This document shows, one piece after another, positions 1 through 64,000 of a DNA stretch of 64,000 nucleotides. The stretch is from Luzula sylvatica (Eukaryota > Streptophyta > Magnoliopsida > Poales > Juncaceae). The notes beneath the pieces are model-generated. The model was not told the origin of the DNA. It saw only the letters and a list, made by a program, of their open reading frames with translations, and did no database searches. Location of the stretch: positions 46,649,415 to 46,713,414 of the forward strand of contig OX326961.1 in the NCBI GenBank assembly GCA_946800325.1, written 5' to 3'. Position 1 is the stretch's first letter, and every line of letters starts with the position of its first letter. Position numbers and translations under genes: made by a program.

Positions 1-185
1 TTGTAACAAATTAGAGTATTCTGTCTATTTTACATAATATTTTTATTATTTTCAATGATAATTTATATATTAATTATTTTTTAATGAATTAAATAATGGC
101 GATATAGTGCACAATAATTAAAACCACACCTAAAACGTAAAATTGCAGTCAATGAAACAGATGTGTTATGGTATCGATATAGCAT
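1..185. other. AT-rich flank
   Basis: AT-rich sequence with no ORF or motif I can support. Its last eight bases (178-185, TATAGCAT) are the left target-site duplication of the hAT-like element that follows. Confidence 0.6.
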
Positions 186-260
186 TAGGGGTGTCAACGG
201 TTCGGATAGTGGTCATAACAGATCCATATCCATAATTTTTTTCGTATCCGGATAAGGTTC

Positions 261-469
261 TGATAGTCTAGTTTAATTAGACTTAATGTTTTCCAATTAA
301 TAGGATTTTACAGTACACTTGTTCATAGTGCTGTTATCGGGTTAATGAATTTAATATCCAATTAGGGGTTATTATCCATTTACTTATATGTATAAATACT
401 CGATGTAATCCTATCATTTGTGGTTAATGAAAATTGATTATCACTTAATCTCTCTTTTAAACTCTATCA
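261..469 (+). repeat. 5' LTR of the copia element
   Basis: 209 bp, bounded by TGATAG and CTATCA. A TATAAATA box at about 390 could be the retrotransposon promoter. Confidence 0.93.
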
Positions 470-480
470 TGGTATCAGAG
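470..480 (+). other. Primer-binding site, initiator tRNA-Met type
   Basis: TGGTATCAGAG lies directly after the 5' LTR. It matches the usual plant copia primer-binding site, complementary to the 3' end of initiator tRNA-Met. Confidence 0.88.
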
Positions 481-573
481 GAGAATCAAAGAAGCTAACG
501 CTCAAGATTCTCAAGATTCCTCAAGACTCACCTTCTTCTTTTCGATCTTCAATTCAGAAGCTCGATTCCAGCC

Positions 574-3500
574 ATGGCTGATTCAACCGAACATCGCCCT
601 GTGTTCTTCTCCCACAGTGTGCAGGTTCGATTGGATACTGGTAATTTTTCGATCTGGCAATCACATATTGTTCCTCTTCTCCGAGGACATGGCCTGTTCC
701 ACCATCTTGATCTATCGATTCCTCCACCAGATCGCATGATAGCTGCTACTTCAACCACTGCCGAAGCCATTAATCCAAAATTTCAAGCTTGGGAGAAACA
801 AGATCAATTGATTCTTGCATTTCTCTTCTCCTCTCTCTCTCTGAAAATGTAATGGCTCAAGTTGCTAACTCAACGACAGCTCGCATGCTCTGGTCCTCGC
901 TTAGTAAGAGCTTCGCCTCCCACTCTCTTGCTCGCACAATCGAAATTCGACGGAGTCTTCTCACAATTCGTCGCAATAACCTTGGTTGTTCCGAGTTCTT
1001 GACCAAAATTAAGAAATTAGCGGATCTTCTGGGCTCGATTGGAGATCCTGTCTCTGATAGAGAGTTGCTGGTCTACACCATGACTGGAATTGGTCCAGAA
1101 TTCAACCCCATTCTCGCTAGTCTGGCTGAACGAACAAATCCACCTAACTTCTCGGAACTTCAAGGAGCTATACTCAACTACGAAGCTATGCTCGAGCAAC
1201 AGCAAGTCTCCTCGAACTCAGCCGTTGCTCTTCTCGCTCAGTCTTCTTCTTCTTCTTCTTCTTCGATTCCTCACAACCCTACTCTCGCGAATGGCAGCTC
1301 TGGCTCCATTAGTGGTTATGGTGGACCTTTCTCCTCTCTCCTTGGACCTGGTCCACAAAATTATGGTGGACCAAACACATCTCCTGGGCTGCCTTTGGTC
1401 ACTGGGCCGAATTCAGGGCTTTTACAAGGTCAATTTACTTATCCTCATGCTTTTTATGCTCAGGCCCAACATAATTTTAACCCAAATCAGGTTATTTCTT
1501 ATCCAAGGCCATATTTTCACAAGAAAAATAAGAAACATAATGGTGATAAAACTCTTTGCCAAATTTGCTTCCGCAACAATCATTCGGCCGATCGATGCTA
1601 CCAACGCTTCAATCAAAATTTTCAACCGCAACCACCTCGTCCACCTACACCGGGTCCCCCACGACCCCCGGTTAATGCACCGCAAACTTTCCTCTCCGAA
1701 GCCACTACCTCTCTCTCACCCTATACTCAAGCTCCTCACGAATGGTTTCTGGATTCGGGTGCGACGCATCACATAACCGGTGACATCAATTGCCTTTCGA
1801 ATTTCTCACCTTATACGGGCTCCGAACAAGTCAAAATTGGTAACGGATTAGGTTTGTGTATTTCAAATATTGGTTCATGTTCTTTTCCCTCTACTTCTTC
1901 ACATAAATTCATTTCATTATGTGATGTTTTACATGTTCCCCAAATTTCCAAAAATCTCATAAGTATTTCAAAATTATGTATTGATAATGACTTGTTTGTT
2001 GAATTTCATTCGTCTTTTTGTTTTCTCAAGGATCAAACAACCAAGCTCACTCTTCTTGAAGCTACTCGTGTTGATGGCTTGTACAAGCTTCAATCTCCCT
2101 CGGCCAAAATTGCTTTTCTCTCCGAACTTGCTCCAATAAATAAGTGGCATAGTAGATTGTGTCACACTTCTTTTGATGTCTTGTCAATTTTATGTCGTTC
2201 CGATTTAATTCGAGTTCCAAATAAAAATTTCGATTCTTGTATTGATTGTAATAAAGCAAAAACACATAAAATTCCTTTTTCTTTACGGTCTCAAATTGCA
2301 AAACATCCACTTGATCTTATTCATACCGACTTGTGGGGCCCGTCTCCGATTACCTCATCCGAAGGTTTTCGATATTACGTTCATTTTATTGACGATTACT
2401 CAAAGTTTTCGTGGTTTTATCTTCTCCAAACCAAAAATGAGGTTTCGCTTGCTTTTTCGAAATTTAAAAGTTTGGTTGAGAATTTATTTTCTAGGTCAAT
2501 CAAGGTGGTGCAAAGTGATGGTGGTACCGAGTTCTTTTTCCTTGAGAAGTCGTTTCCTCAAATTTTGCATCAACGATCGTGTCCGTACACGCCCGAGCAA
2601 AATGGAGTCGCGGAGCGTAAACATCGGCATGTATACGAGCTTAGCATGTCTACCATGTCCATGGCTTCCATTCCGATGATTTATTGGCCGGAGATTTTTA
2701 GCTCGGTTGTGTTCGTTATCAATCGGATACCCTCTTCATCGACATCTCGCTTATCTCCTTACGAAATACTCTTTCATCGCGCACCCGATTATACCTTCTT
2801 CAAAACTCTTGGTTGTGAATGTTTCCCGCTACTTCGCCCTTACAACTCGCACAAACTTCAATTCCGTTCATCTCCGTGTGTTTTCATGGGCTATAGCACA
2901 ACCTTCAAGGGGTACCGATGTCTTGACCCGGTCTCGAACCGTACCTACATTAGTCGCCATGTGCGTTTCAACGAAGACCGTTTTCCATTCTCGACTACAC
3001 CCGGTGTATCTCATGCCACTTGCACCGATGAAGTCTCCTCGTTGACTCTTGCGGTTATCCCTAACTCTCTCTCTTCAATTACAAACATCTCTACTGTTGC
3101 ACCTATAGGTACCGACTCGTCCGATGCACCGGTCGTAGTCCCGGCAATTCCGGTTGTGACTCCGGTTGTGGCAGAAACGGTTGTGGCAGCACCGAATGGA
3201 CCTCGCCCTCTTCATCCCATGGTTACTCGCTCCCGCTCCAATTTACTCCGCCCTCGAGATTTTTCGGAGTTTGTCACTTACATTGCCGAAGTGGCCGACT
3301 CGGAACCTTCTACTTTTGCCATGGCTAATAAATCTCCGGAGTGGCGCGCGGCAATGACCGACGAGATCAACGCTTTACAACAAAACCATACTTGGTCTCT
3401 TACACCTCTACCACCGAATCACAATGTCATTCCTTGTAAGTGGGTGTTCAAAATCAAACGAGATTCCTCCGGTTCCATCACTCGCTATAAAGCTCGCCTC

Positions 3501-4862
3501 GTCGCCAAAGGTTTTACGCAAGAGGAAGGTATTGATTATGACGAGACTTTTAGTCCCGTCGTCAAACCGGCCACAATCCGACTTGTCCTATCCCTCGCCG
3601 CTTCTCATGGATGGTCGGTAAATCAACTCGACGTTAATAATGCGTTTCTCCACGGCGATCTTGCCGAGGCCGTCTACATGAATCAACCACCGGGTTTCCA
3701 AGACTCCTCGTTTCCTTCTCATGTATGCCGTCTTCATAGAGCTTTATATGGCCTTAAACAAGCTCCAAGAGCTTGGTTTACAAAGCTCTCTTCATCGCTT
3801 ATCTCACTCGGTTTTCGAGCATCGAATTCGGATCCATCACTTTTCATTCGGACCCTTGGGTCCGACATCACTTGGCTCTTGATCTATGTCGATGATATTT
3901 TGGTGACGGGAAACAACCAAGCGAACATGGATGCCCTTATTACTTCGCTCCACACTCAATTCTCCCTCAAGAATCTAGGTCCGGTTCACTTTTTCTTGGG
4001 TATTGAATGTGTTCGTACCGCGAATGGTATTTCCCTCTCTCAATCGAATTATATCTCGAAAATTATTTCTCGCGCTAAAATGGATCTTTGCAAGCCATGC
4101 ACTACTCCGATGAAACCGGGTGAAAGTGTCTCCAAATTTCAAGGTTCTCCAATGGAGGACCCTACTCTCTATAGGCGAATTGTCGGTGCACTTCAATACG
4201 CCACGTTCACTCGTCCGGATATATCATTCGTGGTGAACAAGTGTAGCCAATTTATGCATCACCCCTCGGACTATCATTGGAGTCTTGTTAAGCGTATTCT
4301 TCGTTATTTAAAAGGTACGCTTGATCATGGTACCTTTATTCGCTCTTCTAGGGATACTACCTTGCATGCATATTCGGACTCGGATTGGGCCGGTTGCCCC
4401 GATGATCGAAAATCCACTACCGGGTTTTGTATTTTTCTTGGCCCAAACTTGATCTCGTGGTCGTCCAAGAAACAACCCACGGTTTCTCGGTCTAGCACGG
4501 AGGCCGAATACAAGGCCCTTGCATGCGCCACCGGCGAGATAATTTGGCTTCAATTTCTTCTTCGCGAGCTTTCGATCACTCCACCCTCTCTACCGGTACT
4601 TTGGTGTGACAACATTGGTGCCACCTTTCTCGCCTCAAATCCGGTTTTTAGTGCACGCACGAAACACGTTGAGATTGACTATCACTTTGTGAGGGAACGG
4701 ATCTCCAACAAGCAAATTCTAGTAAATTTTATTTGCTCTCGAGACCAACTTGCGGATGGACTCACAAAAGCCTTGCCGGCTCCGCGTTTTTCTTCTCTTC
4801 GTACCAAGCTAACTGTCGAGCGATCTCCGTTGAGCTTGAGGGGGGATGATAGTCTAGTTTAA
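574..4862 (+). pseudogene. copia gag-pol polyprotein with one frameshift in gag
   Basis: The polyprotein starts at ATG 574 in one frame. It moves into the frame of the long 789-4862 ORF across a CT-repeat tract at about 829-842, consistent with one extra CT dinucleotide. Domains in order (residues of the long ORF): CCHC zinc knuckle (about 256-270, C-x2-C-x4-H-x4-C), aspartic protease with DSGA (about 320), integrase with its HHCC and DDE regions (about 450-620), reverse transcriptase with YVDD (about 1033), and RNase H with SDSDWAG and SSTEAEY (about 1195-1300). Everything downstream of the shift is open. The stop codon lies 16 bp inside the 3' LTR. The shift removes the gag N-terminus from the main frame, so this copy is probably non-autonomous unless slippage on the CT run rescues it. 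Confidence 0.9.
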
Positions 4863-5055
4863 TTAGACTTAATGTTTTCCAATTAATAGGATTTTACAGT
4901 ACACTTGTTCATAGTGCTGTTATCGGGTTAATGGATTTAATATCCAATTAGGGGTTATTATCCATTTACTTATATGTATAAATACTCGATGTAATCCTAT
5001 CATTTGTGGTTAATGAAAATTGATTATCACTTAATCTCTCTTTTAAACTCTATCA
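4847..5055 (+). repeat. 3' LTR of the copia element
   Basis: 209 bp, preceded by the purine tract at 4838-4846. It differs from the 5' LTR at a single base by eye. Confidence 0.93.
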
Positions 5056-5851
5056 GGTTCGGATATTAAACGGATACGGTTCGGATATTGTCGGATACAA
5101 ATACGAATACGGATCTTATTCTGATATTAAAACGGATACTATGATATAATAATATAATAATATTTTTAGAATTCAAGTCTTGATTATTTTGTAATTTTAA
5201 AACAAATTATATATATATAGTGATTATTGATTATCAAGTATTATTATGAATTAAATAATAGTTATTGTCTATTAGATATTACTATGATTTTGATCATGAA
5301 TTCAACAAAACGGTTACCCGTTTATAAATTTTATTCGGATCCGGATAGTATCCGGATCCATATCCCGATCTATCAAAAAATTAGCTCTTAGATCCGGATC
5401 CATACCCGTAAAAACGGATACGGTTCCGGATCCGGTTCCATCCGAATCCGGATATTTTTTTCGGATCCGAATATTTCTTCGGATACGGTTCGGGTCGTTT
5501 CGGGCAATATCCGCCCCATTGACATCCCTATATAGCATGCAATAGTCGAATATTAGCTCATTACTTGAAACATTATTTTAATGTATTTAATATTGTATGT
5601 TCAATGTAAAAATACTTAAAGTTTGTTTTAATCAAAATATCACGACATAAACTAGACAATTGTTATATTCGGTTATTTACGTATATGTATCATCCTTTCT
5701 TTCTTTTTTGATTAAATATTTATTGTTACATCAGATCCTATTTGAGAAAATATATATTATTGTTTTCAAATAAAATATTCAAATTTGTCATGCATAATAC
5801 AAATACAAATACAAATATCTATATAAAAATATCGTAGGATTATATATAGAG

Positions 5852-6448
5852 GGCAATGTTACAAAAATCGCTAGGCGCTAGTCGGACGGACGGACACCGT
5901 CTAGCGCCTAGAGGGATTAATCGGGAATTAATCCCTCTTTTAATCGATTCTAGACGAATTTATAATTTTATATAGTTTTTGTCATATTTTTTAATTTCTA
6001 TATATTATAATTTGTGTTACAAATTTTTATAATAAAAATAGTGTACATAAATTTTATTTAAGACAACATCCAAACAAATCATAACATGAAATCTATAACA
6101 TAACATTAACACAAATTCAAATAAACCACAAAATAAAGTTACTGACATATCAACACATTATAACTGGTATCATAATCATTTCTATCCTCCTAGAGTGGGA
6201 TGTGGGCCTAAAAAAATGCACAAAGAAAAATAAAACTAAACATTAAAAAAAAATTGGTTGTGGGCCTAAAAAAAATTGAAGTGAAAAAAAAAAATTGAAA
6301 TTTAAGTGGGCTGAGTCTAGACAGAATTATTCGATATTTATACGGACTTAGGCGAAATTCCGCCTAGACAGGAACTAATAGGGCAGACCTGGACGTTTGG
6401 ACAGCCTAACGCCTAGGCGGTCGACTAGACCGATTTTTACAACCATGA
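5852..6448. mobile_element. Second small hAT-like MITE (degraded)
   Basis: Both ends contain inverted copies of a motif like GTTACAAAAATCG next to CTAGGCG-rich sequence; the right end reads CGATTTTTACAACCATG. Candidate target duplications ATAGAGGG and ACAGAGGA match at 6 of 8 bases. There is no ORF. Near the left end are internal palindromes such as GGCGCTAG...CTAGCGCC. An old hAT MITE is the best reading; the exact ends are uncertain by a few bases. Confidence 0.5.
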
Positions 6449-6898
6449 CAGAGGATAAAGATATTTTTTATTTCTCACATTTTTATGATCATAAATTTTA
6501 ACAAGGTTATTTTTAACGTAGATTTCGTCGAATTTTTTTTTTTTACACACGTAGATTGCAGTCTTACTCCATCCGATAATTTGCATGAGCTGATACATAC
6601 AACCGTGTAGCGAGTCAATATTATTAACAATAACGTTCATTACACATAACTCTACTTAATTTTGCGCCACACAAAAACTGAACTATCGACGTGGCATAGT
6701 AACAACCTCCAACACCACACCCAATAATCTGGACTGCTAACAAAGACCAAAACACCCTTATCCGAATCTCCAAATTTTCTTCCCTGTAAATATCCATCTC
6801 GAGGGCAAGAAAGTCATTTCCTTATAGAGGTAACCATAATCCATCTCTCTGTTTATCCAAGCTCAGACAATTTGCCGAGACAGTAGTGAAGAAGAGAT
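6449..6898 (+). promoter_or_regulatory. Upstream and 5' UTR region of HCF107
   Basis: 450 bp between the MITE and the HCF107 start codon. The last 80 bp or so look like a 5' leader. I cannot name a TATA box or specific regulatory site with confidence. The MITE ends about 450 bp upstream of the gene and could contribute promoter sequence. Confidence 0.35.
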
Positions 6899-9358
6899 AT
6901 GCAAGTCTTCTCCTTCACCAAGGCGAATTTCTTCTCTCATCTATCCCCAAGCACCGCCTCCACCTCAAGCACTACCAGCAACCTTCATCTCCATGGGAAA
7001 GCCCTTCGTTTTCCGCACAAGACGAGATCAAGATCATCACCATCATCGCCTCCTCCCAGTGAAGAAGTCAAACCAGATCAGAAGGAAACGGGGGAGGCAG
7101 TGCCGCCAATGCTAACCGTGCGCCGGCCGATGATGGATGTAGACGAGGAAGAGGAGGCGATTAGGTCTCTGACTGAGTCGTTGAGGAGAGAAGGACAGTC
7201 AGATGATGCGGATTTGAAATATTCGTCCAAGATCGACAAGAGAATGTCCGAATTTGCTAAGAAACTTCCGATTTTTGAACCGAAGAGGGTGGAGAACGGT
7301 CCTCCGACAGATCGGCCTCTTAAGATCAATCTGGAGCTCGCACTGTTTCGTGCGAAGATTCTTACACAGAATTTCCAGTTTGATCAGGCTCAGGAGCTCC
7401 TTCTCGAGGTAAAATTCGATTTCCTATTTTCTCGAGGTAATATATGACACGATGATCTATTTCATGTAGTGTATGGTATACTGGCCAGAAGATGGAAGAA
7501 TATACGTCGGCCTTGGTAAGGTTTTCATGAAGCAATCGAAGTATGCCGAAGCAAGAGCCGTCTACGAAAGAGGCTGCCAAGCAACGCTAGGAGAAAATGC
7601 GTACATTTGGCAGGTATTAATATTAACAATAAACTCCATAAATTTTCGTAATAATAATCTCTCATGCTTCGTACATTTTCAAAATGGCAGTGTTGGGCGG
7701 TGCTGGAAAGCAACGAAGGAAACATTAAAAAAGCAAGAGACTTATTCGATGCGTCCATAGTGGCAAATAAAAAACACTCGGCGGCCTGGCACGGATGGGC
7801 AATGATGGAACTAAAAGAAGGAAACATCTCGAAAGCACGGAATCTCCTAACAAAAGGGATTCGATTCGGGGGCGGTAACGAGTACATATACCAAAGTCTT
7901 GCCTTGCTCGAAGTGAGGAGTGGAAGAATCGAACAGGCTCGTTTTTTGTTTAAACAAGCACTCAAATGCAATCCTAAAAGCTGCGCGAGTTGGCTCGTGA
8001 GTTCTCTCTTTCTTTTTTTATTCTCTTATTTGCCGAGCTCGAATTAGGAATTGAATTTTTTTTGTTTGAATTAGGCTTGGGCACAGCTGGAAATCGACGA
8101 AGAGAATGATTGGAAGGCGAGACAGCTCTTTGAGGTGAAGAACTTGAACTTTCTTTCCAGGTTATTTATTTTTATTGCCTTTTTCTAAAATTCATTTTAA
8201 CTAAACAATGCTAAAATATATTTTTGTTTGGTTTGATAGAAAGCAGTACAGGCGAGTCCGAAGAACAGGTTTGCGTGGCACATATGGGGTTTATTCGAGG
8301 CCAATCAAGGAGACATTGAAAAAGCAAGAAAGCTTCTAAAAATAGGGCACACGTTAAACCCTAGAGACCCTGTGATTTTGCAGTCTTTTGCACTTCTTGA
8401 ATACAAGTATAATTCTCCCGATGCGGCTCGTGCTTTGTTTCGAAGAGTTTCTAAAATAGATCCTAGACACCAACCTACTTGGATGGTACATAAATTTTTA
8501 TCTCTCTCTCTCTCCTCTCTCTCCTCTCTCTCTCTCTCGATCTTGAATTTCAGAGCTTTTAATGAGAAATTAGGTTTTTTTTTATCCTAGGCATGGGGAT
8601 GGATGGAATGGAGAGAGGGAAACGTAACTACTGCGAGAGAATTATACCAGACGGTTTTATCAATTGATAAAACTACCGATACTGCTGCTAAATGCTTTCA
8701 GGTATTCTTTTCGTTTAAGAATTATTTCGTCGATACATTAATATAATATAAGATTAATTACTTGGTAAATTAGGCATGGGGAGTTCTAGAAGAAAGGATG
8801 GGAAATATCAACATTGCTACGAGACTGTTCAAATCATCGTTAAATGTAAACTCGCAAAGTTATATTACTTGGATGACTTGGGCCAAATTGGTCGAGAGTC
8901 AAGGCAATTATTCCCGTGCCGAAGAAATTAGAAATCGCTACCTTCAGGAGGTTATTTTTATTATTATTATTATTATTATATTTCTTGATAATACAAATAA
9001 TTAATGATTTATTAAATTAAATTGTATTGAGTAGAGAACTGAGATAGTGGAGGACCCGTTATGGGTGATGGGTTTTCTAGACATAATCGACCCGGCAATG
9101 GATAGTATCAAGAGGATATTAAACATAGACCAACAACCTGACGAGTCGAAATCAAAAGAAGAGGAGATCTTCGACAGTGGTTCGAGTGAAACGGAAAAGA
9201 ATAATTTTGATTTAGATGCTTTCCTAAGACGAAAACTCAATTTCGATTCGTCGAGACTCGACGAATTCTTCGAAAAAGGTTCTCAACCGAGGAAAAGTGG
9301 TTCCCAAAACAAAATATGGACACGAGATGATAATAAAACTCGCCCCGTTCCCCCTTGA
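6899..9358 (+). CDS. HCF107: HCF107-type HAT/TPR protein, chloroplast psbH mRNA stability factor
   Basis: Eight exons: 6899-7408, 7470-7613, 7691-7996, 8075-8134, 8240-8485, 8591-8701, 8774-8950, 9035-9358. They give about 625 residues, near the Arabidopsis HCF107 length (about 650). All splice sites are GT..AG, all seven introns are phase 0, and the spliced frame is open. The N-terminus is Ser/Thr-rich and basic, as expected for a chloroplast transit peptide. Residues about 165-520 hold tandem HAT (half-a-TPR) repeats with motifs such as YWPEDGR, CWAVLE, AWHGWAMME and AWGWMEW. In the family, this protein binds the psbH 5' leader, protects the processed RNA end and aids psbH translation. The C-terminal GFLDIIDPA block also matches my recollection of the family. 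The product is inferred from recalled similarity, not alignment. The gene converges on RH24, with about 200 bp between stop codons. Confidence 0.92.
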
Positions 9359-9558
9359 GTAAATTTTTTTAATATTGCGACTTATTCATGTATTATTATT
9401 ATTGCCCATTTTGGACAACACAGTTTTTAGGAATTAAATTTATGTGAGAGAAGCATAATCCAACAAATCGACATTGAAGAAATTAATTATTCATCTAATT
9501 TACTGAACTAAATAACAAACACAGTTTTACATTACTTCGTACCAGTCAAAAAAAAAGG

Positions 9559-12255
9559 CTAGCGATCCCAACCAGGCGGTCTTTTTCTCTCCCTGGATCT
9601 CTCTCTTTCCTTCGAACTGCACATCCACAAAATGGAATATTATCAACCGAATATAGTATATCAGAAAAACATACAATATATACGAACCTCTGAGAGCTTC
9701 CACTACCAGGTTTCGCGATATTATTAGAAGCGACTCCGCCGATGACACCGCCCGAAACGAAACCTCTCATAGCAGGTCGAGCGGGGCCCGCAAAACTCGT
9801 CTGAGCAGTGTTGCTGTTACTGCTCGAGGCAGAAACGAAGCTGCTTCTGAACTGGTTCATCATGCCGGTTTTCAGAGGATTGGGCGCAGGTCGCGCGGCA
9901 GATCGATTAGTGGAGGGTTGGGGTGTTGGACCTGAAGTTGGTCCTTCTGTGTTGTATCCGATCCCGAGTCCGAAGTCTACTCCTCTAACACCTCGTCCGC
10001 GTCCACTTCCCCCTCCTCCGCCTTTTCCTTTGCCGCCTCCTTTCTTCCCTCCTGAAATAATTTGTTTACGTGGGAGGATTTACATATTTACCCTTATAAA
10101 CATCCAAAATTACCATATTTACCATTTCAAAAAATATGATATTTAGGACTAGTGCAAAAATGGTGGAAATTTACCTTTTCTCGAGTCACGTTTCGTTCTG
10201 AACCTTGCATCCTAGAAATCCAAACAGACAAATTTAGAATATATCCACAAGAAATTCATAAAAAAGAAAAGAAAAAGAAACTCACTTTCATAGCGAGATC
10301 CATCAAATCACTGGAGACGTCCTGTCCAGAAGCAACGAGACAATTGACCAAATCGCCCGCAAATCTCGCCTCTTTCATCGTAATCAACGTAAACGCGGTC
10401 CCATCCTTATCCCCCGCTCTCCCAGTCCTCCCGATCCTATGCACATGCATGTCCACATCTCTCGCCACGTCGAAATTCACAACCGATTTTATCGATTTTA
10501 TATCCAATCCTCTCGCCGCCACGTCAGTGGCCACCAACACGTGGTACGTCCCCGATTTGAATTTCTGCAACGTTTCGGTCCTCGAAGCCTGGTCTTTGTC
10601 TCCGTGTAAGGAAGCCACTCGAAACCCTAATTTGTTCAATTGGGTATCGATTTCGTCCACGGTAGATTTTTTCGACGCGAAGATTAACACGTCTCCATCG
10701 TCGATTAATTGGGGGAGTTTGTTCGTTAACCACGTGAGTTTTTCCGAGTCTGAGAGGAGAACGTGCACGATTTGTTTGATGTCTTCGTTCGCCATGCCCA
10801 CTTGGCCTACTGTAACCCTAATTGGATCGGTTAGGGTTTCTCGTGCGAGTCTCTCGACTTTAAACGGCATCGTCGCGGAGAATAATAGGGTTTGTCTGTC
10901 GGGTCTAATTTGGCCTACGATCGATTTGATTTGGGGCTCGAACCCTAAATCGAACATTCGATCCGCTTCGTCGAGGACCAAATAAGTCGCGCGATGCATT
11001 TTCAAAGCTTTCATTTTTAAAAGATCGATTAATCTACCAGGGGTACAAACGACAATTTCGCATCCTGATTTCAGCTCTTTGAATTGCTCGTGTTTCGAAA
11101 CGCCTCCATAAACAGCGGAGACTTTTAAATTATAAGGTTTGGAGAATTTTTTCGTCTCGAGGTAAATTTGATGGGCGAGTTCTCGAGTCGGGGCGCAAAT
11201 TATGCCAATCGGTCCCTCTTCTTTTGATAATTCGGGTTGGTCCATGATGTGGACTATCATTGGGAGGACAAAGGACGCGGTTTTGCCAGAACCGGTTTTT
11301 GCAATGCCGATTATATCCCTGCCAGATAGGACGATGGGTAAAGCTTGGCATTGAATTGTAGTTGGTTTTTCATATCCTTGTTTCGAAATTGCGCCCATTA
11401 ATGGAGCGGGAAATCCACAATCTTCGAAGGTATTTATTGGTTTCGGTACGTCGAATCCTGATACCCGTATGGCTAGGGTTTTTCTGTACTCTGCTACATC
11501 TTCTTCACTCATACCTGTAAAGATCAAACTTTTAGATATTTATTGCCAAACAAAAATTTAATAAAATAATAAAGTTACTTACTTGATATTGAGGGTTTTT
11601 CTTCGTAGAAATCCTTGCAGAATGGCTCGTAATCGATTGTGCTGTGATCGAGGGCTGGGATTGGTTCGATTTTTCTCTTGTCGACGACGATGGGATTATC
11701 GTCAGAATCATAGTCGATCAGACCGGCATCTACAGCTTTGGCTGCGGCATAAACCTCCTCGTCAGAATTATATCCCGCGTTTAAAGCCTCTGCAGCTAAG
11801 GATAAACCTACATCCCTCTTTGCGCGTAGAAAACTCTCCATTGGATCTTCTTCCTCGTCTTCTTCTTTGTATTTATCCACCTTCTGTTAATAAATTTCAT
11901 CCATTTTATGCAATTAAGCCTTAATTCATCACGATATGAGTAAAGAATTGCAAATTTTGATCTGAACCTTTTGATTGGAGGGTGTAGGAGCTGGAGCTTT
12001 ACTGATCTCATCATGAATTCCCTCCATGAACGCGTCAAGAGGATCTATTTCATCCTCTTCGCCTGCTGCCAACGTGGCGTTGTGAGATTCGCCCTCCGGA
12101 TTTTCGTCGTACCCAATGTTATCTAACTCGTCGTCGTGGTTATCATCGTCATCCGATAGCCTCTGGACGCGCCGTGGCGGAGCCGGCCCGTCGAAGTTCT
12201 GCGTCGCCGGTCGGGTCGTTCCGATACCCTCGAATCCGAACTTGCGCTTCGACAT
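9559..12255 (-). CDS. RH24: DEAD-box ATP-dependent RNA helicase, RH24 type
   Basis: Six exons on the minus strand: 12255-11968, 11883-11583 (or from 11880), 11514-10286, 10211-10175, 10051-9688, 9616-9559. They give about 758 residues, matching Arabidopsis RH24 (about 760). Motifs: Q-motif region IQCQALP, Walker A AKTGSGKT (about 268-275), DEAD (about 378-381), SAT (about 409-411) and HRIGRTGR (about 555-562). An acidic N-terminal region precedes the core. A Gly-rich tail with RGVRGVDFG follows and ends in RKRPPGWDR. The family unwinds or remodels RNA using ATP, probably in the nucleus. The small 37-nt exon 4 and the 58-nt last exon were placed by splice sites and family similarity. The exon 2 acceptor is a CAGAAG tandem that could add or drop one Lys. 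Confidence 0.93.
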
Positions 12256-14318
12256 GGTTAACCGAGTGAGTAGTGCCCGACTTTAGGTTAACTTAGTCCA
12301 CGAGGCGGCAAGTATATTTCCCGTTTCTAACCTTGTGTGAGTCGAGTTGTTCAAAGGGGAATTTCTTCCGGATCTTCAGAGGTATCAATCGGAAGGGTTG
12401 CATCATTTCAAATTCGAATTATTTTGGTTTACGAATTATTTGAATCATCGAGGTCATTCAAATCGCAGATTATTCGTTTTCGGATCGTTTCGATTTTCGA
12501 CTCGTTTGGTTTCGGGTCTTTTCGATTTTTGGGTTGATCGGTTCATAGTCGTTCGGGTATCGAGAAATTTGATTTACGAATCATTCGAATTTTTCAAATT
12601 TTATTTTTCGAATCATGCGAGTTTTGCTATACTTATGTTTCGAATTATTATCATATGGATCAATGATCATTCCAAAATTTAGTAAAATAGATAGATCATT
12701 TTAGTGACCAGGAGAATGTTCGCGCTACGCGGTGATGATGTTAATTATATTTTTCGTTGTAATACATAGTATATATAAATATGATAATATTGATACTATT
12801 ATTTCATAATATAATTATTTGAACTAATTTATTTATGATTATGCATTTTAAAATTTGTTTACATTATGATGACAAAAAAATTCATTTTGTAATCAAATTA
12901 TCACATTTATATTAATGTTATTGTATAATAAATACATATAAGGTATATCATGATTTTATAAAAAAACATAACAACAAATATTATATCACTATGTTCATAA
13001 TATTTCATATAATATAAAATTTGAAAATAATGAATCATACAATTCACGTAAGAACATATTATTAATTATATACTACTAATAATCTGTTATCCATTCAAAA
13101 TACAATAAAAATTATAAATATAAATTAATGGGAATGAATCAATGGACAAATTATTGGACAATACAAGACATTTTCAACCATTGATTAACATAACCACCCA
13201 CTAGTTCCTCCTTCAAGCATTTCCAAGCATTAATTGATAGTTGTGTTCAATTTTTTGTCTAATTTTTTGTCCATGGACCCGGCCCGTAAATTAATAGGGA
13301 AAGTAATTTAATAAATAATATAAAAAAATAGTTTAGCATAAACATAAATATAAATTATTTTATATCGTGTGATTTTTTTTTAATTTTATATTTTTAAAAA
13401 TAACATTATTATTTGATAGGCGTTTATAAATTTAAGAAATTATTTCGATGGATAAACTTTTTTTATTTCTATTATTTAAAAAAAATATATTAAATTTTTT
13501 TGATAAAAAAATTAATATTAAACTTTTTTGATTAAAAATATAAATATAGTCAACTTAGCATTATATGGTATTAGTATAGTTATAATTTTGAAAAAATAAC
13601 TATTAATATCTGAAATTCTATTATGTATATAAAATAATTAAAATTTTATTTTGTAAAATGCATTTTTTGCATTGTATTTTTTACGTAATATTTTTACAAA
13701 TTGAAATTATGAAAAATGGTCTATATAAACTATACTAATATGGTTGTCAAAATAAAGAGAAACTTAAAACGAATATATTTGATGAATTTTTAAAATTAAA
13801 ATTCAAAAAATAATACTACTATATGTTGTATGTTTATAATATTACATATTAAGTTATTAGTATTTCATATATAAACTTTTCATCTTCCGTTGCATTTACA
13901 TTTAATCATGTAATCTTATGTGAAATGATAAACGATTGAATAAAATTAGTCTAACATGAACCTAACCAATAATAATAATCCACATTATTAATATATGATG
14001 ATGTTGATTTCTAAGAATCCTTTAAACGTAGTGTAAAATAAGGAACACTTAAATGCCTACAAAAAAAATGTTACAAAAAATCAATGATTAATTAATGGTC
14101 TAAATTTTGCCACATATCATAATCTAATGGTTAAAAAAATTTAATGATGTGGCATAATGAAATTGCATAAATTTGAGTCCCAAATAAAAATGTGGATAAA
14201 TTTGGATTTTTACTGTTCATATTTAATTTGGACAATTGATTTGTATTTTGTATTCACGGCCGGTTCATACCTTAGCGACAATGAAAGCCCCAATTTTCTT
14301 TAAAATATATATATAATA
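12256..14318. other. Intergenic AT-rich region
   Basis: The first 100 bp or so hold the RH24 5' leader and promoter. Beyond about 12,700 the sequence is AT-rich with no gene-like ORF. A short GC palindrome (CGCGCTACGCG, about 12,721) stands out. Nothing else is supported. Confidence 0.55.
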
Positions 14319-15010
14319 CTAGCTTTATCCCCGCGCAATTGCGCGGGAAGTTTTTTATATAATTATTTAAATAGAATCAAAGCGCATGCGTTTGAACTAA
14401 ATTAATCTAACCATGACATATTTGCAAATATCATGATGTCAATAGATGCATAAGGTTCATAAAATTAGTCTATCACGGATATTATTTTCTAATATAATTT
14501 GTATAAATATCATTTGTTCATGTGCTTCTAAAATTGATTAATATAATCAGGACATATTCGCAAATTTTAATATGTATGTAAAATATGAAACAAAGACCAA
14601 ATGTAAAAAATGACCAAAATGTGAAATAAGAAAAAATGATCAAAATGTAAAAAAAGATCGAAAAGTAAATAAAAAGGACCAAAATGTAAATAAAAATGAT
14701 CAAAATATAAATTAAAACAAAAAGGACCAAAATGTAAATAAAAGAACCAAAATATAAATTGAAATGTAAAAAAGGACCAAAAAGTAAATAAAAAGGACCA
14801 AAATGTTAATAAAAAGGACCAAAATGTAAATTAAAAATAAAAAGGACCAAAATGTAAATAAAAAGGACCAAAATATAAATTCAAAAATGTAAAAAAGGAC
14901 CAAAAAATAAATAAAAAAGGACCAAAATATAAATAAAAAGGACCAAATGTCATTTTTTAAACTAAAAATGACCAAAATATAAATTAAAAGGACCAAAATA
15001 TAAATTAAAA
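14319..15010 (-). mobile_element. Helitron-type element, 3' end at 14319 (minus strand)
   Basis: On the minus strand the sequence ends with the hairpin CCCGCGCAATTGCGCGGG (14330-14347), a short spacer, CTAG (14322-14319) and then T. A hairpin followed by CTRR and insertion before T is the Helitron 3' signature. The next ~200 bp inside match the sequence upstream of the same hairpin at 22,451, in opposite orientation, so this is a repeated family. The 5' (TC) end was not found, so the upper limit is a guess. No Rep/helicase is present. Confidence 0.55.
14590..15010. repeat. Minisatellite of AAAAGGACCAAAATGTAAAT-like units
   Basis: About fifteen or more degenerate copies of a unit near 20 bp, built on GGACCAAAATGTAAAT, follow one another inside the Helitron-like element. 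The apparent long minus-strand ORFs here are products of this repeat, not genes. A related TTTTGGTCC / TTTTTAGCCC array precedes the other Helitron end (21,740-22,030). Confidence 0.8.
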
Positions 15011-15262
15011 AATATTTTTTTACACAAAGGTCCCTGGTGACATGGAGCTCTAGAAATGCAAGAATTCTTGTAACTTTATACATAAGATAGAATATGGCCC
15101 ATAGTTTTTCTTTTAATTTTTTCTTTACAAACTCAATTCTCTCCGACAGTGAAATTGTGAGTTCTCTCTTCAAATTCCCTGCTCAAGACTCTTCTCTGAC
15201 TCTTGCTCGGACTCGCATCTCTCCCTCTCTTGAAATTACGCTGAAGTGAAGAGAAGACACGA

Positions 15263-15265
<3 letters not shown>

Positions 15266-15320
<55 letters not shown>
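15266..15320. repeat. (CT)n microsatellite
   Basis: An uninterrupted CT run of about 54 bp, just upstream of a transposase gene fragment. Confidence 0.95.
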
Positions 15321-15321
<1 letters not shown>

Positions 15322-15329
15322 GAACATTC

Positions 15330-15735
15330 CGGCGATGAGTTAAATAATGAGGAAGATTTAGTGAATGAAAGAGTTGAAAATTCGGATAGCGGTGAAATGA
15401 ATGAAAATTTGACGTAAACAAAAATTTGATTAGTGGACCTCGGGCGCTAGCCTTGCGAACGGGTTCCTTTGGTAAGTGGTGAAGGAAACGAAAATTTGGT
15501 AAGTGGTGAAGGAAATGAAAATTTAGTGGATGATGAACTCTTGAATATTGATGATCCAGTTAATTGGGGTATTATTAGCCAAAGTTTACGAGATTTATTA
15601 GTAAAAAAAGGTTTCTTGAAAAGAGATAAAAATTATATCGTCAAATTCCCTCGCAATGGGAACGGTAGGGGGTTTTCTCATATTTATTATGTCAAAGCCC
15701 CCCTAAACTCGCCGGGCCGGCATTGTTCGTATTAA
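15330..15735 (+). pseudogene. Fragment of a ZMYM/TTF-type hAT transposase-like gene
   Basis: The reading frame at 15469-15735 contains IDDPVNWG, LRDLLVKKG and a following FPRNGNGRGFSHIYY block. These resemble the start of plant zinc finger MYM-type/TTF-domain proteins, which derive from hAT transposases. Upstream, 15330-15420 is Glu/Asn-rich and looks like the same N-terminus in a shifted frame, with a short internal duplication (VSGEGNENL twice). The rest of the gene is missing, and the MITE at 15778 lies just beyond. Assignment is from memory of the family motif, so moderate confidence. Confidence 0.5.
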
Positions 15736-15777
15736 ATATAAAGAATATTCTGATACGATATTTTGTAATGTCATTAC

Positions 15778-16782
15778 GGGCTTGTTTGTTTAGAGGGATT
15801 GTGATATATGGATAGTGAAATACATGTATTTCACTATCCATGTGAGTTGTTTGATTTGTTGTATTTTGAAATCATGTATATCAAATCTCTTGTTTGGTTC
15901 TTTGGTACAAAATTCAGGATTTGAATATTTGAATATTATAAAATATTATATTTATATTATTTTATTGTATAATATAATATTGTATTATATTATAATATTA
16001 TATTATATTATATTACTTCAATTCTTATTATATAATATAATATTATATTATAATATTATATCATAAAATAACATTATATAATTTAATATAATATTATATG
16101 AATGTCATTTAATTCTTATTATATAATATAATATAATGTAATATTATATTATATTACTTTAATTAATTTATATTATATTACTTTAATTAATTTATATTAT
16201 ATTATATTATATTATTTATATTGTTTTATATTATAGTATATATTTTTTATGTTGTTATCTGATGTTATATTATATTATATTATACTATATTATACTATAT
16301 TATATTATATTATATTATATTGTTTTATATTATTTTATATTATATTGGTTTATATTATATTACATTATATTATATTAGATTATAATATTTTATATTATAT
16401 TATATTATGTTATATTATATTATATTATATTATAATATATTATATTATGTTATATTGTTTTATATTATATTATAAATTGTTTTAAATTTTATTATATTAC
16501 ATTATAAAATAGTACATAATATATTATTATTGTTGTTTAATATAATATAATATAATTATAATATAATTATTGTTCATGAATATAATTTAAAGAAATAATA
16601 TTATAATCAAATACATGGATAGCTCTATCCATGGATTTGTAATACCGATTTTGAAGTGGGAGTACGAAGTACTGGGACAAGAAATACTATCCCATTTAAT
16701 CCCTCAAAACAAACAAGAAATTTTCGGCTTATCCCGGATATTGAAATCCTATCCTATCTAATCCCTCAAAACAAACAAGCCC
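15778..16782. mobile_element. AT-rich MITE, PIF/Harbinger-like
   Basis: Inverted ends: GGGCTTGTTTGTTT at 15778 and AAACAAACAAGCCC ending at 16782, flanked by TAC on both sides (a 3-bp duplication). Sequence just inside each end (AGAGGGATT / AATCCCTC) extends the inverted repeat. The interior is long arrays of TATTATAT-like sequence. A second copy of the end motif (AATCCCTCAAAACAAACAAG) occurs near 16,700. The ~1 kb length reflects expansion of the AT array. Confidence 0.7.
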
Positions 16783-17082
16783 TACGTGTATTCAATACTA
16801 GCGCATTCAATACTATTATACATCTATTATAGTAGTTAGTATAGTAATACTGAGTTTGAGTATAGTTCAATGTTTTTAATCCTAGTATTTGTTTTTCATT
16901 GGCTTAGAAAAATACCAATGAATTAGTGCTTAGTTATTAAATAGTATTTTTAACGTGATTATACGATTAGGCTATTAGATACATAGTCGCAATAATATAT
17001 AATATTTTTACTTTTAGTAATATATTATTCAGATAGATTTCTAGTCAGTTCGGTGTCGGGTCAATTAGATTTCATATCAATT

Positions 17083-17273
17083 ATAATTTCGGGTCGTTCG
17101 GGTCTCGGATCATTGGTGTGAGTGAATATTATGTTAGAAAGTTAGATAAAACCTAATGAATTGACATAATTTCAGGTTGTTCTGGTCTCGGATCATTGGT
17201 GTGAGTGAATATTATGTCAGAAAGTTAGATAAAACCTAATGAATTGACATAATTTCGGGTCGTTCGGGTCTCG
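17083..17273. repeat. 83-bp tandem repeat, two full copies and a partial third
   Basis: Unit starts at 17083, 17166 and 17249 each begin ATAATTTC and then GGGTCG or AGGTTG. Copies one and two agree almost fully. A short piece (TATTTTTACTTTTAG) also recurs on both sides of the array. Confidence 0.85.
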
Positions 17274-17500
17274 CAATAATATAATATTTTTACTTTTAGC
17301 GCATTCAATTACCCGCCCGTTCGGGTTGGTTACCCATTTGAAAAATAAAAATGTGTTTAGCCAAAAACCACAAAATCTAGAACAAGTGGGAAATACTACA
17401 ATAAATTCAAGGAAAGATTCACAGTTTCATAAATTAGCAAACAGAATTGAGATTCACACAAAGAAAAACGGAAAGTTAAATAAGGGGTATTGAGATTTAT

Positions 17501-20500
17501 TCATCTGGTTTTTTTCACAGAGTCGGTAGTTGAATTCTGGTCTGAAAGTATCTTCAACACGTGAACAAGTGCTCGCAGCCTGTCCCACACATTCAGTCCG
17601 TACAGCGTCTCCACGAGTGATTCCTGGAATTCAAATCCAATCTCCGAAACAGGATACTACATCAAAACAACACAACACACACAGTTAAATTAGGAGGGGT
17701 ATTCGTGATATTTTTTATTTTTTAGGGGCATACCTGAATAGGTTTCGGAATCTTGGTTCGAATGTACGGCCAAAACCTATCTACAACCACGGATTTAACA
17801 ACACAGCAAGCTCTCAGTCCTTCGACTCCGGCGAATCTACCGAATCCACTATGCTTCACTCCCCCAAACGGCAATGACTGCGAAATAATAATTACAAATA
17901 TAAAAATCATGAGAAATAAAATATTTCTTTTTGTTAATTTACCTGGCACATGTAAGAGGAAGCGAAATCGTTAATAGCTGCAACTCCGCAATGCAATTGC
18001 GCCGCAATTGCGATTGCGCGCTTTTGGTTTCCAGAGAACACGGCACATCCGAGCCCGTACTTCGAATCGTTTGCGAGTTCAACCACCTCTTCGTCCGAAC
18101 TGAATTTCATTATTGGAATTATCGGTCCAAATGTCTGCAAAGTTCAAAACAGGGGGTACTTTTAAATATTAGGCCAAATTTCATATGTACCCTTACAAAA
18201 ACCCATAATTTCACGTATAGCCCTGCAAAACGTGAAATATCATGAATACCCCTACAAAACTACTAAAATTTCATGGATGCCCTTTTTATTAGATTTCGGT
18301 TAGTTATTCGTTAAGATTATCGCTAATTTTTGTTTTCCGATTTTACTCCCTATGTAAATATGGAATAATATTTATGTTGGAAAAATCGAAAAAGCACCAA
18401 TTATCGGTAATCTTAAAGAATAGTTAACCGAAATCTAACATAAAGGACATATGTGAAGTTTTAGTAGTTTTTAGGGGTATTCATGATATTTCACGTTTTA
18501 CAGGGGGTATACGTGAAATTGTGGGATTTTGTAGGGGTATATATGAAATTTGGCCTAAATATTAAAGAAGTCGAGGGGTTTAATTGCGAAATACCTCTTC
18601 TTGCATGATTTTCATGGTATGGTCGACGTTGACCAAAACAGTAGGAGGGAAGAATTGGTCGACGGCGTCTTCTCCGAGATGGCCGAAGCTTCCTCTTCCC
18701 GCAATTTCGGCTCCGCCATCCAGAGCTTCGTTCACTAAATTCTGAAGCCTTTCTGAGTGCTCTTGCATGCATATCGCCCCCATGTCGAATCTTCCTGATA
18801 ATGGCGGGCCCTAAAATACAAAAAATAATTAAATTTTATTTTTTAAGGGTAAATATGATATTTTCAATTTTCAGAAGGGTAAATATGCAAAAATGAGTCC
18901 TTACAACAGAGATGGATTTGATGATTTTGACGACTTGAGAAACGAATTCAGAGTAAATATCTTTGTGCACGTAGAATCTCTCTGCGCCGGCGCAGTTCTG
19001 CCCACTTGACTGGAGTGCTGCTCTTATCGCAACTTGCACGACCTTCAATTCGAAGCATGGGTATTTTCGGTATTTCATAAATAGGATTAAAAAATTAAAA
19101 AAACTGAAAATTGGAAATTGTATACACTGGGTAGATCTACGTCTTCGCAGACAATAAATGCGTCTTTTCCGCCCAACTCTAGCGTTACTGGGATTAACGT
19201 CTCTGAAGCTTTCTCCATTATCTATAATTATTTTGATTATTAGGTGTATAATTTTAGAGAGAGAGAAAGAGAGGAGAGAGAGAGAGGTACCATTTTCCCT
19301 ACACCAGGGGAACCAACAAAAATAATTTTGTCGACTGAAGAAACAAGAGCCTGTCCAGTTTCAGCAAATCTGAATCCAAATAAAAAATACAAATATTGAA
19401 GTTGTCGAATACATAAATTACATCCAAAACATATAATATTTTATATTTATAAATTAATTTTATATATACCCAGTGATTATATGGACGAGATTTTCAGGGG
19501 CACCAACAGCAGCAAGAGCAGCCTGTATAATTCTGTGATAAAAACAGCCTGACCAACTTGCATGCTCAGAAACCTATTATTAATTTATTATTAAACATTT
19601 AAATCAAATAAAAAAATGGATATTTACATAAATACCCGAAATTTTAAACGTTTTGAATTGTTTACCTTGATTACAGCAGCATTTCCAGAGAATAAAGCTG
19701 CGAGCATTGGATTAAATACATTGTGAAAGGGATAATTCCATGATACAATTGCGCCAATTACTCCTAAAGGATAGAATTCCACTCTTGCCCTCTTGTGTAG
19801 CATCGATCTCCCAGATGCCCTAACATTCAAAAGTTTCAAATATTTTAGGGAAATTTCAAACATTGTTGAAAATTGCAAAAAAAAAATCCCTCTGCTCCAT
19901 TTCTCAATTACTTGTTTTGTATGACATGAATAATGCAGGGTCCTTTTGCAATTTTCGATAATGCATGGACATTTTTGTAATTTAGAGATATTGCAGGGTT
20001 TATTTCTCAATTATGATGGAAGAAATATTAAAGGGAAATTGGACCTGTATTCAGGCTTCAACCATTTCTCGCCTTCATCTAGAAGCCAAGTGATTTTCTC
20101 ACAAGTGGTCATAATTTCTCCTAACGAAGCATCCACCATTGTCTTACCCGTATCCCTAGACGATACCCTGTATAAATAAAGAAACACACAATAGACCATT
20201 TCTTATTAATTTAATAAAATATAAAAAAGGAGTTGTTAAATGATATTGTGATTATATGATCTTACTTACTCGCATATGAGTTCTTGATGCTCGATAATGT
20301 ACTTGAGCAAGATTCGCAAAAATAGGCGCCTTTGTCTGAAACTACTCTTCGCCCATATTTTCTGAGCCTTCCTTGCTTGTTCTACGTGCTCCATAACCTG
20401 TTCCGGCGCGTAACAGAACACAAATTTTGAATAAATCGAATCATGCAAAGTGAATGCGTCTTAATTATGCAAGGAAAACAAACCTCTGTAGGTGTCAAAG

Positions 20501-21076
20501 CTGGAAAATATCCAAGATATTTCATAGTGGCTGGCTCGTAACATTGTACTTTGTCTTTTTGGACCGTTTTGCCCCTTCTCGGAATCTGCAATGTGATTTG
20601 ATAATAAGAAATAAGTACACTAAACACTAATTGAACAAGCAATTATTCAATGAATGCATCGGATTAATCTAATTTTGAGCCAATTGCACGGATTGTTCAC
20701 TATCAGTATACAGTTTTAAACCGAAACTGTTGATATATAGACTTAAGACAGCTCAAATCAAATTCATGCAACTGAAAACTAAATCCTACACTTAAAAACA
20801 CACTAAAATCGCAAAACCAAACAGCATTTAGTTTTCACTTACATAAATGAAGCTGTCCTCCTTGTTCTGGCTCGCATCAACCAAAACTGCGACAAAAATT
20901 CCACAAACACTCAAAAAAAGTTAACATAAAACAAAGATCACAAAATTTTCAATCAAATCCATACCATCAGATGCATCCACTTCGATCGAAGGCACGCTAG
21001 GCGGGATGAGCATGAGAATAAAACGACACAAAGCATAAGCGATCCCAATCACGAACAATGGCCACCAGATCGCCAT
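17501..21076 (-). CDS. ALDH22A1: Aldehyde dehydrogenase family 22 (ALDH22A1)
   Basis: Fourteen exons on the minus strand: 21076-20965, 20886-20843, 20585-20484, 20397-20270, 20167-20045, 19819-19666, 19573-19470, 19369-19291, 19221-19126, 19042-18905, 18810-18595, 18134-17943, 17877-17734, 17656-17501. Spliced length is about 595 residues; Arabidopsis ALDH22A1 is near 596. The start is the Met of MAIWWPLF rather than an upstream in-frame Met, because this begins the family's N-terminal hydrophobic anchor. ALDH motifs are complete: SWNYPF, FVGS, catalytic Glu about 297 in LELGGKD, and catalytic Cys about 331 in SSGQNCAG. The family oxidises aldehydes with NAD(P)+; ALDH22 substrate is not well defined, and a secretory or ER membrane location is inferred from the anchor. 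One intron carries the foldback element at 18171-18556. Confidence 0.95.
18171..18556. mobile_element. Foldback MITE in an ALDH22A1 intron
   Basis: Nearly the whole 386 bp is one imperfect palindrome: AGGCCAAATTTCATA on the left is mirrored by TATGAAATTTGGCCT on the right, and the arms pair for about 185 bp each. AAATATT flanks both sides (18164-18170 and 18557-18563). The arms differ by scattered substitutions, so the hairpin is old. It lies within the intron between the 11th and 12th coding exons and would fold in the pre-mRNA. Fragments resembling the arm sequence appear near 10,080, 21,360 and 26,045. Confidence 0.75.
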
Positions 21077-22160
21077 TGCTAGGGTTTTAGAACTAGAATA
21101 CGAATCGGAGAAAAGTGGAATAAGAAGTAGAGTATAATTGCTTGCGTTGGAGAAGAGCAATAACTAGTAATAAAGGAGGAATAAAAGCGTAATAATGTCT
21201 TTTTAGAGGGGTTCTAATTATATTATATATATACATAAATTAACAATATACCCTTCTAAAATCTAAAATATATTAATGGTGTTTAATTTTGTAAATTTAG
21301 TTTAATTATTATAATCTTTAACTATTTTAATTTTTTAAAACAGTTTTAAAATTTCGAAGGGTAAGTATGACAATTATAGAACTTTGAAGGATGAACAAAC
21401 AAAATACCCGTTATATATATTTTACTTTATGCTTCGCTTGTCGCTTTCGGGTCTTCAGATAACAACAGTGAATCACTACTTCACTAGTGGCAAAATTTGT
21501 AATTATACAATATTTGTGGGTATTTTAATAACGTGCTGACTCGTTGTCTTTCTCGTGAAACAGTTAAGGGCCCGAGGCTTTAATTTAGGGTCAAATTTAC
21601 AGTTATACCCTTGATTTTATTTAATTACGGATTTTTGGAATGGATTATGTTTGTCTTATTCAACGTGCAATTATACATAGTCCTAAATCTAATCCTCAAC
21701 ATATGAGGAGAAGGCGATACGTGGAGGTGGAGGAAGATAAATTTGTTTTTTAGTCCCTTATGTTTTCATTTTTCAATTTTAATCTTTTTCGAGTAAATTT
21801 GTTTTTTAGCCCTTATTTTTTTATTTTTTTATTTTGATCATTTTTGGTAAATTTTCTTTTTACCCCGTTGTTTTCTCTTTTTCGATTTTGGTCCCCCTAT
21901 TTTTTCATTTTTCAATTTTGATAATTTTTGGCTAAATTTCCTTTTTAGCCCTTATATTTTCATTTTTCAATTTTGTAAATTTTTGTTTACCCCATTTTTT
22001 TTTCTTTTTCGATTTTGGTTCTTTTTTTTCTTTCCAATTTTTTTTATTTGCTCATTTCTGATGGGTATGTATGAAATTTTTTAAGTTCAAATTTATACGA
22101 TATTTCATATAATTTGTCATGTGCCCGTTGTATCTATCTGACACGTTGCGATTCTTTAAT
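21077..22160. other. ALDH22A1 upstream region and degenerate repeats
   Basis: The first few hundred bases hold the ALDH22A1 leader and promoter. From about 21,730 to 22,030 there are loose repeats of TTTTTAGCCC and TTTTTCAATTTTGGTC-like units, related to the minisatellite of the other Helitron-like copy. No gene. Confidence 0.5.
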
Positions 22161-22478
22161 GGATCCTTATTAATACATATATTGACATTAAAGATATTTG
22201 CGAATATGTCATGATTATATTAATCGAATTCGAAAGCACCCGCGCAAATGTTATTAAAACAAATTATATCAGAAAATAATATCCGTGAAAGATTAATTTC
22301 ATGAGCTTAATGCATCTATTAACATCATGATATTTGTAAATATGTCATGATTAGATTGATATTGTTGAAATACAAGCACGTCAATTCGCGCGCATGCTAA
22401 TTCTATTTAAATAAATTATATAAAAAATATGTAAAAAATAAAAATGTGGTCCCGCGCAATTGCGCGGGACGAAGCTAG
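22161..22478 (+). mobile_element. Helitron-type element, 3' end at 22478 (plus strand)
   Basis: Hairpin CCCGCGCAATTGCGCGGG at 22451-22468, then GACGAAG, CTAG (22475-22478) and T. The 250-300 bp before the hairpin match the inverse of 14,360-14,560, including AGAAAATAATATCCGTGA and CATGATATTTG blocks. The element may start upstream in the degenerate repeat, but no 5' TC end was identified. Confidence 0.6.
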
Positions 22479-23179
22479 TGGTTATTAAAAATAGCAAGTT
22501 TCGCTCAGGTGGGGGGCAGTGACAGCAAAGCATTTGTCCAATGGGCCTTAACTAATAAAACTTAATTGGGCTGAGAATATTTGAGAGATTTTAATTCCTG
22601 ATTTTGGAAGTTCTAATAATACGTAATAGCAACACTGGATTTGTACAAATTCATGATATCAGTTCTGACAATATAGTCATTTGAAATTTGATTTTTGAAA
22701 TCCGAGTTAACTGATTCACGACAATTTTGTGATTTGGAGAAAAGGATGTGCTGTTATTTTGCATACAATTCACACGAAATGTGAAGTACAAAAAAAAAAT
22801 CATGTATTTAAAGAAGGTTTTTGTCAAAATATTATTCACATTAGCGATTGTTTTAGAAAAGAAAAAAATTATCAAATGATTGATCATAACAAAAGAATTA
22901 TTATGAACAAAATGGATATCTATTCAAAATAAGATATTGGAGAAAATCGATACCAAATCAAACGCTACAAGCCTACAAGTCAACAATTGAAATCCGAGTC
23001 AATTTATTTCACAATTATTTTTCTCGAGTAGTAATATTAATAATCAGTCAATTCCCATAGCATGATTCGTCCGTCGGCCAAAGTTGTGCTCCCTGAGGGG
23101 AAATTTTGAACAGTAGACACGAAAAGTTTCGTAATACCCAAAATAAACAACATAGTTTGATAATTTCCAAAATAACACT
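22479..23179. other. Intergenic, no gene seen
   Basis: AT-rich sequence. Short ORFs here lack codon structure or family motifs. Confidence 0.5.
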
Positions 23180-23270
23180 CTCGACTTTTCAAAGGTCGAG
23201 AGGTTTAAAAATGCTCGACATTTGAAACGTCGAGCGATTGATTCTGACATTTCAAAAGTCGAGAGATTGA
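23180..23270. repeat. Cluster of CTCGAC...GTCGAG palindromes
   Basis: Three short hairpins occur about 34 bp apart: CTCGACTTTTCAAAGGTCGAG (23180), CTCGACATTTGAAACGTCGAG (23214) and a weaker GACATTTCAAAAGTCGAGA (about 23248). Confidence 0.7.
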
Positions 23271-23499
23271 TTTTAATTCAAAATATGATATATTTTCCCA
23301 AAGTGTACACGCCGAATTTTCCATTATTTAGTTATTACGTTCAATTATATTGATAATTAAGATATATAATTAAATATTCAGTAAAATTTATTCAAATTTA
23401 TGAATTCGAACAATTATTAATTATATATTAAGTTAACAGCTAACATGTACTGGTTATCATTTTAATTAAATAGACGAATCGAAATTATCCAAATTTTAT

Positions 23500-23735
23500 A
23501 TGAATACAGTGTCCGAAATCGGATATCAGATATCGAATACGAATACGGTGTCCGATATCCGATATTCGATTTCGGATAGAAATACGGTATCCGATATCCG
23601 ATTTCGGATACGAATACAGTGTTCGATATCCGATTCCGGATACGAATACTATGTCCGATATTCGATATTCGATTTCGGATACGAATACGGTGTCCGATAT
23701 CTGATATCCGATTTCGAAGACGAGTACGATGTCAA
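23500..23735. repeat. Degenerate tandem repeat of GTCCGATATCCGATTTCGGATACGAATACG-like units
   Basis: Six or so copies of a roughly 35-bp unit with ATCCGATTTCGGATACGAAT at its core. Each unit contains its own small palindrome. Similar CGGATAC words occur in both hAT-like elements of this window, so it may be a relic of the same repeat family. Confidence 0.75.
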
Positions 23736-23843
23736 AATATATAAATTGGAAATGGAAATGGACATGATAAATTGGAAATGGAAATTGACATGATAAAAAT
23801 GAAAATGGAAATGGACATTTATTTTGAAGTATATAAAAAAAAT

Positions 23844-24057
23844 GGCGGAGTTAGTAACTCCGCAAGTATTTACATTTTCCTACCCAGCTTCCATTCCATT
23901 AATCCAATTTTTAAATTTTGACTGAATTAGAAATTCTGCCAGATTATATTGTTTAATTAATTACTCGTCCATGCTTAATGATCTACTTAACAAATAATAC
24001 TTGGCGGAGTTCCAAATTCCGCCATTTTATAATTTGGCGGAGTTACCAACTCCGTCC
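23844..24057. repeat. Three GGCGGAGTT...AACTCCGCC palindromes
   Basis: Hairpins at 23844-23863, 24003-24023 and 24036-24057 share the GGCGGAGTT stem. The first and last flank a ~170-bp AT-rich stretch, which could make them the ends of a small element. No target duplication was found. Confidence 0.6.
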
Positions 24058-24059
24058 TT

Positions 24060-25084
24060 GTGTAGTTCAGGAATTATGTTACCCGCGTGTGCATTTTGAA
24101 AATAAAATTTAAAAAGTTGTGTACGAGAGAAAATTGCCTTTTATAAATAGGTATAATGCTAAACATTATGTTGTTCCCTCATTCGGCCACGTCGTCTCCC
24201 ATATCTGCGCCGTCCGATTTGGTCATTTTTGGGCGGACCAAATCTTAGCCGTTCATCTTTTCTTGGTCGCGGTCTATGTGCACCAAAAAGAAAATCATAA
24301 GATCCTTCAATTGGTCCACCGTAGACCGAGTTCTTCCATTTTTTTGCGCGGCCACATCATATACTCCTCTTTCTCTTTCATTCCTCCACAAAAAATTCGA
24401 CAGCAAAACCCTAGCGATACCATGGCGAAACTGCGACGGAACCCTAGCCCCGCCATAGAAAACATGCCAAAAAGCGAGCGGCGACAAAATCCTAGCGAAC
24501 CGATGGTTCAAACTTGGTGAAACCCTAGCTCGACGTCGAAAACGGCCGATTTTCTTGCCGTTTTTCTTGCCGGCTTCTTCCGTGCGTCAAAGACGGCCTC
24601 CAACCTTCTTCCAACCTTCTGTTTTGTTTGGTTCGAACTTCAAGTTACTACCACCGGTACGATAAGTTTTCCTCAATTTCTTCGGTTTCTACTCTGATTT
24701 TGCTCTTTTGTGTTCGATATTCATTTTTCTTTTGACTTATTGTGGTGTTTATCCCTGCTTTCCGGTGTTTTTCAGTTGGTATTTTGTTCTGCCCTGATTG
24801 ATGGTTTCGAGGGGAAGTAGGGCCCAGACTGACATAAATAGTCAAGGCACGAGGTAATTGACTTATATACTGGCAAAGATTACACCAATTTTCTCTCAAT
24901 TAGGTTGTGTTCTCAATTTTCAATTTTTTTTGACAGTTTCGATCCAGAGGCACATAGGTTTCTCAAGGGATTTGGATGGTGATCGGGACCAAAGACACAT
25001 AGGTTTCGATACTGACAAAGATTACACAAGCCTGTTTGGTTTCCACATGTCGAACCGAAACTGCCACATATTAATAAAATTTAC
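24060..25084. other. Region upstream of the TPR pseudogene
   Basis: A moderately GC-rich stretch at 24,180-24,660 looks like the leader of an expressed gene, but no ORF there continues into a recognisable protein. It may be the promoter and first exon of the decayed gene that follows. Confidence 0.3.
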
Positions 25085-25511
25085 AGCGAGTGTGTTTTTG
25101 GAGATGTGGAAACTGAACGGGGCGATCAAAGACGCAAATAGAACATTAGAAGTACTTCGCTTTCTTTTCTCTTCAATAATTAATGTCTATATCTAGTATG
25201 AGAACTAATTCGTCCTTCTGTAATTAAGATAAATGCTGACTCAGCGAAAGGATACAAATGTTGCGGCATGGCGAATGCCATGTTGGATAAATGGGAAGAC
25301 GCGGCCAGCGACCTACACTTGGCAGCTAAATTAGATTTCGACAATGAAATCAGTTCAGTTCTTAAAATGCTAAATTTAATTGGATTTTATAAAGTTATTG
25401 TTAATTCATGTGGAGCTGTCTATAATTATGTTTTTACAGGTCGAACCAAATGTGCATAAAATAGAGGAGCATAGGAGCGGGAAATTAAGTGTAAATGCGC
25501 TGAAGCCAAAG
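25085..25511 (+). pseudogene. Remnant of an HIP/FAM10-type (Hsc70-interacting) TPR gene
   Basis: Three consecutive exon-like blocks match the TPR region of plant Hsc70-interacting (HIP/FAM10, TDX-like) proteins: about 25085-25152 (ASVFLEMWKLNGAIKDAN), 25229-25367 (NADSAKGYK, then KWEDAASDLHLA) and 25440-25511 (VEPNVHKIEEHR). These proteins bind Hsp70 through TPRs and act as co-chaperones. Here the donor after the second block is not GT, the third block diverges right after EEHR, and no start, charged linker or C-terminal domain is seen. A degenerate or captured fragment is more likely than a working gene. Confidence 0.6.
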
Positions 25512-25777
25512 GTATGTATTGATTTTCTTTGGTACCGCTCTGTTCTCATTTATTTATTTATTTCATTTTATTCCTTTTTCGGGTGCCTGTGAGAAAGTGA
25601 AAAAGGAAGAACCATCTTCGTGCGGTAAAATACAATAAAAAACAATTTCATCACATTTTAATTTGTTCTTTTTTTAATTCTAATACAATTATTAAATTTC
25701 AGGTAAAGTAATCTTACCATCAATTAAGAAACGTACTAGGAGACGAAACTAAACTCAGCCTCCAAAGAATCAAAAAT

Positions 25778-27090
25778 TTCGATCCTATATTTTCAAGGCT
25801 ACATGCTGCGGTCTGTGCAGAGACGTGGGCCCGGTTTACAAACTGGGACATTAAGGTATGTGATCTCGAGTAATTCATGCTGATGTGATCCCGGTTTACA
25901 TCATAACTGAAAACGGTGCAAATTTTGTAAAACTACAAACAATGCCGTGGGAGTATCAAGGCATGTCATCAAAATAAGAAAAGAAGCATACACCAAATTG
26001 TAAGTTTTAATAAATATTTTCATTTCTATTGTATGAATTACATTGGTGCCCCCTGCAAAATCTATAAAAATCATGTATAACCCTATAGAATGAGATATAA
26101 CATCAATAATCAATACTTCTACATAAGATTAGAATTTTTCTCAAAAACCCATTTTTACTCTCATATGCTGATCTTTATTGGTAAATTGTTTGTTTGGAGT
26201 TTGGACCGAATGACCGGTCATCCTATAAAATAATTTTAATTATCTTTTGGATAATTTTATATGCAAAAGGAAATATTTTTTGTACTAACTTTAGACTTAA
26301 TTAATTTAATAAAATGTTAGATTAGGACAATTTTTTGGCCCGACTAAATTTTTTATTTGACGTCTCTCTCAAAAAAATACCATATGATAGGAACTAAAAC
26401 TTGATTTCTAAACATGGACTTTGTTGCAAATTTAACATTTTTTTATGTTAATTAATTATAGGAAGAAGAAAGAGAAATAGAGGTTCAAATATATGGATTA
26501 GGCAGCAAGATATTCAACATGAAGGAGAGAATGAATAATAAAATCAATCAAGAGATTGGTAATAATAATGATATTCATAATATTAATCTTCATCTATTCG
26601 CTAATTGGCCCCTGTCGAGGTTAAGTATCGTGATTTCTACACCATCTCTCTATCAGGTTTGTTTTCCATTCGATAAATTTTCAAACAAGAAAGAAACTGA
26701 ATTAAGTCCAAATTGCAAAAAGAAAATACTAGAATATCCTTTCTGTTTTTAGGAAAAAATTAAAATAAGAACAATGATTAATTTGGTTAATTTCAGGGAT
26801 GTAATTGTTATTTATATATTTTTTCTTTTGATTGAAGGCTGTGGAGAAAGCTGTTGATTTTGATGGGCAAAAAATCACTTATAATGTGATTAATCTTTGT
26901 TTTCAAGATATTTTATATTGTTTAAGGTCAGTCAGCAATTTAAATCCTAACATAATAGAAGTATCACATGTCCTTTTAATTTCAAAATAGAATGTGTCTT
27001 TTTTCCAATAGGTCCCTAAAGTTTGAGGACCCAGCAAGGAGAGGACACATTGGTGGCGAAATTTACCGAAGAATTTGTTTTATTTGCTAA
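25778..27090 (+). CDS. Unrecognised four-exon gene model
   Basis: Four blocks splice in frame: about 25778-25855, 26462-26656, 26838-26926 and 27012-27090, ending in TAA. Junctions are GT..AG and phases agree (0, 0, 2). The protein has Glu-rich EEEREIEVQIYG, an Asn-rich stretch, then SLKFEDPARRGHIGG near the C-terminus. I do not recognise a domain. The N-terminus is not defined, and the model could be the 3' part of a gene whose 5' part is the TPR remnant upstream, or a transposon-captured fragment. It ends just before the hAT element at 27105. Confidence 0.33.
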
Positions 27091-27784
27091 CAATACTATA
27101 AGACCTATGTTACGCGGATACTCCAAAAATACAGAAGTATCCTGAGAATACGGGTATCCGATACGGATACGGCTGCGATACGGCTGCGATACGTATCGGA
27201 TACGCCACGTGGAGTATCCGAATTTTTTAATATTATTTTTTTTCGGATACGGCTAGGATACTTCTGGATACGTTAGGATACTTCCGGGATACGAAATGGA
27301 TACGGCAAGGATACCTTGGCCCATAATTCGGATACGACGGCCCATTAAATTTTTTCAGCCCAAAAATTTTGAATTAATTTTTTTATGATGCCGAACAAGT
27401 TCCTTTTTAATTCTTCATCCCCAACCTATCCAATATCCATATATGCTATATAGGCTGTAGCCCGACAAGCGACTAAGATTACCAATTTCAAAAGGCCCAA
27501 AAATATAATACCGATATATGTTAAAGAAATAACATTGTAGCAATTACAAACGGCCCCCAATTTTATTTGAATAAACTTCTGAGGCGGGCTGCAGAATTAC
27601 AGCCGAGCGAGCCGGAGCCGAAGAAGAAGACTAATTCTCTCACCGCTCAGAAGTTAATTAATTAATTTTAATTATGTGTTTGATATATGAATATATTATT
27701 ATAGTAATTTGGGAATAATTATATAATTATATATATGTTATTTAATTATTTTATTTTTATTTTATTAAGAAATTAATTAGTTAA

Positions 27785-28586
27785 TGATAACGGTGTTTTT
27801 GCACGTCTAAAACGCGTATCGTTGTTTTAAAGTCCCGTAATATCAAACAAGTGAATTATATGGTTGTATAGCAGAAAATAATAGATTCGTTCCACAGGGA
27901 GTTATTGCGTCAAAATAGGATTAAACTTCAGATCTTTAAAATAATTATTTCGAAGTTTCCAAAATTAATGAAAATTTGTGCAGAGATAGTTCTGAATATT
28001 ATCAATTTTATCCTAAAATTTCAAACAATTTGGACAACGGAATAAAAAGTTATTAACGAATTACAATCAGATCTCAAAAAAACAGTCCCCTGAAAACAGC
28101 AGGTTTTCAGTTTAAGTGACAGTTTTCAAAAATTCATATCAATTCGAATATTTCATGAAATTCTACGATTCAAAAAGTTCCCGAAACTAGAAATCAAGAT
28201 CTACGTAGAACAAAAAGAGAACAAAAATATCACACAAAGAGAGACAAAGATTGAATGCAAGAAACAAGATTAAAGCAAGAACTAGATTCAAACAAGGGTT
28301 TATTTACACAACTTCGAGATAGTCATTCAACATACAAGAAATTCAAGAAATAGAAAGAATACACCTAGATTGAGTGTCAAGATGAGCTCCTTTCCTCGTC
28401 TAGTGTGATCGCTCGATGCTCGTACCGCTAGAGAGCTAGGACGGTACAATTATCAATAAAACACACTTAGTGAAGAAATATTCTTGCAATCTTAAATATG
28501 AACAATTATTTATATAAAGTTGTGATTCAAAAGGGCTAAAATCCCCAAATTAGATATCAAAAAGGTGTTTTATTTTCCTCTTATCA
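27785..28586 (-). repeat. 3' LTR of the LARD, internally deleted
   Basis: 802 bp. Compared with the other LTR it lacks one block of about 660 bp, joining GGACGGTAC directly to AATTATCAATAAAAC near 28,448. Confidence 0.87.
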
Positions 28587-29039
28587 AATACCTCCACACT
28601 TAGCTTTTGTCGTCCTCGACAAAATAAAACGTAATAAAATATATTTTAAGCACAAAAAATACAAGTTAGGTTTTGTTGAAATTGTAATCACACTATCTCA
28701 TAAATTTGAATTTCACAAGAAATATTTATACTCTCTTAATCATATGTTATTTGAAGAGGAACAAAATATCAAACTTCTATAATGAGGATTTTGCCAATTT
28801 TTAAGATATTTATTAAGAAATGATTTTCACTCGAAAAAGATAGTTAAACACCACATAATGAACGTAACACCACATAATTAAAGAGGAAAAATCTTTTAAA
28901 AGTATAAATAGAACCAATTTTTTCATTTTTGCAAAAGTTGACCTTAAATGTAAGTAATTCACTTTTATAACCGCTCGGTACGTAAATACTTGGGTCCTCC
29001 TTAAATCCAACCAAATTTCCTTAAATTTTGCTCAAAAAT

Positions 29040-29175
29040 ATTATTTTATATTTTTCTTTTTTCTTTTCTTTTTTTCTTTTGCTTTTTTCTATTTTCTTTT
29101 TTTTTCTTTTTTCTTTTTTTTCTTTTTTCTTTTTTTCTTTCTTTTTTTCTTTCTTTTTTCTTTCTTCTTTCATTG
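29040..29175. repeat. Polypyrimidine tract in the LARD
   Basis: About 130 bp of TTTTCTTTTTT-like sequence on the plus strand. Confidence 0.85.
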
Positions 29176-30530
29176 AAATAGTTTTATATAAAATATTAAT
29201 TCACAATGTTTCGAACCGATCATGAGTACGGTTCGCTCATGCCCGGCTTACTCCATTGCGAATTCTTTTTGAAAAAACCGCGAGCGCAATAAAATTCCGT
29301 TTGGTTGGAACATAAGTCGCCATGAACGGTTAGGATCCTTAAGTGTAAGTTGTCAAATTTTTAAACTAATGCAAAAACTACCAAAAATGGTTGAATAAAA
29401 CTTTTTAGAATTTCTAAATTAAGAATGGGTTCTTATTCAAAAATGGTGTGCCACATAAATCATAATAAAAATCATTTAAAATAAATACTTCTTTAAGCAA
29501 ATCTTATTATAGACGGGATTGAATCCCAAATTAGTCTCATAAAAGACCGTTTATTGTTTTCTTTAATATTCATTTGAGAAAAAGAATATTCTTTAAGTGG
29601 ATGGTGAAAATTCTTTTTAAGAAGATGTGTGATTGTTTAGACTTGATCGTGGAGAAAAACCGTTTCTTTAACAAGTATTTAAGTGCTTAAAAATCAAGGA
29701 CGATCACGAAAAATTGATTTAAAATATGATATATACAATGGTGGTAGAATTTTTTAATTTTTAAAATTTTTAAAATTTTCAATTTTCATAAAAACAAAAT
29801 AAAAGCATAAAAGAAAAATAAAAGAGAATATATACAAAGGAAATCCAAATATTATCCCCCCACACTTATTTCCAAGCTTGTCCTCAAGCGAAAAGATACG
29901 AAAAAAAATGTCGACTAAAATAGAAAAAAGATGGATAGATTAAACCTGAATTTTTTTGGTGCGTGGGTTGCCTCCCAACTAGCGGCCTTTCTTTTACGTC
30001 TTTGGGCTAGACACCCAAAGTTAGCCTATTTCGAGATTATATGAGGCGCTTATGCTTTTAGCGGCTTTACAACCGCCTTTGAGCAGTCTCATTAAGAGAT
30101 TGGAGACTTGAGCGATTGCCATGATTATTTTTCGTTTAGCGTAAGTTGAACTTGGCGTGAAGAGTTTCTTTATTTCATCTTGGATTTTTCCGAGCTTTTC
30201 TTCTAAAGGCCTTTGTTGGAGAGGCGTTGTAAGAGGCGTGAGTGTCTCGAATGTATTTGACTTCCTTGATAAATCTACACAAGGTGAATTTCTATCATGA
30301 GAAGCATCATAGTTCTTAAATGAATTAAAATTCATGATATATGAAAAGAATTCACCTTGGAGAATTGTAGATTTTTCTTCTTGCTCGTTTGATAATTGCG
30401 CGTTTTCATAGATTGGAGTGAGTTGAACCGTCTTTTGGAGAGTCGAATCCAATGACACCTTTTCTTCTTGGATGATCGTTCCAATGCTTCCATCGAATCC
30501 CCCCATACTTGAACTCTTATCACCTTCAAT

Positions 30531-30960
30531 CACTACAACATATACAGAGTTTTGGTACGGGAAAAAACCGTCCCAATAACACCCCAAACCGTCCCAATAA
30601 GCTTATTGGTACGGTTGGCCGTCCCAAACACCCCGTACCAACAAAGGGCGTACGTATCAGCTACGGACCGTCCTAATAAGCTTGTTGGTATGGGGACTTT
30701 TGCTACGGGCCGTCCCTAAACAGATTCCTGACGTGACTGTGCGCAGAAGTACTATGACAGCTGTTTTGGGACGGGCCGTCCCAAAAAGCTTATTGGGACG
30801 GCTAGAGTTTTGGGACGGCCGGTCCCAATAAGAAATATATTTATATTATTTTATTTTTCTGATTATTATATATATTATTATTTACTATTATATATTATTA
30901 TATATTATTATTTCTTATTATTATTTCTTATTATTTATTATTATTACTGATTAATATATA

Positions 30961-31004
<44 letters not shown>

Positions 31005-33328
31005 TATATTATTTATAATATATTCTATTAGTGTTAAACATATTACTTAATTACTCATATTATTATTTATTACATATATACACATACACACTGTACACAC
31101 ACAATAAGCAAACATAACACAACAAAATATACACACATTACACATTACACATTACACATTACACATAATACACGTCCGATTCAAACACTCCGCAAATACA
31201 CACACACACACACACACACAAATCACACACTCGGAACTCAAATACACACCATTCAAACACTCCGCAAATCCCTACAAAAAAAATTCCGAAAATCAATCAG
31301 AAAAACACAATTCAAACACTCGATGCACACATTCTTCTCGATTTACTTCATGCCCGCACCATGCCAGAGTCGCCGGATGCCTACGCACCATGCACACATC
31401 CAAAAATCAATCAGAAAATTATTTTTTCGAAAACCCACAATCCGCAGAAATTAAACCCTTAATCGCATAAAATAAACCCTTAAATTGCAGAAATTAGCAA
31501 AGTACCTTCTTCGATTGCAGTCGACATAGGAGAAATCGCCGGTTGCAGTCGCCGTTTCCACGTCGCCGGTTGCAGTCGCCGTCACCAGTCGCGAGAGGAG
31601 AAGTCACCGTCGCCGTCGTCCAGTCGCCACTCGACCCTCGGCACTCGCCCTGTTGCCGCTCGCCCCGTCGTCACTCGACCGGTCGCCGTCACCAGTCCAC
31701 GTCGCCTGCTGCGGATGCACTGGTACGCCCCTCCGAGACCGACCTTCGTTGCATATAAAACAGTTTAAAATATTTCAAATAAAATATAATATTTCAAAAT
31801 ATTACTAAATTTCAAAAATTTCAAAATTTTTTTAAATAGTTTAAAATATTTTAAAATTACATAAATAATTATATTACAAACAGAATTAACACATAAATTA
31901 AAACAAAATTACATAAACTTATAAAAAACAGTTTTAAAAAATTTATAAAATAATATCATAATTTCTGATAATAATAATTTAATATATCAAAACAAATTTT
32001 AAAATAATTTCTGATAATAATAATTTATCAAAACAAATTTTAAAATCTAAGTAAAATTGTAAAAAAAAGAAATTTGGACCTTGGCTTCGAATGCGAGAAG
32101 ATCGGCTCCGAATTCTCGCTCTCTCTTCGCAAATTTGGATAATCGCCCGCTTCTCGCTCTCGCTTCTAGGGCCCGCCTCCTGCCCCTCCCAGACCCGCCT
32201 CCTGCCCCTTCGAAATTAACAGGAAATTAAAACTTTTCAATTAAAATCCTAACATTAACAGTAAATTAAAACTTTCCAACAAAAATCCTAAAGTTCATCT
32301 ATTAATTAGAGAAAAATCAGAGAGAGAGAGAACAGGAAAAAATAATTAGATCAAAAATAGTCCATTAATCAGTGCGAATCGATATGAAAAGAACACAGAA
32401 AAAAAGGAAAAAATAATCCAAAAATCAGAGAAATAACAGGAAAAAACACGGAAACAGTAAAAAAAAAAAAACAGGAAAAAACAGTCCAAAAAATGAAAAA
32501 AAAGGAAAAAAGAAGGCCAAAAAATCCTGAGTTTCGGCGGATCTAGGGTTTACAACAAAAAAACCAAAAAAATCCCAAATAATATTAGGGTTTTACGACC
32601 TCCACAGAAAATCGACAATCAATCAAAACAAATTCCGAGTCAATTGTTAATTGGATCCACACAAAAGTAACTCGAAATAAGAAAATCACGAATAAAACAA
32701 AAAAATCGATTCAAAATACTCAATAAGCACGAAAATAATCTCATATGGTCTCCTTCTTCGTTCATTTGCGTGCGGCTAGGGTTTTTTTTATTTGTGTGGG
32801 CGTGGGCTGCGACAGGAGAGAGAGAGGGAGAGAGAGAGATAGAGAGGAGAGGCGGCTGAAAATGAGAGAGGAGGGGGCTGTGCCGTTAGGGCTGAGAGAG
32901 AGAGAGGAGGGGGCTAAGGGGTGAGTGAATGAGAGAGAGAGACGACAGTGGAAGTGAGAGAGAGAGAAACGAGAGGGTATAGAGATAAAAGGGGGGGAAT
33001 GAAATTCAATTTTGCGACGGCCCGTAGCAAACGCTTTTGGGACGGTAAAACTTTTGCGACGGCCCGTAGCAAACGCTTTTGGGACGGTTTTTATTATTTG
33101 GGACGGTCTGTCCCTAAATATTGGGACGGTTTTTCTCATTTGCTACGGCCCGTCCCTAAATTTTGGGACGGTATATCCCGTTTGCTACGGCCCGTCCCTA
33201 AATTTTGGGACGGTATATCCCGTTTGCTACGGCCCGTACCTAATTAGGGACGGTTTTTGTGACGGCCCGTACCAATAAAGTTGATATTTACCTACGGCCC
33301 GTCCCAAATGAGCTGATATGTTGTAGTG
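30531..33328. mobile_element. CACTA (En/Spm, CMC) element, non-autonomous
   Basis: Terminal repeats CACTACAACATAT at 30531 and, inverted, ATATGTTGTAGTG ending at 33328. AAT duplicates on both sides (30528-30530 and 33329-33331), the 3-bp duplication typical of CACTA. Both subterminal regions are packed with short units built on GGGACGG and CCGTCCC in both orientations, the usual transposase-binding arrays of this superfamily. The interior has microsatellites and a GC-rich GTCGCC repeat, but no transposase. 2,798 bp. Confidence 0.92.
30840..31030. repeat. (TTA)n/(TAT)n low-complexity tract in CACTA
   Basis: Long runs of TATTATTAT and TATATA sequence. An (AC)n run follows at about 31,199-31,222. 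Confidence 0.85.
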
Positions 33329-33494
33329 AATCTCCACAATCTCCTCGTTTGAATATTCTAACTCGAGACAAGTCACTCTTTGATCTAGATCGTTTATGGA
33401 GGATTGAATATTTTCGAGTCGTTGGGAGGTATTGTGCATTTCTTGTTTCAATTCTTGTTTCAATTCTTGTTTCAAAGAGTCCATGTTTTTACTT

Positions 33495-33495
<1 letters not shown>

Positions 33496-33528
<33 letters not shown>
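33496..33528. repeat. Poly-C tract of 33 bases
   Basis: An uninterrupted run of 33 C (33 G on the other strand) inside the LARD gag-like ORF, where it encodes poly-Gly. It can form a G-quadruplex and is prone to length errors. Confidence 0.9.
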
Positions 33529-33529
<1 letters not shown>

Positions 33530-34125
33530 ATTTCTTGCTTCATTGATGTCATCATCGACATCATCTCCTCCATCATTCTTTTTAATTCTCGATCTTGATC
33601 TTCGTTTTGGAATTGAAAGGGTGGATCTTGATATTCAAATTCATGTTGAATTTCGAGTTCATTTTGAGAAAGTTCGTATGTGGGGTTTGAGTATTGATAA
33701 GGGTTATTGGCGGTTTCGGTATAGGATTGTGTCTCATAACCCCATGGGGATTCGTTTTTGTATTGGCGAGTTTCGTAGATGGGATCTTGATAAAGGGTCT
33801 CGGTGTGTGATTCATCGTATTGATTTGAGGTGTAACATGAGAGCAAACCGAGCCTTCGTTCTTCTTTTCTTTCTTCCCATTCGTCAATATCTTGATTGAT
33901 CATTTCTTTAAGCGTCATGTGTTTTGGATATCTTCTTGGAGGTTGTTCTTGAGTTAGCAATTCTCCAAAAGTTCTTGGTCTTTCTTGATTCATCTTGCTC
34001 TACTCCGTGTACCTTGCAAGAAAAAAATTTCGAAATTAATGAAATATCAAGTTCAAATGTATCAAATCTATTAAAAACATCACTCAAGATTGCAAGTTTG
34101 ATTCAAAATTTGACTTAAACATTAC

Positions 34126-34143
34126 TCCCCGGCAGCGGCGCCA
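34126..34143 (-). other. Primer-binding site of the LARD, tRNA-Asp type
   Basis: The minus strand reads TGGCGCCGCTGCCGGGGA three bases after the 5' LTR. It is close to the gypsy primer-binding site complementary to tRNA-Asp. Confidence 0.85.
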
Positions 34144-34146
34144 TTT

Positions 34147-35611
34147 TGATAACGGTGTTTTTGCACGTCTAAAACGCGTATCGTTGTTTTAAAGTCCCGT
34201 AATATCAAACAAGTGAATTATATGGTTGTATAGAAGAAAATAATAGATTCGTTCCACATGGAGTTATTGCGTCAAAATAGGATTAAACTTCAGATCTTTA
34301 AAATAATTATTTCGAAGTTTCCAAAATTAATGAAAATTTGTGTAGAGATAGTTCTGAATATTATCAATTTTATCCTAAAATTTCAAACAATTTGGACAAC
34401 GGAATAAAAAATTATTAACGAATTACAATCAGATCTCTAAAAAACAGTCCCCTGAAAACAGCAGGTTTTCAGTTTAAGTGACAGTTTTCAAAAATTCATA
34501 TCAATTCGAATATTTCATGAAATTCTACGATTCAAAAAGTTCCCGAAACTAGAAATCAAGATCTACGTAGAACAAAAAGAGAACAAAAATATCACACAAA
34601 GAGAGACAAAGATTGAATGCAAGAAACAAGATTAAAGCAAGAACTAGATTCAAACAAGGGTTTATTTACACAACTTCGAGATAGTCATTCAACATACAAG
34701 AAATTCAAGAAATAGAAAGAATACACCTAGATTGAGTGTCAAGATGAGCTCCTTTCCTCGTCTAGTGTGATCGCTCGATGCTCTTACCGCTAGAGAGCTA
34801 GGACGGTACGAGCGCTTCTCGTTCGAATTAGTCTACTCTCCCGGATGAAGAAGGCTCCGAGTCCGTTTGAGAACGCGATCACAAATCAACCGAAGAAGGA
34901 GAAGTTTACCGAATGAAGAGAGCTTCGAGTTCGGTAATGGAGGAAGCTCCACTCTCAATCCCGATGAAGTCCGGATGAAGAAACCTTCGAGTCCGGTTGT
35001 GGCGATGATTCCTTTGACTTGCTCCGATTGGATCGATTCACCGAATGAAGAAAGCTTCGAGTCCGACAAACAATCACTCGAGAATTCGAGTAATTCTTGA
35101 ATAGTTCTTGATGTTCTTGACGGTTCTTGGAAGTGCTTAGAGAGAGAGAAGAAAGGGGAGGAAGAAGAAGCATGTAGAGCTGCCCCATGGGGTCTATTTA
35201 TAGTGCATTTGGAGCCTTCTCATTGGTCAAGAGATGGTTGAGAGGATTGAGGATAGTTTGGTAATTGTAGGTGAGGAAGGTGGGCTGAATGGTGGTTAAA
35301 GTGTGAGTGGTTTTCGTATAGAATTTGGTGTAGACTTTTGTGTGGTAGATTACTTGCCTCCTTCTTCATACGTGTACCGAAATGGGCAGTATAATATATC
35401 GATTTTATCGGCGCGAGGAGAGGAAGACAACTACACTGTTGGAATGTCAAAAACTTTCGCCCAAAAACCTGAAATTATCAATAAAACACACTTAGTGAAG
35501 AAATATTCTTGCAATCTTAAATATGAACAATTATATATATATATTTATGATTCAAAAGGGCTAAAATCCCCAAATTAGATATCAAAAATGTGCTTTATTT
35601 TCCTCTTATCA
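34147..35611 (-). repeat. 5' LTR of the LARD, full length
   Basis: 1,465 bp. It contains a segment absent from the other LTR (about 34,810-35,471) with four or so copies of a GATGAAGAAAGCTTCGAGTCCG-like unit. Confidence 0.87.
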
Positions 35612-35703
35612 GTTAATTAATTATATATTGCCGTATCCGTATCCGTGATTTTTTGAAAATTGCCGTATCGCCGTATCGGTATCCGTGCAACATAGTATAA
35701 GAC

Positions 35704-36205
35704 AATCTCAAAACCTCGGAACAAACCCGCGCAATAGCGCGGGTAGCACATATGGTTGCAAAAATGATGTGTTATTGTATAACAATGTTACTCTAATTAT
35801 GTAAGAACATTTTTTGAAACTATTTTGGGAACAATTTTTGCTAAGAACACAAGTGTATGTCTTGCTATTAAATGAATCAGAAATGTATCACCGACTGAAA
35901 AGATTATTAAAACAATCAATTGTATTTGTAAATAGATTTGTGAACATTTACTTTCCAACAAAAAGACTATATATATGTTCTTAAAATAATCTATCGTCGG
36001 CTGTGTGTAAAAATGGTTACAAAAGCACAAAATTTATAATCTAAAATAATAACGCCAACAAAAAACAAAGAAAACAAAAATAAAAATAAAAAAAAATCTC
36101 GCGCAATTGCGCGAGTCTAAAGTTAGTTAATTTGAAAGTCTAATTTTACAAATAACTTCTACTACTACACTACAAAATATATGAATTTTTTAATATACAA
36201 GAGAT
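35704..36205. mobile_element. Helitron-like remnant with two GC hairpins
   Basis: Hairpins CCCGCGCAATAGCGCGGG at 35726-35743 and CTCGCGCAATTGCGCGAG at 36098-36115 bracket about 350 bp of AT-rich sequence. The second is followed by a spacer, TTAG and T, close to the Helitron CTRR end. The pair may instead be the two ends of a different small element. No gene here. Confidence 0.35.
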
Positions 36206-36521
36206 CAGCGAATCACCCCCACCCAGCAGGGGACAGCGAAACCTCACTGCCAGGCATTGGATACGTCCATGGAACATATCTACTTACTTGGGTTGATTAA
36301 ATTAGTATATTTACTTATATAGTAATACATTGGTTGATTAATCTCGAGCCAGGTGCAAATGATGCTCTTTGGATTCAGCCAAAATCCAATTGTTTTCTTG
36401 ACTAGAAGGACAACACCTTTTGAAATTCCAGGCACGATTTCTGTCACCCAAGATATTACCTACACCTGGTTCTTGCTTTACAATCTATTTTATTTTTCCT
36501 TTTCAGTATTAACATACAAAG

Positions 36522-37494
36522 GACCTGTTCGGCAAGGGTGGAATAGAGTAGAATAGAGGAATAAATGAGTTAATCCACTCTATTCCAGCCGAACAAGAGT
36601 GGAATAGCATGGAATAAAAATATAGAAAAGAGAATTATCTCTATTTCATGTTTGAGATGGAATAGCTCTATTCCGCGGATTAGCGAAATATTTAGACCAA
36701 ATTGCCCTCGTTAATAATAATAATAATAATAGTATTATTATTATAACAATAATAATTATTATTAAAAAAATAATAATGATAATAATAATAATTATTATTA
36801 TAATAATATAAAAATAAGAATAATAATTACTATTATTACAATAATAATAATTGTTATAATTATAATAATAATAATTACTATTATTATAATAATAATAATA
36901 ATAATAATAATATTACTATAATTAATATTATTATAATAATACTTAATATTATTTTAATTATTATAATAATTATTATTATAATAATAATTATTATAATAAT
37001 TATAATATTACTATAATAATAATATTACTATAATTAATATTATTATAATAATACATAATATTATTTTAATAATAATAATTATAATAATTATAATAATAAT
37101 TATTATAATAATAATAATTATTATAATAATAATAATAATAATAATAATAATTAATATTATTATAATAAAAATAAGAATAATAATAATTATTATTATAATT
37201 ATAATAATAATAATACTAATATTAATAAATAATAATAATAATAATATTATTATTTCGAAAATAAGAATAATAATCATGATTATTATTATTATAATAATTA
37301 ATTATAATAATAATATTAATATTATTATTAATATGATTTGATGTTATTAATATTATTAATATACTAGGGGTATTTTGGTCATTATCAATATCTATTCTCT
37401 TAAACCTATTTTCTTATTTCATTAGTTTTGCCGAACGACTTTGGAATAAAATGATTTAAATTCTATTCCTCTATTCCATCCCTTGCCGAACGGC
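36522..37494. mobile_element. PIF/Harbinger-like MITE with (AAT)n interior, only in copy A
   Basis: Ends carry GTTCGGCAAGGG in inverted orientation (left GACCTGTTCGGC; right CCGAACGGC), flanked by AAG on both sides (36519-36521 and 37495-37497). The corresponding place in copy B (near 56,195) reads ACAAAGTATTTCTT with a single AAG and no element. Most of the inside (36,710-37,370) is AAT/ATT microsatellite. Confidence 0.78.
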
Positions 37495-37559
37495 AAGTGT
37501 TTCTTGAAAGAAATACACCAAGTGCAGGGAATAATTAACAGTGAGGTGGAAGGTGTCAG

Positions 37560-38040
37560 TGTCTAGTCTACTGCAAAAGCCCTGTAATAAGCGAAATCCC
37601 AGTCCTTCGCTTCACGTGGTTGCTTTCCTCTCTTTCCCTCCTCTCTCCCTCAAAATTTATCGCATTTCTTGCTCCTTTCGATTGAAGTAGTAGAGAGTGG
37701 AAACAGGTATCTAGTAGATCTACATTCGCCACATTGTATTTTTCTTTCTAATTTCTCATGCATTTTTGCTATTTTGTTAGTTTTTCACCTTGTTTTTCTT
37801 ACTTTTTGTGTATTCGAAGGATCACATTTTAGTGTATAAAGAGAAATATTTGTTAATGCTCGAATTCAATGGATTTAGCTTCGATTTTCTTTGATTTTGT
37901 TTTGTTTTCTTCTGTTTATTTTGAATTTGGGTTCTCGGGTTTTGGCTAAGATTTCGCCATTCGTGCTATGAACAGGTGAATAGGAGATCTTACTGAAATT
38001 GTACGTGAACAGCTGTTCTGATTTGGGAGTTTTGAACAAA
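37560..38040 (+). promoter_or_regulatory. 5' UTR with intron, EFR3-like gene A
   Basis: A leader exon ends GGAAACAG at about 37707 before GTATCT. The intron ends TGAACAG at about 37977, and 63 bases of leader precede the ATG. The same structure occurs in copy B (about 56,400-56,900). Confidence 0.55.
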
Positions 38041-41000
38041 ATGGGGATTATATCACGAAAAATATTTCCATCTTGTGGTAACTTGTGTGTTTGCTGCCCT
38101 GCACTTCGTCCAAGCTCACGGCGACCAGTGAAACGGTACAAGAAATTGCTGTCTGAAATCTTCCCCAAAACACAAGTAAATCTCCTTTTCCTTTGTAGTT
38201 ATCCTTTTTCTGGATTTTCTTTGCTCGATTTAGTAAGAATGTGGTAGCATTGTAATTTTGACTATATTCTTCATTGCATGTTAGTTTTTAGTTAGGTATT
38301 TTAGGTTAAATTACTGTCAATATTGCTTATCTTCCAGTTGTATTTCTTTACTGCATTTGTTGGATTGAAACCAGTCCTAAACTCATAATTACATTCATGA
38401 ATCGTTTTTTAAATTCTTTTAACATGAAATTAAATTCGCAGGACGGTGCAGTGAATGAAAGGAAAATCATGAAATTGTGCGAATATGCAGCCAAGAATCC
38501 TCTTCGCATCCCTAAGGTTTCTCCTTCTCTATCTCTGTTTGAGGTTTTATTTTCTGAATTTTTGAATTACTAGTGCAAAATTCGATTTCAAATTCCAAAT
38601 AGATTGCCAAGTTTTTGGAGCAAAGAAGTCACAAGGAGCTTCGATTCGAGCACGTCAACTTTATCAAAATCATCACCGAAGCCTATTCAAAATTGCTCTA
38701 CATTTGCAAGGAACAAATGTAAAATTCTCTTAATTTTTCAATTATACCCCTATATTTTAAAATCCTCTGTCTTTTTGTAGGGCTTATTTCGCAATTAGCC
38801 TTGTAAGCGTGGCGAATGAACTTCTAGAAAGCAAGCATCAAGATATTCAAATCCTCGGTTGCCAAACTCTCACCAAATTCATCTACACTCAGGTTACAAA
38901 TATTCAATTATAACTTATTTTAACATATCATTTTTTATTTTTCATAGATTTTAATTCTTTTTTTTATCCGTGAATAGAATGACAACACATATGCACGTAA
39001 CATAGAGAGGTTAGTGTGCAAAGTTTGCACATTATCTCATGAACATGGTGACAAACAAAGTCTTATTCGCTCAACAAGCTTACAATGCTTATCCTCAATG
39101 GTATAAATTATCAATTATTATTATTCTCCTTTTTTTACTCGCAAAATATATTACTAAATTTACCTTTACATTATTATCTTTCAATTCAGATTTGGTACAT
39201 GACGGAATATTCCTACATGCTCTCCAATTTTGACGCGGTAAATATATTAATTCTATAAATATTAATATTCTTAAAAATTAAAATAAATCTATTAAACCCT
39301 TTGAAATATTTCTGCATTTATATGTATCAGATTATAAATTCCATATTGGAAAATTACCGCAAAGACGAAACTACAAATATTCCTACAAATAATAATAACA
39401 ACAATAATAATAATGTTGAAGAAGAGAGAAACACACCGCAACACAATTGGGTTGATGAGATTGCTCGATGCGAAGGACGAGCCAGCTCAATTGTTTCCGC
39501 TGATGTCAGCCCTAGAAATATAAACACCACTTCTCCAAGACAAACAGACAGGTTGGGGTATTTCTGACAAAATGCTTAAATGTTAGACAAAATAATTTTG
39601 TTATTTTTGTTGGATGGACAGGGAGGAGCAACAGGAGGAGAACCCAGAAGAGTGGGCCCACATCTGCGTGCAAAAACTTGCTGAGCTGGCGAAAGAGAGC
39701 ACAACAATGCGTCTCATCTTGGAACCAATGTTTGCTTTTTTAGATACTAACAAACAGTGGTCCCCACGTCACGGTTTGGCTCTGCTCGTCTTATCTGACT
39801 TGTCTTACTCTGACAAAAACTCAGGTCTGTAATAAATGATATTTGCAAACGGTCCCTGCATTATGCCTAAATTGCATAAAAGCCCTTATATATACCAAAT
39901 AATTATTGCAGGAAATGAGAAGTTGATTCTGACAGCCGTAATTCGTCACTTAGACCATAAAAACATAGCAAGCGATCCACAATTAAAATCAGAAATAGTT
40001 CAGACACTGACATCACTCGCTCGCTCGCTGAGGTCACGCGGCATAAGCGCTGAGCTGGCAGTCGTGAGTGATTTATGCAGACATTTGCGGAAGTGTCTAG
40101 AAGCACTTGTGGAGAGTAATAACGATAACGGTATTGAAGAGTCGAGTTTGAACGAATCTCTTCAGAATTCAATTGAAGATTGCCTTTTAGAGATTGTTAA
40201 AGGGGTAATTAAATAATAGAATACTCTCTCTCTCTCTCTCTCTCCACTTTTTGATAATTCACTAATTATAATTAAAATTTTGAAATACTAGATGAAGGAT
40301 TCAAATGTAATATTTGATATGATGGCGATAACGTTAGAGAAACTTCCTGCATTTAATGCTGTATCGAGAGCTACAATTGGCAGTCTATTAATTCTCTCTC
40401 ACATCCTCTCGTTGACTTCTCTTTCCTCCCAAAATCTCACAGTAAATTTCTCCTATTTTATTTGGAACTTTGCTATTATCCCAAAATAATAATTATAATA
40501 TTTTTGAATGATTTTTTCAGGTTTTTCCAGAAATGTTTCTGATTCAAATACTGAAATCCATGACGCATCCAGATCCAGAAACGAGATTGGGGGCACATTT
40601 GTTATTCTCGTCAGTACTCGTCAGAGCACCACATCATCAAAGAGGGGACTCGGAATATTTATACGAGACCAAGAAATGGCAGTCTAGAACCACGTCAGTC
40701 TTTGCCTCGGCCACTGCACTACTCGAGAAACTCAGGAGAGAGAAAGATAGCTTAACTGGAGACAATAATAATAATAACGCTAAGAATAATGTTAGTTATT
40801 CTAAGGAGAGAGAAAATAAGAATTATTCTGTGTTTTTCGCCAAGTTGGGATTTTCGGTTTGCCAAGAGTTCAGTGCAAATGAAATGGTATGAATATTCAC
40901 AAAGATATATCTTGATTATAAGATTTGTATATATTTATTTTGTTTTGTTTTTGGTTTATTTGAAATAGGAAAATAATATTGTTACGTTGAGCGAAGATCA

Positions 41001-42665
41001 AGTGGGTCAGATATTATCGGTTATATGGATACAAGCAAATCAAGTTGATAATTTGCCTTTTAATTACGAAGCAATTGCTCATTCTTTTAATTTGACTCTT
41101 CTCGCATCTCATCTCAAGGTACAATCTTTTTTTATTGATTAATTTCATTTTTTTAAAATAATTTGCCTTTTAATTACGAAGCAATTGCTCATTCTTTTAA
41201 TAATTAATATCATTTTTTTATTACTGCAGAATTCTAGTAATTGCAATATAACTCGGCTATTTCAGCTTGCTTTCTCTCTCAGAAACACTGCTCTTTCAAC
41301 AAACGGTACAATTTTTTTTATTTTTGCGTTGGTTTTTGTCTTTTAGTGCAAATTTTCTGATTTTTTTTTCTTTGTAGAAAATTTGCCGCCAGCTTGTCAG
41401 AGATCCATTTTCACAATGGCAACGAGCATGCTTGCTATTTGTGGAAAGATATTTAATATTACCGAACTAACCGACTCGATGAAATGTTATTCCTCTCCCA
41501 CTGTAATGTTTCCTTACATAATTTTTTTTTAATTCCTCCAATTCATCAATACATTAATTATTGTTTGTATATAATATATTTTATTTTTTATCAGATTGAC
41601 CCGTATCTAAGAATCGGGGAGGATTTGCAATTATACGTGAGACACCAATCAGATCTAATCAGCTTTGGCTCAGAATCCGATCAAAACGCATCGAGATCCG
41701 TGCTAAACAACTTGAGAGAATCCATTATTCCAAACTCGCAAATAATAAACAGCATTGTAATCTCGCTCTCAACCTCTACCAAAGTAAGTATTTTTTTTTC
41801 TCTTTTCAGTATTTGATGAATTATTGTTTGATTTTATTTTGGTTTGATATATTTTTATTAGTTGGACAAGGATGTGTTATCTAGCGCATGTAATGAGAGT
41901 TTCGTGCCTGACGAGGTGCCCTTGTTTGGATCCAATGCAGTTTTTGACTGGGCCTTTTCAGAAGAATCTCTCTCCTTAGACGAGGTATTTTAAAAACTTT
42001 ATATAGATAAAATAAACAAATTTTTAATTTTATTTCTTATATTTTATCGGGACATGGAAATAGGAGTGTTCGAGGACTTCTTCGGTTGATGGAGGAATTA
42101 CAGCCAATGAAACGCCAGCTGTCAGTTTCCCTCAGCCGCCTCTTCCTCACGTCATTAGTGTCGGCCAATTACTCCAATCAGTATGCCTTCTTTTATCCTT
42201 AACCCCTTAAATTCATCTTTTAATTTCGTAATTTGTAATAAACTAATAATACTTTTTGTTTCTTTTTTGAAGGCCTTGCATGTGGCTGGACAGGTGGCAG
42301 GTACGTCCGTGTCCACATCTCCTCTCCCGTATGGCACGATGGCGAGTCAGTGCGAGGCACTGGGCATGGGCTCGAGAAAGAAACTCTCGAGCTGGTTGAC
42401 TAATGGCTATGATTCCTCTGAAGATGCTAACTTGCCAGATCTCAACTCTCATATTGCTCTTCAAAAGGTATCGTATCCCAAGTTTTCTAAATTTGAACAC
42501 CTTGAATATTAAGTTCAGTATGCTAATAGATATGATGATATTATATAGGTAAATTCGTACTCGTCCAGTGAGATGGATATGTTTGTTCCGTCAGAGCCGT
42601 GGAGGGCACTTCGACTTCCTCCGGCAAGTCCTTTCGATAACTTCTTGAAGGCAGCACATTGTTAG
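38041..42665 (+). CDS. EFOP: EFR3-like protein (EFOP / SEMI-ROLLED LEAF 2 family), copy A
   Basis: Nineteen coding exons: 38041-38175, 38442-38516, 38603-38718, 38781-38892, 38978-39100, 39191-39238, 39331-39551, 39622-39824, 39912-40204, 40292-40441, 40521-40886, 40969-41118, 41230-41305, 41378-41502, 41595-41783, 41862-41984, 42064-42180, 42273-42467, 42549-42665. The spliced frame is open for about 977 residues. The N-terminus has a Cys cluster (CGNLCVCCPALR) followed by basic residues, the likely S-acylated membrane anchor. The body is ARM/HEAT-like helical repeats. The family forms the plasma-membrane scaffold that recruits PI4-kinase alpha for PI4P synthesis. Exon 7 ends at a GTTGGG donor, where copy B has GTAGGG. 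Intron 12 contains a stray copy of part of exon 12. Confidence 0.88.
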
Positions 42666-42981
42666 AAGTTAATAATATTCAGTACATCTTTTGTGTTGTA
42701 GCGTACAAACTCAGTTTCAGAGATTTGTGTCTTTATTTATGCTCTCCAAAGAAAAATTGAAGTTGTGGAGGACGAAGAATTCATTCACAAAGAACTATAA
42801 AATAGTCTGTTTTTATCATTCATATCCAATCAGTTCAGTGTTCTCTTTTGCTAAAACTAAAGCCCATACATAAAAGTACACTAAACAAACAGATAGCCAT
42901 AATAGAGTGTGTGAGAGAGAGAGAGAGGAGAGGAGAGAGAAACCCTCGATCAATCAAAACCAAACTAGAAACGCAGTTGTT

Positions 42982-43330
42982 TTACTTGGCCATCATGACC
43001 TTGATGAAATCTCGTAGTTGATTTGGCCGTCGCCGTTCACGTTAGATTCACGGATCATCTCGTCGACCTCCTCGCCGGTGAGCTTCTTGCCACGATTGGT
43101 CATTCATGACGTGGCAGAATTCTGCGACGGAGATGAAACCGTTCTGTTCCTTGTCGAAGACCCGGAACGCCTCCTTGAGCTCCTCCTCTGAGTTCGTATC
43201 CTTCATTTTGCGAGCCATCAAGTTGAAAATCGATCGTTCCGTTACCGTCTGCCTCAACTTCGTTTATCATGTCTTGAAGCTCCTTGAGCTCCTCCTCTGA
43301 GTTCGTGTCCTTCACTGCCAGCGATTCAGT
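42982..43330 (-). pseudogene. Calmodulin pseudogene
   Basis: The minus strand encodes calmodulin pieces: [51 protein letters not shown] and a terminal MMAK stop. They fall in different frames with deletions, and the order is rearranged: a second SEEELKE copy joins [20 protein letters not shown]-hand loops are partly present. No full-length frame exists, so it is a decayed C-lobe copy. It sits just downstream of EFR3-like copy A, in opposite orientation. Confidence 0.85.
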
Positions 43331-44054
43331 AGCATGTTTTGGTTGGTCTCCATTATAGATTTTACAAATGTACAACAATACGCACACGGCATGTAAAGTC
43401 CACATGCAGCCATCGACGCCGGAAATCCCACGTGCAGTCATCGACGTAGTTGTTGTTTTCGTATATCTCGGATGTAGATTGTATGAAGTTAATTACTCCA
43501 TTTAAAATCTCGAGAGTAAATATTTTCCAATATTCTAGGTAAAGTAATGCGGTTGCGTTTACCGCAACTGAGAATAAGTTGAATAATTTAATTGCCAAAG
43601 GCAATATATGGACGGAACCCGCACTTATCTCCAAATAAACAATATATGAGTTGAATGCCAAGAACCATGTCAGTACTATGTAATCCGCAAATTCGCCGTA
43701 TTCTCTAAGATAGATTATGAAGTAAATGACATATATCACCAAATTAAAAAAGGGGAATTCCTAAAAAACCCCCTAACTTTTTTGGGATTCCTCAAAAACC
43801 CCCTAACTTTTTGATTATTTGAAAAACCCCCTAGAAATCTAATTTAATTCTTGAAAAACCCCCTACAAAGGTTAACATTAACATTCCATCCAATTATTAT
43901 TTTTCTGGACAAAAATACCCTTCTTGATTTTCATTTATAAATTCTTTTATTCAATACAAATTAATAAATACATAAATAAATTAAATATTTCATGATAAAT
44001 ATTTCACGTTATTATAATTAAAAATAATTTATGATAATATTTTACAACTCATTA

Positions 44055-44059
<5 letters not shown>

Positions 44060-44121
<62 letters not shown>
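44060..44121. repeat. (TA)n microsatellite
   Basis: TA runs flank both FAR1-type MULEs: here, 47799-47838, 47904-47931 and 51609-51666. Confidence 0.95.
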
Positions 44122-44124
<3 letters not shown>

Positions 44125-47100
44125 TTTGGCTAGGACGCTATTAATAGCACGAGAGAGTTTAATACTATTAATTTTTAAACCGTCAGATTCCCATTCAGAT
44201 TAAGATTTGATGATCAAACATGCAATGGATGGAAACTTAACACCACCGTTTATTTCTTTCATATTAGGAAAATTAATATTGCATACACTCCTATTCCCAG
44301 ATATTATTTGACCGCATTAAATAAGGAAATAGTATATTGCACTTGATTGCACCAAATAATTCATTCATGTATTTCTAATTCTTATGATTCATAAGTTATG
44401 AATAACTTCAAGAACTTGTTGTCGGTTCATTATTAATTCACAGATTTTTCAGACTATTATAAAATTTGATTGTTATGATCTTTTGTAGTGTTTGGGATTA
44501 TAAATTTGATGCTAGACAAATGTACCATAACTGATTTTAATAAAGAAAAATATTAATTGGAAGTTCCATCTAAACATCGAACTCATATAAATTGAAAAAT
44601 ATTCATTCTCAGGACATACATGATTCTAAAATTTTGAAGAGTGCAACAAAAGAAAAATACAACCAGCAGATTCATACGCAATACATCATGAAACATTAAA
44701 TAAAATCAAGATACAAAATAGTTCCTACAAATACTACATATTAAGCATTTTCGAAACTTGTACATCTTTTAAGCTCTTCCCTGAAAAAAAATAATTACAT
44801 GTTAGATTAGAACTCACTTATAACCTAAAATTGAAAATATTGAAAATTGTAAATATGTCATTACCTCCTTGCAAGTTGTGAAATAGTGACCCAACTTTCC
44901 ACATTTTCTTTGCTTTCTCTCAGATTGTGGCTTCCATCGTTGTGCTTTTCTTTTACCCTTGCATTGCGATTCTGGAGGATCTTTAGGTGTAATTACCTCT
45001 CTAACTTCTTGCTTTTTATTCACAATATCGTTTCCTCCAGAGCTTTCCGTTTCCTCATTTATGTTCTCGTTCAACTTTTTCATCGATTCATTGAATATTG
45101 CAATTTCATCCGTAATTGTATCTATCCGCGTAGAAGTCATTTCAAATGCTTCGAAATTGTGTGATCCTTGTGACACTAATTTCATAACCTTTGAACTTAA
45201 AATTTTGAAACGCAATGCCTTAGATTCCAATGATTCACCCATTAATACACTTCGGGTACTCGATGCCATTGACTCCCCTTTTGCATTTTTGGTCCATCTT
45301 GTTAAGATATAACGAGATGGAATAGAATGCATGTTTACATGATTCATTACCTTCAAAACATGAGGACATAATAAGCCTTCAAACTCAAACTTCTTGCAAT
45401 TACACGAAATTATGGATTTGGATTCATTAACCTCAACGATATATGAAAGCATCCGTTGATTGCAAATGAAAGGATTATGTATGGTCCTTACATTGAATAC
45501 CAATGGATTCTCCATCTCGAACACATTGTAACCAGAACTAGTTTGTAATGATTCTTTGAATTCCGAGAAGATATTTCTTGTATATGCCTCACGAGCTTGA
45601 AATTCGATTGGATCGCGCGAACACAATGATGCTTTTCCATCGATTGTTCGATAGTCCTCCTCATCTTCTCTGGCAAAGCGACTTTCGAGGATCTTCTCAA
45701 AACGAATTACAAATGTATATATCGATTCTTGGCAATCCATCCATATTTTAATCAAGGCATTCATACTCTCACTTCTTTGTGACGATGACATGCCCGCGAA
45801 AAACGTATCACGAAAAAATGCCGGAACCCATTGTGCACGGCATTTATTTTAATCCATATTTTAATCCATCCATGTTTTAAATGGGTATTATCATCTATTT
45901 CATGCTTAACAATCATTTCTTTCCAATTACTATCAAATTCGTCAATTGTTAAACTGTCATCAATGCATGACTTAAATTCATCTTCAAACCCCACTTTGTC
46001 ATGATAAAACACACTTAAATGTTCTCTTGCTTTTCGCATTATGTGCCATTCACAACACCTGTGTATTGTATTTGGAAACACATCTGCAATTGCTTTCTTC
46101 ATTGCCAAATCTTGATCTGTGATTATTGCTTTTGGATGAACACCTGACATTGCTTCAAGCCATGTTCTAAATAACCAACAAAAGCTATCAGCTTTCTCAT
46201 CTCTAATCAGAGCGCACCCAAAAAAAATTGATTGCCAGTGATGATTTACCCCTATGAAAGGAGCAAACGGCATGCTATATTTATTGGTCATGTACGTTGT
46301 ATCGAACGTTATTACATCTCCAAAGTTCTTGTATGCCACTCTCGACCTTCCATCAATCCAAAAGATATAGCGTGCCGCCCCTTCATCGTCGAAATTTATT
46401 TTCGAATAGAAAAGAGGATCGGTAGCTTTTCGTTCTTCAAAATATGCGAGCGTGGTTGCTACATCAAGCCCGACAAGTTTCTGTTTTCTTTTTGCAATCT
46501 CATTATTTAAATCTTTTTGAACGAAGGAAAGATTCTGGGACCCTCCCTCTCTTGCAGCCAAGAAAGCCATAATTTGGGTAGTGGGTATATTTTGTTCTCT
46601 TAGCAAGTGTATTAACACTTTTTGTTCTTCGGTTATTGTTCGGTAAGATCTGCAGTATCGCATTTTAGAGGGACTAGCTATCAAACTATGGTTATGCTTT
46701 GTTTCGCATTTGGTTATCCTCCATTTGCCATCAGTTTCTAGTTTCACCCTTATGTAAGCTTTGCAATCGGTTCGACGGTGGTGCACATTTTTTTGTGGTG
46801 TCCCTATTATTTGCGGTGTTTCGACGTTTTTTCTTTGACCTTTTGAATCAGTTTTTCCTTGTTTCGAACAACACAACAGCCAAGCAGTAATCATGTTATC
46901 TTTCTTTCTTGCCTTGTAGTGGCTAGCCTTTCTGACAGAGAATCCGGTTTTAAAAGCATAAACAGTGTAAAATTTAATTGCTTCTTCTCCACTTTCAAAT
47001 TCCATCCCTACAAATGGCAAATCAATCGTTGTCTCAAGTTCAACTTCACATGTTTGTTGATTATGATATGCACTCGTAAAGTCATATTCCTGGTCACTAC

Positions 47101-47795
47101 TGTTGGGGTTATGCATCTCTTCTCCATCAGTAGAAACTTCAATCAAATGTTCCTGCAAGTTCATATTTGATTTCCATCTTAGGAGGCAAGACCAAATTGA
47201 CAAAATAGACATAATTGAAAAGTGAGCCCTACACATGTTAAGCAACGAAAAAGTGCAATACCTCTCCTAAGAACGGTGGAATATTATCACTCAAACTAGA
47301 AGAAGCTCTAATAACCATGATGAATTAAGATGGATGTGCAGTGTATTTCTTTTACGATATTGGATTTTAAGATTGTTGAAAAATAAGAACAAGAGCCTAT
47401 TAGAAAGATGATTTATGTATTTCCTAATTTAATAGTTTGAAAAATCTGTAAATATTAGATTTTATAATATTTCTTTCTAATCAATAATTTATAAATTAAA
47501 TATAGGATATCCATACATTAATAATTTTCTTAATGAAAGAATTAGAAATACATGAATGAATTATTTGGTGCAATCAAGTGCAATGTTCTATTTCCTTATT
47601 TAATGCGGTCAAATAATATCTGGGAATAGGAATGTATGCAATATTAATTTTCCTAATATGAAAGAAATAAACGGTGGTGTTAAGTTTCCATCCATTGCAT
47701 GTTTGATCATCAAATCTTAATCTGAATGGGAATCTGACGGTTTAAAAATTAATAGTATTAAACTCTCTCGTGCTATTAATAGCGTCCTAGCCAAA

Positions 47796-47798
<3 letters not shown>
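44122..47798 (-). mobile_element. FAR1-type Mutator-like element, copy 1 (minus)
   Basis: 3,677 bp. The ends are GAGTTTGGCTAGGACGC and its inverse, GCGTCCTAGCCAAACTC. The inverted repeats extend about 262 bp, with only a few mismatches (for example CACTCC versus CATTCC). Inside is one transposase gene reading leftward. The element sits in a TA run, so its target duplication (probably TATATATAT) cannot be delimited. Position x here pairs with 95,730 - x in copy 2, and I saw no difference between them. Confidence 0.9.
44769..47318 (-). pseudogene. FAR1/FHY3-like MULE transposase, copy 1, with frameshift
   Basis: Model: exon 1 47318-47262; exon 2 from 47152 to a frameshift near 45,840-45,880; continuing in a second frame to 44865; last exon 44780-44769. 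Domains in order: FAR1 zinc-finger DNA-binding domain (F-x-SGEEAIKFY to CETKHNHS), MULE DDE domain (FDTTYMTNKY, then IITDQDLAM, then CCEWHIMRKA), the FFAGMSSSQRSESMN block, SWIM finger (CNCKKFEFEGLLCPH) and a C-terminal knuckle-like CGKLGHYFTTC lacking its first Cys. The shift lies at a short internal duplication (GGATTAAAATAT twice) just before WVPAFF. The protein cuts and pastes the element in autonomous relatives; here it is probably inactive. Confidence 0.85.
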
Positions 47799-47845
<47 letters not shown>

Positions 47846-47931
47846 TTAATGTAAAAATAAAAAATGCAATGTGAAATAGTATTTATTTAATAATAATAAT
47901 ACTATATATATATATATATAGTATATATATA

Positions 47932-50900
47932 GAGTTTGGCTAGGACGCTATTAATAGCACGAGAGAGTTTAATACTATTAATTTTTAAACCGTCAGATTC
48001 CCATTCAGATTAAGATTTGATGATCAAACATGCAATGGATGGAAACTTAACACCACCGTTTATTTCTTTCATATTAGGAAAATTAATATTGCATACATTC
48101 CTATTCCCAGATATTATTTGACCGCATTAAATAAGGAAATAGAACATTGCACTTGATTGCACCAAATAATTCATTCATGTATTTCTAATTCTTTCATTAA
48201 GAAAATTATTAATGTATGGATATCCTATATTTAATTTATAAATTATTGATTAGAAAGAAATATTATAAAATCTAATATTTACAGATTTTTCAAACTATTA
48301 AATTAGGAAATACATAAATCATCTTTCTAATAGGCTCTTGTTCTTATTTTTCAACAATCTTAAAATCCAATATCGTAAAAGAAATACACTGCACATCCAT
48401 CTTAATTCATCATGGTTATTAGAGCTTCTTCTAGTTTGAGTGATAATATTCCACCGTTCTTAGGAGAGGTATTGCACTTTTTCGTTGCTTAACATGTGTA
48501 GGGCTCACTTTTCAATTATGTCTATTTTGTCAATTTGGTCTTGCCTCCTAAGATGGAAATCAAATATGAACTTGCAGGAACATTTGATTGAAGTTTCTAC
48601 TGATGGAGAAGAGATGCATAACCCCAACAGTAGTGACCAGGAATATGACTTTACGAGTGCATATCATAATCAACAAACATGTGAAGTTGAACTTGAGACA
48701 ACGATTGATTTGCCATTTGTAGGGATGGAATTTGAAAGTGGAGAAGAAGCAATTAAATTTTACACTGTTTATGCTTTTAAAACCGGATTCTCTGTCAGAA
48801 AGGCTAGCCACTACAAGGCAAGAAAGAAAGATAACATGATTACTGCTTGGCTGTTGTGTTGTTCGAAACAAGGAAAAACTGATTCAAAAGGTCAAAGAAA
48901 AAACGTCGAAACACCGCAAATAATAGGGACACCACAAAAAAATGTGCACCACCGTCGAACCGATTGCAAAGCTTACATAAGGGTGAAACTAGAAACTGAT
49001 GGCAAATGGAGGATAACCAAATGCGAAACAAAGCATAACCATAGTTTGATAGCTAGTCCCTCTAAAATGCGATACTGCAGATCTTACCGAACAATAACCG
49101 AAGAACAAAAAGTGTTAATACACTTGCTAAGAGAACAAAATATACCCACTACCCAAATTATGGCTTTCTTGGCTGCAAGAGAGGGAGGGTCCCAGAATCT
49201 TTCCTTCGTTCAAAAAGATTTAAATAATGAGATTGCAAAAAGAAAACAGAAACTTGTCGGGCTTGATGTAGCAACCACGCTCGCATATTTTGAAGAACGA
49301 AAAGCTACCGATCCTCTTTTCTATTCGAAAATAAATTTCGACGATGAAGGGGCGGCACGCTATATCTTTTGGATTGATGGAAGGTCGAGAGTGGCATACA
49401 AGAACTTTGGAGATGTAATAACGTTCGATACAACGTACATGACCAATAAATATAGCATGCCGTTTGCTCCTTTCATAGGGGTAAATCATCACTGGCAATC
49501 AATTTTTTTTGGGTGCGCTCTGATTAGAGATGAGAAAGCTGATAGCTTTTGTTGGTTATTTAGAACATGGCTTGAAGCAATGTCAGGTGTTCATCCAAAA
49601 GCAATAATCACAGATCAAGATTTGGCAATGAAGAAAGCAATTGCAGATGTGTTTCCAAATACAATACACAGGTGTTGTGAATGGCACATAATGCGAAAAG
49701 CAAGAGAACATTTAAGTGTGTTTTATCATGACAAAGTGGGGTTTGAAGATGAATTTAAGTCATGCATTGATGACAGTTTAACAATTGACGAATTTGATAG
49801 TAATTGGAAAGAAATGATTGTTAAGCATGAAATAGATGATAATACCCATTTAAAACATGGATGGATTAAAATATGGATTAAAATAAATGCCGTGCACAAT
49901 GGGTTCCGGCATTTTTTCGTGATACGTTTTTCGCGGGCATGTCATCGTCACAAAGAAGTGAGAGTATGAATGCCTTGATTAAAATATGGATGGATTGCCA
50001 AGAATCGATATATACATTTGTAATTCGTTTTGAGAAGATCCTCGAAAGTCGCTTTGCCAGAGAAGATGAGGAGGACTATCGAACAATCGATGGAAAAGCA
50101 TCATTGTGTTCGCGCGATCCAATCGAATTTCAAGCTCGTGAGGCATATACAAGAAATATCTTCTCGGAATTCAAAGAATCATTACAAACTAGTTCTGGTT
50201 ACAATGTGTTCGAGATGGAGAATCCATTGGTATTCAATGTAAGGACCATACATAATCCTTTCATTTGCAATCAACGGATGCTTTCATATATCGTTGAGGT
50301 TAATGAATCCAAATCCATAATTTCGTGTAATTGCAAGAAGTTTGAGTTTGAAGGCTTATTATGTCCTCATGTTTTGAAGGTAATGAATCATGTAAACATG
50401 CATTCTATTCCATCTCGTTATATCTTAACAAGATGGACCAAAAATGCAAAAGGGGAGTCAATGGCATCGAGTACCCGAAGTGTATTAATGGGTGAATCAT
50501 TGGAATCTAAGGCATTGCGTTTCAAAATTTTAAGTTCAAAGGTTATGAAATTAGTGTCACAAGGATCACACAATTTCGAAGCATTTGAAATGACTTCTAC
50601 GCGGATAGATACAATTACGGATGAAATTGCAATATTCAATGAATCGATGAAAAAGTTGAACGAGAACATAAATGAGGAAACGGAAAGCTCTGGAGGAAAC
50701 GATATTGTGAATAAAAAGCAAGAAGTTAGAGAGGTAATTACACCTAAAGATCCTCCAGAATCGCAATGCAAGGGTAAAAGAAAAGCACAACGATGGAAGC
50801 CACAATCTGAGAGAAAGCAAAGAAAATGTGGAAAGTTGGGTCACTATTTCACAACTTGCAAGGAGGTAATGACATATTTACAATTTTCAATATTTTCAAT

Positions 50901-51605
50901 TTTAGGTTATAAGTGAGTTCTAATCTAACATGTAATTATTTTTTTTCAGGGAAGAGCTTAAAAGATGTACAAGTTTCGAAAATGCTTAATATGTAGTATT
51001 TGTAGGAACTATTTTGTATCTTGATTTTATTTAATGTTTCATGATGTATTGCGTATGAATCTGCTGGTTGTATTTTTCTTTTGTTGCACTCTTCAAAATT
51101 TTAGAATCATGTATGTCCTGAGAATGAATATTTTTCAATTTATATGAGTTCGATGTTTAGATGGAACTTCCAATTAATATTTTTCTTTATTAAAATCAGT
51201 TATGGTACATTTGTCTAGCATCAAATTTATAATCCCAAACACTACAAAAGATCATAACAATCAAATTTTATAATAGTCTGAAAAATCTGTGAATTAATAA
51301 TGAACCGACAACAAGTTCTTGAAGTTATTCATAACTTATGAATCATAAGAATTAGAAATACATGAATGAATTATTTGGTGCAATCAAGTGCAATATACTA
51401 TTTCCTTATTTAATGCGGTCAAATAATATCTGGGAATAGGAGTGTATGCAATATTAATTTTCCTAATATGAAAGAAATAAACGGTGGTGTTAAGTTTCCA
51501 TCCATTGCATGTTTGATCATCAAATCTTAATCTGAATGGGAATCTGACGGTTTAAAAATTAATAGTATTAAACTCTCTCGTGCTATTAATAGCGTCCTAG
51601 CCAAA

Positions 51606-51608
<3 letters not shown>
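47932..51608 (+). mobile_element. FAR1-type Mutator-like element, copy 2 (plus)
   Basis: Mirror image of copy 1, 133 bp away, with the same ends and a TA-run target. It sits at the centre of the foldback element: the sequences just outside each end are inverses of each other (47,840-47,905 and 51,666-51,735). Confidence 0.9.
48412..50961 (+). pseudogene. FAR1/FHY3-like MULE transposase, copy 2, with the same frameshift
   Basis: Exon 1 48412-48468 (MVIRASSSLS); exon 2 from 48578 to the shift near 49,850-49,890; second frame to 50865; final exon 50950-50961. Junctions are GT..AG and phase 0. The first exon is preferred over the longer upstream frame, which would start on a non-ATG codon. Domains and the frameshift are identical to copy 1. 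The two genes are divergent, with start regions about 1.1 kb apart and their 3' ends pointing outward. Confidence 0.85.
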
Positions 51609-51669
<61 letters not shown>

Positions 51670-52035
51670 TTATTATTATTAAATAAATACTATTTCACAT
51701 TGCATTTTTTATTTTTACATTAAATAATTTTATATAAAACTCATATAATAAATAGAGAATAATATAATAAATATCATGATATAATATTATGAAATATTAT
51801 ATTGTAAAATATTATGTATTTATTAATTTATAGAATAAATTCAATTATAAATTGTGAGGGTATTTTGGTCCAAAAAAGAATAATTAGGATGGAAAATGAA
51901 AAATAACACTATTAGGGGGTTTTTCAAGAATTAAAATTAAGTTATAGGGGGTTTTTCAAAAAATCTAAAAGTTAGGGGGTTTTTGAGAAATCCCAAAAAA
52001 GATAGGGGGTTTTTGAAGAATTCCCCATTAAAAAA

Positions 52036-53651
52036 ACTTGACATGGTCATTTTGTGCAATTCGTTCACAACTGTTGCAAATGTCAGACAAGCACATACCA
52101 ATGATATGTTGTTTTGTTTTCGGTCGAAATGTTTTGAGTTACATCTGAGAGCCCTAATCATCCCAACAGAGTTCAATACAGAACTAATCCAAACTAAAAA
52201 AAGTTAAAACATCAAAATTCAGATTTCAATAACCAAAAAAATAAATATTATTAATTCAATAAAATACAAAAACTACCTATCATTACACAGACATCCATAA
52301 GCCTCGAGACATCCATAATCCTCGACCAAAAAGACATTGAAAGTATAATCGTAATACTCGACCAAAAAGACAGTGATTCGAAAGTATAATTGTAATACTC
52401 GACCAAAAAGACAGTGAATCGAATAATTGTATTAATTAATTAAAAATGTTCTATTTATTATACTTTCTTGTAATTACCTAAAATTACAGAATGCAGCTAT
52501 TGAAACTTGAAAGCTCACCATGAATTCACGTCCACATAATACAATTACAATTACACTCTGTTAGAACTACTTGTTGAAATACACCTAATTAATTCACGTC
52601 CACATACAATTACACAATCCGTTAGAACTTCTTGTTGAAACACACGTAATTGATAACGTTCCCTACACCAATAAAGTTACCCGCCATACAATTAACACAT
52701 GTAATGGATGGACAAATTAGTTTTAACCCGTTTAAATAAACAATACCTCAACCCGTTTAGCGTGTAAATGGAACCAAGAGAAATAGGAAAGAATCGCCCC
52801 TCTTTTCCTGACGTGTTTCTCTCTCCTAACCCGTTTAGCGCCTCTCTACCGGTCCGCATCTGCCGTTTGTACAAAGTTTTACTCTGTTTTTGCTGCAGTC
52901 ACATGAATACTCTGTTTTTGTTTTGTTTCTATTTTTATTTTTGTAGTTTGAAAACCTAATAAGTGCGTATTAATTATATTGATAATATCAATATACATTT
53001 GATATTTTTTTTCATTTTGCATAGATGGAGATCGTAAATTCCTTGGAAATTAATGATGGTGAAGAACACGATCACAGTACTGTAGTCGAGATCAAAGACT
53101 GGCTTGATCATAAATTAGATATATTTCTTATTAGTTCTTTGCACGACAATAATTCATATTCAATGGCACAATCTCATATTATTTCAAATGAAAATCACGC
53201 ACTACATGATCAATGAGTTCCCCGCTCATGCATACCAATTGCCAGAATAACGTTCTCAAGGCCTAGTAGTTAAAATGAGGAATTTTGTATACTCAATTTC
53301 AATTCGTAATGTTTTCAATACACGATAGGTAAAAAAAAAGATCATGAATTCGAAAAGTACGAAGAGAAGTCATACCGTAAACCTTCGCTCGAAGAAGATT
53401 AGCGATCTTTGCAATGAGAAGAGCTACAAAGCCAATGTAGTATTGGCACTTGATTCGGAAATTCACTCACTGAATCAAGATAAAACAATCAAACAAATAA
53501 GAACATAATCCTTGCAATTCGAAAATTAGTACATTTCCCCTCTTTAATCTATACCTTTCTCGATCCATCTTCTGCATCTTCTTCCCTATTCCCTATTCTG
53601 CATTACAAATATTCAAATTTCCAAGTTTAAAAAATTCAAAATTTTAAGTTC
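52036..53651. other. Region between the foldback element and the GAUT fragment
   Basis: Contains the 5' part of the split membrane ORF (to 52161), short repeats of CGACCAAAAAGACA (52,320-52,410) and of AATTCACGTCCACATA (52,510-52,610), and a small plus ORF at 53025-53216 (acidic, starts MEIVNSLEIND, preceded by an AG acceptor-like site) that I do not recognise. Confidence 0.4.
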
Positions 53652-53950
53652 TTAGAAATGGGAACATACGAAGGGGGGAGATCTCAGATCTCTATCGACA
53701 ATGGATTCGTTGAGGTCGCGTTCATGCTGTTGAATATATTGTTTTAATTCATGAGTTAAGGACTCTTTGCCCTTGATTTTGGCAATGCTTGGATAATAGG
53801 CTCGAGAAACGTATAATTGGTCTTTCAGTTTTTTAATGGCCGAGTCATTCATTTCCTCTCTTCGTTGAATGGACCATAAAGAACTAGCTTCCGAATTCGA
53901 TTTGGCGTGCTTTTTCGGTCTCTTCGTACCAAGAATCATGATAGTGTCAA
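53652..53950 (-). pseudogene. Fragment of a galacturonosyltransferase (GAUT) gene
   Basis: The minus strand encodes LWSIQRREEMNDSAIKKLKDQ followed by QLYVSRAYYPSIAK and LKQYIQQHERDLNE. This is the conserved stem region before the catalytic domain of plant GAUT proteins, which add galacturonic acid to pectin in the Golgi. Neither the N-terminal membrane anchor nor the GT8 catalytic domain is found nearby. It is a partial copy, perhaps moved with the duplication. Confidence 0.7.
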
Positions 53951-54456
53951 TAAAGAGTATAAATTTGTCTAATTGGATACGAATCGAACAAGAAAACATT
54001 GATTAAATCAAGATTACAATAAGAAACAAGAAAATTTGATCATAAGCATAACCCCTCGAATTTGCAGTCATTATAGTTAAAACAACGAACTCGAATACTA
54101 TCATTCTGTTCTTTACATAAGGAATGTATACTATACACGAATCATTTCGTAATACAGGAAATATCAGATCCAAAAGAAACTGCGAAATTCAAATCAGGAT
54201 CAAACCGCTAAACCACGATCCAGATCCAACAAAATAAGATCACGAATTTAAAAGGAAAAAATCAAAATCAATCAATTACCCGCTGGAAACCAACCCCCAA
54301 AAACTGCAAGCGGGACGAGGATTGAACAGTCGACTAGCGCCAACACTGCCACGTTAGGCCTCCTCCGCCTCTTCGCCGCCGCCGCCGATTGCTTCATCTC
54401 GGTGATTTCTTCCGATTCTTACTGGTCCCTTTCCGCCGATTGCTTCATCTAAGGAA
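53951..54456. other. Intergenic, no gene seen
   Basis: AT-rich, with a GC-rich patch at 54,340-54,450 (GCCGCCGCCGCC). Possibly old 5' sequence of the GAUT source gene. Confidence 0.35.
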
Positions 54457-56234
54457 TGAAATCAGTGAATCACCCCACTCATATAATAATTAATAATACA
54501 TAGGTTGATTAATCTCGACTTCGAGCCAAGTGCAAATGATGCTCTTTGGATTCAAGCCACAATCCAATTATTTTCTTTACTTTTTTCCTCTCTCGTTTCC
54601 TGTACTGAACTTGACCAGAAGCACACCACCTTTTGAAATTCCAGACACGATTTCCGTCACCCAAGATCTCGCCTACACCTGGTTCTTGCTTTACAATCTA
54701 TCACTAAATGCATGGGGTTGCCTTTTCGAAAATTTAAAGTACTGTATATATGTTTTTTCTTAAATCTAAAATACTAACTTTACTTTTTTTCAAAACTTAT
54801 GAAATATATATAAAAATATCCAAAATTACTAACATAATATTAAATTGAAGAGTTTTTAACATAACTAAATATTACAATTTTGTAAAATACTATAATGTTT
54901 AAGATTATGAAGTTCGGATAAATGAGATATTTGAATTAAAAATAAATAATTATCTAAATTCGACTAACGAAACCTAGATTTTAAATATTCATTAAAATAA
55001 TATGTGCACGACGCACTGATATTTGTAGAAACTCATACCAACAATCTTGAAATAATTTTTCAAATCTTACTATGGAAATAACTATTTTGTCCCAATAAAT
55101 AAACAAATTCATTTAAGCCAATATAAAAAATTTCAAAAAGACACTCCCACCCAACTATCTCAATCTTGCACTTACAACAAAAAAAAAATCACCCGAACTA
55201 ATGCACCAACCACTAATACAAACAATGCACAATTGGAATTAATGAATTTACAAATCAAGTTTTTATTTTATTTTACGAAGTACAATTGATGTTAATCAAT
55301 ACAAGACGAAATTACCAGCACTCCAATTTACTATATGCAAGTTGTCAAAATCAAAAGGAACAATCCAATAAATAAATAATATTTATGTAATTTTTTTTGG
55401 AAGACGATAAAAAAACGTTTGGAGACGGTGTGTAGTTAATTGGATAGGACCGTCCTATGTGTAAGGTTCATGAATCTCGAGTTTCGGATCCAACATTTGT
55501 AGAGATTTGAAATTTTCGAAAAAATAATATAGCTAATAAAAAATAAATATAATTACAATAAAATTACTATAAGTCATAAGATGTTTTATGATTTATTGAC
55601 ATGACAATTATCTATTTTATTGAGAGGTCGTGATTTCGAATACCTATAAACTATATTTTTAATTTTTTTTTTCCAAAATACAACGAAAATATGAGAAAAA
55701 AATTGTCTTACAAGATTTGAACATTACATCTATAAGAAAAAACAAAAATCTAAATCAATAAGTCACACAATCACACGTGTCATGTTAGTTTCTTTTAATA
55801 ATTAATGAAAAATCTTTTTTGAAAGCTGATTTCGGATCCTTTTAGATCCTTAAAATGTTTGTGCTGGTCTGTAATTGTGAAGATTATTTATTTATAAATA
55901 AGTAAGGAATGATTAAAGAATTTAAACCACATAACACAAAACAAGACACCAATTTCAAAATGACTCTGAATAAACGAACTAATCAAGAATTACGAATTGT
56001 GATTTAAAATAAAAAATGTCATGCAACTATACACAACAAATACAACTAAAAAAATTAAAATATAAGTCGAAAAACTCAATCCGGAAAATGACATGTCTAA
56101 ATTATAGTTCCCTAAATATGATTTTTTTTTTCTTTTAATGTATATTCTATTCTGTTTTATCTCAACTACTCTTGTTTCCCTCTTAATATACAAAGTATTT
56201 CTTATTTCTTGAAAGAAATACATGAGTAATAATA

Positions 56235-56390
56235 GGGATCAGGAATTTGGTCCCTCGAATTGACAGGATCTATCATTACTCGAAATACACCAAGTGCAGG
56301 GACCAAATTCGTGATAGGTGAGGTCAATTCGAGGGACCAAATTCGTGACAGGATCTATCATTACTCGAAATACACCAAGTGCAGGGAATA
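56235..56390. repeat. Short repeats in the copy B promoter
   Basis: A block starting GACAGGATCTATCATTACTC and running through ACCAAGTGCAGGGA occurs twice (about 56,261 and 56,347), with GAGGGACCAAATTCGTGA-like words in both orientations between. Copy A has one such block. Confidence 0.75.
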
Positions 56391-56900
56391 ATTAACAGAG
56401 AGATGGAAGGTGTCAGGGTGACAGTGTCTGCTGCAAAAGCTCTGTAATAAGCGAAATCCCAGTCCTTTGCTTCACGTGGTTGCTTTCCTCTCTTTTCCTC
56501 CTCTCTCCTCAAAATTTCTCGAAATTCTTGCTTCTTTGGATTGAAGTAGTAGAGAGTCGAAACAGGTATCTAGTAGATCTACATTCACCGCATTGTATTT
56601 TTTTTTTAATTTCTCATGCATTTTTGCTATTTTGTTAGTTTTTCACCTTGATTTTCTTACTTTTGTTTGTATATTCGGAGGATCACATTTTAGTGTTTAA
56701 AGAGTAATATTTGTTAATGCTCGAATTCAGCGGATTTAGCGTCGATTTTCTTGGATTATGTTTTATTTTTTCTGTTTATTTTGAATTTGGGTTCTCGGGT
56801 TTTGGCTAAGATTTCGCCATTCGTGCTATGAACAGGTGAATAGGAGATCTTACTGAAATTGTACGTGAACAGCTGTTCTGATTTGGGAGTTTTGAACAAA

Positions 56901-59900
56901 ATGGGGATTATATCACGAAAAATATTTCCATCTTGTGGTAAATTGTGTGTTTGCTGCCCTGCACTTCGTCCAAGCTCACGGCGACCAGTGAAACGGTACA
57001 AGAAATTGCTGTCTGAAATCTTCCCTAAAACACAAGTAAATCTCCTTTCCCATTGTAGTTATCCTTTTTGTGGATTTTCTTTGCTCGATTTAGTAAGAAT
57101 GTAGTAGCATTGTGATTTTTACTATATATTCATCGAATGTTAGGTTTTAGTTTGGTATTTTAGGTTAAATTACTGTCAATATTGCTTATCTTCCAGTTGT
57201 ATTTCTTTACTGCATTCGTTGGATTGAAACCAGTCATAAAATTGTAATTAAATTCATGAATCATTTTGTTAAAGTCTTTTAACATGAAATTTCGCAGGAT
57301 GGTCCAGTGAATGAAAGGAAAATCATGAAATTGTGCGAATATGCAGCCAAGAATCCTCTTCGCATACCTAAGGTTTATCTCTCTCTCTCACTATATCTCT
57401 GTTTGAGGTTTTATTTTCTGAATTTTTGAATTACTAGTCTAAAATTTGATTTCAAATTCCAAATAGATTGCCAAATTTTTGGAGCAAAGGAGTCACAAGG
57501 AGCTTCGATTCGAGCACGTCAACTTTATCAAAATAATCACCGAAGCCTATTCAAAATTGCTCTACATTTGCAAGGAACAAATGTAAATTCCTCCTAATTT
57601 CTCAATTATACCCCTCTATTTTTAAAATCCTCTTTCTTTTTGTAGGGCTTATTTCGCAATTAGCCTTGTGAGCGTGGCCAATGAGCTTCTAGAAAGCAAG
57701 CATCAAGATATTCAAATCCTCGGTTGCCAAACTCTCACCAAATTCATCTACACTCAGGTTACAAATATTCAATTATAACTTATTTAATTTAATATATCAT
57801 TTTTTATTTTTTTTCAATATATTTTAATTTCTTTTTTATCGTGAATAGAATGACAACACATATGCACGTAACATAGAGAGGTTAGTGTGCAAAGTTTGCA
57901 CATTATCTCATGAACATGGTGACAAACAAAGTCTTATTCGCTCAACAAGCTTGCAATGCTTATCCTCAATGGTATAAATTATCAATTATTATTATTCTCC
58001 TTTTTTACTCGCAAAATATAATATTATATTTACCTTCACATTATTATCTTTCAATTCAGATTTGGTACACGACAGAATATTCCTACATGTTCTCCGATTT
58101 TGACGCCGTAAATAAATTAATTCTATAAATATTAATATTCTTAAAATAAATCTATTAAACCCTTTGAAATATTTTTGCATTTATATGTATCAGATTATCA
58201 ATTCCATATTGGAAAATTACCGCAAAGACGAAACTACAAATACTCCTACAAATAATAACAACAATAATAATAACGTTGAAGAAGAGAGAAACACACCGCA
58301 ACACAATTGGGTTGACGAGATTGCTCGATGCGAAGGACGAGCCAGCTCAATTGTTTCCGCTGATGTCAGCCCTAGAAATATAAACACCACTTCTCCAAGA
58401 CAAACAGACAGGTAGGGGTATTTCTGGCAAAATGCTTAAATGTTAGACAAAATAATTTTGTTATTTTTTGATGGAGGGACAGGGAGGAGCAACAGGAGGA
58501 AAACCCAGAAGAGTGGGCCCAGATCTGCGTGCAAAAACTTGCTGAGCTGGCGAAAGAGAGCACAACAATGCGTCTCATCTTGGAACCAATGTTTGCTTTT
58601 TTGGATACTAACAAACAGTGGTCCCCACGTCACGGTTTGGCTCTGCTCGTCTTATCTGACTTGTCTTACTCCGACAAAAACTCAGGTCTGTAATAAATGA
58701 TATTTGCAAACGGTCCCTGCATTATGCCTAAATTGCATAAAAGTCCTTATAAATACCAAATAATTATTGCAGGAAATGAGAAGTTGATACTGACGGCTGT
58801 AATTCGTCACTTAGACCATAAAAACATAGCAAGTGATCCACAATTAAAATCAGATATAGTTCAGATGCTGACATCACTCGCTCGCTCGCTGAGGTCACGC
58901 GGCATAAGCGCTGAGCTGGCAGTCGTCAGCGATTTATGCAGACATTTGCGGAAGTGTCTAGAAGCACTTGTGGAGAGTAATAACGATAACGGTATTGAAG
59001 AGTCGAGCTTGAATGAATCTCTTCAGAATTCAATTGAAGATTGCCTTTTAGAGATTGTTAAAGGGGTAATTAAATAATTAAATACTTTCTCTCTCCACTT
59101 TTTGATAATTCACTAATTACGATTAAAATTTTGTAATACTAGATGAAGGATTCAAATGTAATATATGATATTATGGCGATAACGTTAGAGAAACTTCCTG
59201 CATTTAATGCTGTATCGAGAGCTACAATTGGCAGTCTATTGATTCTCTCTCACATCCTCTCGTTGACTTCTCTGTCCTCCCAAAAGCTCACAGTAAATTT
59301 CTCTATTTTTATTTTCGAACTTTGCTATTATCCCAAAATAATAATTATAATATTTTGAAATGATTTTTTCAGGTTTTTCCAGAAATGTTTCTGATTCAAA
59401 TACTGAAATCCATGACGCATCCAGATCCAGAAACGAGATTGGGGGCACATTTGTTATTCTCGTCAGTACTCGTCAGAGCACCACATCATCAGAGAGGGGA
59501 CTCGGAATATTTATACGAGACCAAGAAATGGCAGTCTAGAACCACGTCAGTCTTTGCCTCGGCCACTGCACTACTCGAGAAACTCAGGAGAGAGAAAGAT
59601 AGCTTAACTGGAGACAATAATAATAATAACGCTAAGAATAATGTTAGTTATTCTAAGGAGAGAGAAAATAAGAATTATTCTGTGTTTTTCGCCAAGTTGG
59701 GATTTTCGGTTTGCCAAGAGTTCAGTGCAAATGAAATGGTATGAATATTCACAAAGATATAATATCTTGATTATAAGATTTGTATATATTTATTTTGTTT
59801 TGTTTTTGGTTTATTTGAAATAGGAAAATAGTATTGTTATGTTGAGCGAAGATCAAGTGGGTCAGATATTATCGGTTATATGGATACAAGCAAATCAAGT

Positions 59901-61512
59901 TGATAATTTGCCTTTTAATTACGAAGCAATTGCTCATTCTTTTAATTTGACTCTTCTCGCATCTCATCTTAAGGTACAAAATAAAAAAAATATTCTACTA
60001 TTTATTTTTCTATTATTAAAATTCATATTCATATCTTACATTCAATAATTAACTTCATTTCTTATTATTACAGAATTCGAGTAATTGCAATATAGCTCGG
60101 CTATTTCAGCTTGCCTTCTCTCTCAGAAACATTGCTCTTTCAACAAACGGTACACATTTTTTATTTTTGCGTTGGGTTTTGTCTTTTAGTGCAAATTTTC
60201 TGATTTTTTGTTTTGTAGAAAATTTGCCGCCAGCCTGTCAGAGATCCATTTTCACAATAGCAACGAGCATGCTTGCTATTTGTGGAAAGATATTTAATAT
60301 TACCGAACTAACCGACTCGATGAAATGTTATTCCTCTCTCACTGTAATGTTTCCTTACAAACTTTTTTTTAATTTTTCCAATTAATCAATACATTAATTG
60401 TTGCTAGTATATAATATATTTTATTTTTCAACAGATTGACCCGTATCTAAGAATTGGGGAAGATTTTCAATTATATGTAAACGTGAGACACCAATCAGAT
60501 CTAATCAGCTTTGGATCAGAATCCGATCAAAACGCATCGAGATCCGTGCTAAACAACTTGAGAGAATCCATTATTCCAAACTCGCAAATAATAAACAGCA
60601 TTGTAATCACGCTCTCAACCTCTACCAAAGTAAGTATTTTTTTTTCTCTTTTCAGTATTTGATGAATTATTGTTTGATTTTATTTTGGTTTGATATATAT
60701 TTTATTAGTTGGACAAGGATGTGTTATCTAGCGCATGTAATGAGAGTTTCGTGCCTGACGAGGTGCCCTTGTTTGGATCCAATGCAGTTTTTGACTGGGC
60801 CTTTTCAGAAGAATCTCTCTCCTTAGACGAGGTATTTTAAAAACTTTATATAGATAAAATAAACAAATTTTTAATTTTATTTCTTATATTTTATCGGGAC
60901 ATGGAAATAGGAGTGTTCGAGGACTTCTTCGGTTGATGGAGGAATTACAGCCAATGAAACGCCAGCTGTCAGTTTCCCTCAGCCGCCTCTTCCTCACGTC
61001 ATTAGTGTCGGCCAATTACTCCAATCAGTATGCCTTCTTTTATCCTTAACCCCTTAAATTCATCTTTTAATTTCGTAATTTGTAATAAACTAATAATACT
61101 TTTTGTTTCTTTTTTGAAGGCCTTGCATGTGGCTGGACAGGTGGCAGGTACGTCCGTGTCCACATCTCCTCTCCCGTATGGCACGATGGCGAGTCAGTGC
61201 GAGGCACTGGGCATGGGCTCGAGAAAGAAACTCTCGAGCTGGTTGACTAATGGCTATGATTCCTCTGAAGATGCTAATTTGCCAGATCTCAACTCTCATA
61301 TTGCTCTTCAAAAGGTATCGTATCCAAAGTTTTCTAAATTTGAACACCTTGCATATTAAGTTCAGTATGCTAATAGATATGATGATATTATATAGGTAAA
61401 TTCGTACTCGTCCAGTGAGATGGATATGTTTGTTCCGTCAGAGCCGTGGAGGGCACTTCGACTTCCTCCGGCAAGTCCTTTCGATAACTTCTTGAAGGCA
61501 GCACATTGTTAG
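56901..61512 (+). CDS. EFOP: EFR3-like protein (EFOP / SEMI-ROLLED LEAF 2 family), copy B
   Basis: Nineteen coding exons: 56901-57035, 57298-57372, 57467-57582, 57646-57757, 57849-57971, 58060-58107, 58194-58411, 58483-58685, 58773-59065, 59143-59292, 59373-59738, 59824-59973, 60074-60149, 60219-60343, 60435-60629, 60709-60831, 60911-61027, 61120-61314, 61396-61512. About 978 residues with no disruptions, so both paralogues appear functional. Compared with copy A it loses one Asn in exon 7 and gains two residues in exon 15 (in-frame GTAAAC after LYV), plus scattered substitutions. The N-terminal Cys cluster and the C-terminal PFDNFLKAAHC are kept. From intron 15 to the stop the two copies are almost identical even in introns. 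Confidence 0.88.
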
Positions 61513-61845
61513 AAGTTAATAATATTCAGTACATCTTTTGTGTTGTAGCGTACAAACTCAGTTTCAGAGATTTGTGTTTATTTATGCTCTCCAAAGATAT
61601 TTGTTGTAAAACCTGTTATCTAGTAGTATGCTTCAATTATGTGCTCTCCTTGTTAGATTGAAAATTATTTCCCATGAAAATAATCATTAATAACCATTTA
61701 TAATTCATATATGAAAACTTGAAATGGGTCGGTCCTCCTCGACCAACCCTTAAGTATTAATTTATTAATTATACCAGCTGTAAAATTACCCAATATACCC
61801 AAACATATACACAAATCCTCCTCTCAACCCCTCTTTGTTGACAAC
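61513..61845. other. Intergenic, convergent 3' ends
   Basis: Holds the 3' ends of EFR3-like copy B and, from the other side, UBC32. The duplication boundary lies at about 61,595. Nothing else is seen. Confidence 0.5.
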
Positions 61846-63337
61846 TCAAAAGCCATCCATATAACCACCACCGAAACCACTTTTCAAAACCTTCTTCACC
61901 AAAAGCACAACAATGGCCACGGTCAACCCAAGAGCAGCCCAAGTATACAACTTATCCTCTTTAGGTTTATTAACCTTAGCATTATTAGCTTGGCCTCTCA
62001 TCACCGTCATTTCCGCCCTAAATCCTACCCTGAGTATTCCTGCACCCGCATCCACACGCACTTCGTGCACGTTTTCTAAAACCTCGGGTTCGGGTCCAGG
62101 ATTAGGGTTATGGTTTTGTGCAACCAGGTTCGGGTTGGGTTCCTCTTGGTTCTGATTTTGAATTTGGTTTTCAAATTGTTCGAGAGTTGGCACTTGAGGA
62201 GTGGGGATTAGAGGAGGAACTGGAGGCGCCTTTGCAACCATAGTCGCGTGAATCTGTTATTAGTTGGAAGAGAAATGAGTATTACGAGAAAATAGGGAAT
62301 TGAAATCCTGGATTTTGAGTGCTAGTTTATTGACCTCATCAATGAGCGTCTGACGCTCAGCGGAGCCGAATTTAGGAGGGGCTTTGCGAGACTTGATGGC
62401 AAGAGCATGCCTATCTTCCTTTTTGTAGTCCAGTGAACCGAGTGCGCCAGCTGGATTGGATGGCATGAATGCTATTAAGGCTACCAATGCAGTCCTCACT
62501 AAAATAAACAAAAAAGACAAGTAAAATATAGGTTAGATAAACTTAAATTTAATTTAATTCGACAGGTTGGTTTAATTAATAGTAAATTATGACGATGTTT
62601 TTTCATCTGGTTAGGCTAATGGAAATAAAAAATTGATTAGCAAATGAATATTCAAAACCAGAAGAAATTAGTTTTATTAAGAAGGATTGTATGGTATATT
62701 AGTAAATAAACGTGTATTAGTATTATTACCGCTCCATGATGGTTGCCAATGTTCAGGATGATAGTTCGAAATGCTCAAACAAATCTTTGTCTGAGTCTCG
62801 AATCGCCCACTTGGCTGTTACATTAGCAAAAGAAATTGAAGAACTTAGCAAGTAACTTCGAGCAAAGTTAAGTGCATGGAATTTGAGAAGAAATTACGTA
62901 CCGTAAGCATCATAAAAGACGGGGGTTTGAATGGGTACTCCGCAGGTAATTGAATCCTTCCATGATAAACACCTCCTTCAAATTCAGTGCCTCTAGGTCC
63001 CAGTATTGCAAACTGCCACTCGAATATATCCTCCTATTGACAAAATTTGAAAACAATCAAGTTAATTTTCCGATTTCCTGACTAATTTTAGAAGCAGAAA
63101 GCTACAATCCAAAAAAATCTAGACAAATTAACAATAAATTTCAACTTAATAACCAGATCTGAACATTCACGAGCAGATCTAGATAAAAAAAAAGCAAGTA
63201 TTAGATTTATTAAATCAACATACCTCAAGAGGCAAGCTCATGAAATCTTCAGAAGGATTGGACTGCAATTCCTTCACCTCTTGAAGGATCCGCTTCACCG
63301 CCGGGTTATTCCTGTTATACCTCAACGCCGCCGCCAT
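61846..63337 (-). CDS. UBC32: ER-anchored ubiquitin-conjugating enzyme E2 (UBC32/33/34, UBE2J type)
   Basis: Five exons on the minus strand: 63337-63224, 63033-62902, 62814-62730, 62498-62335, 62253-61846; about 300 residues. The UBC fold spans residues about 8-160, with FEWQFAI, GGVYHGRI, YPFKPPSF, catalytic Cys about 94 in TKICLSISNYHPEHW, and WSVRTALVAL. The usual HPN is replaced by NYHPEHW, as in the UBE2J group. A Pro/Asn-rich linker follows, then a single C-terminal membrane segment (about 267-286, WAALGLTVAIVVLLVKK), giving a tail-anchored protein. The family works in ER-associated degradation and stress responses. The exon 4 donor at GAG|GTCAAT was chosen because it gives LIDEIH, the family sequence, and keeps the frame; a later GT gives an early stop. 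UBC32 versus 33/34 is not certain. Confidence 0.9.
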
Positions 63338-64000
63338 GATCTCACACACCGGATCCAATAAAACACGTCCGAATCAGACGGTATTTCGATAAAAAAATCG
63401 CACAAAAATCGCAAAAAAATTAACGAATTAATGGAAAAATGTTGAAGTGGAAAATACAAAGCGCGTCTAGGTCAAGGAAAGATATGATTGTAAGTGAAAT
63501 ATTTTAAAAATGGAAGTGGTTTAGAATGAATAGCTTGTAAGAACTCTAATTATAAATTGGTCCACAGTGAACCGATTGCATTTAATAATTTTCTGGGTTG
63601 GGCATGCTAAAAAAATGATTATGACGTGGCCGACAGTTTAACCAGTGACGTGGCATTATTTTTATTGGTGAATGATAGTTCATTAATTTTTTTTTTTTGC
63701 ATTAAACGGCCGTAGGCAAAAAAATATGTACGAAATCACCTTTACATATAAATATCGTAGAACTGTGACATAAGAGGACCTATAACATAAACTCTAATAC
63801 AAAATTTTTTTATCGAAATGATTTTTTTTCACAATTGTCTTCACAGATATGACATCGATAGACAATGCTTAAACCTCGGTTTCTTGAAGACTCCAATAGG
63901 ACAATAAATGTGAATCGAGAAAAAATTTCTTGATCAAGTTTTGTGTAGGAAATGAAAGTGAATTGGTTAAAACGAGTGAAACGGTAAGAGCGAATCTTTC
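63338..64000. other. UBC32 upstream region
   Basis: Leader and promoter of UBC32, then AT-rich sequence to the window end. No ORF or repeat that I can support. Confidence 0.45.

Follow-up and report, generated by a model that had tools for sequence, protein, structure and literature searches.

The window analyzed here, 64,000 nucleotides of Luzula sylvatica DNA (C6:46649415-46713414, in a genome of 445.35 Mb), contains two 3,677-bp FAR1-type MULEs in opposite orientation, 133 bp apart, just as had been predicted from the bare sequence (Table 1). The left element (arm A) is the reverse complement of the right one (arm A') at 3,677 of 3,677 positions, and with the TA tracts included the match comprises 3,745 bases (44064-47808 against 47922-51666). 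Chance is excluded as the origin of this match. The spacer between the arms consists of (TA)17, a 70-bp segment and a 29-base TA tract with one interruption, which is found in none of the other three TA tracts. The 70-bp segment is an inverted copy of R1, the sequence that follows the TA tract on the right of the pair, and its match to R1 rises to 88 of 88 bases with the adjoining TA. From left to right, the locus reads left arm, (TA), A, (TA), rc(R1), (TA), rc(A), (TA), R1, rest of the right arm, where the left and right arms are those of an outer element; that is, an inverted copy of [A-(TA)-R1] sits between A and R1 of the order expected from a single insertion. Folded as DNA, the spacer gave a z of -2.8, which we put down to TA hairpins and do not use in the argument.

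Table 1. Features of the inverted MULE pair and its surroundings, in positions of the window
Feature	Positions	Strand	Evidence
Split frame, downstream part, 129 codons	43365..43751	-	no Pfam match
Outer element, left target-site duplication ATTAAAAAA, 9 bp	43743..43751	.	identical to 52027-52035
Outer non-autonomous TIR element, left arm; MULE-like by its 9-bp duplication	43752..44057	+	inverted match and siblings
(TA)32 tract, left of arm A	44058..44121	.	
Arm A, FAR1-type TA-targeting MULE, transposase leftwards	44122..47798	-	exact reverse complement; Pfam FAR1/MULE/SWIM on identical A'
Transposase, second part, arm A (SWIM)	44814..45848	-	Pfam on identical A'
Transposase, first part, arm A (FAR1 and MULE)	45761..47266	-	Pfam on identical A'
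20-bp insertion at the frame break (1727-1746 of the element); also present, mirrored, in A'	45848..45867	.	absent in 7/7 aligned copies
(TA)17, first novel junction; pure TA continues to 47838 through the TATATA of the R1 copy	47799..47832	.	
Inverted copy of R1 (51667-51736)	47833..47902	-	70/70 identical
Once-interrupted TA tract preceding arm A'	47903..47931	.	
Arm A', inverted MULE copy, transposase rightwards	47932..51608	+	exact reverse complement of A
Transposase, first part, A' (FAR1 and MULE)	48464..49969	+	Pfam
Transposase, second part, A' (SWIM)	49882..50916	+	Pfam
(TA)29, second novel junction	51609..51666	.	
R1, part of the outer element's right flank from which the inverted spacer copy derives; last bases TATATA	51667..51736	+	
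Outer element, rest of the right arm	51737..52026	+	sibling copies
Outer element, right target-site duplication ATTAAAAAA	52027..52035	.	identical to 43743-43751
Split frame, upstream part, 56 codons	52036..52203	-	no recognised family

The domain content of the arms is that of a FAR1/Jittery-type MULE. In the frame parts of A', which are identical to those of A, Pfam recognized the FAR1 DNA-binding (1.4e-19), MULE transposase (4.4e-31) and SWIM (6.8e-7) domains, the former two in the first part of a split frame and SWIM in the second. The best named homologues of the transposase are FAR1-RELATED SEQUENCE proteins of Ananas (pineapple), Carex and Rhynchospora. The terminal inverted repeats of arm A have three mismatches over the 262 bases compared. 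In both arms, the transposase frame is broken at the 20-bp insertion into parts of 501 and 344 codons, while two other copies of the family, L011 and L012, retain an uninterrupted frame of 813 codons. As judged from these frames, the pair cannot encode an intact transposase. The idea that the 20-bp insertion lies at a TATATA was dropped after a check of the sequence.

A genome search with a 401-bp probe from the element end gave 43 matches (53 candidates, 40 scored), and arm A was aligned with the seven closest other copies (L009-L015). Two of these, L009 and L010, are truncated, identical in element sequence, and situated in near-identical stretches of two small contigs; L011 and L012 are full copies and form the closest other pair at distinct places. 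The arms differ at 0 of 3,677 positions, arm A and its nearest other copy at 17 of 3,657, and L011 and L012 at 11 of 3,666. Ten substitutions, a 9-bp deletion and the 20-bp insertion are private to the two arms and absent from the seven other copies, although one site is comparable in five copies only, the remaining two being truncated there, and three of the ten substitutions adjoin the 20-bp insertion and may belong to it. The same seven copies were checked for a third member of the A lineage.

Arms A and A' and copies L011, L012 and L014 are flanked by TA repeats, as is the one remaining flank of the truncated L009 and L010. The exceptions to plain TA flanks are a GA/TA mixture on the left of L013 and a short TA stretch at L015. 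In the latter copy, a short TATATATAAC duplication is seen on both sides, while in most copies the TA repeats mask target duplications, which for FAR1/Jittery-type MULEs, with their long TIRs, are expected to measure 9-11 bp. Insertion into (TA)n is characteristic of MuTAnT-like, TA-targeting MULEs, and the Luzula element shares it.

The pair itself is nested in an older TIR element (43752-52026), of which it occupies the (TA)n centre. The ends of this outer element match each other in inverted orientation with 83% identity (43749-43921 and 51857-52029). A genome search with the right part of this outer element yielded 2,034 candidates, of which 40 copies, its own included, were scored; we examined 19 of the 39 others. 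The left arm is 91-99% identical to the left arms of 18 of these 19 siblings, and 88% identical to that of L042. In each of the 19, a left arm is followed by a centre and a right arm, and a 62-base probe from R1 has a single match. Most of the siblings have a TA tract as their centre, but L041 has a GA stretch there, the tract of L038 is degenerate, and the centres of L042 and L043 consist of other sequence. In particular, the centre of L043 is comprised of two tandem TA-flanked elements. The TA centres of the outer element thus serve as landing sites.

If the outer element is removed and one copy of its target duplication is kept, a 185-codon minus-strand frame spans the empty site, as anticipated by the original prediction, which saw here a host ORF split by the insertion. 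Of 922 control points taken from other parts of the window, 33 have a frame of at least this length, and real exons contain some of these points. Pfam gave no match above the cut-off for the two halves (the best was SH3_17, E 0.05), and among the eight candidates returned by a homologue search with the left 126 codons none had E <= 0.001. The proposal that a host promoter could drive transcription across the locus rests on this open frame of no recognised family. On the left, one exon-like plus-strand frame suggests an EFR3-like gene, a name carried by one of its 81 hits, most of which are unnamed and two of which have unrelated names. This gene presumably ends near 42512, as read from the frames.

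A transcript crossing the pair would fold into a long hairpin, with a predicted perfect stem of 3.7 kb. In this respect the original prediction stands, but its extension to siRNAs against every relative of the element has to be narrowed to close copies. Each of L009-L015 contains 64-93% of the 21-mers of the arm, while each of nine more distant relatives (L016-L024) contains at most 2.3%, which limits the silencing potential to the former. The locus may be described as a latent hairpin: close relatives would be silenced by it only given a transcript that comes in from outside or starts in an outer TIR. The transposase promoters would not produce the hairpin, as both genes read outward and their 5' ends face the spacer. 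Candidate sources of a crossing transcript, as far as they can be recognized in the sequence, are an outer TIR, which could act as an inward promoter since the two TIRs of a MULE are near-identical, the 185-codon frame, and read-through from the EFR3-like gene.

The locus could thus be a functional silencer similar to maize Mu killer, with a long hairpin RNA that keeps the family quiet via siRNAs. This reading is compatible with the origin proposed below. The perfect arms, the 21-mers shared with the seven closest copies and the possible promoter in an outer TIR point toward it, as do the frame that enters on the minus strand and the EFR3-like gene, which is on the plus strand and probably ends some 1.6 kb to the left. 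On the other hand, the transposase genes diverge outward, opposite to Mu killer, L011 and L012 retain the open frame, and the distant relatives share next to none of the 21-mers of the arm. On balance, we hold a functional silencer to be unlikely.

The comparison with Mu killer, from which the original prediction started, is partly supported. Both loci are inverted duplications of a MULE transposase gene and possible sources of hairpin RNA (PMC3440606). However, Mu killer is a partial duplication with about 1.3 kb of mudrA per half; the end adjacent to mudrA supplied both its TIRs, and the halves run from TIRA into mudrA, so that the genes read inward (PMC3440606). In contrast, the Luzula pair is full-length, its hairpin is only predicted, and its frames read outward (47266-44814 on the minus strand, 48464-50916 on the plus strand), such that the outer TIRs are not those of the transposase-promoter end. 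Moreover, in plants that silence MuDR, the antisense RNA is described as starting inside the Mu killer locus; two plants in which silencing failed had read-through sense transcripts, and read-through from a flanking gene is dismissed by the authors as the source of the antisense RNA (PMC3440606). The Luzula locus resembles Mu killer in action only if a crossing transcript exists.

How the inverted pair arose is indicated by the copied flank. The inverted copy of R1 ends at TATATA (51731-51736), which is unique within the 371-bp right arm (51667-52037) and is both the longest and the nearest of the 12 right-arm TA runs of at least 4 nt. As the copied flank ends at TATATA, both novel junctions are TA-to-TA, and microhomology is present at each of them. 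Since both strands of (TA)n read the same, synthesis can be primed in either direction by an end that has broken or stalled within it. A plain second insertion of the MULE is inadequate, as it cannot bring an inverted copy of R1. We conclude that the pair probably goes back to a single MuTAnT-like MULE that was copied in reverse, either through template switching or through gap repair, with the self-complementary (TA)n as the primer.

The order of events that we infer is as follows. A single TA-targeting FAR1/Jittery-type MULE of the MuTAnT-like kind would have inserted into the (TA)n centre of the older, common TIR element. Later, an error of DNA copying would have generated an inverted copy of [MULE + (TA)n + 70 bp of the right flank], which ended up between the MULE and this flank. 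The likeliest route would be the repair of the gap left by excision of the MULE, with the sister chromatid as the template, or else template switching of a replication fork at the TA tracts. From the left side of such a gap, the MULE would have been copied normally, while the right side would have mispaired with another (TA)n tract, so that copying ran through the MULE in reverse and on into R1 up to TATATA, whereupon the ends would have been joined. In small inverted triplications of cancer genomes and yeast, the inverted copies have reportedly been attributed to replication errors. Microhomology-guided gap filling and template switching are described at TIR elements of animals (PMC8277862). 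Our literature search returned no direct account of inverted MULE pairs formed by gap repair or by template switching in TA, although print may hold some.

Two further routes would lead to the same product. One is the excision of a circle [MULE-(TA)-R1] and its re-integration into (TA)n by homologous recombination; circular intermediates with microsatellite filler have been proposed for SaTars, which are microsatellite-targeted MULEs (PMC5907723). The other is end-bypass transposition with the TATATA of R1 serving as a false end, and the literature on TIR elements refers to a model of this kind (PMC8277862). The anatomy seen here is predicted alike by these two routes, by gap repair and by fork switching, and does not distinguish among the four. 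Still, the end of R1, judged by eye, is unlike the TIR (GAGTTTGGCTAGG), and both alternative routes need additional steps, which makes them improbable.

Two separate insertions are a different matter. Under this scenario, the MULE or its sister-chromatid copy would have inserted again, inverted, in a neighbouring TA tract, similarly to SaTars. The family does sit in TA tracts, arrays of MULEs that inserted next to one another in microsatellites have been described (PMC5907723), and L043 provides an example of two tandem TA-flanked elements inside a sibling of the outer element. In addition, local transposition of A would have brought its private changes along, and we do not take these changes and the arm identity as proof of copying in place. 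However, two insertions explain neither the inverted copy of the 70-bp flank, a segment that is single in all 19 siblings examined, nor why this copy ends at a TATATA that occurs just once in the right arm. The inverted R1 copy rules out two independent insertions as the main reading, and we give a scenario of this kind little credence.

Finally, the doubling of one MULE by an assembly or library artefact (a fold-back or missed-adapter read, or a mis-join) has to be weighed, as perfect palindromes are a known failure mode of assembly and the anatomy was read here from the assembly rather than from reads. Such an artefact is decidedly unlikely, given that the assembly is based on 33-fold HiFi and Hi-C data with QV 59.9 (PMC11380069), that the TA tracts differ in length and one has an interruption, and that a missed-adapter palindrome would not be expected to stop at the borders of the element and the TA repeats, nor to skip R1 between A and the turn and then re-enter the unique right flank.

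Among known systems, the closest in target choice is MuTAnT/AutoMuTAnT of Medicago truncatula, which has the same preference for (TA)n and a Jittery-like transposase, with 9-nt duplications outside perfect TA (PMC4486113). The motif used to search for MuTAnT, GGGGTTTGCTAGAACA, resembles by eye the Luzula TIR, GAGTTTGGCTAGGACG (PMC4486113). Unlike the single 813-codon frame of L011 and L012, the AutoMuTAnT transposase has five exons, and the available part of the MuTAnT paper mentions a single copy that is putatively autonomous but no full-length pair in inverted orientation (PMC4486113). SaTar arrays of guayule and rice likewise have several MULEs side by side, joined by microsatellites, but these are small, non-autonomous and unrelated elements, while in Luzula the same full-size element is exactly inverted with a piece of flank duplicated (PMC5907723). 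Elements of a SaTar are joined by microsatellite only, while the Luzula spacer also carries the 70-bp inverted flank copy. In Pack-TIRs, template switching by short homology also creates duplications at a TIR element; those described are from animals and capture other genomic sequence inside the element, whereas in Luzula the element and its flank were copied in reverse and the proposed switches lie in (TA)n (PMC8277862).

At a rate of 7e-9 substitutions per site per year, the identity of the arms would point to an age of at most some tens of thousands of years, provided that the arms are not homogenized by gene conversion. As gene conversion between the arms could erase differences, their identity alone does not date the event.

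The birth of natural hairpin silencers is hard to observe; the centre of Mu killer, for one, could not be sequenced in one study (PMC3440606). At the Luzula locus, the assembly resolves the arms, the spacer and the two junctions alike, and the flank copy tells how the pair probably formed. We thus regard it as an inverted duplication of a TA-targeting MULE whose origin appears readable, pending confirmation at the level of reads, and as a latent rather than a demonstrated silencer. It is tempting to go further and suppose that TA-targeting MULEs are prone to back-to-front copying during the repair of their own excision gaps, as the flanking repeat primes both ways, and that such elements thereby keep producing perfect hairpin loci directed at their own family, which would amount to an inbuilt path to self-silencing. 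Taken together, these two suppositions are speculative, and rather unlikely to hold jointly; the coordinates of the 43 genome matches revealed no other facing pair of family elements, and recurrence is thus without support. The locus leads to the prediction that inverted pairs joined within TA runs should arise at a higher frequency from TA-flanked MULEs than from those located elsewhere. If the pair is also transcribed, the choice of target site would be linked to self-silencing. Should the two suppositions on TA-targeting MULEs be true, the locus would represent a fresh, fully resolved example, with the copied flank still readable.

The MULE pair, two exactly reverse-complementary arms A and A', is located between two tandem copies of an EFR3-like gene, the name resting on one exon-like frame. 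The copies are spaced by ∼18.85 kb, with identities of 93-100% among the blocks listed. Left of the outer TIR element that holds the pair, a calmodulin-like EF-hand remnant lies near another fragment, whose own match to the EF-hand is weak.

The private 20-bp insertion in arm A forms a local near-repeat (coding strand: GGATTAAAATAT-GGATTAAA) and is surrounded by clustered substitutions; it is perhaps an older repair scar.

Features of the window
Feature	Position	Strand	Description
Open frame of a Copia-type retrotransposon	774-4862		1,362 codons, polyprotein (Pfam RVT_2, rve)
EFR3-like gene, first copy	37700-42600	plus
EF-hand remnant	43048-43263	minus	Pfam EF-hand_1, 2.9e-9
Private insertion	45848-45867
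EFR3-like gene, second copy	56600-61440	plus

Elsewhere in the genome, the truncated MULE copies L009 and L010 are the same element, carried in a 9.7-kb stretch common to the small contigs C10 and C8, respectively, with identity >99.5%; this stretch may be an unpurged duplicate. In a sibling of the outer element (L043, contig C1, ∼29.3 Mb), the TA centre holds two tandem TA-flanked elements of ∼560 bp, a SaTar-like array within the Luzula sylvatica genome.
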